From Parietichytrium sp. I65-24A (taxonomy: Eukaryota > Sar > Bigyra > Thraustochytrida > Thraustochytriidae), in contig BLSF01000013.1 in assembly GCA_012862575.1 (NCBI GenBank), positions 558,001 through 622,000 of the forward strand: a stretch of 64,000 nucleotides of DNA, in the 5' to 3' direction. The notes below the pieces were generated by a model. That model saw only the letters and a list, made by a program, of their open reading frames with translations. It had not been told where the DNA came from and ran no database searches. The translations under genes were made by a program, and so were the position numbers. Below, one piece after another: positions 1 to 64,000 of the stretch; positions within the stretch are counted from its first letter, which is position 1; each line of letters opens with the position of its first letter.

Positions 1-53
1 ATCTTCACTTGATTTCGAAAAAGGGGAATACAGCAAAGTAGCTCCACGTATTT

Positions 54-1193
54 CTATTTTGCAGCGATTCTGGAATCTATCACACCCCCACCTAAACATA
101 CCTCTCCATCGTAGAGAGCAACGATCTGTTGCGGTGTCACCGCAACTTGGGGATCATCAAAGCTGACTTCTAAGAAATCGGACCTCACCGTGACAGTACA
201 AGCAGCGAGGGGCTGGCGATAGCGCACTCTGCACTCGCATCTGAAGCTTGGGGCGCTATCACCACTCAACGAAAGCCTGGCAAGATGAGCGGGAAACGAT
301 CCGCTCACCCAATACATTTCGTCTTGCTTTACTTTCGCGCCGCTTGAAAGAAGCGCGGGGTGAGATTGAGGGGCAACGGTGACGGACCCGCTCTCAACAT
401 CCTTCTCCGTCACGTATAATTTGGTGGGCAAGCCACTTATACTCGCTTTTTGGCCGATCGTGTACAAATGCGCTCCATCGTGCGCGCCATAGTCGGTCCC
501 ATCCACACCCACAAAGCGCCCCGGAGTAGGAGTAACATAGCTTGAGATGAAGTCCGGGAAGTTTCTTTTTCCGACAAAACAGATCCCGACACTGTCCTTC
601 TTTGTAGCAGTGCACAACCCTGCCTCGGCGGCGATTTCTCGTACTCGAGTCTTTCGCATCTCCCCAACTGGAAAATGCACGTTTTGGAACGCCTTACCAG
701 GAACAGCACACAAAAAGTAGGACTGGTCCTTCGAAGTGTCGAGCCCGCTAAGGAGCTGTGGAGTGTCTTGGTCAAGATTATTTCGCAGCCTCGCGTAGTG
801 TCCCGTTGCAAAGTGCGTCTCTTCTCCAAAATGATTTAGAACAAAGTTCTTGAACGCCCTGAACTTGATCTCCTTGTTGCAAAATATATCTGGGTTGGGC
901 GTCCCGCCCGCTTGCAGGCCTTCCACGTACGGTTCAAACACATTGTTCCAATACTCCTTGACAAAGTCCACTCTGTGCAACTCGATCCCAATCTCATCGC
1001 ACACCTTCTTGGCGTCCTTAAAGTCAGCTGCCGCGGGGCAGGTATAAGAGTCCCCACTTTCATCGCCCGGATCCCAGTTGCGCATGAACACCCCCGTCAC
1101 TTGGTCGAACCTGCCGCTTCTTTTCAGCAGCAGAGCAGACACGGACGAGTCCACTCCCCCGGAGATGCCCACAACGACGCGCCTTCCGAGCAT
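54..1193 (-). CDS. mnmA: tRNA-specific 2-thiouridylase (MnmA/TRMU family)
   Basis: This 379-residue protein is the enzyme that puts the 2-thio group on the wobble uridine of certain tRNAs; eukaryotic members act in mitochondria and sometimes plastids. What I see: an N-terminal ATP-binding PP-loop SGGVDSS at residues 11-17, the TPNPDIFCN segment with the first catalytic cysteine (Cys105), an ATGHYAR segment at 129-135, KDQSYFL near 155-161, and GICFVG with the second catalytic cysteine (Cys205). Length is normal for the family. The ATG at 1193 is the only sensible start and places the PP-loop right at the N terminus, so no long transit peptide is visible; a targeting peptide on an unseen upstream exon is possible. 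The stop lies 53 bases from the window edge. Confidence 0.95.
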   Translation of the reverse strand: MLGRRVVVGISGGVDSSVSALLLKRSGRFDQVTGVFMRNWDPGDESGDSYTCPAAADFKDAKKVCDEIGIELHRVDFVKEYWNNVFEPYVEGLQAGGTPNPDIFCNKEIKFRAFKNFVLNHFGEETHFATGHYARLRNNLDQDTPQLLSGLDTSKDQSYFLCAVPGKAFQNVHFPVGEMRKTRVREIAAEAGLCTATKKDSVGICFVGKRNFPDFISSYVTPTPGRFVGVDGTDYGAHDGAHLYTIGQKASISGLPTKLYVTEKDVESGSVTVAPQSHPALLSSGAKVKQDEMYWVSGSFPAHLARLSLSGDSAPSFRCECRVRYRQPLAACTVTVRSDFLEVSFDDPQVAVTPQQIVALYDGEVCLGGGVIDSRIAAK

Positions 1194-1372
1194 CTTTTCG
1201 CTTCCCAGCGTCGGACGCGCCGAGCCAACTCAAGCCAATCGCAAACCGCCACACGAACGCAGCAGGGCGCGCCCGCTCGCCATTGGTGTTCTGTTCTTCC
1301 AATCCAATCGCTCCCGTCGCCTGTCAGATTCTACCTGCATTACATTTACCACTTTACATCAAACAGGTACGT

Positions 1373-1388
1373 GTACTGAGTACTGTAC
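1373..1388. repeat. Palindrome GTACTGAGTACTGTAC
   Basis: An inverted repeat built on two to three GTAC cores. It belongs to a dispersed intergenic family seen elsewhere in this window. Confidence 0.7.
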
Positions 1389-1810
1389 CGGGACTCACTC
1401 TCAGGTTTCTCAGGTAGTGGTCATCGCGCTCATCTGGGCTCATCTGCGGTCAAGGTGTCTCAAGGTGGACGGACGACCAAGCGTCAGGTTTTTTTTTTCA
1501 ATCAACAGTGTCAATCAATTTTGAGAGAGATTGGTTCAAGATGATGGTGGTCTGAAATGCATCGCACTTGGTCGAGCGTGAATCGTTTAGGTTTCTCGAG
1601 TTGCTGCTCTCTTCCTTGATAGAATGAACGAGCCGAGCAAGGGTGCGTCAAAGTGGAAAGGAAACGCAGGACGAAACAAACATACATGCGGAGAAGAAAA
1701 AGTCGCAACAACTGTAATGTGTTTTAAAAAGGTCGAGACGAGATGTTGGGTGCGCGCATAGAGCACACGGATTTTGCATGAGAAAGCATACGCTACTAGC
1801 TTCGCAAAGT

Positions 1811-1823
1811 AGTACTCAGTACT
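1811..1823. repeat. Palindrome AGTACTCAGTACT
   Basis: A perfect odd-length palindrome of the dispersed GTACT(C/G)AGTAC family. It sits about 70 bases beyond the stop codon of the minus-strand Arp1 gene. Confidence 0.7.
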
Positions 1824-1891
1824 CTCCTCTTCGCATGGAAGCATAGGGCTAAGAAACTGGGATGGCGCGCGGCGAAAGAGGGGCCAACCGA

Positions 1892-3046
1892 CTAAATGCT
1901 GCGGGTGTGCAAAATGGAAGCGCCTTGCTCCTCGTATTGCTGCTTGGATATCCACATCGACTTGAAGGTAGCCAGAGATGCAAGAATGGAGCCTCCAATC
2001 CAGGTGAGCTGATCGCGGTTTGGAGGTGCCGCAATTCTGATCTTGACGCCACCGGCGACAGCGGATTTCGGGGTTGCTTTCCGGACCTCGTTTAAGATTC
2101 GGTCACCAAAACCCTGGAACATTGTAGAGCCTCCCGCAAGGACGATGTGAGACATGAGTGTTTTGCGAATATCGAGATCAGATTTGAAGATGGAGTCGAC
2201 AATGCAGTGTTGCGCGCCAGAATACTCGAGGCCAATTATGCTCGGCTTGAACAAGATCTCGGGAGCCCGAAACCTCTCAGGGCCAATATCGATTGAGGTT
2301 CCATCTGGGAGCTTGAAAGAGTGGGAAGGACTGTGGTGGTCTTGCTCCAGGCGCTCCTCCTTCATGGGGTTGAATGCTACAAAGCAGGCCTGCTCTTTGA
2401 TGGCCTTCACCACTTCTCTTTCCGCAGAGGTGTGGAAAACGTGCCCGGCCTTGCGTAAAAGTACCATGAGATGGTCGGTCACATCCCGGCCGGCTAGATC
2501 CATGCGTGTTATTGCGTGCGGCATTGTGAACCCTTCGTAGACAGGCACGCAGTGCGTCACGCCGTCCCCAGAGTCCAGAACCACACCGGTTGTGCGCCCG
2601 GAAGCGTACAGGCTCAATGTGGCTTGGGGAGACACGAAGAGAGCAGGGGTATTAAAAGTTTCAAAAAATATTTCAGCAGCCTTCTCGCGGTGCGAGCGCG
2701 GGTTTAATGGTGCCTCCGTGAGTAAGACTGGGTGCTCCTCGCTGGAGATGCCCAGATTCTCCCCAGAGTAAACGTGCGACCATATCTTCTCCATATTCTC
2801 CCAATTCACCACAACCCCATGCTCCATCGGGTAATTCAAACTAAGCACGCCTCTGTGTTCCTCGGCCACCTTACCAACAAAGCTGTCCCCTTCCAGCTTA
2901 GTCTGCACCATCACCCTCATGTGCCGCGGTTTTCCAACATAGCTCGGAAACACTACCTTTGGCAGCTCCCCTCCCGCGAACCCTGCTTTTATCGTCCCTG
3001 TGCCATTGTCTATCACCACCGGCTGGTTCGCGTCCGCGCCGCTCAT
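1892..3046 (-). CDS. ARP1: Centractin-like actin-related protein (Arp1 class)
   Basis: This 384-residue actin-fold protein resembles Arp1, the filament-forming subunit of dynactin, more than conventional actin. Visible actin signatures are the phosphate-1 loop [17 protein letters not shown] (10-26), the phosphate-2 loop LDSGDGVTH (157-165), TEAPLNPR (110-117) and the adenosine motif [14 protein letters not shown] near residue 315. Arp1-like features are [16 protein letters not shown] at 39-54 in place of the actin DNase loop, and the ending [14 protein letters not shown] rather than the SGPSIVHRKCF ending of actin. A short insertion, [14 protein letters not shown], lies just before the last subdomain. 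The start at 3046 matches the family start. Known role of the family: cargo adaptor for cytoplasmic dynein. Whether dynein exists in this organism cannot be told from the window. Confidence 0.88.
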
Positions 3047-4590
3047 CCTTCTTTTCGCAAACTATCTGATCAAATGATCTATCCCGCTGCCTCTAATCTG
3101 CGCACTGCCTTCTCCGCAACCTGTCCCGTTTCTACTTTTCACCTTGCTCCGCTAACCTCGCGACCGATTCCCGATTTCCTCCCACACTTAAAAAGAAAGC
3201 ATCAGAGTATCAGAGCATCAAGTAGAGCCGATGAGCGGAGGGTCGTAAGTCGGAGAGACGCAGTGCTGCGCGCTGCTGGTGGCGCTGCTGGTGCTAATGG
3301 TATTTATTGGTGGTGGTCGTCCCGTGGTCCGCCGTTGTCGATGTTGTCGATGTTGTCGTAGTTGTCGTCGCGCAAGTGCTCGCTGACGCCGACTCGGGAA
3401 GGACTGTTGTTTCACGAGGTTTCAGTAGGCTACGAGGACCGCTTGCTTCACTTGGCTAACAAAGTAAAGTCAAAAACTAGGAAATGAGAGAGAACAACTG
3501 TTCAATACTTGCTGTTCATGGATGTTCATGGTTCATGATTGAGAATGATTGATCAAGAATGTTTATGTTTATGATGGAATGAGTAAATGGGTGAATGAAT
3601 TGAATGGGACGGCCCAACGGAAGACCAAAGGAAATGAAATATTTGCAATCACAGTCAATGAAAATGAAAAGGAAACTCGTGAGCAAGTGACTGAGGGTGT
3701 GGATAACTTTGGTGGTTTGGTCTGATTTGGATCTTGTTCACGAGCTGCTCGTTGTTCATCGCTCTCAAGTTTCGTGAACTGATCCCTGGGTTCCCGATTA
3801 TGTTCGTGAACATTCTCTCCCGCGATCTAGCTACTGTACTAGTCTCTCTACACACCGTTAAACCAAGTCTACTGCAACTAGTAAAAACTACCCTTGAGGG
3901 ATAATGCGATACACAGTGGCTCTAGGTGGAGTGCTATTACAGAGAAAGCTACCCCTAATCCATTCCCGATTTGTATTGCGTCCCTAGCGCTTTGACTAAT
4001 CGTCTCGCTCACCGCGGGGTATCACTCAATTAGCCACTCCTACGAAGCTGGCATGATTGCGCTGGCAGTGCGCTACGATACCCTACGCCCCTCCTCCTCT
4101 ACTCGCCACTATCGATAACTATGCTCTCCGTAGCGCCATGGTCAGTCACACCCTCTCCCTCGGAAAATGAACTGGAACCGTTACGAGGCAATTAGCGGCT
4201 ACCAGTAGTAATCATTCCGTTCGTCTTGTTTTAAGTGAAAGTTTTGGCTTTCAACCAATGTGAAAGTTCCTTTGTGAATAGGTGTTTCTTTCCAAATTCC
4301 ATAGTTTCCATTAGGTGAAGAGAGAGAGACTCTGAGTATCTCTGAGTCCTCTGTGTGGGATAGTCCTCGAGCGAAGGAAGGCGTACTCACAGTCAGTGCA
4401 CGATACAGAGAATACAGAGATACAGAGAATACGGAGGCAAAGGCAGAGGCAGAGACAGTGGATGACAGTGGGCGTTTAGCGGAGAAGGAAAAGGAAAAGG
4501 AAAAGGAAAGGGGTGAGAGCGCGCGTTTGACAGATTGGTTGCTTGTTGTTTGTTGTTTGTTGGGTGTTGCTGGTTGTACGGGCTGGGAAA
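3047..4590. other. Divergent intergenic region, Arp1 / Mpo1-like
   Basis: 1.5 kb between two head-to-head genes. The Mpo1 side (about 4430-4515) is strongly purine-rich on the sense strand, with repeated GGAAAA units ending about 75 bases before the start codon. No gene seen; the frames present are short and low in complexity. Confidence 0.6.
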
Positions 4591-5294
4591 ATGTTCAACG
4601 CTAGCGTTTTTGGGCTGAATACACAGATTGCGGAGCAGCTCGCATTCTATGGCGCGTATCACAGCAACCCGTGGAATCAGCTGATTCATGTCATCTTTGT
4701 ACCGCTGATCTGGGGGACTGGTAAGTGCGGCGCTGCTTGACTCTTGTTAGTGGGTGGATGTCTGGCTGCGGGAAAGTGACTAACTTTGCTCGCGTTGTAG
4801 CATGTGTGTGGCTCGCGTACTCGCCAAAGCTCTTCAAATCTGCCCCATACTGGGCTAATTGGTCACTGCCGGTCTTTCTCGCTTATGCAGTGTATTTCGC
4901 AATCCTGGATCTTCAAACAGCAATCTTCGTCGACGCATTCTACTTGGCCGTGTTTATGATCGCAAACAAGGCGGTGCACGATGAGAGAACGGAAGAGCTT
5001 CGTCAGAGCAAGTCTGGTTCCCAGGCAAAACCCTCTGGTCCCGTGAAGCATTCGTACAGGGCCGCCAAGATCGCTCTTGTTCTTCACATTATTTCGTGGT
5101 GGGCGCAGATTCACCCTGGACATGCTGTTCTAGAGGGGCGCAAGCCGGCACTTTTGGACTCACTAGTCCAAGCCCTTACCCTCGCGCCTCTCTTTGTGTT
5201 TTACGAAGTCATCTGGTTCTTCTTTCCTGATTATCAGGCAGAGCTGCGAACTGATATGGAGAGCAGAATTCGTATCATCCAGGCATCCATGTAA
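4591..5294 (+). CDS. Mpo1-like (DUF962) membrane dioxygenase, two exons
   Basis: Exons 4591-4720 and 4801-5294 give 207 residues. The 80-base intron has a GTAAGT donor, a GACTAAC branch site and a TAG acceptor. Yeast Mpo1 of this family is an iron-dependent dioxygenase of the endoplasmic reticulum that shortens 2-hydroxy fatty acids during phytosphingosine breakdown. The family's conserved histidines are visible: His24 in YGAYHSNPWNQ and His33 in the first segment, His148 and His151 in SWWAQIHPGHAVLEGR. Several hydrophobic stretches (about 30-50, 65-100, 133-147, 168-186) fit a multi-span protein. The ATG at 4591 is right because the family begins just before the YxxYHxNxxNxxxH motif. Without the intron the frame stops shortly after residue 48. 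The gene faces the SAP/WW gene tail to tail. Confidence 0.85.
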
Positions 5295-5625
5295 AGCGCC
5301 TCCGGCCACGAGTATTTATTCAGCTTGATATGCGACACGTCCCTCCGACACCCTTTATTCGGGACGAAATGGAAAGGATCGAGCGAAAGGCCAATCAGGC
5401 GTACAAGAATAAACACAATTACATCTACTGTTTCTTCGATTCCGCTCTGTTAATTCAATCAACACTCTAAATTAAAAAGTAGCGTCTTTACAACTAATCC
5501 AGTTCAAGACCCTTTTCGCCCTGCTCGAGCTCGCCGCGTTTCAGACCTCATCTTACTCTTCCACTACCTTGCCAGACGAACTATCTACCTATGCACAACC
5601 AGCCGCAAAGCGCGAGAGAACAAGT
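5295..5625. other. Convergent 3' intergenic region
   Basis: 331 bases between two stop codons of converging genes. AT-rich towards the middle; holds only a candidate polyadenylation signal. Confidence 0.6.
5408..5413 (+). terminator. Candidate polyadenylation signal AATAAA
   Basis: AATAAA 114 bases beyond the Mpo1-like stop codon on the same strand. Consensus match only. Confidence 0.4.
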
Positions 5626-7254
5626 CTACCGTCCGCCCGTGATGTTTGCAAGACTCCAGGTCGTCTCTTTTGTCACTGTGTTGTAGTAATACCATCGGCC
5701 GGGCTTCGACCTCGACTCACGATAAATCCAGTTTTCGGGAAGCTCATTGACCGCCAGCAAGTCGCCTTGTTGATCGGTGGCGCCCTTGCTCGCTTGTCCG
5801 TTTCTTTTGCCGCTTTCATCCTCGTAAGGCGTTGCTGCCGGGAGTTTCGCTTTATGTTTTTGAACGAGCGGCGTGAAGAATGGATTGTCCCCGCCGCTAC
5901 CTAGTTGCTGTGCAGTCGGTGACAACTTACTACCGTTCTCTCCCCCGCTGGCGCTTTCACATAACAAGCAGATGTACGTCGGCAGCAACGACGGTTCCAA
6001 CTCTTTCATTCTCACGCGCGTGTCTTGCAGAGACGCAATGACAGAGGCCTCTTTCATGTGCTGAATGCGAAACTTGTTCCGTCGCAAACGCTCCTGCTTG
6101 ACAGCCGCGAGCACTTTACTTCTCACGTTCTTGGGGGATTCGCTCCCTTGCTTCTCTGCTGCCGGAGGCGCCGGCGGTTGCTCAGCAATCGCAGTTGTGT
6201 TTGCAGACGAAGACCTCGTCTCGCCGGCCGCGTCTAGCCGATTTTGTGAGATTCGAGATATTCCGCTCGGAGTCAAAAAGCTCTCCGACCCGCTCAACGT
6301 CGCCCTCCGATTATAAGGTTTGTTCCCTGGCGTCAACATACGCGAGACAGGTTTCTCTTCTCGCTGCAGCGGATGCCCTGACTTCCTCTCAGATTGAATT
6401 GGAGTGCTGCCCAAAAATTGCAGCGAGGAAGTCGCTCTATCACTGGCAAACTCGGACTTGCCGCCGTTTTCGTTCGGCAAGGATGCCTTGTCTCCGTTCG
6501 GGCTAGGAATCGAGAATCGAATCTCTCGATTCGCTCCCTCTTTACCGATGACCTCGTGCTTTTCCACGGCAATGCGTAGAGCTCTGTGCAGCTGAACAGC
6601 AGTCCGCCCAGCATCATAATATCCTGCAGGATTTGATTTGATGAAATCGCAAATCTGATCAAATGTACACCCTTTCTCCCCACCACGAAGTGCCTGAATA
6701 GCATTCACTGCAATTCGCACTCGCTCGTCCACAATGTCTTCTGCAGCTGAACCAGGGCGGGCACTTGCACTGTCAACTGCCGAAGCTTTCAAGTTATCCA
6801 CGTTGTCCCCCTGCGTAGGCGTCCACAGCTCGGCAGGCCCAATGGTTGATCTTCTGTTTGGAATTCGACTGGAGGTTGGAGTGCCCACAACCGACCCCGA
6901 CAAAGACTGCCGCCTCATAATTGCAAGCAACGGCGAATCACTAGCTTTGCTGGATTTTTGAATCGGCGACACTCCAAAACCAAATTTGGAATCTTCCGCA
7001 GAGCTGCTCCCACTCTGCCCCGCATCTGCTTTCACGCCCTTGTCCTTCAGGCTCGTGTTCTGAAGCTGCGCAGAAAGAGCAATGCAGTTCACATCCTCTC
7101 CCTTATTTTCATCTCCGATTGCGTCCTGCGGCTCGCTCTTGCCCAGCACGCTCTCGAGCGCCGTGATGAGCTCAAGAGTCTTCATATTCGCCTTGATCTT
7201 GTGCTTCTTCGCAAGGCTTTGCAGCTCCACGCGACTCATTGTGTGCAGGTCCAT
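5626..7254 (-). CDS. SAP-like / winged-helix / WW domain nuclear protein
   Basis: A 542-residue protein with an unusual domain series. Residues 1-38 (MSRVELQSLAKKHKIKAN and following) look like a SAP DNA-binding helix pair. Residues about 170-250 (VRIAVNAIQALRGG ... LHRALRIAVEKHEVIG) resemble the linker-histone H15 winged helix. The middle is Ser/Thr/Pro-rich and probably disordered. A basic region near 375-420 (KQERLRRNKFRIQHMKE) may be helical. The C terminus (about 505-536, ELPENWIYRES...GRWYYYNTVTKETTW) is a WW domain with both signature tryptophans and the YYYN core. I infer a chromatin- or RNA-processing-linked protein that binds nucleic acid and proline-rich partners. The first ATG is at 7254; the frame extends three codons further without an ATG. 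I do not recognise a named orthologue. Confidence 0.75.
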   Translation of the reverse strand: MDLHTMSRVELQSLAKKHKIKANMKTLELITALESVLGKSEPQDAIGDENKGEDVNCIALSAQLQNTSLKDKGVKADAGQSGSSSAEDSKFGFGVSPIQKSSKASDSPLLAIMRRQSLSGSVVGTPTSSRIPNRRSTIGPAELWTPTQGDNVDNLKASAVDSASARPGSAAEDIVDERVRIAVNAIQALRGGEKGCTFDQICDFIKSNPAGYYDAGRTAVQLHRALRIAVEKHEVIGKEGANREIRFSIPSPNGDKASLPNENGGKSEFASDRATSSLQFLGSTPIQSERKSGHPLQREEKPVSRMLTPGNKPYNRRATLSGSESFLTPSGISRISQNRLDAAGETRSSSANTTAIAEQPPAPPAAEKQGSESPKNVRSKVLAAVKQERLRRNKFRIQHMKEASVIASLQDTRVRMKELEPSLLPTYICLLCESASGGENGSKLSPTAQQLGSGGDNPFFTPLVQKHKAKLPAATPYEDESGKRNGQASKGATDQQGDLLAVNELPENWIYRESRSKPGRWYYYNTVTKETTWSLANITGGR

Positions 7255-8448
7255 CTTGGCCAACCTTTCAGCCCGACTAGCCGTTCCGCCCCCGTCGCAC
7301 CAAGTGAACGATGTTTTGCCCGGCGGCGCGAGTCCGCCTGCCTTTTGCCACAGCTAACCCAAGCGCCCCCGTCTCCTCGCGGGCTCTACGCCAGGCCGAC
7401 CGTCACGCCAACGACGCAGGCGACTGACAAGACCAGCTGAGACGGACACCCCTAAACTACAACTGAACCGCTCGCTCCCTTCCAGACTTTGGAGATCCGG
7501 CGTCGTTTCACAGGACGCGCAGTTGCGCCAACGTGCTCTTCGCCGGCTGGTCTCCGGGACGGCTCAAGTACGAAGCCTGCCCAAGGATATGCCAAAGGAG
7601 GTTGAGTGCCTGACGTGAAGCGGCAAGTGGCAAGTGGCGTGGTGTGAGAGGACTGAAAGGAGAGAGAGAGTGAGACAGAGACAGAGACAGACACACAGAG
7701 TCGAGCGAATGACTGACAGACAGTGAGTTGAGTCGACTTTGTCCAAGTCTGCGAGAACTTGGAACAAAGAGAAAACAGAGCACAAACTGAGCGCAATTGA
7801 GACAAGTCTTTGAAGGTCTTTGCTTCGGACACCCAAAAAGAAACAAAATCCAAACCATGAAAGTCAGTGATCGCGTCTCTTACCAAGGACCAAATCCGGA
7901 CGCGAAGGTAACTGGGGCCTCTACAGTTGGGATATCCTCCCGTAAGGGTCTCTGATGGGAGGCCAACATCCACCAACCGCCACTTTCTTTTTTTGGGGGT
8001 AAGTAATTACAAGTACAGGACAAATACTGAGTGAGACCTATGTTCATTGAACAAGAAGTTACTAATACTCAAAGCAAACGGAGATGTTGCGTGATTGGCA
8101 AATTTGTCATAAGTTTTTGGATCGGTTTGGTGCTCAGCCAGGCAAAAGAAATTAGCACAGGGTTCCGAACTTTGAACGAGGTGGGGTTTGAACGAGGTGG
8201 TTTGGTTTTCATTTTGGTTTTGGTTTGGTCTTGGTTTGACGGTGAAGAAAGGTGCCAGGGATTGAGTGCCGGAGTTAGGGCACGTTTGGTGGGATAGCTC
8301 TTTTAGCTTGAAGAACATGACGGTGACAAAACTTGAAGATGATCTTCTATTTTACGTGTACAATTACTTTTCATGAACGATGGTTGGTTGCACAACGACC
8401 GTTGTTTTGGTATCGCTTTCAAAACTTCAAGAAAGGAGCTCTGTCTTC
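7255..8448. other. Intergenic region between SAP/WW and F-box/LRR genes
   Basis: 1.2 kb lying upstream of the SAP/WW gene and downstream of the LRR gene. It contains a GAGA/GACAGA simple repeat at about 7660-7705 and a GGTTT-rich stretch at about 8180-8240. No gene is convincing here. Confidence 0.55.
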
Positions 8449-9600
8449 TCAAACGAATGACAGAACCCTCAATTCAGGCGCATATTTATGGACATTAAGC
8501 GCTGGCTTTGCGAGCTCGAGCTCTAAACGCAGAGCGCGAGGTATGCCTCTGCATGAGCTCGCATCCAAATGCAACAGTTTTGGCAAGCTTCGAAGGTAGG
8601 CGATTGTAGACTCAGTCACCTTCGAATCGCTCACCCTAATCGCCTCGAGTTCCTTCAGGCTTCCAATCTGGGCCGCGCAAGGCTCAAAAACCTCGTCAGC
8701 TGCTGTTCTGACCAAAGAGAGAAACACAAGAGCGTCGCAACCCGCTAGGAACCTGCCCAGACCTTGGACGACTCCCACATGGTCCATCAAGAGTGACGTA
8801 AGTCTGGGCATCGAGGGCACGGTCTCAAAACTGTCCAGCAAGCGCGCATGAGAGAGGTCCAACGTCTGGATCGAGTCTGCCTGCGCCCGAAGCGCCGCTG
8901 CCAGTAACCCACCAGGAGCCGGGGGAAGTTCTCGCAGCACAAGCGTCGTCAGGCGCTTCCTCGCGAGCTCTTCGAGCAGCGGTACCACTGGCTCCGGGGG
9001 TGCGAGCAAGCTCAGCTCCTTGAGCATCGGCGCTGCCGCAATTACTGCGAGCGCCCGCGGGGCCACAAGCGCCGCCCTGAACAGCCGAACCCGCCTCAGC
9101 ATAGGCCCGCATTCGCGCAGGCCGCGCAGCGATACCACGCCCGCGTCAAGCACTTCCAGCACCTCCATCTCCGCCATCTGCAGCGCAGCTTCCACCACCG
9201 CGTTCCCTGCCGCCACCGCGCTCAAAGACCGCAGGCGCGCGAACCTGGCCATCGCGCCGCGCGTGCGCCTGCCCGAGAGCGAGCACTGCGACAGGTCCAG
9301 GTGCCCGATCGTCATGGCCATGTCTGACTCGGCCAAAGCTGCCAAGTTTGAGTCCGAAGTGGGCGTGGCCACCACGCCGCGCAGGCCCGCGTCGTCGCAC
9401 GCGGACCTCCACGTCCTGCTCGCGGTCCTCAGCGCGGACCAGTCCTTCGCGTCGCCCACGAACGACGCCACCGCCGTCGCGCAGTCCATGCACAGTCCCG
9501 GCATCGTCCGCTTCGTCGTCGATGTCGACGTCGCCAGCCGCGGACACTTGCTCGCGCCTCGCGAGGACCCTGCCCTTCGCCGCCTGTCCCCGCGCACCAT
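8449..9600 (-). CDS. F-box-like leucine-rich-repeat protein
   Basis: Up to 383 residues. After an Arg/Ser-rich leader, residues 33-75 (MPGLCMDCATAVASFVGD...WSALRTASRTWRSAC) resemble an F-box, including the SRxWR-type end. The rest is a run of irregular leucine-rich repeats such as IGHLDLSQCSLS, LKELSLLAPPEP, IQTLDLSHARLL, LVFLSLVRTAAD and LLHLDASSCRGI, typical of RNI-type or FBXL proteins. Known role of such proteins: substrate receptors of SCF ubiquitin ligases; here this is inference from architecture. Two starts are possible: ATG 9600, or the internal ATG at 9504 that begins right at the F-box-like segment. The second would drop a low-complexity leader made partly by a repeat. The gene ends the region of very high GC; its start lies only 174 bases from the stop of the upstream WD40 gene, so its promoter must be short or overlap that gene. 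Confidence 0.68.
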   Translation of the reverse strand: MVRGDRRRRAGSSRGASKCPRLATSTSTTKRTMPGLCMDCATAVASFVGDAKDWSALRTASRTWRSACDDAGLRGVVATPTSDSNLAALAESDMAMTIGHLDLSQCSLSGRRTRGAMARFARLRSLSAVAAGNAVVEAALQMAEMEVLEVLDAGVVSLRGLRECGPMLRRVRLFRAALVAPRALAVIAAAPMLKELSLLAPPEPVVPLLEELARKRLTTLVLRELPPAPGGLLAAALRAQADSIQTLDLSHARLLDSFETVPSMPRLTSLLMDHVGVVQGLGRFLAGCDALVFLSLVRTAADEVFEPCAAQIGSLKELEAIRVSDSKVTESTIAYLRSLPKLLHLDASSCRGIPRALRLELELAKPALNVHKYAPELRVLSFV

Positions 9601-9610
9601 CGCCGTCGTC

Positions 9611-9644
9611 CCCGTCCCAGTCCCAGTCCCCGTCCCAGTCCCGG
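9611..9644. repeat. CCCAGT hexamer repeat
   Basis: Imperfect GTCCCA repeats in the short gap just upstream of the F-box/LRR start codon. They could be slippage-prone promoter or 5'-UTR sequence. Confidence 0.6.
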
Positions 9645-9774
9645 TGCGTGGTGCGCGGTGCGCGGTGGAGACTTGCTGGGGGGTTAAGGTAAGGTCCGCG
9701 ATGGATGGGCGGGCAACGTTCGCGGAACGTTCGCGGACACGCGGGCGTACGATAAGACAGCTTGGTGGTGAGAG

Positions 9775-12700
9775 CTAGGAGCGCGCGGCACGCGGTTTGC
9801 GGAGCCTTCCGTCCTTGCGGAACCGCAGCTGCGAGCGAAGAAAGTCCGAGGCGCGCGCACGTTCCGGCAACGGCGCCCCGGGGACACTCGGCCTACCCGT
9901 CCCAGCAGTCCCAGCAGTCCCAGCTGTCCCAGCGGTGGCGGCGCGGGGTACGCGCTGCATCGAGGACGCCAGTGCGGGGACGGTGGGTTGCGTGATGTTG
10001 CGCCTCTGGGACGACGGGGCCGGCGGGGACACTTGGTCGGCGGGCGCGCACTGGCAGCACGGGCGCGGACTGAGCTGGTCCAGGATGCTTTGGTTCCGCA
10101 GCGGCTGCGCGGACTGCGGGCGTGCGCGAGGACCCGTCGGGCGCACCACGTGCTTGTGCTTGGGAGCAGTGGCCAGCAGGTCGCGGATCTCGTCCGCGGT
10201 GTTGTTGGAGCTGGTCGCGTCGACGGAGGACGCGGCTGCGGGGACGGAGAGATGGTCGCGGAAGAATGGCCAGGGCGCAGAGCAAGAAGGCGGAGCGGCG
10301 AAGGTGCAGAGGAGAACGCCGTAGCTTTTGCCGCCGATGCCCCAGAGCGAGAGCTGAGCGCCGCAAGTGGCGACGATGAAAGAAGCTGTGCTGGCGACAC
10401 GGGCCAGCGACGAAATGGGAGGGTTGTCAGGCACCGGCCAGCTCACGAGCAGGTGGAACTTCAAGTCGTCCATGGCGTCGGCGTCCAGCAGGATGCTCTC
10501 GGTCTTCTGGGTTAGCAGCGGAGCAGCTTTGCGCTTCGAACGGGAAGACCCGAAACCGAGCTTTTGTAAGGTGGCGCTCCGGCCCTGGGAGCGCAAGCTG
10601 AAACGCGACGCCGACGCAAGCGCCGAACTTGGCCGCGATCTCACCGTCGCAGGACTGGCTCCTGGCCCATCGTGGGTTTGTTGTCTCCTGGGGTTATAGT
10701 TGGCCTTGCTGACTGGCAGCGCTGATAACTTGACATTGTCGATTCCGAGGCTCTCAATGGCGGGGCCGATGTCATACACTGCCAGGCGGCCGTCCTCACT
10801 AGCGCACACCAGAAGAACTACCTCCTCATTTCTCAAGGTCGCTCTCGCCTTCTTTAGGACCTCAGAGGAGTGCTCGCAAGCAGAGCGAAAGGTCTTTGGG
10901 AACGAAAATAGCTCAAACGTGGAGAGCCCGGAGAACGCTTGGTATTTCGCGAGTGGGCCCTCGTATTTGTCTAGATGAGGCCGCACTGCCCACGCATAGA
11001 TGCCCCCACCTACATCGCCAGAGATCAGGAGTGGCCTCAAGTCATTTAAGAAAGCAAGCTGCACGATCTCAGCTTTGTGGCCAACGCAAGCACCCTCGAA
11101 CGACAGCGTGGAAAAGTCCCACACCATAATCGTCAGATCGGCGCCACCGGTTGCCACCAACCCGAGGTTCCGCGACACTGCGCAACATCCTATGTCTTTT
11201 GAATGAGCGTGCGTCACCTTTCGCAGAGGTTTCAAGGAGTATCCCGTGATGATGCCGGTTACCGGCGACGCCACCGGCAACTCGCAGCTCACCTGCACAC
11301 TGCAGTCCCAGGATGTACTGACCAGGCATCCGTCTGCGTCCACATAGGCGAGCGAAGAGACGTCTTTCGTGTGAGAAGACGACTCACGGAGTGACGTTCC
11401 ATTCAGAAAATTCAGAATCTCAACTCGTCCATCCTGAAGTCCTGCGATTAGCTTCTTGCCCCGGCGATCGGTTTTCAAACACGTGATTTCCGAACGGGTG
11501 GCCTTGCGAACGACCCTGTTCAGCGTCCCAGTACGCGCGTCCCAGATCCAGATTGATGTCCCAAGGGCTGCAACGATCGTTTGCGTCGATGCGTTGTAAT
11601 GCGCGCCGATTGGGCTCGGTTGCGCGATGTCGACGCGATGCGCACTCGCTTGCAGGTTTCCCTTGGATTGACTGTGAGTTGCAGGATTTGGATCCGCAAC
11701 TTTGGAAAGGCTATCTTCGCTCGCGCTTGCCTTGAACAAATGTAATGCTGTGTCTGCAATGATATAAGAGGGCTGCCCACAACCTTTCTCGAAGAACAAT
11801 GCCCCTCGCGGGTTGAGCTGTGCCCAGGGAACGATCTCCTGTATGCAGTCCCCTCTGTTTGCTGAGCAAGAATCATAAGAGAGAACCCAAATCCGAGCAT
11901 GACCAATGGTGTCTAGTGAAATTAATTGCTCAGCCTGAAGCTGTGGTTGCTCGGTTGATTCAGAGCTTTGCTGATTGGGGCTACCCTGGCGGTGCGGAAT
12001 GCGTTGCAGTGATATGACTGGAGCTCTGTGGCCAAGCAACTTGCACAACAAGAGCCTCCCTCTGGTGCACCAGCAAAATAGGTCTTGTTCATAGCCCCCA
12101 GAAATTAGCAGTTTTTCGTCGCAAAGCAGGGCTATAGAACTGACCCCAAATTTGTGTCCGATTAGCTGTCCGATTTGCCGTGCACGCAGAACACTCTTTG
12201 TCTGATCTGGAGCGGCCTTTTGTCCTGGCTTGTAAGGGGCTGTCGCAACGATAATTTCTTCTGAAATGACCCAGAACTTGATTTGGGAATCTAATCCGCC
12301 TGTAATAATAGCATTTTCTGATCGAAATTCTACGTAGCAAGTGACACGGTCCTGATGTCCGTCAATCTCCCCACAAAATTTATTTCCTTGAATTCTCGAA
12401 AAATTGTCAACTCGCCACACCAGTATGCGTCCTGTGTTGCCATCCGTGGTTAACAGTTTCCGTTGTGTTTCGCTCCAAAAACAACAGGTTTGGGGATTCT
12501 TCGTCCTCTCTACCCACAACTTTCGAAGTCTGGCGGCAGCCCCGGCCGCGCTCAGCACAACCTCCCAAATGGAGAGAAGGTTGTCTGTGGACGTGGTTGC
12601 CAAATGGCCCACATAGCGCGACTTACTTTGCGAATCATTCCGCAACAATGCAGCAGATGGACAGAAAACCACCCCGGTTATTGCCCGCTGCAGCCCATTG

Positions 12701-13299
12701 CTTGCGCCGAGAAGGGACTTGAGAGGGTCCCGTGAAGAAGAGTCCAGCTGTGCCGGAGCAGCATGCGCCTTCTCTTCCAAGACCCACTCCACCTCGTCCG
12801 AGGCCGTATCCATATCGCAAACGAGGCGCATCGACGCATCGAATACTTTCAAATGCCTCGTTCTTTCCTCGCATATTATGATAAGAGGCCGGTGGGTGAT
12901 GTACGGCACGGAGATTATGAGGGTGGGTTGACGCACTTGCGGTCCTTTCCAGTTTCGTTTTTCGTGAAAATACAAGGGATTCAAAAGCTCTGCACGCCGC
13001 CGTGTGACGGAAATGCTCATTTCGATACAGTGCTCGCTAAACTCCTCCCACGTAAGTGCACCATCGCCGTCAATATCAATCTCTTGAAACATGTTGTAGT
13101 AGCTCTCAAGCAGCCGCATCTTTTCTTCGTCGCTTTGCGCGGACAGTTCGGGGGCATTCTGAAGAATATTGTTCACTGCGTGAATGTACTCTTTCAGCGT
13201 GAGCCCCTTGCTGGCATTTCGTTTGGCTTCTTCAACCTTGCGAAACTCTGCGCTGAGAAGCTGCAGGGCATCCCGCCCGAGGGCCAAGATCGCCTCCAT
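9775..13299 (-). CDS. EF-hand / WD40-repeat protein (WDR49/WDR64-like)
   Basis: A 1174-residue protein. A canonical EF-hand loop (Asp75, Asp77, Asp79, Thr83, Glu86 in DIDGDGALTWEE) sits in an N-terminal helical region. It is followed by many WD40 blades, seen as GH...(T/S)GG...FW units: GHQDRVTCYVEF...IKFW, GHKFGVSSIALL...LFCW, AHSKDIGCCAVS...IMVWDF, GHKAEIVQLAFL...IYAWAV. The number of blades fits two propellers. The EF-hand plus double WD40 layout matches animal WDR49/WDR64-type proteins of poorly known function, often linked to cilia. The last 150 residues are low complexity, with an Ala-Gly-Thr repeat (TAGTAGTAGT) coded by CCCAGCAGT units near 9897-9935. Expected role: Ca2+-responsive scaffold. 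The ATG at 13299 is the only start ahead of the EF-hand region. Confidence 0.82.
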   Translation of the reverse strand: MEAILALGRDALQLLSAEFRKVEEAKRNASKGLTLKEYIHAVNNILQNAPELSAQSDEEKMRLLESYYNMFQEIDIDGDGALTWEEFSEHCIEMSISVTRRRAELLNPLYFHEKRNWKGPQVRQPTLIISVPYITHRPLIIICEERTRHLKVFDASMRLVCDMDTASDEVEWVLEEKAHAAPAQLDSSSRDPLKSLLGASNGLQRAITGVVFCPSAALLRNDSQSKSRYVGHLATTSTDNLLSIWEVVLSAAGAAARLRKLWVERTKNPQTCCFWSETQRKLLTTDGNTGRILVWRVDNFSRIQGNKFCGEIDGHQDRVTCYVEFRSENAIITGGLDSQIKFWVISEEIIVATAPYKPGQKAAPDQTKSVLRARQIGQLIGHKFGVSSIALLCDEKLLISGGYEQDLFCWCTRGRLLLCKLLGHRAPVISLQRIPHRQGSPNQQSSESTEQPQLQAEQLISLDTIGHARIWVLSYDSCSANRGDCIQEIVPWAQLNPRGALFFEKGCGQPSYIIADTALHLFKASASEDSLSKVADPNPATHSQSKGNLQASAHRVDIAQPSPIGAHYNASTQTIVAALGTSIWIWDARTGTLNRVVRKATRSEITCLKTDRRGKKLIAGLQDGRVEILNFLNGTSLRESSSHTKDVSSLAYVDADGCLVSTSWDCSVQVSCELPVASPVTGIITGYSLKPLRKVTHAHSKDIGCCAVSRNLGLVATGGADLTIMVWDFSTLSFEGACVGHKAEIVQLAFLNDLRPLLISGDVGGGIYAWAVRPHLDKYEGPLAKYQAFSGLSTFELFSFPKTFRSACEHSSEVLKKARATLRNEEVVLLVCASEDGRLAVYDIGPAIESLGIDNVKLSALPVSKANYNPRRQQTHDGPGASPATVRSRPSSALASASRFSLRSQGRSATLQKLGFGSSRSKRKAAPLLTQKTESILLDADAMDDLKFHLLVSWPVPDNPPISSLARVASTASFIVATCGAQLSLWGIGGKSYGVLLCTFAAPPSCSAPWPFFRDHLSVPAAASSVDATSSNNTADEIRDLLATAPKHKHVVRPTGPRARPQSAQPLRNQSILDQLSPRPCCQCAPADQVSPPAPSSQRRNITQPTVPALASSMQRVPRAATAGTAGTAGTAGTGRPSVPGAPLPERARASDFLRSQLRFRKDGRLRKPRAARS

Positions 13300-13910
13300 C
13301 TAACCGCGCGCCGCGACCGACCAAGCAAGCGACAACCTGGACTTTGGCCAACCGTGCTCTGACGGAGCTTGGTGAGCGACGGCGGCTCTTGAAGGAATGA
13401 ATCAAACTCCCTTCCAGTACCTGTGTCGGGACCTTACCGTGTTGGCACCACACTCGCGGGAATTGCTCGATTGCTCTCTTCTTTTTGGTTGGTCTCCAAG
13501 CATATTCTAAAGCCAGCCCTGTTACTTTTTTTCGAAGATACTCAGTACCCAGAACAAATCGCTCATAATCTGGTCAAACACAGCTTTCGCGTTAGGCAGC
13601 TGAGGCGTGCCCAACAGTAAAATCAGTGAGCCACAATGCACGACGGAGCCCAGCATGCCGCAAACCTCACTATCAGTGCATTGAGCCGAAGTTACTACCG
13701 TGACTTTCAAGTCGTGGCAACTTACTTCAAACTTCAACTCGTCTCTTCAACTCCTCCCTTCTCTGTGTTTCTGAATTCTGTAATTCCAAATCCAATTTGC
13801 CAATTCTGCTTTTGACGCGATCCTCTTCACAGTCAATCAAAAGACTGCATTCTGAATTCTGTAACCTGTAATTTATAATTTGCGTCTCCAAGCCAAAGTC
13901 TTTCCACACT

Positions 13911-13923
13911 GTACTGAGTACTC
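13911..13923. repeat. Palindrome GTACTGAGTACTC
   Basis: Member of the dispersed GTACT(C/G)AGTAC family in a divergent promoter region. A further partial copy, ATACTCAGTAC, is at 13538-13548. Confidence 0.65.
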
Positions 13924-14226
13924 GCTGTCAGTACCCTCAGCTCAGCTCGACCTCTCGACGAGAGACCGCCGCGGCGGCGGCTGGAACTTCGAAGTTCTTC
14001 ACACCTGAAACGGTAATATCTGTAAATATGTAGATATATTATCACATATCGAAGATATCCAGCCCCGTGACGGCGCGACGCACTCTGTCTGCATTGTCTG
14101 CATTGTCTGCGTGTCAAGAACGAGCTCTGTTCAAATCAAATCAAATCAAAACCATAAAAATTTAAACTTCAAAAGCTAGCTCGAGATGGCCGCGCTGTAC
14201 ATCGCTCCAAATTTTTTTACGTCGCC

Positions 14227-14238
14227 GTACTCGAGTAC
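14227..14238. repeat. Perfect palindrome GTACTCGAGTAC
   Basis: A 12-base perfect palindrome of the same family with CG at its centre, 375 bases ahead of the PH-START start codon. Confidence 0.65.
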
Positions 14239-14362
14239 TGACTCACTCCGTGTGCGCCAAAAGTGCCGAGTGCGCTATTCTAAATTCTAAAGACTAAATT
14301 CTATAAACACTGCATCCATAGCATCCATAACTCTTCCTTCCTTCCTTACCACAGATGCCCAC

Positions 14363-14374
14363 AGTACTGAGTAC
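14363..14374. repeat. Palindrome AGTACTGAGTAC
   Basis: Member of the dispersed palindrome family, about 240 bases upstream of the PH-START-DUF1336 start codon. Confidence 0.65.
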
Positions 14375-14613
14375 ATTTTATCTTTTGTTGCCTGTCTCTT
14401 TCGCGCTCTTACGTGTTGTGTGCTGTGTGCTGTGTGCTGCGTGTGTTTGTGTTTGTGCGTCCCTCGTGCGTGAGCAGGAGCGCGGGTTGCGGTAAGGGGA
14501 AGGAAGGGTGGCTGAGTAGCGGCTGTACGCTGCACAATCTCGGTTCGGGATTTTCGGGTTGTAAATTTCGGGGCGTATCTGTAGTCAGTCGCCGCGCTCG
14601 GAACGAGAGAGCG

Positions 14614-17600
14614 ATGGGAAAGTCCAAGGCGGCGCAGGAGAGGCACGAGCCTGGGAAGGGCGAGTATGAAGGGATCTTGTACAAGAAACCGACGAATCTG
14701 TCGGCGTATCTGTCGTGGTCGGGGTGGCGGAGCAGGTATTGTGTGGTGGATGACGAGAGGCTAAAGTACTTTGGGAAGAAAGGTGACCCTGTGCCGCGCG
14801 GGGTGATCGAATTCTCGGAGAGCTGCAAGGTGGAGAAGCGCGGACTGGTGGATCCACAGCAAAAGCTGTACGGTTTTGACCTGATCCTGCCAAAAGAAAA
14901 TAACACCATCTCATTTGCTTCTCGCAGCCAGCAGGATGTAGACATTTGGGTCCAAGTTCTGGAGAATAAAATAAGGCACTCAAGCATGCACAAAGCTGTC
15001 CGCCGGTGGCAGTCGTCCAGCAATGCGGACGACCCAGCCTTGACGGATGGGGAGGACTCTGCTGAGTCCGAAGATCTCACCGATGGGGAGATGGATGGCG
15101 CTGCGCATGCCCTCGACGATGATTGTTCGCAAGCTACTGCGCTGTATGGCAACGCTCCAGAAGGGTTCGAGGTCATCTTTAACGACCTTCTCCGTCCAGA
15201 AGCATGTCTGGCTGCGGAGGGTTGGGAGCTGATCGAGCTCGGGCAGCGTAGACGCGTTTTCGAGCGGCTGAGCAGATATGCTGGAAATAGCTCCACGGAC
15301 ATGAACGGCGTCTTCGAAGACGCAACAGGATTTGTGGACATGAAAACGATCGCCTCGATCCCTGCGTCCCCAGTGCATATATTTGCCATGTTTATGGATC
15401 TTAGCCAATCGCGATGCTCGTGGGACCCTGGCTTTTCGAGCGGCCGAATTTCGCGAGTGGTTGATGCTCACAATGACGAGATTGAGATGGATGTGGAGCC
15501 CTATGTAAAGTGGATCAGCGCGCCGAGAAGGATGAGTTTGCGCAGGTATTGGTGCAGGGAAAGCAACGGCACTTTTGTGATATTTTGCAGGAGTATTTTA
15601 AACGCCGCAGATGCTGGCTCGAAACGTGGCGCGGTCGTGTCGACTGTGGAGCACTATTTTGTGACCATCACGCCGAGGTGCGAGCCGGGCGAAATGCAAG
15701 TTTCGACGGTTACGGTTGGGTTGCGCATAAATTTGAATAGCTGGTTGCAATACTGCAAACCTCTCGCACGTCTTGACGTTCGCAAGCGTCTCGCGTGCGT
15801 CGAGAAGCTCAGGATCTCGACCCTCACGCGACCAATAGCCTTTGGGGAGCCTGCGACGTACGCTTCCAACACGCTTCCGTTCGATGTGGAGCTTCAGCAG
15901 GCAATTTTAAAAGCTGCAGAGGAGACAGACGAGGATATTAAATTGAGCGACCCGTACACTGTTGTGAAATTTTTGCAGGAGCACCTTGAGAAGAATTCAT
16001 CACGCTCATCCGGGTCGCAATCCGCCTATGAAAAAGCAAAGTTCCATTTGGAGCAAGAGAAAAAGCGCCGCGAAGCTCTTTCTGTCAATAACGGAAAGCT
16101 GGGACAGACGTCGCTGAGCAATGGCAATTCTTCAACATCAGAGACCGAGATGGGCGAAGGAAAGGCGAGCTCGAGCCAAACGTCTTCAAAAGGAGGCGCC
16201 TCCGCGCCCTCAAGCGATGGGGCTGGCGCAAGAGATGGCGCTGGTGATGACAAATCTGGTGGCGAAGGGAACGGAGGCGAAGATGGTGGCCGTGGGGGGG
16301 CGTCTTCCGTGTCGTCGGGAATTGCAGAGGATGAAGACGAGCTCAACTATGAATATGGTATGCCGAAAAACAATTATATTCTTCCAATGGCTATATCCAA
16401 AGAAGGCGTCAGCGCTTGGTGGGATTCCGGTGTTGAGCGCGGGTACTGGAATGTGAGAGGCCCAAATTACTTGGACGACAAGAAAAAGATCCCAAATGAC
16501 GTTAGCGCGATGGAGTTGCTCCAAATTCAGTGGTCCTTTTACGATACGCCCAAGCGAAACATCGCCATGGACAAAGAGGAGCTAGTGCAACTACAGCACG
16601 CTGGAAGGCCAGATCGTCCGTTCTTAGTGGTCATCAACTTTATGGTGCCAACCATTGGTAACTGGGTCTGCTACTTTGCGAAACGAAGAGGCATTCAAGA
16701 CAGTACTTTTGACAGGATGCTTGCGGAGTTTATGGAAAAGGATGACACACATCGAAACAACAGGTTCAAGATCATTCCCAGTGTCGTAGATGGCTCCTAC
16801 CTGGCGAAACGCGGAATCGGCAACACACCAGCGATCTTGGGGAAGAAAATCACCACAGAGTACTATAGAGGAGAGAATTGGTTTGAAATCTGCGTTGATG
16901 TAGGTTCATCCCGGGTGGCAGGCAGCCTGATGTCCCTCGTCAAGTCATATGCAACGACACTTGTCATTGACCTTGCCTTCTTGATAGAATCACAAAAACA
17001 AGACGAGCTTCCGGAGCGGCTCATCGGCGGCTGCCGAATGCACTTCCCGCTGATGTACCCTGTGGCGAACCTGTCGTTGTATTGCAAGTCCCAGGAGCTG
17101 CTGGAGCAAGCGCAAAGGATTCCTCCTGTCAAGAGACGGGCGCCACAGGTTAAGCAATCAGAGCCCGTGGTATCGGAAGACGTAGAGTCCGATGGCGATT
17201 CCAAGGAAACGCCAGACGCCAAGAACAGCAAAGACATTGATGACTTGGGAGGCGCAGCGCAACAAAGTGTCAAGTCTTTGGATCCAATAGACCCACAGGA
17301 TTCGCCAAAGAGCAGCAGCCCTGAGTCTCCAATCTGGTCTTCGGAACTCAATTATGAATACACCATCCCGGAGAACAACTACTTGGTACCCATGGAGCTC
17401 TCCAAATCTGGGCAGAGCGCCTGGTGGGACAGCGGGACAGACCTTGGGTACTGGAAGCTTCGCGGGCCAAACTATCTCATCGACAAAATGAAGGTGCCCA
17501 GCGATGTCTCTGCAATGGAGTTGGTACAAATGCAGTGGTCATTCTACGCCGCGCCCAAGAGACACATTTCCGCGGACCCAGAAGAGCTCGTGCAGCGCGA

Positions 17601-18114
17601 GCATGTGGGGCGCAAAGACCGGCCGTTCTTGTTTGTTGTGAACTTTATGGTTCCTACGGTGGGAAATTGGGTTTGCTACTTTGCCAAACGACGTGGAGTC
17701 AACGATGCTAAATTTGAAAAGATGCTCCATGAATTTATCACCAACCCGAGCGACACCTACCGAAACGATCGGTTCAAGATCATCCCGAGTGTTTTGGAAG
17801 GATACTTTGTGGCTCGGAAAGCTATCGGAAGCCAGCCTGCGATCCTCGGCAGAAAGATACAAACGAATTACTACAGCGGAGACAATTACTTCGAGGTGTG
17901 TGTTAATGTAGGGTCTTCCAGCATTGCAGAAGGGCTCCTCGGAGTGGTCAAGTCTTATGCGTCCTCCCTTGTCATTGACCTGGCCTTTCTGTTTGAGTCC
18001 AAAATGGAAGACGAGCTTCCGGAACGATTGCTTGGTGGGGGCCGGATGCACTTTCCTCTCATGTACAAAATCTCCCAAGCCGAGTTCAAGAGCACATACT
18101 ACAAAGCCACGTAA
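14614..18114 (+). CDS. PH-START protein with tandem DUF1336 domains (EDR2-like)
   Basis: An 1166-residue lipid-binding protein. Order: PH domain at about 13-120 (YEGILYKKPTNLSAYLSWSG...RYCVVDDERLKYF), acidic linker, START lipid-transfer domain at about 190-450, a disordered Ser/Gly-rich linker, then two DUF1336 domains at about 575-820 and 910-1155. Plant EDR2 and its relatives have PH, START and a single DUF1336; they bind phosphoinositides and restrain cell death. The two DUF1336 copies share long matching stretches (LNYEY...NNY, SAWWDSG, SAMEL, NFMVPT.GNWVCYFAKRRG, NDRFKIIPSV/NNRFKIIPSV, ELPERL.GG.RMHFPLMY), so this is an internal duplication. The frame runs 67 codons further upstream but that part looks like repeat-derived noise; ATG 14614 (MGKSKAAQ) directly precedes the PH domain. 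Confidence 0.88.
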   Translation: MGKSKAAQERHEPGKGEYEGILYKKPTNLSAYLSWSGWRSRYCVVDDERLKYFGKKGDPVPRGVIEFSESCKVEKRGLVDPQQKLYGFDLILPKENNTISFASRSQQDVDIWVQVLENKIRHSSMHKAVRRWQSSSNADDPALTDGEDSAESEDLTDGEMDGAAHALDDDCSQATALYGNAPEGFEVIFNDLLRPEACLAAEGWELIELGQRRRVFERLSRYAGNSSTDMNGVFEDATGFVDMKTIASIPASPVHIFAMFMDLSQSRCSWDPGFSSGRISRVVDAHNDEIEMDVEPYVKWISAPRRMSLRRYWCRESNGTFVIFCRSILNAADAGSKRGAVVSTVEHYFVTITPRCEPGEMQVSTVTVGLRINLNSWLQYCKPLARLDVRKRLACVEKLRISTLTRPIAFGEPATYASNTLPFDVELQQAILKAAEETDEDIKLSDPYTVVKFLQEHLEKNSSRSSGSQSAYEKAKFHLEQEKKRREALSVNNGKLGQTSLSNGNSSTSETEMGEGKASSSQTSSKGGASAPSSDGAGARDGAGDDKSGGEGNGGEDGGRGGASSVSSGIAEDEDELNYEYGMPKNNYILPMAISKEGVSAWWDSGVERGYWNVRGPNYLDDKKKIPNDVSAMELLQIQWSFYDTPKRNIAMDKEELVQLQHAGRPDRPFLVVINFMVPTIGNWVCYFAKRRGIQDSTFDRMLAEFMEKDDTHRNNRFKIIPSVVDGSYLAKRGIGNTPAILGKKITTEYYRGENWFEICVDVGSSRVAGSLMSLVKSYATTLVIDLAFLIESQKQDELPERLIGGCRMHFPLMYPVANLSLYCKSQELLEQAQRIPPVKRRAPQVKQSEPVVSEDVESDGDSKETPDAKNSKDIDDLGGAAQQSVKSLDPIDPQDSPKSSSPESPIWSSELNYEYTIPENNYLVPMELSKSGQSAWWDSGTDLGYWKLRGPNYLIDKMKVPSDVSAMELVQMQWSFYAAPKRHISADPEELVQREHVGRKDRPFLFVVNFMVPTVGNWVCYFAKRRGVNDAKFEKMLHEFITNPSDTYRNDRFKIIPSVLEGYFVARKAIGSQPAILGRKIQTNYYSGDNYFEVCVNVGSSSIAEGLLGVVKSYASSLVIDLAFLFESKMEDELPERLLGGGRMHFPLMYKISQAEFKSTYYKAT

Positions 18115-18290
18115 CCGTAACCTCAGTTGTGAATCAGAAAATGATGAACAAATAGCGACAACGTGGCTTTCCAAGCGTTCGCGCCGTCACTCGTCCAACC
18201 AGTCTCCAACTTCGGAAACTAGCCAAAATTTACATTTGACCCTCGACCAAAAAGAAAGAACTTGCGCACGGTATACTCGGAGCAAATAGA

Positions 18291-18302
18291 GTACTCAGTA
18301 CT
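18291..18302. repeat. Palindrome GTACTCAGTACT
   Basis: Member of the dispersed palindrome family, about 180 bases after the PH-START stop codon. Confidence 0.65.
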
Positions 18303-18979
18303 CCACTGTGCCGTTTGCCAGACACTTGGCAAAGCACAAGCGCCCTGCCCACCCGCCCACTCCATCCAACGTTCATTTTTTACCGGTTACAATAACCCTC
18401 ACCTAGTCTATAATCTAGCCATCCAACCGCTTTGACGAGCCTATCTATCTGTTGTTGTATCGCACCATGTTGGCTGAGCTTTTCGAACAACACATTTTAT
18501 CACCAATATGGCTGCTGTCGCACGCACTGGTACACTGAGCAAACCGACTGTGAAGCACGGCGACATTTCTCGTTCTTCTTTACAGTAACGATTGACATTG
18601 GTCTTCCATTCCATCCATGCTATCCATGCTCAATGACAGTGTGCTCAACACTCACCAATCCCCACCCACTAGTCCCATCTAATTATAACATTAATCAAAT
18701 AAGCACTCTTACAGTACCCTCAGCCACCGACGACTATGCATTCCTACGTAGCAGCCCTATGCTCCTCTGAGTCTTCCTGTAAGAACTCCTACTGCTAGCG
18801 CTTTGGCGGACTTCTAGCGCCTCATCCAGCTCACCGGAAACCAATTCTTATCTAGCGCGCATCGCTAGTCGGCCTCTATCCGACCACTAGCACCACGGTA
18901 GAAAGCCTTCTAGCAATCGTCACCTATCAAACGGCGCAGAGTCTGAGAGAATATGAGAGAGAGAACGGAAGACTGAGGA

Positions 18980-19109
18980 AGCACAGAGAGACAGAGAGAC
19001 AGAGAGACAGAGAAGAGAGAGAGAATAACGTATAACGCATACCTGGTGCATTGGAGACAGAGAGACAGAGAGACAGAGAGACAGAGAGACAGAGAGACAA
19101 GACAGCACG
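18980..19109. repeat. GACAGAGA simple repeat
   Basis: Two blocks of tandem octamers GAGACAGA, purine-rich on the sense strand of the LC8 gene and ending about 330 bases before its start codon. Confidence 0.8.
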
Positions 19110-19228
19110 GGAGGGTTGTGCAGAGTGCAGAGTGCAGAGAGTGCGGAGTGCAGAGTGGAATTTGGTCGCGGCAGTTGTCAACGTGCAGTAAGTTTTGGTT
19201 GCTGCAGTGGGGCAGTGGCGTTGGTGTA

Positions 19229-19247
19229 GTTGTTGTTGTCGTCGTTG

Positions 19248-19280
<33 letters not shown>
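19229..19280. repeat. GTT/GGT trinucleotide repeat
   Basis: Tandem GTT units passing into GGT units between the purine repeat and the LC8 start codon. Confidence 0.75.
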
Positions 19281-19283
<3 letters not shown>

Positions 19284-19438
19284 CAGGGTGGGTGGGTGGC
19301 GGTGGAGGCGCAGCGGTTTGGCTTTGTGGGCGGGAAAGCGCGCGAACTGGCAAGGACGCGGGGCAGAACAGGGAAGAACGAGCGCTAACGGTGCAAGTGG
19401 GCGCAGTTGTTGTCGGTACATAGTTTGAGCGAGGGAAA

Positions 19439-19932
19439 ATGGCAGAGCGCAAGGCAGTGATCAAGAATGCAGACATGTCTGAGGACATGCAGCAGGACTG
19501 CGTGGACATAGCTTCCCAGGCGCTGGAGAAGTACAATATCGAGAAGGATGTCGCAGCGTACATCAAGAAGGAGTTTGACAAAAAGTACAACCCTACTTGG
19601 CATTGCATTGTTGGACGCAACTTTGGCAGCTACGTGACCCATGAGAGTACGTTTGTCCCGCGGCGTGGTCATATGAAATCTCCGTGTTGATACTGACTTG
19701 TGTGTCTTGTTTGCGATCCTCTCGTGCTCCTTCTTCGTGCGGGATTTCCGTGGTTATTGCAACTGAGCAGCAAAGGTGAGTTGAGCTTTCTTTTTTATTT
19801 CCTGCATTTCTTCGATACCACAGCTTGCTCTTTATGTACTGATCCGCATTTTTTTTTCACCATTTCCCTGCACAGCACTTTATCTATTTCTACCTCGGTC
19901 AAGTGGCTATTCTGTTGTTCAAGTCTGGGTAA
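19439..19932 (+). CDS. DYNLL1: Dynein light chain LC8 (DYNLL), with 5-base exon
   Basis: Three exons, 19439-19646, 19771-19775 and 19876-19932, give 89 residues, exactly the family length. The protein is near-identical to animal LC8 through the signature regions ([30 protein letters not shown], then [20 protein letters not shown]). LC8 is a dimeric hub that binds short linear motifs in many partners, dynein intermediate chain being the best known. Exon 1 ends in phase 1 with GAG-A before GTACGT. The middle exon is only CAAAG, flanked by a CAG acceptor and a GTGAGT donor, and supplies the rest of Thr plus Lys. Exon 3 follows CACAG with CAC. Introns are 124 and 100 bases. Only this splice pattern yields the invariant HETKHFIYF sequence. 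Read straight through, the protein would end 14 residues after exon 1. Confidence 0.95.
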
Positions 19933-20235
19933 TGTGCTATAAGTGCCATCTTTGATGGATGAATAAATCTATGGATGGATGGGAACACAATATCGGCGCA
20001 CTCCACGCGAATAAAGATTAGCTTTATTGTCTCAAACAATTAAAACATACTTCACCATTCAAAATTCAACCCTATTTTGGCAAGTCAGCTATACCCCTTT
20101 TCAAGCCATTGGAGGGGAGTTTTTGTTTCTTAGTATTTGGGTTCTCAATTGCCGGTACTCAAATTTACTGTTAATCGACAAGTTAAAAAAAAGAAAGAAA
20201 AAAGTACTAATGCTGAACGGATGAAAAGTAATTAT
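19933..20235. other. Convergent 3' region, LC8 / MscS-like
   Basis: About 300 AT-rich bases between two converging genes. Apart from the candidate polyadenylation signal nothing is seen. Confidence 0.6.
19962..19967 (+). terminator. Candidate polyadenylation signal AATAAA
   Basis: AATAAA 30 bases beyond the LC8 stop codon on the same strand. Confidence 0.45.
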
Positions 20236-23013
20236 TTACTGTGTTTTCTTTTCTTCTGGGGACTTGAGGATCGGATAGTACGAGCCGCTATATCGACGCT
20301 CAGTCATCGCAAAGTCAGAATGCTGATCTGTGTCTGTAGCTGGGACAGCCTTCTGATGGATAGATTCGGCAGAAACGAAGGGGTCCTCTAGCGTAACGTC
20401 TACAGGGTGTACTGGGTCTTCCTGAATGCTATAATCTGCATTCGTGGAGTGACCAAGCCGCATTGACGAATCGAGAATTGGTACCTTCAGCTCTTTGACG
20501 AAATCATTTCTAACCTGCTGCAGGTTGCTGTAATGGTCCACAGGAAATGGCACGCGGCCGAGCCCAGTCCCAGAGTAACGAACGCCATACTTGACCAACG
20601 TTTGACACAAGAAGCGCATCAAAGTGTCCTGGTCATTGAGCGTTCTGATGAGATTGTAGTTTGGATACGCGTGCTCGACATACACGACGAGCTCGCACTT
20701 CAGCGGATTGGTCCAGTTCCTGGCGTTCAGCATATACAATTTTGTAAAGCTGTCAGGGCGCGCGGAGAGCCATTCAACGAGCTCCTTGCCAAAGCTGTCC
20801 AAGAATTCATCTGTGATGCAGTCCAAGTCTACGGCGATCTTTTGAATGAGGCCTTTATTTTCGGACGTTGAATAATTGAAAATGGGGACCATGTCCCAGA
20901 TATGCCGATTCTCCATGAGCGTCACGCTTCCGTCCCATCTCAGTAATTCTGTGGAGTAGAGGTGGATACGTCGTACCTCGTAGCGCTCCTGAGTGGGCCC
21001 AAGTTCGATGTTGTCACCTACATCGTAAGGGTGGACCGCAAAGAGGAACACGAGGCACTCGAACGCGACGCGCACAGAGGATCCAAATACGAAAGACCAA
21101 GCCAGCAATGCTCCGCTAAGGCCGACCCAGAGCTCGATGACATCAACTTTGTACAGGGCTAGGGAGATCATCGCCAAGATGATCACAAAAGCGGCCATGA
21201 TAAAGACATCGAGGCTATGCAGAACTGATCGGGAATCTTGCAATGTGATCGATATATTTCGCCGGCCTTTGAACATGAGGTGGAGCATGATATTGAAACG
21301 CTTTAAGGTTGTGTAGCCAGTGTTCGAGGGATCAAGCAACTGAGTCCAAAGCATTTCCCCGTTCACGCTCAAATTACCATAGTACTCTTCCACGAGAGGA
21401 ATGAAATCTTTCTTGCGAATTCTTCGGCGATCGACCTTCTTGCGCCGATCACTAGTTCCGCGAATGGAGCCCGTAAAAAGTCCACCCTTCCGCGACTCTG
21501 GATTGGATTCATTGCCTGTTACACTCGAGACCACGCTCTTCGACTCGGACATGTGGAAACTCTGGCGCAACTTGGCAAGCCTCGTTGGCTCTTTCTGGGG
21601 GGCAGGCTTTCCTCCGGAATCTTCGTTGCTGTCCTCCCAGTTTTCAAGCGCAGCGGTGAGATCAGATCCCGATAACGTGCGCTTGGGCCGGCTTTTAAGA
21701 GCTTTGTTTACAGCCCGGCGAGCTTCGCAAAAGGCGTAAAGACGGTCAAACATTCGGCTGGCAATCCTCTTCGACTGAACGGAAGAAAAGGCGTCCATTT
21801 CTTCTTGTGGAGACGATTGCGCATGTTTAATGCCATCCGCAAGCTCGGTACCGTCAACATGATGGGTGTTGATGTACCTTGTGAGGTGTTGCCAGGTTCG
21901 TGGGTCGAACTTTGCCATCTTGTTCGGGTTTCGAGAGGTATCTGGCTGTGCCGTGCGTACGTCAGATGAGTTGTCCTTTATTTGATCGGTCGTTACGACC
22001 TCTGTTACTGCAGTCTGAGGTGTGGTGTACGAAGACAAATCTAGCTTGTCAAACAGGACACGAAACCACGGATTGTGGGGCTTATTGAGAAGCGTGCTGA
22101 TGATATGTTCATAATACATCGTTTGCGTTACTCGTTCGTGGTACGCACGAGTATTGAAAGTTTGCGAGAAATGAATCCGAAGAGCAGTCGTTGTGGCACG
22201 GGCGAGGAATAGGAGCATTAAAATACTGAAGATGCGACTCAAATTGAAGATCGCCAATTGCCAGTTCTCTCCTTGGACGGACTTGCTTGGAGAAAGCGTC
22301 AAGACCACGACAATGCAGAGCAAACTCCACAGCGCTTGCTCGCACGAAGCCCTTGTCGCTGAGATATAGAACAAAAATGTGGAGATCCTTCTTGACCGCG
22401 ACTTGCTTGAGGAGTGTCGCAGGAGCCCATTGCAAATTGCAAACACGATGCGGATCAGAAGTCCACTGAGATACCCACAGCAAGCTATCGTGCCGGCAAC
22501 CAGGAACGCGCGAGATGCATGAATGTTTGGAACCACAAATGCAAAGACAAGCCCCGCAGATATAAAACAAAGCCCAAAGATGAACAGCGCGATGCGAAAC
22601 GGAGTTCCAACACACCACATGCACCAAATTCGGTTGGGTGGGATCTCGTCGATCACAAAGTTGTCATCATCATCGTGATCGTTGTCTTCCGCTTCGCTAT
22701 CGTACGCGGAATTGTCAGATAACAACGTGCTCTCCCGCCTCTTCTCTACCAGCCCTCGCAAACTCCCACGGCTCCGTCGATCAGAAGGTGACCGCAGATT
22801 GTGCCCCATCGACGTCCCATATTCGCTCAGCGCCGACAGCAAGGACCCTTGCCTCGAGTTCTCCGAGCCGATGTTAAGCGCCACCGAATCGCCTTCGCTG
22901 GCGGCAACTTCCGTTCTGCTTTGCTCCTCCCCCCGAGACTCATTCCCGGCCCCACTCGCACTTCCCCGACGCTTCACGCTCCGGCTCGCCGCACCTCCGA
23001 ACGGCCACTTCAT
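20236..23013 (-). CDS. MscS-like mechanosensitive channel with EF-hand-like region
   Basis: A 925-residue membrane protein of the MSL/Msy group. An acidic, Ser-rich cytosolic N terminus precedes several membrane spans (CVGTPFRIALFIFGLCFISAGLVFAFVV; FLVAGTIACCGYLSGLLIRIVFAI; ALWSLLCIVVVLTLS; IFSILMLLFLARATTTAL). A long cytosolic loop follows. The conserved pore part lies at about 595-670 (VFIMAAFVIILAMISLALY; LWVGLSGALLAWSFVFG; ECLVFLFAVHPYDVGDNI), and a beta domain follows with YSTELLRWDGS and NYSTSENKG. Just before the pore is an EF-hand-like stretch (LLDPSNTGYTTLKRFN, about 560), as in fungal ER channels Msy1/Msy2 that respond to swelling and Ca2+. Family role: tension-gated ion release during osmotic down-shock. 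The first ATG is at 23013; two further codons upstream lack an ATG. Membrane location (plasma, ER, vacuole) is not evident. Confidence 0.9.
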   Translation of the reverse strand: MKWPFGGAASRSVKRRGSASGAGNESRGEEQSRTEVAASEGDSVALNIGSENSRQGSLLSALSEYGTSMGHNLRSPSDRRSRGSLRGLVEKRRESTLLSDNSAYDSEAEDNDHDDDDNFVIDEIPPNRIWCMWCVGTPFRIALFIFGLCFISAGLVFAFVVPNIHASRAFLVAGTIACCGYLSGLLIRIVFAICNGLLRHSSSKSRSRRISTFLFYISATRASCEQALWSLLCIVVVLTLSPSKSVQGENWQLAIFNLSRIFSILMLLFLARATTTALRIHFSQTFNTRAYHERVTQTMYYEHIISTLLNKPHNPWFRVLFDKLDLSSYTTPQTAVTEVVTTDQIKDNSSDVRTAQPDTSRNPNKMAKFDPRTWQHLTRYINTHHVDGTELADGIKHAQSSPQEEMDAFSSVQSKRIASRMFDRLYAFCEARRAVNKALKSRPKRTLSGSDLTAALENWEDSNEDSGGKPAPQKEPTRLAKLRQSFHMSESKSVVSSVTGNESNPESRKGGLFTGSIRGTSDRRKKVDRRRIRKKDFIPLVEEYYGNLSVNGEMLWTQLLDPSNTGYTTLKRFNIMLHLMFKGRRNISITLQDSRSVLHSLDVFIMAAFVIILAMISLALYKVDVIELWVGLSGALLAWSFVFGSSVRVAFECLVFLFAVHPYDVGDNIELGPTQERYEVRRIHLYSTELLRWDGSVTLMENRHIWDMVPIFNYSTSENKGLIQKIAVDLDCITDEFLDSFGKELVEWLSARPDSFTKLYMLNARNWTNPLKCELVVYVEHAYPNYNLIRTLNDQDTLMRFLCQTLVKYGVRYSGTGLGRVPFPVDHYSNLQQVRNDFVKELKVPILDSSMRLGHSTNADYSIQEDPVHPVDVTLEDPFVSAESIHQKAVPATDTDQHSDFAMTERRYSGSYYPILKSPEEKKTQ

Positions 23014-23520
23014 GTCCAATCTACCGATACTGTCCCACTGTGCACCTCTTGTACGTCGCAGCGCCGCTTCCCGGCCCTCTTTACCGCCGTCCTAACCAGA
23101 ACTATAGCCTCCACGGGACGATGCTGCGTCTCGCTTTGCGGGGACTTTATCAGAATTCAGATAGACTTGATGGAGATTTTGAGTTTGAAGCAAGTGTGCA
23201 CATGCCTACGCCATTCGCTGGTCACTGGTAGCGCTTTCCGGTGGGACTTGGGCGAGAAAAACGAGAGCGCTGAGAGGTTTGGACTTAGCGGATAATGTGG
23301 TTGTGGGTAGGAGTAGGGGTGGTGTAATTTCATGCGAGAAACAGTGACTGGATTGGGTGGAATCGTCTCATCAGCCAGCATTCCTACTTACGAGGATATG
23401 ATAGGCTAGTGGTTTCGTTGGCATGGAAGTCTGCGTTTAAGGTGGAGGGCGATGGATAAGGCTCGGTAGTGAAAGCAATGGGTGGTGGGTATGGTCTCGC
23501 GGACACCGCAGAAGATTTTT

Positions 23521-23628
23521 CCAATCAATCAATCAATCAATCAATCAAAAAGACAAACAAACCGAATCAATCAAACAATCAAACAGATCAATCAATCAAA
23601 CAAGCAAACAAATCAATCAAACAATCAT
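23521..23628. repeat. AATC tetranucleotide repeat
   Basis: Tandem and interrupted AATC/AAAC units over roughly 110 bases. Confidence 0.8.
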
Positions 23629-24234
23629 AATTACGAAGATTAATGTTCTGAAAATCTGAAAAACAGGACAGAGAATGAGACCTGCTTGTGAGAGACTGCA
23701 CATTGACGTCCCGCGCTAAAATGATGTACAGCCTTTCTGTCGACGAGAATTTTCGGGATCGCTTCGCTTTGGCAAAACTGGCCAGCACAGGTGCTGAGGT
23801 ACTCAGATACTTGGTCAAGAGTCACACTGACTGTAAATGTAAAGGAATGTCTTTCTTGTAATGATTGGAACCAGGAGTTTCCGCGTGGAACCCGGTCGCC
23901 TGAAGGCGAAGTACGGGCGGTTCCAGATGAGAACATGGGCACGCTGTTGCATTGCATAATATACATTGCCGGCCTTGCGTTTTGGAACTCGAAATCGATA
24001 TGTCCACCTTATCTAACTTTGCAGTTGTCCGTTCGAGATCGAAAGAAACAACCAAGCTGGTTTAACATGTTAACGCTCTGTTCGTTGGCTAATTTTCTTT
24101 GTTGACGAGAACGCCGATGACCTGCAAGTGTCTTTGAATTGAAGAATTCCCTTGTTCCTTCTTGTCGAGGTATTTGGCCTTGTTCGAAGAGCCTACCAAG
24201 TCCGTTCAATTATGGAGGCTTCTCCCCTGTCGCG

Positions 24235-24848
24235 ATGACAACGCTTGCGAACTCATTGCAGAGGCTTGTAGAACACATCGTCGTTCATAACATGGCCCTT
24301 CTATATCTTCGATTGTTTCCGGCGTTCTTCTGCATGGAGCTCGTTCTTTACGTCATGCAGGACGCATCCTTGACCATCAAACTGGAAGTTCTCGGAGGCA
24401 GTAAAAGTTCAGGGCTCGTGGAGAAATTCTATCGCGAGCAGTTTGCAGCTTTTGGACAGCACGCAGCTGTGACAAATGTATCATGCGACGGTCATAACAA
24501 CTGCCTTTGATAGTCAAGGACACAACTTTGGCCAAGGCTAGACGTTACAAGTCCTCCTCAATGTCACAACAGTTAGTTTGGGATCCTCATCCTGCATTCC
24601 AGAATATGGTTTGCGAAACATGCGCGCTGGAACATTTTGATATTCTAATCAGTATTCTCTCTGAGTATGTGCTTGCAGATCTCACTCCTTCGAGTTCTTC
24701 ACACTCGCAAGCACTGAATTATCTTCAACAGCAACGTCGTAAAGACTCTTTCCACGAGAAGATCGTGAACATGAAGCCGCAGATTGCGGCGCAGGTTGCG
24801 GAAATCAAGTCGCGGATTCCGATATCCAGTTCAAATCTCGGTACCTGA
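24235..24848 (+). pseudogene. Possible relic or unrecognised gene in two frames
   Basis: An ATG at 24235 opens a 91-codon frame (MTTLANSLQRLVEHIVVH...) that stops at 24510. A second frame carries on from about 24507 to 24848 with ordinary, non-repetitive amino-acid composition (for example HPAFQNMVCETCALEHFDIL and HEKIVNMKPQIAAQVAEIKS). No intron with the window's usual splice signals was found to join them. It could be a gene broken by a frameshift, a fast-evolving gene with an unseen intron, or chance. I recognise no family. Base composition is lower in GC than in the neighbouring genes. Confidence 0.25.
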
Positions 24849-25436
24849 ACTTGATCAATTCACGGCAACTATCTTCTTCAGAGTTCGGAAGGGCGGTTTG
24901 ACTCATGTTCCCACACAGATCCGAATATTGTCTATATTGGGCTGTGAAAAGAGTTTAGGACCATGCGAATTCTTGCATGCCATCAAAACTGAAAACTTGC
25001 GTTTGCCTCAGTTTCGGTGTGCACGTGCGGGCAGGCAACCATGATTTGCAACGATACGAGTGGCAATCAGAGTGACCTTTTCGAAAATTCAGTAAATGGC
25101 CCGAGGCCAATTTTCTTGCAGTAGATGTATGCTAGAGGTGTCGGTAGGGGTCAACACTCATACGAGTACTGGTATTGAGGCAGTGAATGATGAACGAGGT
25201 CTATTTCAAAACAGCGAGCCGAATTCGATTCCAACTTACAGTCAGAGCGCTTAACAGTATGCAAATGCTCCAAATCCGTCGCTCATTTATACCTCTTCCA
25301 CATTATCAAGAACAGAAACAAAATGGAAGGTGGGCTGTGGAGAATTGACTGGAAGTTGCTTGATCAGTGAGCTCATCTCGAAAGTCGGGACGGTATTGGT
25401 CCTAATCTTCTCGGGTCAGAGTTTTAAGCGTACCAG

Positions 25437-25447
25437 GTACTCGGTAC
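25437..25447. repeat. Palindrome-like GTACTCGGTAC
   Basis: A slightly imperfect member of the dispersed GTAC palindrome family, preceded closely by another GTAC core. Confidence 0.5.
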
Positions 25448-27177
25448 TAAACAAACTACACAGCCTCAAGCTAAGAGAGCACACGCCGCATATTCCAACC
25501 TGCCTGACTTGCCTGACAGTGAAAAATCCTCCTTCCAACAGTCGTTCTCAGGGCACGCAACGATCAGTCTGATCCCCAAAGGTAACGACTGGCCAAACTT
25601 TGAGTGAAATAAGGGCACTGGGTACAGTACTCACTGGCAGAACACCACATTTGAACAAAACAATTAAGGATCTTTCTCCAAGGTGAACTGATTGTAAAGT
25701 GAATTTCAAGAGATCTGATAGTGCGAGCCACACAGCCTATCTTGTCAGAGCCACGGTAGCAGAGAGACAAGCAAGTTCTAGCTAGCCTAGCCAAGCAATT
25801 ATTTCATCGGTTTCGACATTTCTTCGGGATCTTTGGACAGACGCGCTTGCCCGAATTACCTGTATTCGATAGAAGCGGGCTGTTCCTCGCCGATGTCAGC
25901 TGTCCAGTGTTGTTCCTGCAGGGCGGAGAGATAAACCAGCATCCTCATTCAACTTGGAAGTGTGTCACACTCTGCAACGTTCTTCTTGTTAACTTTTAAC
26001 TTGATGAGAGGAAAATTGAGTTTATGTCCCGCTCGAGAAACCAACCAACTGCCTCTGCATCCTACGTCCCAGCCTCTCTGATAAGCTTATGCTTTGCGAT
26101 GCCATAAAAAAACTCACTTTCGCCAGCAAACCTGGACTTACCGGTACTGTTAAAAGGAAACACAGTTGACCGACTGGAAATATAGAGCGACGGTCCTCAA
26201 AGAGAAACACTAAACTTAGCGGAGTCGAGAGGCTCGGGAAATTCCGCCTCGTATGCAGAAACACAGCTGCTTCATTTTTTGCTACAACAAAACTCTACAA
26301 ACTTGAACAGTTGAGAGCTGAGCGGAGTTGACACTTTCGGTGGGCAGCTTGACAGCGTCTAGTTCGAATAGATTTAGGGTGTAGGGGGGTGGAAAGGGGG
26401 TTACCAAGTTGCTTGCCTTTCAAAGCGGCGAGGGGGTTTGCCTCTTCCTCTTCCTCTTCCGATGCCATTTACCTTTGCCATTTGCCATTGGTTTCGAATC
26501 CTTAAATTGCTTAAATTAATTTTCTTTCTACGTCGTGCGCCACATTATGAAGCGTTGATGATGATGATGATAGATGTGGAGCGAGCGGTCCCCGACTAGT
26601 TTCCTATAGTTTCCCATATTTCCCCGGCGCTCCCTCGCCGAGACCTGTAGGACCATTAAGCTCTTTCACTAATGTTCGGCGTGCGCCAATTTTGCACTTT
26701 GCATTTTCCTTCCGCACACCACGCTACGGAAGCGCCTAGAACCTACTATCACAACCTCGGGGCTCTCGGGGCGCCTAGCGTGCACTCAAAGAGAGAAGTC
26801 CTAGTACCCCGCCCTAGGACCCCGTACCGCCCTCGCTCGAGTAGCTCATTGGCTAAGGTCTTGCTTATCCGTTTCGGTAGTACCCCAGGCTGGTGCACAT
26901 GTGGCAAGAGTGGCAAGAGTGGAAGATGTGCAGAGCAAGATGGCAGAGACACGAGCGGTAGTGGTTGGCTACGGCGGAGTAGAAGAGGCGAAGGGCGAAA
27001 TTGAAAATAGTTGAAACATGAATGTGATTGGCTGAATTGGTCGGAGTGTGATCTTTGGGAAACGTTGTAAGCTGAAGTCACCTGGAGATTGTGTGAAGGT
27101 GCAAGTGAGTGGAAAAGAGAGGCAAAGCAAACCAGAAACGCTCAAGTGACGAGAAAGAGTGCAGCAAGGATCGAGAA

Positions 27178-27903
27178 ATGAAGTACATCAGCGAAGCGCT
27201 GGTGGTGGCCGCGCTCGTGTGCAACGCAGACGGGAAGAGGAGCTGGGTGAGCCGCTTCCCCAACGGGGCGTCGTTCAAACAGCTGGGGCACACGAACAAG
27301 AACTTGCCTGCGGTGGATGCTTTCGGAGCAGACTACGCGAGCAATGGCCGGGCCTGGGACCTTGCCTTGTGCCAGAAGGACAGCGATGGAGATGGTTTCT
27401 CGAACGGCGCGGAGCTAGGGGATCCAGATTGTGTCTCTGTCTCTGGCGGAACCCCTCCTACCACCGCGAGCCTTGGTGACCCTGGAGCAGCGGGCATCAC
27501 CCCAGCGCCTGCAGCAGCGCCAGTCACTACACCAACAACTGCCGCTGGAACACCAACGACTCCTGTGGTAGCCCCAACATTGGCAACTGGAGGTGATGAT
27601 GACGATGACGACGATGACGATGACAACACAGAGACCGGCACCGGCAGCACTTCTGGAAGTGGGTCAACGACATCATCAGGCAGTGACAGCTCGAGCTCTG
27701 ATAGCTCTGGAGGCGTCAATCCTTTGATTATCGCTGCAGGCGCAGCTGGAGCGTTTGTCGTCGGGGCAGCTGTATTCGTGCGCCAGAATAACGCAAGAAG
27801 GCAAGCTCAGATTAATAAGGAGTACGCCGGAACGGTTCAGATGGCCACTCCTGCCTATGGCAGTTACGTCCCTGGACCTAACGGCAAGTCGATTCCATTG
27901 TGA
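27178..27903 (+). CDS. Temptin-like cysteine domain membrane protein
   Basis: 241 residues. An N-terminal signal-like segment (MKYISEALVVAALVCNADG) is followed by a temptin-type domain at about 25-90 (RFPNGASF...LGHTN...DAFGADYASNGRAWDLALCQKDSDGDGFSNGAELGDPDC). This domain carries the paired Cys and the DSDGDGxxNGxELGDP calcium-binding-like loop of temptin, a protein first known from sea-hare attractants and widespread in marine microbes. Next come a Pro/Thr/Ala-rich stalk, a run of ten Asp, a Ser/Gly-rich stretch, a membrane span (PLIIAAGAAGAFVVGAAVFV, about 181-200) and a short cytosolic tail. I infer a cell-surface protein with a glycosylated stalk. The ATG at 27178 is chosen because it begins the signal peptide; the frame extends 23 charged codons upstream to another ATG at 27109. 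It converges with the Ca2+ exchanger gene only 118 bases away. Confidence 0.78.
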   Translation: MKYISEALVVAALVCNADGKRSWVSRFPNGASFKQLGHTNKNLPAVDAFGADYASNGRAWDLALCQKDSDGDGFSNGAELGDPDCVSVSGGTPPTTASLGDPGAAGITPAPAAAPVTTPTTAAGTPTTPVVAPTLATGGDDDDDDDDDDNTETGTGSTSGSGSTTSSGSDSSSSDSSGGVNPLIIAAGAAGAFVVGAAVFVRQNNARRQAQINKEYAGTVQMATPAYGSYVPGPNGKSIPL

Positions 27904-28021
27904 AATAATATCTCTTTCTATTTTTTGTCAACGTTTTAATAAGCCAAACTATTATGGATGTGGATGTTTTCACTCCGGTACTCGTAAATTGCGTTATTCC
28001 TTGTTGCTTCTTGATTGGAAA

Positions 28022-29236
28022 CTAGTTGAAGTAGGGCGACGCAACTGCAAGCGCGGTCAAGGTCACATATGAAAGCATTAAAATGACGCCGTCCCAGAAC
28101 GCGAGCTGTGGGAGAGTGCCACAGGAGCACAGTTGCAGTTTAAAGGCCTGAATCAGGAATAGCGCACAGCCGAGAATCAATAGACTCGCCGCAAAAGCAG
28201 CATCTTGTGAGTTTGCGGAGCTTATCTTCACCGGGTGACCATGAACCAACACATATACGAGCATGGGGGCACCCAGACCTAACACAATATTGTAGATCTG
28301 ACTGCCAATTGCTCCGGCCATCGCGCTAACAGGCTGGCCTCTGCGAGCGATGGACATACACGCCACAATGTCTTCGATTTGGGTTCCCATCGCCAAAATA
28401 GTAAGACCTGCTGCGTGACGCGACATTCCCAACTGATCCGCAAGGAGAACGGTCACATTGTACACTAATTCTGCCAGGCCACCCAAAATCGCAATCGAGA
28501 CGATAAGCGTCAGTGGGAGGCACCACTTTGGCCGACCGCACCTCTTCCACGGCGGGATTATGATAGAGAAAACAAACTTCCACGGCGCAGAGAAAAATAG
28601 CAGGGGCCACTTTTCACAGATTTCGTCGTCAGAATCAGAATCTGAGTCCGAGCTTGTGTCTGAATGCGTAGCTGTTTGCTCTCTATCAACGGCCGAGTAT
28701 GAATGCTGCTTGCCTGACTTCTCAGAGGCAAGAGGGGCTGTCTCTGAGCTGGGGTCGCTTCGAATAAAGAAGAGAACCATCAGGTAAAGCACGAGAAGCA
28801 CAATCATGCTCACGCTCTGTATCAACCCAAAGCTTTCTCCGCGAACAGCCCAGTAAAGCAGCAGCACGGAGGCCAGGTATATTGACGCGTCTCTTACCAG
28901 CACAAAGAAAGAGAGCTCCATCCGTCTTCCAGGGCTTGCAAGCACGCAGAGCGAGGGTATCAAAGTGAATGCGATGATTCCAGACCCCGTGATCGCTCCC
29001 AAGGACAGCTCCGGCTCCCCGTGCGCAGTTGCAAGGCAGCTGAGCACAATCTCCGCCGCAGACGCCCCCAGCGCCAATACCGTAGCGCTCGCGACGTGGT
29101 GCTCCATCCCTGTCGCTCGGCTGAACCTCCCCAGCGCCGGCACCAAAAAGTCATCACAAAGCACCTCCAGCCCCGCGAAGAGCGCCACCAGTGCAAGGAC
29201 GCATAGCACCACAGTCACCACGCCATCTGCCGCCAT
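28022..29236 (-). CDS. Na+/Ca2+ exchanger-family (CaCA) membrane protein
   Basis: 404 residues with two groups of membrane spans separated by a cytosolic loop rich in Ser, Asp and Glu (about 160-210). The first alpha repeat, about 49-98 (ATVLALGASAAEIVLSCLA...GAITGSGIIAF), holds the ion-binding acid Glu62. The second, about 276-325 (GLTILAMGTQIEDIVACMSIARRG...GAIGSQIYNIVLGLG), holds Asp289. This is the NCKX-like branch of the Ca2+/cation antiporters, which expel Ca2+ using a cation gradient. The NCKX Asp that confers K+ dependence (in NIFDITVGLP) is Asn316 here, as in K+-independent NCX proteins. An N-terminal span precedes the first repeat (VVTVVLCVLALVALFAGLEVL). The first ATG is 29236; upstream in-frame codons lack an ATG. 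Head-to-head with the calpain gene across 716 bases. Confidence 0.88.
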   Translation of the reverse strand: MAADGVVTVVLCVLALVALFAGLEVLCDDFLVPALGRFSRATGMEHHVASATVLALGASAAEIVLSCLATAHGEPELSLGAITGSGIIAFTLIPSLCVLASPGRRMELSFFVLVRDASIYLASVLLLYWAVRGESFGLIQSVSMIVLLVLYLMVLFFIRSDPSSETAPLASEKSGKQHSYSAVDREQTATHSDTSSDSDSDSDDEICEKWPLLFFSAPWKFVFSIIIPPWKRCGRPKWCLPLTLIVSIAILGGLAELVYNVTVLLADQLGMSRHAAGLTILAMGTQIEDIVACMSIARRGQPVSAMAGAIGSQIYNIVLGLGAPMLVYVLVHGHPVKISSANSQDAAFAASLLILGCALFLIQAFKLQLCSCGTLPQLAFWDGVILMLSYVTLTALAVASPYFN

Positions 29237-29952
29237 CACGCCGACTCTAACAGAAGCGCCGCAATCCCCCACCTGCCGACCACAGTCTCCGCGCGCAACA
29301 CCTACGATATTCCATCGCCTATCATCTCGCCCTCTGCTTCCATGCTATCTTTCAGAAACTTGAGCCTCTGCGAACAATAATTGTAACAGTAAGTTGTGTA
29401 AGTTCATTGAGACTGTGAACAAGCATTTTATGAGAAAACGTACTCTAGCTACTGGCTAGTAGATGACGTCATAGTCCTATGAGCGAAGCCAATAATAGTC
29501 CACGCACAAGTGCACGCAAATGTTGCTACTAGCTAGCGCAAGGTTAAGCCGATGGATAAGCGACTACTAGAATTTACAGTTAGCAAATCGCGCTTTGGTT
29601 CTTGATCACTTCAATGAACATTGACTTGCACTGACTTACAATGTATTGTATGTAAGAAGTGTTGTTCCATGAAGACTGTGAAGGAAGAAGACTTTTTTGG
29701 TTGACCGATTTTGAACGAAGAAAGGGCGAGCGAATACGGAGCACCAAGGAACAGCACGGCGAGCACGGTCAGGGCAGAAATAGTTACAGAAACAGAGACA
29801 GAAACAGGGACAGGGACAGTGAGGCTCGTGGAAGGAGCGAGAGAAGGCGACACATCGGGGCAAGTTGGCCGGAGTCCCAGAGTTCCGGAGTTTCGAAGTT
29901 TCGGAGTGCCTGATCGCGCGGCAGATGCGAGAGGAGCGAGTCCTGTTGCGGC
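29237..29952. other. Divergent promoter region, Ca2+ exchanger / calpain
   Basis: 716 bases between start codons of two opposite genes. The calpain side has a purine-rich sense tract of CAGAAACAGGGACAG type (29776-29840). No gene is seen within. Confidence 0.6.
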
Positions 29953-32593
29953 ATGGTCCTCTCGCACGAGGTGGTGGACTTGGCGGGATCTAGCGACGAG
30001 GAAACGCCGACAGAGAGCGGCGGCACGTCGGGACTGGCTGCTACGCGAAGGGGCCGCAGTTGGGAGGCGACAGGAGCCGGGCTTGGCGCTAGAAAGCGGT
30101 CGAGATGCGGTAAAAGAAGAAGCAGGATCCAGTTGGCGTCGTCTCTATCATTCGCGTCGTATCCGGTGGTGGAGGACTGGCGAGTTTGTGCGGATTTGGA
30201 GGCCGAACACTCGCGCTATTCCTCAGCAGAGGAAGCTGGGGTCACCAGAGGGAGTAGTAGCAGCTCTCTGTTGGCGGTGATAAACGGCAACGGCGGCAAT
30301 TATAATGATGATGATGATATTGCTAATAACAGCAACTGCTCGATCGCGTCAAAATTTTCCGCGGGATCTTCAAAGTCGCTTTATTGGGAGGATGAGTCGA
30401 GTCGAGGTAGCGCCAACGTTCGTGTCAACGATGCGATCAAAGTAGCCTTGTATGAGGATGTGGAGTTTCCAGGCAGCGAAAGCTCTATTAGTGGCTCCAC
30501 CCGAGACCCTGGCCTTCCGCCGCCGGACGCGCCAATTTGTAAGTGCACGCGCCCTTGTGCACAAAAAATTGTATTCAAGCAAACACGAAACTCGGGGCGG
30601 CACTTTTGGTGTTGCAAAACGCGAACGTGCAACTTTTTTCGGTGGGCTCCGCAAAGTGAATGGGTGGTCTCCAACTCAAACCTTGTGTGGCGCCGCCCTC
30701 CGCAGTGGCCGGCGTACCCTACAGTGGTTGCTTCCAACTCGTTTCGAGCCGACGATGTGAGGCAAGGAAAGCTTGGAGACTGCTGGTTCCTGTCGGCACT
30801 CAGCGTACTTGCGGTGCGATCAGATCTGATTGAGTGCTTGTTCCCGAGTGTTGAGCCTAAACCAGAGGGGGGTCCCTATCACGTGCGGTTGTTTATCGAT
30901 GGAGCCTGGCGAGTCTACACACTCGACGACCAGTTCCCCTGTATTAAAAAAGTTACCGCCAAAAGTCGGCAAGTAAAACTGAATCAACACGACCGATTTT
31001 CTCTTGCGTACTGCAAGGCCACGCGAAATCAGCTCTGGGTTCCGCTTCTGGAGAAGGCATACGCGAAGGCGCACGGTTGCTACTCTGCGATATCCGGAGG
31101 CTGGATTGCAGAGGCCCTCTTTGACTTGGTAAGTATACATGAGCCTCTTCGCTCAGCTGCATTGTTATTCTGAGGACCAATGAGGGGCTCTAACCCGCAA
31201 CTGCGCACCTGAGTAGACTGGCCGCCCAACAGAAACCATTGGCATTGGTAGTATGGGAGAGGAGGAGTTGTACAACCTGTTGCTTTCCTTTCACAGCGAG
31301 GGCTATCCGATGGGTGCTAGTTGCCACGCCCCGGACAAGGCTTCTGGGTTGCTTGGCCACCACGCATACTCTATACTTGACGTGAAGACGACTGAATTGC
31401 GGGCTGAAAAGCAGGCCAAGCTTAAAGACATATTTCAGCGCATGAAAAAGACAACAGCTCCTGTGCCGAACGAGCACAAGAAACTGTTGCGCCTCATTAA
31501 ACTTCGTAATCCACATGGCCAAGGAGAGTGGAGAGGCCCATTTAGCCGAAAGTCGGTCGAGTGGACTCCCTCCTTACGAAAGGAACTCGGCCACACCGAC
31601 GAGAACAATGGCACGTTTTGGATGCCATTCGATTTGTTTCTTGCAAACTTTAACCATGGCACAGTTGACATCTGCAAGGCTCCGAGACAAGGAACCGGGT
31701 GGAAATATTTTAATTGGAAAGCAAATTTTGGTGTTTCCCAGTGGTGGAGCGAAGAGGTTTTAGAAATCAGTGTCGCGGACCAGGCAACTTGGACCCACTT
31801 TTCGGTATGCCAAGCTACAAAGCGCGGCAAGGTGGATGGAGAGTACACATACTGCGACGTGGCCGTCCTTGTCGTGAGGCTTGAGGCGGATGGCTCTGCG
31901 GGGTCTACTGAGAACCTCAGTCTCCCAGGCCAGTGCAAGATCCACCACTTTGACCTGCTGCTCGAAGCAAACACAAATTACGCCGTCTTTACCTTTTCGC
32001 TGGGGCGTTGCGCCACAAAGCAGGTGCGGGACACGGCTAACTTCACCCTGCGGCTCATGAGCTCAAAGCAGCTTCGGCTTCGGAAACGTTTCGTTCCAAG
32101 TCCGGCATTGTATGTCGACCTCATCCATAGCGCCCTGCTCGAGCAGCTTGGCGGGCAGGGCAAGTTGCTTCGCGGATTCCGAAAACTCGAGTTCAGTGGA
32201 GTCATTGAGAGGGAGTTTCATCTGGTGGCTATCGAGTCTCAGAGCGCCATCCTTGTGCTCGCCATAAACCCAGATTTCGCAGTCCATGCCTCTGTGCAGG
32301 TGATCATCACCGGCCACCAGGACAGCGGAGCAACGAATGTTGCCAAGGATCTATCGGTTCCCACCCACTATGTGCCCCCGAGCTCTGCTCGTATCATCGC
32401 CGCCTTTTCCATCACGGGCTTCCAAGACTACGAATATGGCTTTGGTAACCGGGCGGACGCTGGCACCTCGTCAAGCTCGAACTTTTTCGTGAGCCCGGGC
32501 AACGTCCTCCAGCTCGATGCTCAGCCTGCAGACGCCATCGATAACACTGACTCTACAAGTGTGTTTCAGCCTCGGGCGGTGCGAATGCTTTAA
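29953..32593 (+). CDS. Calpain-type cysteine protease with GRF zinc finger
   Basis: Exons 29953-31128 and 31217-32593 give 850 residues. The 88-base intron has a GTAAGT donor, a CTAAC branch site and a GAGTAG acceptor, and restores the conserved join EALFDL-TGRPTETI. The N-terminal 190 residues are disordered. A GRF-type zinc finger follows at about 194-236 (CKCTRPC...GRHFWCCKTRTCNFFRW; Cys198, Cys202, Cys220/221 and Cys226 as likely ligands). The C2 protease core has Cys277 in GDCWFLSAL, His441 in HHAYSI and Asn490 in LRNPHGQGEW. The segment from about 550 on resembles the calpain beta-sandwich domains. No EF-hand domain is present. Calpains cut substrates in a limited, Ca2+-triggered way; GRF fingers in TOP3A, APE2 and NEIL3 bind single-stranded DNA, so this fusion is odd. 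Confidence 0.9.
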
Positions 32594-32623
32594 GTCTGTG
32601 TGCTGTATTCTATAAAAAATATA

Positions 32624-32629
32624 AATAAA
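32624..32629 (+). terminator. Candidate polyadenylation signal AATAAA
   Basis: AATAAA 31 bases after the calpain stop codon on the same strand. Confidence 0.45.
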
Positions 32630-33016
32630 AAGTTGCCTTTTCACCTCTAAAGTTCCACTCGTAGCGAATCATTTTTCGGTAAGGACAGATCTTTTTCATC
32701 TCGACACGGACTCTCAGAACTAAATTGTCCCCAAATTTCGGCGCGAATGCATCCCGCGATGGTCGCGCTCGCTGCGCTTGCTTCTTTTCGCCTCTGGTCG
32801 ACACCTTCCGCTGTCGCTGACAGCAGATACTTCTTTCTGTGTTTGAAGCCGGCCCATCTCAGCCCTCTCGCCAGTTCGACTTGACTCTGTCCAAGTCCAT
32901 TTTCTCTTCCGGTGAACTAGTACGCGTCTGACAAAGAGACAAATTGGCATGAGACTCAGCCCACTCTGCCATTGTCACGATTGCCATGGCGACAATGCCG
33001 ACGCATAAAATAAACA

Positions 33017-33064
33017 TTTGGCATCATTTGGCATCATTTGGCATCATTTGGCATCATTTGGCAT
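33017..33064. repeat. 10-base tandem repeat GCATCATTTG
   Basis: Nearly five head-to-tail copies of a decamer, the inner ones identical, about 250 bases upstream of TOP3B. Confidence 0.9.
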
Positions 33065-33312
33065 TTGACACCATGTATTGACAGAGTACCATTGATATTG
33101 ACAATATAATAACGAGTTGGTTAATGTCTTGGAGAGGGTAAAAAAAATATCTTGGCGCAAGTACAGCGGGAATGTGGAGTCCTCGCGTGCACAAGGCGTG
33201 CCTGCGAGAAGAGGAAGTCTAGGCTGCGAGGACAATCAGTGATCGCCGAAGCGCGCACGAACGAGGCGAACGGGCTGCGATAAAAGTTGCGGGGCGATCC
33301 GACAGGCCCAAG

Positions 33313-36300
33313 ATGACGTTTACGGTGCTAATGGTGGCGGAAAAGCCGTCGATTTGCAATGCAATAGCTACCGCGCTGGCCCCAAAGGGAGGGTTGCGAA
33401 CGCGAGGCGGGACGCCTCCGGTGCACGAGTTCAAAGGCCGCTTTCTGCAGCAGGAGTGCACGTTTCGGGTGACTTCGGTGGTGGGCCACGTCTTCTCCGT
33501 TGACTTTCCAGCAGAGTACCAGAACTGGACAAGCACTGACCCTTTGGAGTTATTCAAAGCCCCAGTGAAGCGCAAAGCAGAGAAAGGGGGCATAGTTAGA
33601 CTTTTGCAGACTGAGAGCAAGGACTGTCAATATCTCGTGCTCTGGCTCGACGCAGACCTGGAGGGAGAAAACATCTGCTTTGAGGTCATCGATTGTTGCA
33701 ATCTAAGACCTGCGAGGGGCAAGGAGCAGCAGATTTTTCGAGCGAAATTCAGCGCAATCAATGCGTCAGATATCCATAAGGCCATGGCGAACCTCGGGGT
33801 CCCCAACGAAAATGAGTCTAAGGCAGTTGAAGCGCGCCAAGAGTTAGATTTGAAGGTTGGTGTTGCGTTCTCCCGTTTTCAGACGCAGTACTTTCAAGGC
33901 CGATATGGCGACCTTGACTCCACAGTGATCTCATATGGCCCGTGCCAAACGCCCACACTGGGTTTCTGCGTCAGACGCCACATTGACATTGTCACCTTTC
34001 AAAGCGAGCCTTACTGGGTCCTCAAGCTAGAGGTGGTCAAAGATGGGCGGAAAATCAGCGCCGAGTGGTCTCGAGGGCGTGTGTTTTTGAGTGAGATGGG
34101 CAGAATGTTCAATGCCATTTCAAACGCCACTCCGGTTGCAAGCATTACGTCGATTAAGTCCAAGTTGACGAAAAAGGGTCGGCCGACTCCAATGAATACC
34201 GTCGGCATGCTCAAGTTAGCATCCAAAGTTCTCGGAATGGGCCCTTATGAGGTAAGCGCGAGCCACGTTCTCGGTGGTTTTGTTTTTTCATGCTTGTGAT
34301 TGGCTTCATGTAGAGCCAAAATACTAATCTGTTTGTCTTGTCAACGAAATAGGCTATGCAAGTCGCAGAAAGACTTTATCTCCAAGGCTATTTAAGCTAT
34401 CCTCGCACGGAGTCGACGGCGTACCCTGCATCATATGACATTCGCGCCGCGCTTCAAGACCAGTCCCAGCATCCTCATTGGGGCGAGTTTGCACTTCAGC
34501 TCGTTCGAAACGGCCACACTAAGCCGAAGGGAGGGGTGGATATGGGCGACCATCCACCCATTACCCCGGTTCGGTTGGCTTTTCCGCAAGATCTTAGTGG
34601 GCAGATGGCGCGCCTTTATGACTTGGTTGTGCGCCATTTTATCGCCACGGTGTCCCCAGACGCTGAGTTTTACGAGACAAAGGTTGCTTTCAGCGTTGGT
34701 GGCGAACAAGTCCTTAATGCGGATGGTAAAGTCTCCGCAAGCTTGAGTACCCCCGGTGAAGTGTTCACGGCTAAGGGCAGGAGAATGGTGAATGCGGGCT
34801 TCTTGGCTGTCCTTAAAGGCTTTGATCTCAAAGCCATGGAGGACAGAGATCCGGACCAATTAGACGAAGAGGAAGACGACGATATCTTGGCGGAATTTGA
34901 GCAGGCCATGCCGGATTTCAAGGAAGGCGAAGTGCTGCCGGTAGTTGCCCCGAAATCGAAGAACGACTCTCGCGGGGTATTATCGGTCTCGCGCGATGAA
35001 TCGTTCGCTTCTGTGCTATTGCTTGAGCGCAAAACCACGCCACCTGGCTACTTGACGGAGGCAGAGCTCATTGGTCTTATGTACGTTTATTCTTGGTCAA
35101 CACATGCTTTCTTCCTTCTTCGGATCCTAACATATATTCCACTTTTGGTCGACACAGGGAACGCAATGGAATCGGTACCGATGCCTCAATTCCAACGCAC
35201 ATAGAGAATGTTTGCAAGCGAAATTATGTCACTTTAGAAACGGGTAGAAGATTGGTTCCGTCCAGGCTAGGAATTGTGCTCAGCCAGGGTTTGTTCCGGA
35301 TCGACCCAGATCTCATCATGCCTTCGGTTCGAGCGACAATAGAAGGCCAATGCAAACTTATTGCCAAAGGCCAAGCTCGGAAGGAGGCAGTCGTGAAGCA
35401 AGCTTTGAACAACTTTACCCGCAAGTACATCTATTTTGTTCGCAGTATATCGAAGATGGACGAGCTGTTTGCCAGCTCCTTCTCCGCCTTGATCGACGCG
35501 GGCCGCCCGTTCTCTCGTTGCGGGCTTACGAAACGCTATTTGAGCTTCATAGATGGGCCTCCAGCGCGTCTGTACAATAAAGTCACAGAGATGGTGTACA
35601 GTTTGCCTCAGGGTGGCGTCCATAAGCAGTGGGGCAGCCGGGTCTGCGAGGTTCCAAACTGTGGATTCGAGGCCACGCTTTACAGCGTTGGGTCTCCCCA
35701 GCGAACTTACCCGTTGTGCCCAAATTGTTTCAATCATCCAAAGCAGGTAAGTAGAAGAGCGGCTGCTTAATTGGCGGACTGATTGTGATGGCTAACAAAA
35801 GCGGCTGTTGATAGGAATGGGGCCCTACGTGGGACCAGCTCGCTGAAATCGAGGAAGGAGATGGGAGAAGCCAGAAATGTTTGGAGTGCCCGCTTCCGGA
35901 CGGCCATCCTCTTGTAACCTCTTTGACAGTGTGTGACGATCCAGAGAGTGGAGGAGTATTCATCCTCGATGTCAACAGTGGCCCAAAATGGAAGCTCGTT
36001 TCGACGCGCTCAGCTACGTGCATCAACATGCCGAAAGGTGTTGTTAAAAAGGCAACTGTTTTGAAGAAGGTGGATCCGGAGAATGGCTTTCATTTGCTAG
36101 AGCTTGAGTTTGTCGAAGGGAAATCGCCTTGCGAGGACGGTGCGCTCAAGCATACGGGATGTGTACTGACGGATCCCGTGCTTAAAGCCTTAATGAAAAC
36201 CAATGAGGGTACCAACAAGCTGTCGAGAAAAGTTGCAGTCGCCCACGGCCTCGCCAGACCAGGCAGAGGTCGTGGTAGAGGTAGAGGTAGAGGCCGCGGC

Positions 36301-36315
36301 CGCGGCGGGAGGTAG
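33313..36315 (+). CDS. TOP3B: DNA/RNA topoisomerase III-beta, four exons
   Basis: Exons 33313-34251, 34353-35080, 35158-35746 and 35815-36315 give 918 residues. The introns (101, 77, 68 bases) have GTAAGC, GTACGT and GTAAGT donors and CTAAT/CTAAC branch sites, and all three joins restore family sequence (LGMGPYE-AMQVAERLY, ELIGLM-ERNGIGTDASIP, NHPKQ-EWGP). A Toprim domain (MVAEKPS, LDADLEGENICFE) is followed by the type IA core with catalytic Tyr329 in YLSYPRTEST. An acidic insert lies near 485-515. At the first C-terminal zinc-ribbon site, human-type CGKC and CSHC pairs read CGLT and YNKV, so this ribbon has probably lost its metal; later Cys motifs partly remain. The tail is an RG-rich box (about 898-918), as in animal TOP3B, which uses it to bind RNA and TDRD3. 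Confidence 0.95.
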
Positions 36316-36750
36316 ACCTGACTCTGAACCGAAGAATATTGTTTCGTTTTTCATCGGATTTAGCCGAACACCTTTTTCGTTTTATGTTTTTCTTTCAATC
36401 AAGATACTGTCACGCAAGGTCCTTTGTTTGTATAGTATGTATGTTTGTTTGTTTGTTTGGCTGGCAAAGATCGAGTGTTGTTGTCTTGTGTGAGAGTAAA
36501 GATTGTGGCACTTGCTTGATTTTTCGCTTCCATGACTTGCGAGGTTGGTCCGTGGGCGAAGAGCAAGGTCATCAAAGCCGCTGAGTACTTTGCGCTCAAA
36601 TCTTCACAAGCGATCAAACGACGGAAACTCATTCTCAATAGCATTTTGTTCAATGAAGAGTGAGGGCAAGCTATGGGTCCAAAACGAAAACTCGACACGA
36701 AAAGAAAAAAAAGAGATCTTGACTTTTTTTTATACCTCCAACTTTGACAT
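36316..36750. other. Convergent 3' region, TOP3B / cytochrome c1
   Basis: 435 bases between two stop codons. Contains a TTTG repeat near 36443 and poly-A/poly-T runs near 36700-36730; no gene. Confidence 0.6.
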
Positions 36751-37584
36751 CTAATTCACGTATTCCACCTTTCTGCCCTTGAGGATGGAGAAGCGGAACC
36801 TCTTATAAAAGCCGGTAACAACAGCCATGAGGATGAGGCCGCTAACCCACTTGATTCCAGCGCGTTTGCGATCATCGTGCTCAGGCTCTGCAGCCCATGC
36901 GAGAAATGTAACAACATCAGCAGCCATCTGGGACTCGGTGGCAGGGGTGCCATCTTCGTACTCGACGCCTCCATCCTCGAGCTGCTTTGGCATACCGATG
37001 GCGCCACCAGGAAAGTACGGGTTGTAGTACAGCCCGGAACGGAGGGACACTCCTTCTGGTGGTTCGCGGTACCCGGTCAGAAGCGCAAAGACGTAGTCAG
37101 CGCCAGAGTGGCGTGCTTTGACCATGAGGGACAAATCTGGCGGGTACGCTCCTGCGTTGGCCATGCGGCCCTCCTCTTCGTTCCTGTAAGGCGAAGGGAA
37201 CTTGTCCGAAGGCTTACCTGGGCGTTCGAACATCTCACCGGTGTCGTCCGGGCCGTCTTCCACATCAATCTGCGCGGTCATATTCTTCACCTCCTGCTCG
37301 CTGAACGCGACCCCGATCAACGTGCGGTACGACACCAACTCCAAGCTGTGGCACGCCGCGCAGATCTGTGTGTACACCTGGTGCCCGCGCCGGATGGCCG
37401 CATGGTCGAACGCCGAGAACGGCCCGTTGAAGCTCCAGTTGTACGACGGCGCGTGCAGCACCTCATCGTTCGCCAGCGCCACGCCTCCCACGCCCACGCT
37501 CGCCACCGCAACTCCCACTCCTGCGCCCACTCCTCCGCGCGTCCTCAGCGCACCCAGCGCACCGCTTGCTGCGCGCCGCCACAT
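36751..37584 (-). CDS. CYC1: Cytochrome c1, mitochondrial complex III subunit
   Basis: 277 residues, nuclear-encoded. It passes electrons from the Rieske protein to cytochrome c in the inner mitochondrial membrane. The N terminus (MWRRAASGALGALRTRGG) is Arg-rich with no acids, as expected of a presequence, and is followed by a Val/Gly-rich hydrophobic sorting segment. Mature features are the heme site CAACH (Cys75, Cys78, His79), the RNEEEGRMANAGAYPPDLS segment, the axial Met in GAIGMPKQL (about 199), and a C-terminal membrane anchor (WVSGLILMAVVTGFYKRFR) with a basic matrix tail. The eukaryotic heme motif is CAACH or FAACH; here it is CAACH, so both cysteines can bind heme. ATG 37584 begins the presequence. 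Upstream, a CT-rich tract on the plus strand (purine-rich in the sense direction) starts three bases away. Confidence 0.96.
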   Translation of the reverse strand: MWRRAASGALGALRTRGGVGAGVGVAVASVGVGGVALANDEVLHAPSYNWSFNGPFSAFDHAAIRRGHQVYTQICAACHSLELVSYRTLIGVAFSEQEVKNMTAQIDVEDGPDDTGEMFERPGKPSDKFPSPYRNEEEGRMANAGAYPPDLSLMVKARHSGADYVFALLTGYREPPEGVSLRSGLYYNPYFPGGAIGMPKQLEDGGVEYEDGTPATESQMAADVVTFLAWAAEPEHDDRKRAGIKWVSGLILMAVVTGFYKRFRFSILKGRKVEYVN

Positions 37585-37706
37585 CCTCTCTCTCTCTCTT
37601 TCTCTCTCTTACTCTCTCTCTTACTCTCTCTTACTCTTGCCCTCTCTCTCTCGCGCCGCTCGCGCTGTCCCCGGCCGCCTTCCTCCTTCCTCTTTCCGTC
37701 CCGACT

Positions 37707-37881
37707 GTCCCGGCTGTCCCAGTCCCCGTATGACTGTGTCCGCGGTGTGAGTGAGTGAGTGAGAGAGAGAGAGAGAGAGAGAGGAGGGAAGGGNGTCCCG
37801 GCTGTCCCAGTCCCCGTATGACTGTGTCCGCGGTGTGAGTGAGTGAGTGAGAGAGAGAGAGAGAGAGAGAGGGAGGGAAAG
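37707..37881. repeat. 87-base near-identical direct repeat around an N
   Basis: Copy 1 (37707-37793) and copy 2 (from 37795) both run GTCCCGGCTGTCCCAGTCCC, then CGTATGACTGTGTCCGCGG, then a GTGA/GA microsatellite. They differ only in the microsatellite end. The single N at 37794 lies exactly at the join. Confidence 0.9.
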
Positions 37882-38740
37882 GGAAGCGAAAGCGTAGGCG
37901 GTGGGGCGTAGGGGAGGCGGTAGATGGAGGCTAGGAGCTGCACAGCTGCACTGAGTGGTGGCTCTTGGGAGAGACGGAGGGATTAGATAGATATGAGTAG
38001 ATTGGTTGTGAGTGAGAAACTGAGAAACTGAGAGAGACTGAGAGAGACTGAAAATGAGAGAGGATTGACGCGTTTCTCCGCAGTGCTACTGCAGGGTAGA
38101 CCATTGCTACGACTGACCTTAGCGAGGGAGGGTAGGCCGCCGGTAGGGGTTTGGTTTGCGTGAGGTGGTGCTAGTCGGGGGAGTTACGCTGTAGGGTAGG
38201 CCCACGGCAGCCATAGGAGTCAGCCAGCTGCGGGTAGGAACAGGGAATGGGTAGTAGGAGAATAGGAAGTGCTACCCTGCCGTGGTGAGGCGAGTGGACG
38301 GCTGCGACTGCTAGGGGTTTTAAATGAGTGAAGGGTATCGCAAGAGGGAACAAGAGAAGGCTCGCTGCTTGTGAGAGGAGAGCAGACGGTGCGGCGCCCT
38401 GACCGAACCTAACCCATGGGAGCAGTAAGATGGCCGTAGTGGAGAACAAGAGGAACACAGCGACGGACGAGTTGCGTAACGATGGCCCCTCTGTTGGTGT
38501 GATTTGGTTTGGTTTGGTTTGCAGAAGCATTTGTTTCTTGCTCAGAAGAGTTGCATTGCAAGATCAATCATACTATAGAACCGGACTTGCAATGAGAAAT
38601 GGAGCTGAGGTTTCATCGTGTAGTTAAGAAATCTGAGATTTTTTTGGTTGACAATGAAGGTACTGATAGCCTCTGTTTTATTGTTTTAATAATTAATTAA
38701 ACAAACCCCAGAAAAGGGAAATGAAAACTGAAATACTATC

Positions 38741-38764
38741 ATGCACATGCACATGCACATGCAC
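38741..38764. repeat. ATGCAC hexamer repeat
   Basis: Four tandem copies of ATGCAC, 15 bases beyond the stop codon of the receptor gene. Confidence 0.85.
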
Positions 38765-38778
38765 AAGATGTGCTCTGT

Positions 38779-40875
38779 TCAGTTGGTTTTATGATTAAAA
38801 AGGCGTACGACGGAGGATGATGAGGGCAGTTTTGGGGCTGTGAACGTGAAACCGGCTCGATTCTTATGCTCCTCGGAAGACTCAGAGGACGGCATTTCTA
38901 TCGCGACGGTTCCCTCCGTGGCTTCAGACTCGTCTTCGGCGAATGGGGGGAGCATTTTGTGCTTGTGGCGGTCCACATACATGTTCATTAAGTTGAACAG
39001 AAATATCGCGAGAGGAGATCCAATCTCCACACTGTGTACTTCTTTTCCAAGATTCTTGGGGATGACATGAGAGAATTGCGCCTGGAAAACAGCTGGTAGC
39101 TTTTCCTGGAGAATCGATGGGAGACTCGAGAGTTCATTTGCAATCTCCTCTTCAAAATCGAACCCCTCAACATGAAGTAAGAGAACTGGCTGATTGCCCT
39201 GCTCCGCCAAGATTAAGGTTTCCTGGACGTCCGGTGATGCAAGCACCCCTTTGGTGAGTATCAGCAAAAGTGCCGCGCAGTCAGCCTGCTCTAGATCAGA
39301 GACGTCGTTCTCCGTATGAAGGGCGGTGGACTGGTGCCCAAACCTCAACGCCTCGCACACCTCCGCAGCGACTTGATATGCCTCCTTGTTGTCGAAGTCA
39401 TGACTGACGTAATAGTGAAATCTTTTGCCTTCCGGGAGACTCGACCTCTGTTTCACTGCGTCTATCTTGCGCTTCAGTAGAAACCCGCCTACAGCGAGAG
39501 AAACAAGCGCGAAGAGAACGCTTGGAACAATAAGGCCTGCGCCAGGACGAGGTCGATTGATGAGTTCGTCGTTGCTGGAAGTGCTCCAGGGAACCTTACC
39601 TGTCGCAACAAACCCTCCAGGGACAGCGTACAGGGATACCTCAGAGCTCACGCGAACGACGTCCGGGACTTGTGCGCCTAAAGTGCTGTTTCCCACTCCG
39701 ATGAGAGACCCTCCAGCAGAGAAGAGCACAAATGCATCGTCCCCTGTGCTGACCTTCGTTATTTCACCACGGAGTTTGATTTTGTTGTATTTGAGTTCTC
39801 CCTCATCAATATAGACCTGGGTTCCCTCTCCATAGCTCAGAATAGCGAGTATAGATCCACGGACTGCGTAGGCTCTGATAACCCGTTCTAAAAAGCACTG
39901 TATGCCTCCCCAACACATCATTTGCTCCGCAAAGACGGCGCAAAACGCGTCCTTGCTAGCTACTAAATCGACCACAGGTTGACCAACGACACTCGGGGGC
40001 AGTGCGCCTCCGTAGGACGGGTCTCCAAAGCAGCGCACACCAGTGGCGGGACAAAGTATACAGAGAGCCTCGTCCGAGGCTTTGATGACGGAATTAGAGA
40101 TGTCGCAACTTTTCTCCTCTTCCAGTGTGGCCAAACCTGGAGCCGATGACAAGCTCCCGATGAACGCAAAGCCCCCGCCCTTCAGAATTGAGGCGCACGA
40201 ATAATCGTTGCACACCAGTGTATCTGAGGACAGCAGGCTGAGTGAGAAAGACTCTCTGGAAGTCTTGCAGAGTGATTGATCTCCAACGCAGCCCAAGAGA
40301 CCCCCACTTTCATCGAAAACTAAAAATGTGTCTCCGATGCCACGCAATCCGTGAGCAGATTCAAACTCTAAATGACTCGAAAGCGTTCTCTCTTTTGTAA
40401 CGCCAAATGAGAAAACTGTTCCATTCCTACTCGCAAGTGCGAAAGCAGTGCCGTTGGTGGCTATTCCAGTGAAGCCTGATACTCCATGCTGCACGAGTTT
40501 CTCCGCCAACTCCGACGAACCAGTACCCCAGGCTACCACTTCCCCAGACTTTCTCAGAGCGAGCATCATCTCATCACCTGCCGCAACGTCCACTACATCA
40601 TGCAATCTGTCAGCGACATCGGAGGACGCTCCCCCGTGAAGAGCAGAGCCAAAAGTATACACGACGCCGCTCTGCGTCGGCGACTCTGCGATTACCGCAA
40701 ATGCGTTGCCGTTCCCCACGACTTTGGCAATCGCATGGTCCCGGAGCTCCACCAGCTCGTTCGACCCTTCCTCAAAGCTCGCGTCGAACGAGCCCCACGC
40801 CCATGCTCGAGAAGCCCCGCCGCACCGTGTACAGGCCAGCAGCGCCACGATGGCCATGGCCCTCTTGCGCCACAT
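38779..40875 (-). CDS. Predicted receptor: RCC1-like ectodomain, membrane span, TIR-like tail
   Basis: 698 residues. A signal peptide (about 1-26, MAIVALLACTRCGGASRAWA) leads into a beta-propeller-like region at about 27-430. Its RCC1-type repeats read VYTFGSALHGGAS...VVDVAAGDEMMLALRKSGEVVAWGTG and TGIATNGTAFALASRNGTVFSFG; later ones are Cys-rich, as in the ectodomain of plant CRINKLY4 kinases. One hydrophobic span (GLIVPSVLFALVSLAVGGFLL, 447-467) ends in KRK, a stop-transfer signal. The cytosolic part at about 485-610 looks like a TIR fold: FHYYVSHDFDNKEA as strand A, then ADCAALLLILTKGVLASPDVQETL and NQPVLLLHVE as strands D and E. Glu552 sits where TIR NAD-cleaving enzymes have their catalytic Glu. 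An acidic Ser-rich tail follows. I infer single-pass surface or vesicle signalling. The TIR call is by pattern only. Confidence 0.7.
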   Translation of the reverse strand: MWRKRAMAIVALLACTRCGGASRAWAWGSFDASFEEGSNELVELRDHAIAKVVGNGNAFAVIAESPTQSGVVYTFGSALHGGASSDVADRLHDVVDVAAGDEMMLALRKSGEVVAWGTGSSELAEKLVQHGVSGFTGIATNGTAFALASRNGTVFSFGVTKERTLSSHLEFESAHGLRGIGDTFLVFDESGGLLGCVGDQSLCKTSRESFSLSLLSSDTLVCNDYSCASILKGGGFAFIGSLSSAPGLATLEEEKSCDISNSVIKASDEALCILCPATGVRCFGDPSYGGALPPSVVGQPVVDLVASKDAFCAVFAEQMMCWGGIQCFLERVIRAYAVRGSILAILSYGEGTQVYIDEGELKYNKIKLRGEITKVSTGDDAFVLFSAGGSLIGVGNSTLGAQVPDVVRVSSEVSLYAVPGGFVATGKVPWSTSSNDELINRPRPGAGLIVPSVLFALVSLAVGGFLLKRKIDAVKQRSSLPEGKRFHYYVSHDFDNKEAYQVAAEVCEALRFGHQSTALHTENDVSDLEQADCAALLLILTKGVLASPDVQETLILAEQGNQPVLLLHVEGFDFEEEIANELSSLPSILQEKLPAVFQAQFSHVIPKNLGKEVHSVEIGSPLAIFLFNLMNMYVDRHKHKMLPPFAEDESEATEGTVAIEMPSSESSEEHKNRAGFTFTAPKLPSSSSVVRLFNHKTN

Positions 40876-42157
40876 CCTGTCACTTCACTTCAATCTGTCT
40901 GCTCCAAACCGCTCTCTGCCGCGCCTCTCTGTTCACAATTCACAATTCGCAGTTCACAATTTACAATTCACAATTCACCATTCACCATTCACAATTCACA
41001 TTCAGGTTTTGCCGTCATCCTGGATCACGTGGCGCATGCTTTAGTACCCACTTTCAGTACCGTACTTAGTATTCCATTAATGGCTAATTAATAGTACCTA
41101 CCTACATACCCACTCTGCCACAATCACGGCAGCTTTAAATAATAGGTACTCGTAACTAGGAGCATAGATTGTGTACTAGTACCGTACCGTCCGAACTGGT
41201 ACACGGCCAGGGTTCAATAGAACCTTAGTAGTGCTAAGCCTGTGGAGGAGTAATGGAGTTTAGTGGAAACGTAGTGAAGGGCAACTCAAACTTTGGCCAA
41301 GATCGATTTTGAGATTGAGTAAGTCTGTCAGATCGTCGTGCATGAAGAAAGAGAGACTCACTTTACTACAGTTGGTGCATCATCATCTATGGCTGTTTTT
41401 TTTTTTAAAGAACACAAAGAAAGAGAATTCTGTCTGTTGGGAGGCAGGATGGCCTGGGTTCCTCAGTTCCAGCGCGCGAGAAAAAACGCCGAGCCCAGAG
41501 TGGTGAGCACCCATAGAGAATCTCAGCGAGACAGGTATGTGGTCGCAAAGTTCAACAGCTGACTTACGTACCGGCAAACGTACTAAGTTACTTGTATTTC
41601 ATTCTTTGATGGAAGTTCACTGGGTGTAGTGGCGATTGGCGATTCATCGGAATTCGGTTTTCTTCTCACCATTTATCTTCACCTGAAAGACCTGAAAGGC
41701 ACAATCAATCACCAACGCACGAGCCAATTCAATGAAAGGGCGCGACTAGAATGGTTTACCAACCAACTTTACAGAATTAAGGGGTGTGCGAAATAAGAGT
41801 CAGTTAATTTATACTTTAGTAGTGGAAGCTTTGCATCGAAACAGGAAGTGTGCATGGCTGACTCTGTGAGTGAGAGTATTAATCCTTGACAGTGAGCCAC
41901 ACGAGGGATCGTACTGACTACGAGTACGTGTACCGACACGAGTGACACGAGCAGGCGAACGATACGGAGGGCGCCGTAAGCTTAGTTGGGGGGCTGACTG
42001 GGCTGACCACCAATGCCAATCAAGAGCCACGAGCCAATAGATGACCGCTCGCAGGTGATAGTGGCCAGGATAAGAGAGGAAACAACTCGTCTAGCTAGTT
42101 CAAGAGAATTAGAAAATATTTAGGCAATTACATCATGACCATCATGGCGGAGATCTT
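40876..42157. other. Intergenic region upstream of the receptor gene
   Basis: 1.3 kb with CACAATTCA-type repeats (40932-41003), several GTAC cores at 41040-41200, and AT-rich remainder. No gene seen. Confidence 0.55.
40932..41003. repeat. TTCACAATTCACA imperfect repeat
   Basis: Seven or so imperfect tandem copies of a 7-10-base unit ending in ATTCAC, 57 bases upstream of the receptor start codon. Confidence 0.75.
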
Positions 42158-45100
42158 TCAAGTCGTGCTCTTAGAAACGCTCTTGCTCTTCTCTCGCTTC
42201 TCCTCCAGCATTCTGATCTCTGCTCGACAGCGCCTCTCTTCAAAATAGCCGTGCATGCGGGTCAAATGTGGCTTGAGTTGCTCAAGCATCGCAATCTCTC
42301 CTCGAAGCACTCCGAGCTCCATAAGAGCAATGCACTTGAGTGTTGAGATTTCAAATTGGTGGGCCTCCTCGGCGCACTGCTCAAGCAAACTCTTGACTTT
42401 GGAGCTATACTTTTGGCCCTTGGTTCTATAAAAAACCGCGGCGCAATATTTAGCGTACGGACGGCAAGGCTCATAGCAGTCTGCATAGAGTTCGACAATC
42501 TCCAAAAGCTCTTGCAACAAGCTAACGCAATTCTTTCGCGTTGAAGCCGCGGAGGGCACTTTTTTCCACGCGGCGTTTCCTTTGTAGGCCGCGCTGCTCT
42601 TCTTCTTACGAGGTTTATCGGTGCGATTCGCCTCGGAGGATCTTCGTGATTTTCGAATTGGGAAACGGAAGTTCGGATTGCGCTCATTCCGCCTCAGCCG
42701 ATCAGCTTCTGCCGGAGTTCCAGGCTCACTACTCTCCGCGCCAACGCTAGAGCGGTGACTCCTGCTAATACGGCTATATGACTCGCTGAGTCTGCTCTGA
42801 AGGCCAAGACGTGGAGATGCGATACCGTCATCTGTCATTCCTGACGAGCCAGAATTCTCGTTGGAGTCCACATACTCAGAGAATGACTCCATAAAGATCC
42901 GAAAGATCAGTATCAGCATGTGAAAGCGGCGAATTGGCAAGTGGTCGTAGTTGTGGCCTTTCGCGATGGAAGCTCCCACTTTGCTGAGTAAAAGAGCGGT
43001 GTCTTTATGTCCATACCTTCTTAAAATTAGCAGCGCAAGCACACCAACACCATCCGGTTCCTCTAGCTCAGCAGCCATCACGCAAATCTCGTGAAGTTGC
43101 TCTGCATAAGCGTTCCCAGGATCCGCAGTGCTGCGAAGAAAATCCAACGGAGCTTCAAGAAGCTGCTCCAAGTAAGCGATTGCTACACCATAATTGGCAG
43201 CGCACACCTCTACGTATGCACAGAGGCAATTGACGTGAAAGATCCCGACTCCATCTTGGAAAAGACTGCGTGAGAGCGAAACAACCGGATAGCGCGTGTC
43301 TCTACCTCGCATCAGCTCTAGCGTCACGTGCGTCTCCAAGCTCTCCAGTTTATCGCGATGAAATTGCAAAAAGTTGAAGATCCACGTGGACTTTGTCAAA
43401 AAGTCGCTTGCCTCGTCAAACCCGCCTGCTAGCAGCATGTACTCGCCCAAAAGGATCGCGATTTTCCCTTTTGCCCCGCTACCGCGGACCTGGTCAAGAA
43501 GCTCCAGAGTCTTCTCGTTATAATCCATCGCAATCTCCTTGGCCCACTCCTTGCTCATCCCAACGTAAAAGAGGCACGCCGAAGCGTAACACAGTGCCAG
43601 CTGATCCAGCGAGGCAGCCATGGGGTCCAAAGACCTGCTTTCAATTTTATTGTCGTTGAGATCGAGGATTACACTTGCCTTGCGATTTTGCAACTGCCGA
43701 GCCCTCCGACCTTTCGATGAAGGCCTCGAAGCATCTTCGCGCTTCAAAGAACATTCGTACGCAACTTTAGCGAGAGTCATTGCGTTGAGCCTGCGCTCCA
43801 AACCCACCGGAGACGTTTGGTCGAAAATGATAGAGCCAAGGAGGCCGTACACTCGTGAACCCTCAAGTAGTGCTTCCACATTCGAGTCGCAGCCCTGGAC
43901 AGTTTTAAACTCGGGCAGATTTTCGACTTTTCTATATGCGTTCAAATTTCGCTGCACCTCGGCTTGCCTGGTCCTCTGATTCCGCTTTCTGGATTTCTCT
44001 TTGAACAACTTCTTAAAAAAACCCAGCGGCCCGGACTCAGATGCGTCTTCCATAGAATCCAGGTCCTCTAGGAATTTGACACCTTTACTGCGTCCAATGA
44101 ATGGACTGGGCGGACCGCCAACACCCCTCGCGCCGGCCCCGCCGCCCTGGTGGTTCCGCATAAATGCTTTGCGGTTCAGGCTGCGATCAGCAGTAGAATT
44201 CATCGTGACCTCCCGGCCAGACTGAAAAGACGACTCCTGATGCTTTAAGAGCTTCGTGTGGTTGGCCTTTTGAATCGCATCACTGAGCCTGCCTCCTAAA
44301 CCTCCCTTCTCGCCTTTGCGCCGCCCGTCTGCAGCAGTGGACACTGGTGCCTCTGTATGAAAAGAGCCAGGGCCCTCGCTCTCGTTCCGATGCATGGGGT
44401 TCTGCGACGAGCGAGCTCCCGCGCCATTTTTGGGGGCCTCAACGCCCTCCGCCTCATCGCCATGAAAGTACTTTGCAAGCCAACTCCTCCTCCGCGGCTT
44501 GGCAACCTGCTCTTGACTTCCGTGCGGCTGACCAAGAACACTCACGTCAAGGTCGAGAGCTTCGAGCGCAGCCCGGAGGTACTCTTCCGCGGCCTGGGAC
44601 AGCCCAAAGAATAGATAAGCCTCTCCAACTTTCCTGAACCAACTGGCCTGGTGCCACGGTTCAACTCTTACTTTGGCCTGCCGACTGACGTTGATCAGAC
44701 GCGTGAAACAGAGCCACACTGCTTGCATAGAGTGCAACTCCAGAGCATCGTCTCCCGCCACCTCGAGGTAATACATGGCACGCTCGTGTGATTCTGCGCT
44801 AAAGTAGTGATTGGCAAGCCGGAGGTAGACGGGCTGCAAATAGTCCTCGTATTTCTTTTCGTAGAATTCCGCCACTGTAATGTGAAGCGATTTGCGCATT
44901 TTAAAGAGCAGCAAATTGTAAGCCGATTCTCGCAACATGACACTCGAGAATCGTATGACGTTTTCACCATTTGCATCAGTCTCAGACACAAGGAATCCCC
45001 GTTGCACGAGGCTTGCAATATGCTCATTTAGTAGCTTTGAGATTTCGCGCAAATCTCCAACCGCAGCAGCAGCCGGTGTGGACGCGCCACCCCCTTTCGA

Positions 45101-48100
45101 TGTTCGACCGGAGCGTTTCTGCTTCGGCCGCTCGTGCGGCTCGTCGTCACCTTGCAAAGCGCGAACCGTGGCTTGCGGGTTAATACTCGCCCGGCTACTC
45201 TTCGCCAGGCTCATCTTGGAACTAAGAGCTTTTTCTTGGATTTTCTTCTTGTGATCAGGTCGGTCGTCTTCGAGAATGGCTTCCTCGTTTTCTTCGGCGC
45301 CCGTGTAGCTTAACAACACCGAAGCCAACACGTGCATTTGAAACTCATTCCCGATCACTGCGGCCACCTTGAGAGTGAGCTGCTGTGAGCCAGGAATTCG
45401 GTCTATGCGAGACGTCATGAGCGCAGACACCGTACTGGGCAACCCAAAATCGTCACCTTGGGCCTCCTTAGAAAGCACGCACACACCGTTCTCAACCTTA
45501 TACACTTTGTCCTCCGTCATAAGCTTGAAAAGCTCTTCTGCAAAAAACGGGTGGCCTTGGCTCTTGTCATAGACCACACTCACAAGCCTTGGGGGGATAC
45601 TGTCTGCGCCGATCCACAGTTTTAGACACTCCTGGATCTCTTGCAGGTTGAGTGGCTGCAAGTTGACTTTTGTGGTCATCGACTGTGAGCAAATTTTCTG
45701 GAACCAGTCCACAAGAACTTCTCCAGCTGGGGGTGTCTCTACGGTGGGCATGAGCCTCTGGGAAGGCAACCCAAACATCATGTTTTCGCGACAGGTGAGC
45801 ATAAGCGCGATAGGCTCGCCGCGCTCCGTGAGGCGATAGAGAGCCTCCACCGAGTAGGGATCTGCCCATTGCAGGTCCTCCACAATAATAAAGATGCGAA
45901 TCACGTTGTTGTTCTTGTCGATGTCATTGGCGGTTACATCAAAGTAATCTTGGGCGTGCTCCAAGTCTTTTGCGGCTTTGGAGAAGATCTCCACGATTAA
46001 CCGAAGCAAGTTCACCAAAAATACTTCCGAGTCGGCAGCATCTTTGGTGGTGTCGCTCGCCCCGCCAAGCTTGAAGAAATCGGGGAGGACCTTTCGCAGG
46101 AGCGGGAACAAGTCGCGCAAGCCTTTGTTCACCTCTACATCGAGCCCATCATCACCGAGCTCACCAGAGTCGATACTTTCCCTTGCCCTGCGCGGTTTGT
46201 GCCTGTGCTCGTCGCCGCTGTCACTATCATGGCCGTTTTCACTCTCATCAAAGCTCTCTGAATTACTATCACGCGGCCCGCTCACGAGACCCATGGAGTC
46301 TAGATGGGGAATACGGCTCTCCAAAATCCGCATTCGCTCGCTGTCTGTCAGGCGAGATAGCTTGGTGCTCCCCACAAAGTATTGCAGCACTTGAGGCACG
46401 ATCGACTTCCACAAGAAAAAAGGCGTGTGGGTTTCGGTGTCGTCACCACGCGCAATAAGCGTCAAGAACGGTCGGCTTTTGGCTTTGCTGAGAGCGTATT
46501 GGCAGAGCCTCGTCTTGCCGAGTCCAGCGTCACCAGTAACAACCAACGTCCCTGGGTGAGGCGAGAAGGGATCTAGCACGTTGCGAAGCAAACGCTTTAC
46601 CATGGACTCTTCCTTACTTCTTCCTACTTGACGGGTTTTGATCTGCTGGTCTATCGAGATGACGAGCTTTTGCTGCTTTGGCCGATACACCTCCACGGTA
46701 TCTACTTTGCCTTTGATTCCAATGTGCTTGGATGCGTGGTAGCTAATGTACTTTCTGGACTCCCTAAAGGTCTGCTTATCGCATAAAATATTTTTCTTGG
46801 CTGCGACCATCAAGCGAGCCGCCATATTGACCTTCACACCATGGAGAGTGTATTCGCAACGCAGCTGCCCACCAACGGTTCCACAAAACACCTCTCCAGT
46901 GGTGATCCCAATCGAGCACCCTACTTTCCACTTTTGACGGTCTTTCCGGAGCTCCTCGAGCTCCTCGAGGATCATCATGGCCGCCTTCACGGCGCGCACA
47001 GAATCGTTTTCATGCTTTTGGGGCGGTAACCCAAACGCAGTGAGCACACCAGCGCCCTTGTCGTCGACAATAAACCGAAGCAAGGTGCCCTCATAAGCAA
47101 GAATGTGCTTGTGCACGATCGTAAACGAGTCCTGAATGGTGTTGATGTCTGACTCTTTACCTTCGTATCGCAACCCTAAGAGCTTGCAAAACACTGTTGA
47201 GCACACGCGCAGCTCTCCACTCCAAATCCCGTTTCCAGAGTCGATCGACACGAGGGCTGGCGACGGAACGTAACAACATAAGGTGTCCTGAAGCCGCTTG
47301 TACTGCAGGGGGTCTTTCGAAGTGAAAGACTTCATCTCCGCAAACACCAACTCACGATTAGGGAAGACTGGTGCGTCAGATTCGAAGCCTTTAAGTAAGA
47401 AATTGCCACTAGGGAGCACTTGGCCGCGCATCATGTCACCGATGAGCTCATACGTTTGCTTGGAAACGACTGTTTGTCCCGCCTCAGCCTCGGGCTCGGC
47501 GCTTCCAATCTGCTCCACGGGCGAGCCGGTCACGACGTACTCCCACCGATCGTTCAAACCACCAACGTGATAACTAACAATGGTCCCGCACCCCACTCCA
47601 CAGTGCACAGATAGTTTAATCGCCGAGACGCTATCCCGCCTCGAATGCCGTGACATCTTGTCCTTTTTGGAGCCCTTTCCTCCTCCACGCGAGTTAATAG
47701 CATCTTCCTCGAAAATATTTTTCTTTGACCGCCCAGCCACTCGAAAGTCGTAAGAGACTAGTTCCATGGCCACCTGGCTTGCGCAGAGAGTGGCCATTTC
47801 TAGTGAACGTTCGAAGGTCTCCGAGGGGAACACAGCAAGAATTGCGTCACCAGCAAATTTGATCACATCCCCGCCCTTGTTCGCGATCGTCGCCACCATC
47901 TGCTCAAGAGATGCTCCGATGTAACGAGACAAATTCTCCGCGGCATAGGCGACGTGCTTGATTTCCTTCACTAGGCGTTCTGCCAGGGCCGAAAAGCCGC
48001 TGATATCCGCGAACAGAACTGCAGCCTGAAATCGCTCCGAGAAGACCCGCTTGGACATCTTCGAGCTGCGCATGTGATGGCGAATTATCCTCGCCGGAAC

Positions 48101-48652
48101 CAAACTCGCGAGGAGCTCCAGCCTATTAATCTCCAGCTCCAGGGCCAGGTCGCTCTTCAGCCCCTCCAAATACTCTTGGCACGACTCAGCGTCAAGCGCA
48201 AAGTTCTCCGTGGTGCTGGTCACCTCGCCATCGTTACTCAGCTGCCTCCGCGACGCGTCCGAGTTCTGGCTCGAGTCGCTCACACGTTGATACTGTCTGC
48301 TGGATGCCTTCTTCTCCCCGGCCTGTGCCTCTGCCAGCCCGCCCTGCTGCTTGCCCGCGTCAGAGTTCTCCCGAACCATCTGTGCTCTGCGCCCCTGCGC
48401 CCCCTGCTGTCCTAGCACCTGCTTGGACGTGGACCCGAACTGCCGACCACCTACGCGCAAACTCCCGAACAGTCGCGCCTGACCATCCATCTGGTTACCG
48501 TACATGTACGTGCCGCGTGGCACACCATCGCGTACACCGCCCTCCAAGTCTTCCCCTGGCGGAGACTTTTTGCGTCCCGCGCGGCTGCTGTGGCCATTGC
48601 CATTGCCATTGCCATTGCTATTGCTATTGCGGTTGCTCGCCCGCGTGCTCAT
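42158..48652 (-). CDS. Soluble adenylyl cyclase-like (ADCY10-type) protein
   Basis: A 2164-residue protein with the layout of animal soluble adenylyl cyclase. Cyclase domain C1 (about 205-420) has the two metal-binding aspartates, Asp216 in LFADISGFSAL and Asp269 in IKFAGDAILAVF. C2 follows at about 465-650 (FIVDDKGAGVLTAFGLPP; CSIGITTGEVFCGTVGG; EYTLHGVKVNMAARLM). A STAND-like NTPase has Walker A GDAGLGKTRL at about 707 and a Walker B-like IIVEDLQWADP at about 920. The long C-terminal half is helical and TPR-like. The family makes cAMP from ATP and is stimulated by bicarbonate and Ca2+. Lys265 matches the Lys that binds bicarbonate in the human enzyme, but the partnering Arg appears to be Gly in YVVTGSPVEQIGS. 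The first ATG is 48652; six upstream codons lack one. An Asn-Ser-Gly repeat follows the start. No membrane spans. Confidence 0.92.
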   Translation of the reverse strand: MSTRASNRNSNSNGNGNGNGHSSRAGRKKSPPGEDLEGGVRDGVPRGTYMYGNQMDGQARLFGSLRVGGRQFGSTSKQVLGQQGAQGRRAQMVRENSDAGKQQGGLAEAQAGEKKASSRQYQRVSDSSQNSDASRRQLSNDGEVTSTTENFALDAESCQEYLEGLKSDLALELEINRLELLASLVPARIIRHHMRSSKMSKRVFSERFQAAVLFADISGFSALAERLVKEIKHVAYAAENLSRYIGASLEQMVATIANKGGDVIKFAGDAILAVFPSETFERSLEMATLCASQVAMELVSYDFRVAGRSKKNIFEEDAINSRGGGKGSKKDKMSRHSRRDSVSAIKLSVHCGVGCGTIVSYHVGGLNDRWEYVVTGSPVEQIGSAEPEAEAGQTVVSKQTYELIGDMMRGQVLPSGNFLLKGFESDAPVFPNRELVFAEMKSFTSKDPLQYKRLQDTLCCYVPSPALVSIDSGNGIWSGELRVCSTVFCKLLGLRYEGKESDINTIQDSFTIVHKHILAYEGTLLRFIVDDKGAGVLTAFGLPPQKHENDSVRAVKAAMMILEELEELRKDRQKWKVGCSIGITTGEVFCGTVGGQLRCEYTLHGVKVNMAARLMVAAKKNILCDKQTFRESRKYISYHASKHIGIKGKVDTVEVYRPKQQKLVISIDQQIKTRQVGRSKEESMVKRLLRNVLDPFSPHPGTLVVTGDAGLGKTRLCQYALSKAKSRPFLTLIARGDDTETHTPFFLWKSIVPQVLQYFVGSTKLSRLTDSERMRILESRIPHLDSMGLVSGPRDSNSESFDESENGHDSDSGDEHRHKPRRARESIDSGELGDDGLDVEVNKGLRDLFPLLRKVLPDFFKLGGASDTTKDAADSEVFLVNLLRLIVEIFSKAAKDLEHAQDYFDVTANDIDKNNNVIRIFIIVEDLQWADPYSVEALYRLTERGEPIALMLTCRENMMFGLPSQRLMPTVETPPAGEVLVDWFQKICSQSMTTKVNLQPLNLQEIQECLKLWIGADSIPPRLVSVVYDKSQGHPFFAEELFKLMTEDKVYKVENGVCVLSKEAQGDDFGLPSTVSALMTSRIDRIPGSQQLTLKVAAVIGNEFQMHVLASVLLSYTGAEENEEAILEDDRPDHKKKIQEKALSSKMSLAKSSRASINPQATVRALQGDDEPHERPKQKRSGRTSKGGGASTPAAAAVGDLREISKLLNEHIASLVQRGFLVSETDANGENVIRFSSVMLRESAYNLLLFKMRKSLHITVAEFYEKKYEDYLQPVYLRLANHYFSAESHERAMYYLEVAGDDALELHSMQAVWLCFTRLINVSRQAKVRVEPWHQASWFRKVGEAYLFFGLSQAAEEYLRAALEALDLDVSVLGQPHGSQEQVAKPRRRSWLAKYFHGDEAEGVEAPKNGAGARSSQNPMHRNESEGPGSFHTEAPVSTAADGRRKGEKGGLGGRLSDAIQKANHTKLLKHQESSFQSGREVTMNSTADRSLNRKAFMRNHQGGGAGARGVGGPPSPFIGRSKGVKFLEDLDSMEDASESGPLGFFKKLFKEKSRKRNQRTRQAEVQRNLNAYRKVENLPEFKTVQGCDSNVEALLEGSRVYGLLGSIIFDQTSPVGLERRLNAMTLAKVAYECSLKREDASRPSSKGRRARQLQNRKASVILDLNDNKIESRSLDPMAASLDQLALCYASACLFYVGMSKEWAKEIAMDYNEKTLELLDQVRGSGAKGKIAILLGEYMLLAGGFDEASDFLTKSTWIFNFLQFHRDKLESLETHVTLELMRGRDTRYPVVSLSRSLFQDGVGIFHVNCLCAYVEVCAANYGVAIAYLEQLLEAPLDFLRSTADPGNAYAEQLHEICVMAAELEEPDGVGVLALLILRRYGHKDTALLLSKVGASIAKGHNYDHLPIRRFHMLILIFRIFMESFSEYVDSNENSGSSGMTDDGIASPRLGLQSRLSESYSRISRSHRSSVGAESSEPGTPAEADRLRRNERNPNFRFPIRKSRRSSEANRTDKPRKKKSSAAYKGNAAWKKVPSAASTRKNCVSLLQELLEIVELYADCYEPCRPYAKYCAAVFYRTKGQKYSSKVKSLLEQCAEEAHQFEISTLKCIALMELGVLRGEIAMLEQLKPHLTRMHGYFEERRCRAEIRMLEEKREKSKSVSKSTT

Positions 48653-49990
48653 CTTGCCTACACTGTCCAATGTCGAACGTCAGTCCCCTCTAAGGGGTGC
48701 GCGAGGACAGGACAGAACAGGAGAGTAGAGGGGAGTAGATGAGAGTAGATGGGGAAGGGCGCACCATCCACTTTAACACTGTCCCTATCCCCGCCCACTG
48801 CCCAATGCCCACTGCCCACTGCCCGTCTCCTTGGAGCCTTGTACACCGCGAAATTCCACAGGTGCGCGCACCCTCGTCCTCGTCCTCGCTTTTGCTTTTG
48901 CTTTTGCTTTTGCTTCCGCGCACGTAAACGACTCTGCCTCTCTCTCTCTCAAGCTCAAGCTTAAGCTCGGGAGTAGTGACTGGTAGCGAGCGACGCGGTT
49001 TCTTCGCCGAGGACTCCCGCGAGGCTCTGCGGGGACCTCCTCGGGAGAAGGAAGGAGAGTGGGAGACCAAGTGTGAGTGACCGCGGTCTTCCCCGGCCGG
49101 CTAGCGCTTACCTTAAGACCGCCGTAGCGTCATGGGTTCTCCCAGAGGAGTGCACGGGAGCGCTATCTGGGAGTAGGTGAGGACTATCATAGCTGTTGTA
49201 GACCTATGCGTTAGGGTGAGTGGGGGGTACAAGGGGTGCGAAGAAAGAGGCGGGAACTAGACTTTACAGTAGACGGCCCTAAGAGGTGGCCACGAGGAAA
49301 GTGTGCACGCTTAGGCGGACGTGGTAGAGTTAATAAGAGTCTAGCTAGTTTGCTAACTTATTGCCCGATTAATTAGAGAGACTGTAGTAGAGTAGAGGTT
49401 GGGTCATCGTGGAGGTACCAGTTCTAGTACCATACATAGGTGCGCTGACTACTGTACCGGTACTCTGAGAAGGTTCAACTTTAGCTGTACTGAGTATAGT
49501 ACAGTGGAAAAAACCTCTTGTGTCTTGTGCAGCAAAATGACGAAGAAGAAAACAGTTCAGGAAAGGTGCGTGGCTTGAAATTTGTAAATTGCTTCGGGAC
49601 TGAATGGAAACAGCAGCTGTTGCCGAAACCGGACTCGTATGTGCTGGTAACTCAGGAGACCTTGTGAAGCGGAGACTTCATACGCTCACCGTATGTGCCA
49701 AATGCAGAATCCCGTCAAAATTTCGGTCACTTTCAGCTCTTTAGACAAGGCTCGAGGCTCTCTAGAGAATCGAGAGGAGACCAGGCCTAGAGAGCGAACG
49801 AGGGATTGCGGATTGTTTCGCGGCTGGCTTGACCTAAAGCTAGATCCGATGTTTTTGAATTCGAGATGCGCAGTATGGTTTTGTGGGGAATGGGGCATTG
49901 CGTGCCACTAGGTAATGAAAACAGGAAAGTAAGTCGATCACCTCCAGAGGTTCGCGAGAGTAAGATTCGTATTTATAAGCACTGTCTGAC
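48653..49990. other. Intergenic region upstream of the cyclase gene
   Basis: 1.3 kb. Near the cyclase: CCCACTGCC repeats (48790-48830), TTTTGC repeats (48890-48915) and a CT tract (48935-48952). Further out: AT-richer DNA with a GTAC palindrome (49487). No gene is convincing. Confidence 0.55.
49487..49502. repeat. Palindrome-like GTACTGAGTATAGTAC
   Basis: Variant member of the dispersed GTAC palindrome family with flanking GTACCGGTAC 30 bases earlier. Confidence 0.55.
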
Positions 49991-50836
49991 TCAAGTCATG
50001 TCCATCGGCGAAGGCGTTTGATAAGGCTGGGAGAGCGGAACTGCTCCGGAGCTTGCTCCAGTCCTGCGTCCTGGTCCAGAGGATGATCGAGATCCACCCT
50101 GGCCACGCATTTTTGCATCTAAAGACGTCTGTCCGCTTGTCTGTGCGACCAGATTGCTGTATATCGAGCATACCTTGGACAAAAGCTCCTTTCTTGAAGA
50201 TTCTTGACTTTGTTGTGACGCTGCGATATTCTCAACGAGGCTGTCCAGAGAAGCCATAAGTTTTTCGGATCTTCCGCACCAACTGTCGAGTTGGTCAATC
50301 ATTCGGTCGAGGTCTTCTGGCAGGGTGTCGCGCCCCATCGTCTGCCCCACGTGCACCTCCTGTTTCCGGTGGTTCAACTTGCCCTCCATGAGGCCACAAT
50401 ATACACTATCAATAACAAGATCCTCCAACTCTCTGCTCGACGAGATGCTTAAGGCTCGGAAAAGGGCATTATACGGGATCACCTTCTGTTTACTAGCAAT
50501 GTTCACGATCGTCAGCTGTCGCAATTTCTTCTCCTGAATGTCCGAAAATGCTGGCAGGGACTCTTTCTCTCTAACGTAGTCCTCGAAAGTGCCATAAGCG
50601 AAAATCTCCAGCGCCCTCAGAGTCCCGTGCGATTCAGTTCCTCGGAGCTTTTGCACGCAGTCCAAGTCCAGGATTTCCGAGAACACATATATTTGCTTGT
50701 GCTTGAGCACTTTCTCCACGATCGCCGCCGTCGCCTTCCCTGACGTTGCCTTGGCCAGTATCTTGAACTGCTCCACGAAAGCATTTCCGCCCTTCGCGCC
50801 GCCCTCGCCCCCGCCGGCCGCGCCTTTCTCCTCCAT
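49991..50836 (-). CDS. CSN7: COP9 signalosome subunit 7
   Basis: 281 residues. CSN7 is a scaffold subunit of the COP9 signalosome, which removes NEDD8 from cullin-RING ubiquitin ligases in nucleus and cytoplasm. The sequence starts with a Gly-rich leader. It then shows the N-terminal helical repeats (FVEQFKILAKATSGKATAAIVEKVLKHKQIYVFSEILD), the typical FAYGTFEDYV turn, and the PCI winged helix (KLRQLTIVNIASKQKVIPYNALFRALSISSSRELEDLVIDSVYCGLMEGKLNHRKQEV; about 107-165). A coiled-coil helix at about 175-225 carries the subunit's C-terminal helix. A disordered Gly/Ser/Pro tail follows. Length is close to animal COPS7A. The start at 50836 is the first ATG. It shares a 915-base divergent region with the PDZ/TPR gene. 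Confidence 0.9.
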   Translation of the reverse strand: MEEKGAAGGGEGGAKGGNAFVEQFKILAKATSGKATAAIVEKVLKHKQIYVFSEILDLDCVQKLRGTESHGTLRALEIFAYGTFEDYVREKESLPAFSDIQEKKLRQLTIVNIASKQKVIPYNALFRALSISSSRELEDLVIDSVYCGLMEGKLNHRKQEVHVGQTMGRDTLPEDLDRMIDQLDSWCGRSEKLMASLDSLVENIAASQQSQESSRKELLSKVCSIYSNLVAQTSGQTSLDAKMRGQGGSRSSSGPGRRTGASSGAVPLSQPYQTPSPMDMT

Positions 50837-51026
50837 CGTCCTCGCTCAAACTAACAAAATCTTCTCCTTCTCCTTCTCCTTCTTCTCCTTCTCCTTCTCT
50901 CTCGCCTCTTCGTGTGGGTATATGCAAACTCGTCTCTTTCTTTCTTTCTTTCTTTCTTTCTTTTTTTTTTTTCTCCCTCTCTTTGTCTGTCTGTGTCTCT
51001 GTGTGTCTTTGGCAAAATGCGTCCTC

Positions 51027-51057
<31 letters not shown>

Positions 51058-51751
51058 CTCGCGGACCCCACCGAGGACTTGTTGGCATATCCTCAAGATC
51101 TTAGTAAACGAACAAACGAACGTTCTATTTCTAGGAACCTAAGGTATATATACCCTTTGGGTATAGTAATAGCTCGCTAAATTCGCTTACGGATATCTGA
51201 GATTCTACTTCGCCTATTAGGTCCAGTAGGACCCGAGACAAGGAGAGAGTGGACTGATGCAAATGCTATGCTATCCTTTGCTATCTGTGCTTATGGAAAA
51301 CACTAGCCATTCGGTAGAAGGCGGTGTGTTCTGCGATGTATATCCCGTGCTGCGATGTTGCTTAGCTGCGATAGGAGGGCAGTAGGAGACTCTGAAGAAG
51401 TGTCCTCGGGGGTCCTCGGTGGGTACTCGCTGTCAGTGCGCGGCGGTAAGGCGACTAGGCGTGGCTAGGCACTGCGCTTGGTCCCGTGGGAAGGAACCGG
51501 TGCCCTGTTCTCTTCACTCTTCACTCTTCACTCTTGACTTGGAGAAGGTGAAGACCAAAGCAAACTTCAACTTTGAAAGCTTTCTTTTTTTTGGTTGCGG
51601 GAGACTTTTTCAATTCAAGTTGAAGAGGATCGAGAAGGATCAAGAGCGAGTGAGAGGCAAAATCCACGAAGGCAGAGGTGGCGGGCGGTAAATGGGCGTT
51701 GTGCCAAGTGGCGAAGGTGCATAGTTGGCACAGGAGTGCAGTGCTGGAAGA
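50837..51751. other. Divergent promoter region, CSN7 / PDZ-TPR
   Basis: 915 bases. The CSN7 side is a long CT-rich block on the plus strand (50862-51060), i.e. purine-rich in the CSN7 sense direction. The PDZ-TPR side is purine-rich on the plus strand (51620-51690). Each gene thus has a sense-strand purine tract. No gene seen. Confidence 0.65.
50862..51060. repeat. CT-rich microsatellite block
   Basis: TTCTCC, TTTC, T-run, and CTCTCT units over about 200 bases, interrupted by short unique DNA. Confidence 0.8.
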
Positions 51752-54700
51752 ATGGTGTCCGATGTGGAGAAGCTGCTGTTCGCATCGGTGAATTTAAATG
51801 CGCTTGGGGTGGTTCTGGAAGCGGATGCGAGGGGAAATGCCGCCGTTGTGCAGTCGATGCTCACGCCGCTGCAAGTGGAAGTTTCGTTGAAGATTGGCCC
51901 CGACAAGTACGCCGAAGATGTCACATCGTCACATCACCTCGAAGTTGGAGATGTTTTGGTGGCGATAAACGGGAAACTGGTCAGTAGGACGCCATTTGAT
52001 GAGGTTGTGGAGATGCTGAATATCGACTCTTTCGCACAGGTCAGAGGAGACGAAATGCTTGCTCTGAGCTTTCTAGACCCTTCTATTTATTACTCCAAAC
52101 TCAAGTCGGGGACGCTAAGTAGCCATGCATTGGCTGATCCCTTTCTTTTTCGGCGTCTTGAGCGCAAGAGCTGGAGGGATTACCTTCCGTCATTTGCGTT
52201 TTTGCGTTTTGGTGGCTCCAGTTCAGGCAACGGGCCACCGTCGCCAGCCATCGCAGCTCGCGGTCATTCCACTAAGCGTTACGATAGTGCAGCCAGCACC
52301 TCGTCGACGAGCGGTGGGGATTCGCTAAGGATGGGCCGGCGAGACTCCTCGGAGAGCGCGTCTCGCGCAAGCTCGGGTTTTCGAGGCGAACAGGGGGAAG
52401 CATATTTGAAATTTGCTTCTGGCCAGTACCGGCAGGCTCTGGCGGTATACACAAGCGTTTTGGAGCGAGAGCCTCTCAACCACACCGTTCGAGTAAGTCG
52501 CTCTACATGCTATTTGCGGCTTGGGGAGCCAGAGTCCGCCCTGCGCGACGCCTTGACCTGTTGCGCGCTCAAGCCTGAGTGGCCGATGCCCTATGTTTGC
52601 CAAGGTGCTGCACTTGAAGCGATGGGTGATTTTAATGGTGCCTGTAGCTCCTTCGTGTGCGGCCTTATCGTTGACCCTCGTAACAAGGTTCTGCGAAAGC
52701 ACCTGAACAACTTATTTACAGCTCAGAAGTGGCCTTGTATGAGTCTCGATGGTAGGAACGTCGTTGGCACCGTCGCTTCTGCTATCCTGCAAAGAGAAGA
52801 GTGGGGCGCCGATATGATTGTGGATCGGATTCTTTTGTACAGAGACGAGGCTCGGTGCCTCCAGCACCTGAAAGATATGAGTCCAGCTTTGCAGCTGGTT
52901 CCTGGCGGTCAGCATGGAAATATCACCATTCGTATTCCTGATTCGCAGGCATACGAAAAGGCGCTTTCGGAAGGATTCAAGTCATGTGAACTCTTTAATG
53001 GAGATGAGCTTTTGACGGTCAATGGTACGCCGTGCAAATCGGTCGAGCAGTTTTGGGACGTGGTGGGTCGTAGCACTGGAGTTGTGATTCTCGGACTTTT
53101 GTCGGGGGCCCGGATTGCTGCAAACAAGTTGCTCGAGGAAACCTATGCGAAGAAGGCTGAGTCCGCATTGGGCCCGAAAAAGGGAAGCAATCTTTTTGTC
53201 GTCGAAATCGATGGCTGCGGCACTGTCGAGGCCAATGGAACATATGTTCCACAGGAGCCGCACTACGGATCATATGTGTTCGAAAACTCTTCTGGTTGCT
53301 TGCTGTCCCTCGAAAAGGTTCGCACGGAAGAGAGGGGTTGGGTTTCCGGCTGGGTAATCGGCAGAGAAGGCGTGATATTATACTCTGGCCAATTACGATC
53401 TGCGGGTGCGGCCGGGAGGGAGAATACCCCTCCGGATGTACCAACGGCGGAAAGTTTTCTTCACCTCGATAATTTTGAGTTTTTAAGCAAGGCACGTGAT
53501 GTGGCTTGGCGAAACGTGAAAGGAATTGGCGGTACCCCGTCAGTTCAGGATGCCCGCAGAGTCCCTTCGCTGGGGTACTTTTTGGGTGGAGATACTTTGA
53601 GCAATCCGGAGGAGCCCGCCGTCACGGATACGGAGACTGAAGAATGGACTGCCGACCTCCAGATTTTGGCAATCAAAGGTTATGGCAACAGATCATTGGC
53701 CAGGAACGAGCTGGACACGGCTTTACAGTGCTATGAAATCGTAGAGAGCCAAGCTGAGGCTCTGTTGGGGGACAGCGACACAGATGTTGAGGATTCGCCG
53801 TCGAGCGCTGCGCTCGGCGTGAATGCCAGCGATCGACCGGGTACCGAAGGCTTCTCCTCGGTCTCCGAAGCGCTCGGCCCCAAACTGCAGGGAACGTCAA
53901 ACGAGGATGCGTCCACATGGGAGGGTGAGCGGCCGCTCCGGTTGGTGGTCGTTCGGACGCAGATCTCGAAAGCGCAGCTGTACATCGATCTCGAGGAACC
54001 TGAGAACGCTTTGGAAGCCGCCGTTATTGCGTGCGAGTCGAAGCGCTTCCACGATGTTGGACCATTTCCTCTTGCGTATTATTATCGTGCGTTAGCAGAA
54101 GCAGCCTTGGACCGCGTCGACGAAGCCTTGGGAAGCTGCCAGAGGGCACTGGCGTTATTTCCAGCCGGATCTGAAGGAGCGCCATTCTATCGCAAAACAA
54201 AAGGTCTTCTTGATGAATTAAAACAGCAACATGAAAGTGAGTTGCGAAGTGCAGAGCGCCAACCGCCAGCTGCAAAGAGCGAAAAGGACATCAGTTCACC
54301 TGGGATTGGCGCAGGAGTATCCGAGGCTGTAGTAGACCATCTCGCAAAAGATGAAGCAGCCGGAAGAGTGCTTTTGCCATCAGAGAGCGAAACCCGGCAA
54401 AACCGCTTGCGTACTACAACGGATTCGGAATTGGCTTCGGGCGAGCCAACTGCCGTCCAAGCCGCGTCTTTGCACGTTGAAAGTCAAAAAGAGCCTCAGA
54501 GTGGGAAATTGACGAGGAAAGACTACGACTCCCTGAAAAAGGGTTTCAAGTGCGTCCGAAAGGGCGGATGGGGCAAATCAAAGTTAAAGTGGATCGGATG
54601 CAACTCGGACTGCACACACTTGAATGTCTCTTCTACTTCAAGAGTAAAGGAAGCCTTTGGAAAAGGTAGCATTTCTATTCCCAAGAAGCAATTCGGGGGG

Positions 54701-54904
54701 GCGATTAAAGGACGGCTTTGCGCTGGGGAAAAGGCGGAACAAGTCTCGGTGGCAGAGGATCCTCGATTCTTCACTGTTTTAGTGCGCGATAGCTCGCCTA
54801 TGGTCTTTGAGGCAAGCTCTGAAGGGGAGCGGGACGCTATTACTTTTTTATTAACGGCATGGGCAAACAGCACGAGGGCGGTTCTGACAGATTCAAATAT
54901 ATGA
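51752..54904 (+). CDS. PDZ / TPR / PH-like scaffold protein
   Basis: 1050 residues, no intron. An N-terminal PDZ-like domain covers about 8-115 (LEVGDVLVAINGKLVSRTPFDEVVEML). A Ser-rich linker follows, then a TPR block at about 213-325 (AYLKFASGQYRQALAVYTSVLEREPLNHTVRVSRSTCYLRLGEPESALRDALTCC). A second PDZ-like segment is near 405-455 (ELFNGDELLTVNGTPCKSVEQFW). Another TPR pair is near 630-810 (ALQCYEIVESQAEAL; ALAEAALDRVDEALGSCQRALALFPAG). A PH-like domain closes the protein at about 925-1046 (KGFKCVRKGGWGKSKLKWIG ... RDAITFLLTAWA, with the terminal helix). I infer a membrane-linked scaffold; no orthologue recognised. ATG 51752 is the first; the frame opens nine codons earlier without ATG. 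Confidence 0.78.
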   Translation: MVSDVEKLLFASVNLNALGVVLEADARGNAAVVQSMLTPLQVEVSLKIGPDKYAEDVTSSHHLEVGDVLVAINGKLVSRTPFDEVVEMLNIDSFAQVRGDEMLALSFLDPSIYYSKLKSGTLSSHALADPFLFRRLERKSWRDYLPSFAFLRFGGSSSGNGPPSPAIAARGHSTKRYDSAASTSSTSGGDSLRMGRRDSSESASRASSGFRGEQGEAYLKFASGQYRQALAVYTSVLEREPLNHTVRVSRSTCYLRLGEPESALRDALTCCALKPEWPMPYVCQGAALEAMGDFNGACSSFVCGLIVDPRNKVLRKHLNNLFTAQKWPCMSLDGRNVVGTVASAILQREEWGADMIVDRILLYRDEARCLQHLKDMSPALQLVPGGQHGNITIRIPDSQAYEKALSEGFKSCELFNGDELLTVNGTPCKSVEQFWDVVGRSTGVVILGLLSGARIAANKLLEETYAKKAESALGPKKGSNLFVVEIDGCGTVEANGTYVPQEPHYGSYVFENSSGCLLSLEKVRTEERGWVSGWVIGREGVILYSGQLRSAGAAGRENTPPDVPTAESFLHLDNFEFLSKARDVAWRNVKGIGGTPSVQDARRVPSLGYFLGGDTLSNPEEPAVTDTETEEWTADLQILAIKGYGNRSLARNELDTALQCYEIVESQAEALLGDSDTDVEDSPSSAALGVNASDRPGTEGFSSVSEALGPKLQGTSNEDASTWEGERPLRLVVVRTQISKAQLYIDLEEPENALEAAVIACESKRFHDVGPFPLAYYYRALAEAALDRVDEALGSCQRALALFPAGSEGAPFYRKTKGLLDELKQQHESELRSAERQPPAAKSEKDISSPGIGAGVSEAVVDHLAKDEAAGRVLLPSESETRQNRLRTTTDSELASGEPTAVQAASLHVESQKEPQSGKLTRKDYDSLKKGFKCVRKGGWGKSKLKWIGCNSDCTHLNVSSTSRVKEAFGKGSISIPKKQFGGAIKGRLCAGEKAEQVSVAEDPRFFTVLVRDSSPMVFEASSEGERDAITFLLTAWANSTRAVLTDSNI

Positions 54905-55328
54905 TTGGAGAACAAGTCATTTGTGAGTATATTTGAAAATTTCTCCGCTTTGAGAGAGTGGCAGTCTCAAGAGCCGACTAAACGATCGGCTTATGCATGT
55001 TTTATATTTGCCCCGGTGGTGAATGATCGCTGTATATTTCTTAAAAAAATCTCCTCCTCACTGTACACTCCTAATGCTTCCAAAAAGAAAACCATGCATT
55101 TTGTAAGTTTACCTTTCCCTTTTCAAAGTTCCAAACGTGTTCCGTGTTCCGCCTTGCTCTTGTAGATCAAGCAGAAACAGCGTCGGAAACACAAGCATCA
55201 AGCTATAGGCGCTGGGTTTTACAGAAAAAAAAAGAAATGAAAAGAGAGGAAATGAAAAATACACGCACTACTTACGAGAAGGATACAGTACAAGTGTGAT
55301 TGAGAAGTAGTCAGTGAGCTCTTATCAT
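54905..55328. other. Convergent 3' region, PDZ-TPR / AGC kinase
   Basis: 424 AT-rich bases between two stop codons, with several A runs. No gene seen. Confidence 0.6.
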
Positions 55329-57425
55329 TTATTCAAAGGTGAGGGGCGCGACGCAAACTTCCTCGGTGAACTCGTACTCCGGGAATACGGTGTACTCCGC
55401 TGGGAGAATGGGCCCCACTTCATCTCTGACAGGTAGCGAGGTAAAGTCCGAGTCAAACTGGGAGGTGTCCCAAGCGCTTTTCACCGGTGGCATGGAGTTC
55501 AAAGGATGTCTTCCGCTCTCGGCAGCCTCCCAGTCAAATCCTAAAAAGTATGCGTGCACTTTAAAAAGGGATTCGAACTGCTCAAGGTCATAGCAAAGCC
55601 TGTCAGTGGTTAATTTGCACAATAGCCTGGACACTAGGTCAAACTGCGGTGAGCCGAGTGGCATGGCCTCATTTGGCTCTGCGTCGTGAGTGCAAATCAT
55701 GTCACAAAACTGCTGATCTTCCAGCGCCTCCCCATCAAACGGCGGGCAGCCTGAGAGGAGCTCGTAACTAATGACTCCAAGGCTCCACCAGTCGGACTCG
55801 TAGCTATGCCTTTCTCTTCGGAGAATCTCCGGGGCAGAGTATGCGAGTGTGCCACACTGCGTCACGATCTCCAAGCGATTGGTTTCTAGATTCAAGTTGT
55901 TTGCATGCGAGAGCACCTTGGACAGTCCAAAGTCCACGAGACGTATATGACCTGTGTTGCTTAGCACAATATTTTCAGGTTTCAGGTCTCTATATATCAC
56001 GTTGTGTCGGTGCAAGTATCGCAATGCTAATGCAATCTCAGCAATATAAACTCTGCAGTCATGAAGACTGAGATCATTTTTCACGATTCGTCCAAAGAGC
56101 TCACCACCTGGGCAAAACTCGATGGCAATATACAATTTGGTCGGCGTCTGGTAAGCGAATTCGAGAGACGCAATAAAGGGGCTAGGCCTGCTGAGACGGA
56201 GCACGCGAAGTTCCATGACGCTTTGCTCCACCATATTACTATCTACAACTTTCTTCTTGTGGACCACTTTGAGAGCCATGGGGCGCGCCTTTGCAAACGG
56301 CAAAAGCGCGCTGGATGTGGTTTTGGTAGTTGTGTCGGAGAAGGTTGGAGGAGCGAGTAATTCTTTCCGGGCAGAGTCTTGGCGTTGGAGTGCGTGGTCC
56401 GCGGACAGTGCATTTTCTCCTTCGCGGGGGGAAGCCGCTGGAGAGGGAAGGCTGCTTTGGCTCTGCGACGCCATACTAGCAACTTCCAAAGCACCAAGTG
56501 AGTCTGTGTCTGCATCGATGTCAAGAGCCAGAGCCGACGACGGGGTAGAAATATCCGTAGATGCTGTTGTAAACGATGTCGACCCGCTGAAGGAGCTGTG
56601 CAAAGAGCGTGGGGTGCCGTCCAACCTGGACCTGGCCGACGAAGGCGAGTGCAAGTCGTCCAGGGCCAGAAAGACGTTTCCAAATGCGCCCTGGCCGACA
56701 CAGCACAAAATCCGCAAATGCTCGAGTCTATTGGTCTTCGCATCTTCCTCCGAGCTGGTCTTGAAGATCCGGCCCTTTCTTTTCGGTGCCGCAAGCTGCT
56801 TTCCTCCGCTAGGGCTCGACACGCCATTCTTTGCCGAATTTGGCCTGGTGGGGCTTGTTCTTTCTCTTGGAGTCGACGGCTTCACAGCTTGGTACACTCG
56901 TCCATGGGAGTGAAGCCTGGGGAGCGCTCTGACATCGATGGAGAGGCTCATGGATTTAGCTGGCGATGCGGGAGCAGCGGCGGGGAAAGGAAAGGTATTG
57001 CACAAGAGATTCTCTCCGTCGTTGGAGGGATACATTGACACACTGCGAGTTTCATCATGTATAGATGGACTAAAAGACCCCATGTACGACGGTGTATCAT
57101 CGACCTCTTCGGCGATCGCTTGGTCTGCTTTGGGAGAATCCGGAAACAGGTTGTCCGCGCAATACCTCGTGCGCTCAATATGTCTGAAACTTTTCGATAC
57201 CCCGCCTCCCCCTAATAACGCAGTGGGCCTGGGTTCCTTGGTCTTTTTACCAAAGAAGGCCATCTCCGGAGACCCGGACCTACTGCTTCCTTGAGCTCCT
57301 CTGCCGGTAACGACGGCATCTTTCAACCTCCGTTCTTCCCCTGACGATGCGCTATCACCGCTGTCTTCGCGCCTTTTTAAGCGTTCTCTGGGCTCTTTCG
57401 CCGCGCCGGGGGCGGCCGCCCGCAT
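55329..57425 (-). CDS. AGC-family Ser/Thr protein kinase with N-lobe insert
   Basis: 698 residues. A disordered 230-residue N terminus is followed by a kinase domain with all catalytic parts: Gly loop VGQGAFGNVF (243-252), ATP-anchoring Lys386 in MALKVVHKKK, alpha-C Glu405, catalytic YRDLKPEN (Asp480), DFG at 498-500, and activation segment QCGTLAYSAPEI followed by SDWWSLGVISYELLSGCPPF. The AGC class fits the LxxELRVL helix, the xDWWSLGV sequence and the C-terminal extension ending with a FPEYEF motif like the hydrophobic motif. Between the Gly loop and the Lys lies an in-frame Ser/Thr/Ala-rich insert of about 125 residues (about 257-381), much longer than any intron in the window and free of stops. 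Substrate unknown; a cAMP-, lipid- or S6K-like branch is possible. ATG 57425 is the first; an internal ATG at residue 55 is the alternative. Confidence 0.9.
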   Translation of the reverse strand: MRAAAPGAAKEPRERLKRREDSGDSASSGEERRLKDAVVTGRGAQGSSRSGSPEMAFFGKKTKEPRPTALLGGGGVSKSFRHIERTRYCADNLFPDSPKADQAIAEEVDDTPSYMGSFSPSIHDETRSVSMYPSNDGENLLCNTFPFPAAAPASPAKSMSLSIDVRALPRLHSHGRVYQAVKPSTPRERTSPTRPNSAKNGVSSPSGGKQLAAPKRKGRIFKTSSEEDAKTNRLEHLRILCCVGQGAFGNVFLALDDLHSPSSARSRLDGTPRSLHSSFSGSTSFTTASTDISTPSSALALDIDADTDSLGALEVASMASQSQSSLPSPAASPREGENALSADHALQRQDSARKELLAPPTFSDTTTKTTSSALLPFAKARPMALKVVHKKKVVDSNMVEQSVMELRVLRLSRPSPFIASLEFAYQTPTKLYIAIEFCPGGELFGRIVKNDLSLHDCRVYIAEIALALRYLHRHNVIYRDLKPENIVLSNTGHIRLVDFGLSKVLSHANNLNLETNRLEIVTQCGTLAYSAPEILRRERHSYESDWWSLGVISYELLSGCPPFDGEALEDQQFCDMICTHDAEPNEAMPLGSPQFDLVSRLLCKLTTDRLCYDLEQFESLFKVHAYFLGFDWEAAESGRHPLNSMPPVKSAWDTSQFDSDFTSLPVRDEVGPILPAEYTVFPEYEFTEEVCVAPLTFE

Positions 57426-59390
57426 TTTGGACGGCGCAAAATAAGAATGAGATGTTTACAATCTCCTTGGCCAGCTCCCTCGGCGCTGCCACGCCACCCA
57501 CCACCTCTTGGCCCTCGAATTCTTCTCCTTCTGCCTCGCCACCGTCCGCCTGACTCGATGCTCGGAACAACGAAACCAGGAAACAGCCNAAAACCTCGGA
57601 ACCACGAAGCCACGGAACAACGAAACCACGAAACGGCCAGCTCTCCGAGTCGCTTTCGAGTCGTGCCGAGACTGTCTCGCTGGTGCCACGCTGAACGAAC
57701 GCCTCACTCAGTGGCTCAGGAACTGACTCTCCGGCTTGCTGCACCCTCTTGCCTCCGAACTACGTGCCAAAAGAGCCACTTCGCTGCGCGTGTGTGCGCG
57801 CGCGTGGGCAGTGGATAGTGTCTGAGCGAGTGAGCTGTCTATTTTCCCCCTCCCTCTTTCGCTTCTTCCGCTTCTTCTAGCCCTGGCTTGCACTCTGACT
57901 TTTCGCTTTAGCTTTGGCTTGCTTTCACTTTTTCACTTTCACTTTCTTTGCCTTTGTCTTTGTCTTTGGCTTTGACTCTGACTCTGACTTTGACTTTGAC
58001 TTCCTCCACGTCTGAGTCTCTCTCTTTCTCTTTCTCTTTCTCTCCCTTCTCTCAGACTCCCCTCTGTCTCTGTCTATGTAAGTTATAACTTTGTGTATAT
58101 CTATCTCTTTCTCTCTTTATGCCTTCCCTCCCCACTCCCTTCGTTTATCTCTTGAGTGATTGAGGGTAGTACTTGACTACTAGCTTCCCTCTCTTTCTTG
58201 ACTCTTTACTCTTTCTACTCTATCTCACTCTCTCTCTCTCTCCAAAATTCTACGCGATAGTGCCACTGCGGTCCCTTTGTGCAAGTGATAGCATGGTTTA
58301 TATGTGTGTCTGTAGGTGTACTCATGGCTACCACTCTTGTCTTATCTCTCTTTCTCTCTCTGTGTCTCGTTCTCTTCTCTTTGGTTCGACAGGTTGAATA
58401 CAGTCATTTCTCACAGTAAGTAAGTCCACTACTATCCTGCGTGGTAGCTAGCTTGCTAGACTCTCTGGCGTGCACCTCTTTTTCTCCACTTTTACTTCTT
58501 TTCGTTTTCGTGTTTCTTATTTCTGGCAATGCTCATTTGATTATGAAAACGTTTCTTCATAATGGAAACAGTGACAGCGCGATGTGATGTGTCAGAAACG
58601 CTGGGCTCTACTCACGGTCGGTCTCACTAGTCCTCAGTGCTCACTCAATACGCGCGTTTCTCTGGCCATAGGAAGCAGGGAAAGCTGCCCAACTAAGTCC
58701 AAGTTCCAAAACTGTTCTCAGTACACTCCGCTCCTCTCCTTGGCAAAACGAGGGAAGACCTCCTCTTACTCGAGCGCGTAAGGAGTAGGTAAGACATGAC
58801 GATAGACTTGAGAAGAGAGAGGTGAATGGATTCCCAGTCCAGTTGGAGTAGGCCAACTACTTATCCTTAATGCTAACCCTTGAGCTTGCATGAACGGGGA
58901 AAGAAAGAAACATTTATTTTTGACTTTTTCTTTTTCTTTGAACAATTGTTGCGGGACGGGTCTTGTATGCGTGAGTTGCTCACAAGGTCGTGTTTACGAG
59001 TACTATGTACCTGTAATGCAATCATATGATAAGCAAAGGGAAACTATTTCTGTATATTTTCAGCGCGCTCTTTCTCTGGCGATCACAATGCTTTCGCTCT
59101 CTCTCCGTCTATCCATCTATCTCTCCATTTCCTCTCCAATCACAAGGCGGACTGCAGCGGAATTGAAGATGCATGACGTCGTGAGAGGTTATAGGGACAA
59201 TAGGGACCTTAATACCCGAGGCTACTATCGACTATCCACTCTCAATTTAGTACTGGTAGTACACCACGAGAAGTCTCAGCGCAGTTTGGCTTTGTTTGGC
59301 TTGCAGAGTCAACAGCCACCTCCCAAGAAAATCGCGAAAATCGCGAGTTGTGGGTGTACTAGGGAGAGGATACGCAACGTTGTAGAATCG

Positions 59391-59464
59391 AAATGCGAAA
59401 TGCGAAATGCGAAATGCAAACTGCAAACTGCAGTGAGAGGGAGAGAGAGAGAGAGAGAGAGAGG
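59391..59464. repeat. GAAATGC tandem units and GA microsatellite
   Basis: Four GAAATGC-type heptamers, two CAAACTG units, then a GA dinucleotide run. Confidence 0.8.
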
Positions 59465-59713
59465 GGACAGGACCTTATCGACTGCGGCAGTGAATTCCTT
59501 CTGAATCAATTACTTTTCTGCTCTGAAATCATGCTGATACGCGGTAAGTCTGATGGTATTGAGTTCTAAACTCTGGGACGAAACCCGCAGCCACGTGCTC
59601 AGTAGCGAAGCAGAGACGAACGATAGGTCCTGAGTAAAGCGTCAACACAAGAAGAAAGACAGCAAGTTCTGATAAGCATGCACAAAGACTTTTGATCGAT
59701 CCATTTGGCAGTC

Positions 59714-59754
59714 TGTTCTGGATTCTGGATTCTGAATTCTGAATTCTGAATTTG
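59714..59754. repeat. TTCTGAA heptamer repeat
   Basis: About five imperfect tandem copies of TTCTGAA/TTCTGGA. Confidence 0.8.
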
Positions 59755-61238
59755 TTCTGACAGTAAACTCTGATTTCTGAACCCGTGAATTCGGACTGTG
59801 GATGGCTGTGGGCAGAGGGCTGCGAGGTTTGGAAACGTGAGGTGCACTTTTGCGTAGTAAGTGAAGCTATATTCTCGACGAGGGAAAGACGAAAAGAGGA
59901 AAGAAAGAAAGAAAAAGGCAGTCAATCATCTCGAAGCGAGGTTCGCGTCCCGAGTACTGTCCTGGTACTGGCACCAGGTGCTCGATGATCGATCATAATG
60001 GTCTGTGCTTTGTCCTACAGCGAGGCCCCGAGCGTAGTCAGTTTACCTCAAGATTCTCAACACAGGGAAAGCCAAACTTCTCACACATGCTGCTATTAAC
60101 GCAGGCGACTAGTAGTGCTTCGTGCATGCCCAGCGGCAGCGGTGTCGTCCTTAAGTCCTCGAAGACGGATGGACTCACACAGTCAGTCAGGGTTAGAAGA
60201 GAGGGTTGGTTGACAGCACAGACTGACAGTGCCAGCAGTGTTTGTATAGCTGCATAGCTGCGTGCCAAACACCGAGTGGCCAACTTCGCTCGGCCCTCGG
60301 CCCTCGGCCACGGTGCCCGTATTTCTATTCATTATTTCAATGAACATCGCACACTGAGCATTCGCCATTGACCTTGCACAAAGGAGTACTTTGGCTTTGT
60401 TGCCTCGCAGCCAGCCATCCAGCCATTCATCCCAGCTCTGCCTGTGATGGTGTGTTGCTTATTCTCGGTAAGCTAGGTACTCGGCATCATAATCGTTGTG
60501 GCGGCATACATTATGCGGGCGATGTTACGGCCAGTGCTGGAGGTGTATGTACCAGCACTGACACTGTTTCTAAAACAGAGTGTACCGACTGGGAGTACTG
60601 AGACCTGGCGTGGAAATAATGTGCTTTCGCAGTGGCGAGAGAGTGCACACGCCAGACTGCGTGAGCAACAAATAACAAAGAGCAAGAAAATGTTGAGTTT
60701 TGGAGAGAGAGAGAGACCTGCAATGAAGTAACTTTTTGGTTCTCCTCGTGTCCGAAAGTGACACTTCGCGTTTCGATCTTCTGAACTCTGAACTCTGTGT
60801 TCTGCTCAAGCGCTTCACTCGCGAACGAGCTATATTCATATGGATTACATAGCCATCGCCAAGCCTGTCACTCGCACAATCCATTTTCACCAGAAATGGA
60901 CTTGTGCAGAGACATCATTGGGCTCGTCAACTCTTGCCCTTTCCCATCTTCCACTTTTCATCTCTTTCACGCTGGTAGGCAAACTCGCAGCCAAGGTCGC
61001 GATATTTCTTGTTTCTTTCCTTCCTCCCTTGCAAGAAGTTTCTTGTGTCTTCGACTCTCTGCGAAAATTGAAGTTTAAAGTTCGCCTTTCATTTCGGGTT
61101 TTAAGAACGGAATGGGCTCTCCCTGTCTCTCCGTATCTCTGTGTCTCTGTGTGTCTGTATCTCTGCTTTCCCATTCTTCTTCTCTCCGCAACTATCAACT
61201 TTCAATTGGCAGTCAACGAACTTTGGGTTTTCTTTCTT

Positions 61239-61272
61239 TTAATTGATTGATTGATTGATTCTGATTGATTGC
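61239..61272. repeat. TTGA tetranucleotide repeat
   Basis: Tandem ATTG units with one interruption. Confidence 0.8.
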
Positions 61273-61720
61273 GAGTGAAGGCATGTGAAGATATTCACAT
61301 TCCAAACGTTACGTTTTCGACCAGTCGGAATGGCGGTCTCTATACTAATTATTCTATTAACCGATCCCGCTAAGGACCGGGCCATACGTTCAACTGAGTC
61401 GTATTGTTCCTTATTCGTGGTTAGGTGTGTCGCGGTGTGTATTGTGTGCTGTGAGTCCTACCACTTCTTAACGGTGTAGTATCTGCTCATATGCGTGAGG
61501 GGATGTGAGGGCGAATGGCGGCGAGTATAAGAGGCCTACTGTCGTTTGTGTGCGTGTACAATACTTGGTACTTGGTAAATAGTGTTGATTGCTTCTTGGC
61601 AGGGTGTGCGCGCCAAATCTGCCATGATTTCTTCGTCTTACTAACAGCTGTTAGTTTTCATTAACACATTCATCCACATTCGCTAGTTCGCTAATCCCGC
61701 TACTAGGTGATTGACATGTG

Positions 61721-61732
61721 AGTACTGAGTAC
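61721..61732. repeat. Palindrome AGTACTGAGTAC
   Basis: Member of the dispersed palindrome family in the gene-poor region. Confidence 0.65.
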
Positions 61733-62328
61733 GCCTGCTGGAGATGAACTGCAAACGCAACGAGCGAGCCTGGCAACTCTCAAGCACGGAGAAGACTTAA
61801 AAGTAAGCGAAATTTAAAATTCAAAAGAAATGAAAGGCATAGTAACATGCGTCGGCGTTTCAGATTTCGATTTCGATGGTTTCTTATTCTTGCCTCCAAA
61901 AAAATATGAGACCACATTTGCTAGTCCCCAGCAAGTGGAAACTGTAAGGCGAGGGCACGTTTCGTTCTAGCGAAACTTTCTCTCGCAAGCGCAAAGAAGA
62001 CCAAGAAGACCGCCGAAAGGCTGGCGCACTTTGGCTTGTAAGGAGCAAAGAAAGACAGAAAGAACTCTGTTCTGAACCAATTATCCGAGAATCTTACCGG
62101 TACAGTTAATAGTGATGATTGAATTCATGCTTCACGTGTCGAGAGAACGCAGGAATTTTATTTGACGTGAGTGAGCAGACCGTCAGTTTCCCCCCGAGCG
62201 GCGCACGGCGCGCGTGTGTGTGTCTGTCTCTGTCTCTGCCAGTGTGCGGTATAGACATGAACAGACTGAGTGATTGGGCTTGATTGACAATGAGACTCTG
62301 AAACATTGCAGGTTGGGGAGGAGGATCG

Positions 62329-62341
62329 AGTACTGAGTACT
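62329..62341. repeat. Palindrome AGTACTGAGTACT
   Basis: Perfect odd-length palindrome of the dispersed family. A second GTAC cluster with GGTACCGGTACC lies at 62511-62530. Confidence 0.65.
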
Positions 62342-62953
62342 GGTAGTCGATCAGTAGGCGATGCTTCATGAGACGGCGCTCTCTATCACTGCGGCATCTA
62401 GGCACGGCAGTCGAGGACCGGAAGGATGGACGGGAAAGTCTTGGGATGGTACTAGTACAGATGGAACAGCGCAACGATGGTCTATTGAGTTGTACACTAA
62501 CATGAGTATCGGTACCGGTACCACCGGTACGGGATGGTACGGGTACATCGGAGGAGAAAGGCGTTCATCACAAACAATCAGCTCTTGGCAAGGGGACTGC
62601 CTAATAGCTAGCTATACATATTGAATTGCCTTAGGGGCACGGGACATCACGGGACAACTGCATTCTGAGTGCAAAAGTAGTATGCCATTCGCTCGGCCGT
62701 GGTCAAGACGAAAGCACGAGTTGTTACTGTTGGAAGGCCAGTCGGTCAGTACGTATACTCTGAACCTGAGGAATGGAGAGGAGAAGCACTCGCTCGCGGA
62801 AAAATCTCTTGAAAAAATCAGGCCTCCGCGGATCCTGGGCATCCCAGGAATTTTCGTGGGCAGTGACGCTACATCACTCAAGTCGTGTCCCATGCGTTCG
62901 TGTGTAAGAATTTGACAGTGAGATTACGTTTATCAATCTTCATCAAACCCTGA

Positions 62954-64000
62954 ACGCGATGTCCGAGCGATACGGTGAATAGAAAGGAATTCGACGACGA
63001 GGACAGCTTGCAGAGAGAAAGAGAATTTCCTCAACCTTGCCCAAGTCCTGGCAAATTCCAATTCGGAAAGAGAGGCTCGTGGCGATGGAGGGATCACAGA
63101 TGGCGGTGTGGTACGTTTCTTTCCAAGAATATATTTGATATTTGTGTTTGTTGGTCTGACAAGGCCCTCTCCGCGCCAAAGGCTCGTCTCGAGGTGTAAA
63201 TCAGCGTACTATGGAGGAAACGAAAGCGCTGCAAAGCTTGGACTTGTCGTGATCATTTCGATCTTTTGGGCCAAACTAGCCGGACATGAGCAACTGGCAC
63301 AAGTTATGGTCCTCACTTCCACAGCTCTGGCATTGCTCCTGTATTATATCACTCAGTATCGCATGAAGCATCGGGAGTCAGAGTCCGCAGATGAAGATCC
63401 TTTTAAAAGAATTGCAGAGCTGGGAATCAAAATCAAGTCGCGGAAAGCAAAGGCAAAGGATGAGCATCTCCGAAGTTTACCTCTTGATCTGGACGCCCTC
63501 GAGGTGCTACTTGCAGATATGCAAAGAAACCCAGCGGAGGAATTTGCAGAGTTTATGGATGCCGTGTCGCTCGCCAAGAGCTCTCACGAAACACTCCAAA
63601 ACCTTCATTTTGAGGCAGGAAACAATGAAGAATTCAAGCGCCATAAAGATGATTTCCACGAGAACATCGAGCGAGTCCTCCAGACAGATGTTAAGACGAT
63701 CCAGGACATTTTCAACACAAAAATTCAGATCTGGCGGAGGGGGTTGGCTCAGTTCGTGGGCCCCGGCCTTCAACTCAGTGAAGTTGACACGTTCAGTTCG
63801 AGGGCCTTCGATGCATTCGAGTTTCGGAGCACCTGCGCACAGACTCAGGGACGACTCCGGATAGCAAGAAATACTTTACGAACGTGGCGCGAAGGTAGCG
63901 AGTTGAAGGATTTAGAACGCGCTTCGAGCAAAGCTTTAGAGCAACTGCAACAAGTTGACAGCAATCTAGACACGAAGGACAGGCGTCAAGCCAATCCTAG
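62954..64000 (+). CDS. Partial gene: two-span membrane protein, unknown family
   Basis: A frame open from about 63207 to the window edge codes at least 264 residues without a stop. It has two hydrophobic helices (KLGLVVIISIFWAKLAG; QVMVLTSTALALLLYYIT) followed by a charged, helix-rich soluble part (DPFKRIAELGIKIKSRKAKA; LDALEVLLADMQRNPAEEFA; NNEEFKRHKDDFHENIERVL). Upstream, a frame from 62954 to 63110 joins it in phase if a 94-base intron (63111-63204; donor GTACGT, acceptor ATCAG, branch-like CTGAC) is removed. That exon has no ATG, so the start lies in a further upstream exon or elsewhere. A candidate is the ATG at 62682, whose frame meets a GTAAGA donor at 62904; this is weak. If no intron is used, ATG 63304 is the first in frame. 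I recognise no family. Confidence 0.55.

Follow-up and report, generated by a model that had tools for sequence, protein, structure and literature searches.

In a 64,000-nucleotide stretch of DNA from the thraustochytrid Parietichytrium sp. I65-24A (hereafter the window), we identified a gene whose product is best read, with moderate confidence, as a single-pass receptor, i.e., with an RCC1-like ectodomain outside and a diverged cytosolic TIR tail that has neither the catalytic Glu nor a WxD motif and would signal by assembly. The window lies within contig C13 of the genome searched here (42.5 Mb, 172 contigs), and a second gene with a receptor-like layout and a related tail was found on another contig, C39 (L059).

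An uninterrupted reading frame of 698 codons

The gene occupies positions 38779 to 40875 on the reverse strand, as a sequence-only reading of the window had placed it, and consists of one uninterrupted open reading frame (ORF) of 698 amino acids without stops. In 200 base shuffles of positions 38001 to 42000, the longest stop-free run reached 287 codons. The GC content at the three codon positions was 0.587, 0.445, and 0.564, with the lowest value at position 2, as in five other ORFs compared; the highest value was at position 1, whereas in the five other ORFs it was at position 3. The frame could in principle be an artefact of gene modelling or assembly, through fusion of separate RCC1 and TIR genes or a missed intron, and by our reading of two split frames, introns are apparently present in some genes of the window. 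However, all parts of the protein are carried on the one 698-codon frame, and the same layout recurs in L059 at a separate locus, so that we regard such an artefact as highly improbable. Immediately upstream of the gene start, at positions 40930 to 41010, short near-repeats resembling ACAATTCAC were seen by eye to follow each other in a row.

The ectodomain consists of degenerate RCC1-like repeats

The protein starts with MWRKRAMAIVALLACTRCGGASRAWA, which by reading resembles a signal peptide (residues 1 to 26; 40798 to 40875, reverse strand), with a WRKR n-region, a short hydrophobic core (hydropathy peak 1.19), and an AWA/W cleavage-like site. The ectodomain follows (residues 27 to 436; 39568 to 40797, reverse strand) and contains about ten degenerate units of approximately 40 residues, counted by eye, and three N-glycosylation sequons. 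Its RCC1-like nature, which had been proposed from the repeat pattern, was borne out by Pfam, in which RCC1_2 scored 23.6 bits in the protein (cut-off 22), and by profile comparison with aligned RCC1-like proteins encoded in this genome (L002, L003, and L005). In the latter, residues 42 to 324 (39904 to 40752, reverse strand) gave an hhalign probability of 97.1, and a second alignment, extending to residue 424, gave 88.0, compared to a maximum of 6.4 among 60 shuffles. The partial match to the RCC1-like domain WD40_RLD (35.1 bits) was far below its cut-off of 150. No leucine-rich repeats (LRRs) were detected in the protein by Pfam at E≤10, the only matches being of RCC1 type together with a sub-threshold SIS_2. 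A sequence search of the PDB with the ectodomain returned HERC, RCC1, SRM1, and RCC1-repeat chains, with the best match at E 2.9e-5 over residues 93 to 122. A strict HMM built from 13 clean RCC1-like units scored the window protein at 10.4 bits (E 0.02), close to the best shuffle (9.3 bits), and the repeats are therefore degenerate; the full-length profile comparison was far stronger than the strict repeat HMM.

Hydropathy points to a single membrane span

One segment stood out in the Kyte-Doolittle profile of the protein, residues 449 to 467 (39475 to 39531, reverse strand), with a hydropathy of 2.39 against 1.35 for the next best segment. It is followed by a basic stretch, KRKIDAVKQR (residues 468 to 477; 39445 to 39474, reverse strand), which reads as a stop-transfer sequence, and the single-pass topology proposed earlier is supported. 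Hydropathy, the basic flank, and the homology of the tail described below together predict the Toll-like receptor topology, with one span and a cytosolic TIR. We consider the window protein to be probably a type I single-pass membrane protein, a judgment made jointly with those on the RCC1-like ectodomain and on a Glu-less, diverged TIR tail that signals by assembly.

The cytosolic tail is related to a TIR subfamily of the same genome

The tail comprises a divergent TIR-like core (residues 483 to 572; 39160 to 39429, reverse strand), with a box-1-like FHYYVSH, no WxD motif, and a BB-loop region that looks shortened, followed by a C-terminal extension (residues 573 to 698; 38782 to 39159, reverse strand) with an acidic and Ser-rich end that matches no domain. 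By itself, the tail matched no Pfam family at E≤10, the curated Pfam TIR model included, and the gene was missing from the genome-wide list of TIR_2 matches. NCBIfam gave no match for the whole protein, and the one weak match of the tail in PADLOC was to a non-TIR model, PD-T4-6 (13.7 bits, E 0.0065).

A different picture emerged from searches within the genome. Three candidates were scored when the genome was searched with the tail, namely, the gene itself, L010 (C28:138703; E 5.1e-4), and L011 (C3:105110; E 0.0039), and both non-self matches coincide with TIR_2 matches. The reverse search with L010 found the window gene at E 1.5e-4, and the nine non-self matches of L010 comprised seven TIR_2 places, the window gene, and L059. 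An HMM built from eight same-genome TIR rows, of which two are nearly identical and which include L010 and L011, themselves found through their likeness to the tail, scored the tail at 31.8 bits, compared to 9.5 bits for the best of 5000 shuffles. When L010 and L011 were left out, the score fell to 13.9 bits (E 0.012; best shuffle 11.6), so that the profile homology of the tail to the TIR superfamily was weak in this HMM. The tail alone was also compared by hhalign with 12 TIR rows, none of them found by searching with the tail and L010 and L011 not among them: seven bacterial or phage-contig rows and five same-genome rows, a subgroup selected by eye for being the most tail-like in the TIR_2 list. 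This gave a probability of 92.6, whereas none of 46 control pieces from eight other ORFs of the window exceeded 1.3. The probability was 1.5 with the bacterial and phage-contig rows alone and 2.9 with eight other same-genome TIRs, and the tail is therefore related to TIRs through one subfamily of this genome and not to TIRs at large.

Searches of known structures and of viral sequences added little. With the tail, phmmer against the PDB returned only Integrator subunit 3 chains (E 1.6 to 1.8, not significant), and a search with the four divergent tails (those of the window protein, L010, L011, and L059) gave a single match, to a TIR protein, that was likewise not significant (E 0.86). Many TIRs were matched when an alignment designated A1 was used, but A1 contains five canonical TIR rows, and these matches are therefore uninformative on the tail alone. 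Viral contigs searched with the whole window protein and with L010 yielded nothing informative. Structure prediction of the tail gave poor models: from its single sequence, the mean pLDDT was 46.0, and with six bacterial TIR rows supplied, the mean pLDDT was 48.7 and the elements followed an alternating alpha/beta order. In Foldseek, the best match of the latter model was the MyD88 TIR (E 0.010), ahead of a Bacillus cereus TIR (E 0.038); since TIR rows had been fed into the model, this ranking lends weak support to a TIR fold.

Could the tail instead be another Rossmann- or flavodoxin-like domain, its likeness to TIRs reflecting a common alpha/beta pattern? Such a reading would fit the failure of the tail to match any family by itself, as well as the Foldseek results, in which no match fell under E 0.001 and the two TIRs were closely trailed by folds of the adenylyltransferase, PurE, SIS, and receiver types. 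It is at odds with the genome-wide matches, which fell on TIR places and not on other alpha/beta proteins, with the hhalign comparison and its control (92.6 against 1.3), and with the two TIRs at the top of the Foldseek ranking, although the model had been given TIR rows, and we consider it improbable. The TIR assignment of the sequence-only reading, made from the pattern of strands and helices, thus stands as far as homology to same-genome TIR proteins goes, while neither Pfam on the tail itself nor a confident structure bears it out. Together, these comparisons support the reading of the cytosolic tail as a very divergent TIR.

The tail lacks the catalytic Glu

Glu552 had been put forward as the catalytic residue of a possible NAD-cleaving tail. 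Glu was present in the same column in all 12 canonical TIR rows in each of three MAFFT modes, and we take this column to be that of the catalytic Glu (alpha-C helix) of NAD-cleaving TIRs. In the window protein (Glu552 and Thr553; 39217 to 39222, reverse strand), the column is occupied by Thr553, and Glu552 lies one residue earlier; likewise, in hhalign, the Glu of the same-genome TIRs aligned with Thr553, and the residue before that Glu with Glu552. The other divergent tails had Lys (L010), Gln (L011), and Asp (L059) in this column in the three MAFFT modes. At the W position of WxD, the window tail has Ala and L059 a gap, and L010 and L011 retain the W. Because Thr553, not Glu, sits in the catalytic column, NADase activity of the tail is judged unlikely from its sequence. 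A tail that still cleaves or cyclises NAD through Glu552 after a slip of one residue would account for the Glu found one residue ahead of the column in both the window tail and L010. However, whichever of the three alignment modes is used, the four divergent tails have T, K, Q, and D in that column, and in the window tail the W of WxD has been replaced and the BB-loop region looks shortened, which makes a catalytic receptor decidedly improbable.

A related tail is found below a different ectodomain

The genome-wide TIR_2 list held 38 matches, 37 of them over the cut-off and several in ORFs of 700 to 1500 amino acids. We read 24 of the 38, which lie in 21 ORFs, and hydrophobic segments of at least 1.7 were present in two of these ORFs (C1 and C29). 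An ORF on C4 was considered as a third receptor and rejected, as no span was visible by eye in the 150 codons preceding its TIR.

L010 encodes 235 amino acids (L010:1327-2031), with a strong span (hydropathy 3.03) right ahead of a TIR that matched TIR_2 over the cut-off (34.1 bits). Inspection by eye of about 1.3 kb upstream revealed no ectodomain. Its other matches were a sub-threshold NudE in NCBIfam (17.5 bits, cut-off 169) and a weak ThsB in PADLOC (17.9 bits). L011 scored 26.8 bits for TIR_2 as read (cut-off 28) and 30.6 bits in the genome scan.

L059 (C39:290700-293100) has the layout of a receptor: a signal-peptide-like start and a 400-residue ectodomain, then a PT-rich linker leading to a span of hydropathy 2.04 and a TIR-like tail. 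Its frame is 669 amino acids long, of which 655 were read, with about 14 codons extending past the stretch analysed. All its Pfam matches were sub-threshold, namely, ThsB_TIR (15.8 bits with the tail alone, cut-off 21.2), PT, and FG-GAP_2 (11.9 bits, cut-off 23), so that the ectodomain is FG-GAP-like by eye only, and no NCBIfam model was matched. The L059 tail scored 96.4 against the five same-genome TIRs, 83.6 against the mixed set, 74.7 against the window tail, and 0.5 against the bacterial and phage-contig rows alone. The direct blastp comparison of the two tails gave only E 0.35. The L059 span and tail had eight non-self matches in the genome, all at TIR_2 places and one below E 0.001; the window gene was not among them. 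The L059 ectodomain is unrelated to RCC1 (profile probability 0.2), matched nothing else in the genome at E≤0.001, and returned one PDB match (E 0.43).

L059 and L010 thus resemble the window protein in that their TIR-like tails come after a span and lack the catalytic Glu, and differ from it in the non-RCC1 ectodomain of L059 and the lack of a visible ectodomain in L010. This suggests one type of tail joined to exchangeable ectodomains.

Comparison with known receptors and possible mode of signaling

Plant CRINKLY4 receptor kinases combine an RCC1/crinkly-type propeller ectodomain with one span, as the window protein does, and have a kinase where the window protein has its TIR-like tail. Toll-like receptors of animals and choanoflagellates (LRR-span-TIR) share with the window protein, as read here, a signal peptide, a repeat ectodomain, one span, and a cytosolic TIR, but the window protein has RCC1-like repeats instead of LRRs and a tail that is missed by the Pfam TIR models. 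According to the sections consulted of one survey (PMC6040629), the LRR-span-TIR arrangement was unique to choanozoans in its data set, only animals and choanoflagellates had the receptor form, in which a TIR is combined with a repeat ectodomain and a span, and the tails of Toll-like receptors act through TIR-TIR interaction.

The excerpts available of a 2026 preprint (PMC13142454) sort eukaryotic TIRs into 13 clades, six of which are eukaryote-only and uncharacterised, and describe Dictyostelium discoideum TirE (DDB_G0278125) as combining RCC1 repeats with two TIRs that are diverged and missed by Pfam. By this description, TirE is like the window protein in joining RCC1 repeats to a Pfam-missed, diverged TIR, and it is unlike it in that its two TIRs are in tandem and that the same excerpts mention no span or signal peptide. 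The sequence-only reading had regarded the RCC1-TIR receptor as a candidate new architecture; RCC1 together with a TIR is, going by these excerpts, already in print, and it is of the RCC1-span-TIR receptor that we found no recognisable description in the literature searched, a statement about that literature and not about all that is in print. The combination of RCC1 with a diverged TIR is thus known, and the apparent novelty is its single-pass receptor form.

If the window protein is a receptor, its propeller-type RCC1-like ectodomain would face the outside or a vesicle lumen and bind a ligand or another surface. Ligand-bound or clustered ectodomains would bring the pseudo-TIR tails together, and the assembled tails could then recruit or dock cytosolic TIR proteins, which are numerous in this genome, much as Toll receptors do. 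We infer its localisation, ligand binding, assembly, and partners, and signaling would most likely proceed through non-enzymatic TIR-TIR assembly or docking of cytosolic TIRs, not through NAD cleavage.

The protein might also serve in adhesion, or in the sorting of cargo within endomembranes, with the tail a leftover without a signaling role. The genome does encode RCC1-like single-span proteins with short tails, L002 and L003, both of which have a signal-peptide-like start, RCC1_2 repeats, and one span and are without a TIR tail, and the window tail is badly eroded. On the other hand, the tail has kept its frame and its hydrophobic core positions, and the second receptor-like gene has kept a similar tail, and we consider this explanation unlikely. 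In the reading that we prefer, a receptor signaling by assembly, the window protein would be a test case of a receptor TIR that lost its enzyme activity and in which assembly has been kept. A receptor of this plan with RCC1-like repeats outside, in a genome rich in cytosolic TIRs, would also point to more than one origin of the Toll plan, each time with different parts for sensing.

More tentatively, the genes described here may be part of the protist's own set of Toll-like receptors, independent of those of animals, in which one non-enzymatic pseudo-TIR tail and a single span are combined with interchangeable ectodomains, RCC1-like in the window protein and of an unrelated kind in L059, and signals pass through the many cytosolic TIRs of the same genome, at least some of which keep the catalytic Glu. 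This is a real possibility to which we give somewhat less than even weight.

The host and other genes

The sequence-only reading had spoken of related algal genomes. Light-harvesting protein (PF00504) and PsbO (PF01716) had no match in the genome, and a Synechococcus control was matched in both searches. Because these two photosynthesis markers are absent, the algal label is unsupported, and the host is probably a non-photosynthetic eukaryote.

A search of the genome with a PfaA model gave 13 matches, none over the cut-off. On contig C66, at approximately 8500 to 22500, one N-terminal part of the PfaA model was matched by four stretches of a 5583-amino-acid open frame and another part by three, again none over the cut-off; probably, this frame encodes a large modular polyketide or fatty-acid synthase. 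Within the window, a 2170-amino-acid ORF at positions 42158 to 48670 (reverse strand) matched class III cyclase in two stretches and the AAA_16 ATPase, with a weak match to TPR, an arrangement that we take to resemble soluble adenylyl cyclases. Finally, a 264-amino-acid ORF at positions 27109 to 27903 (forward strand) carries a Temptin C-terminal domain and, by eye, a C-terminal hydrophobic segment.
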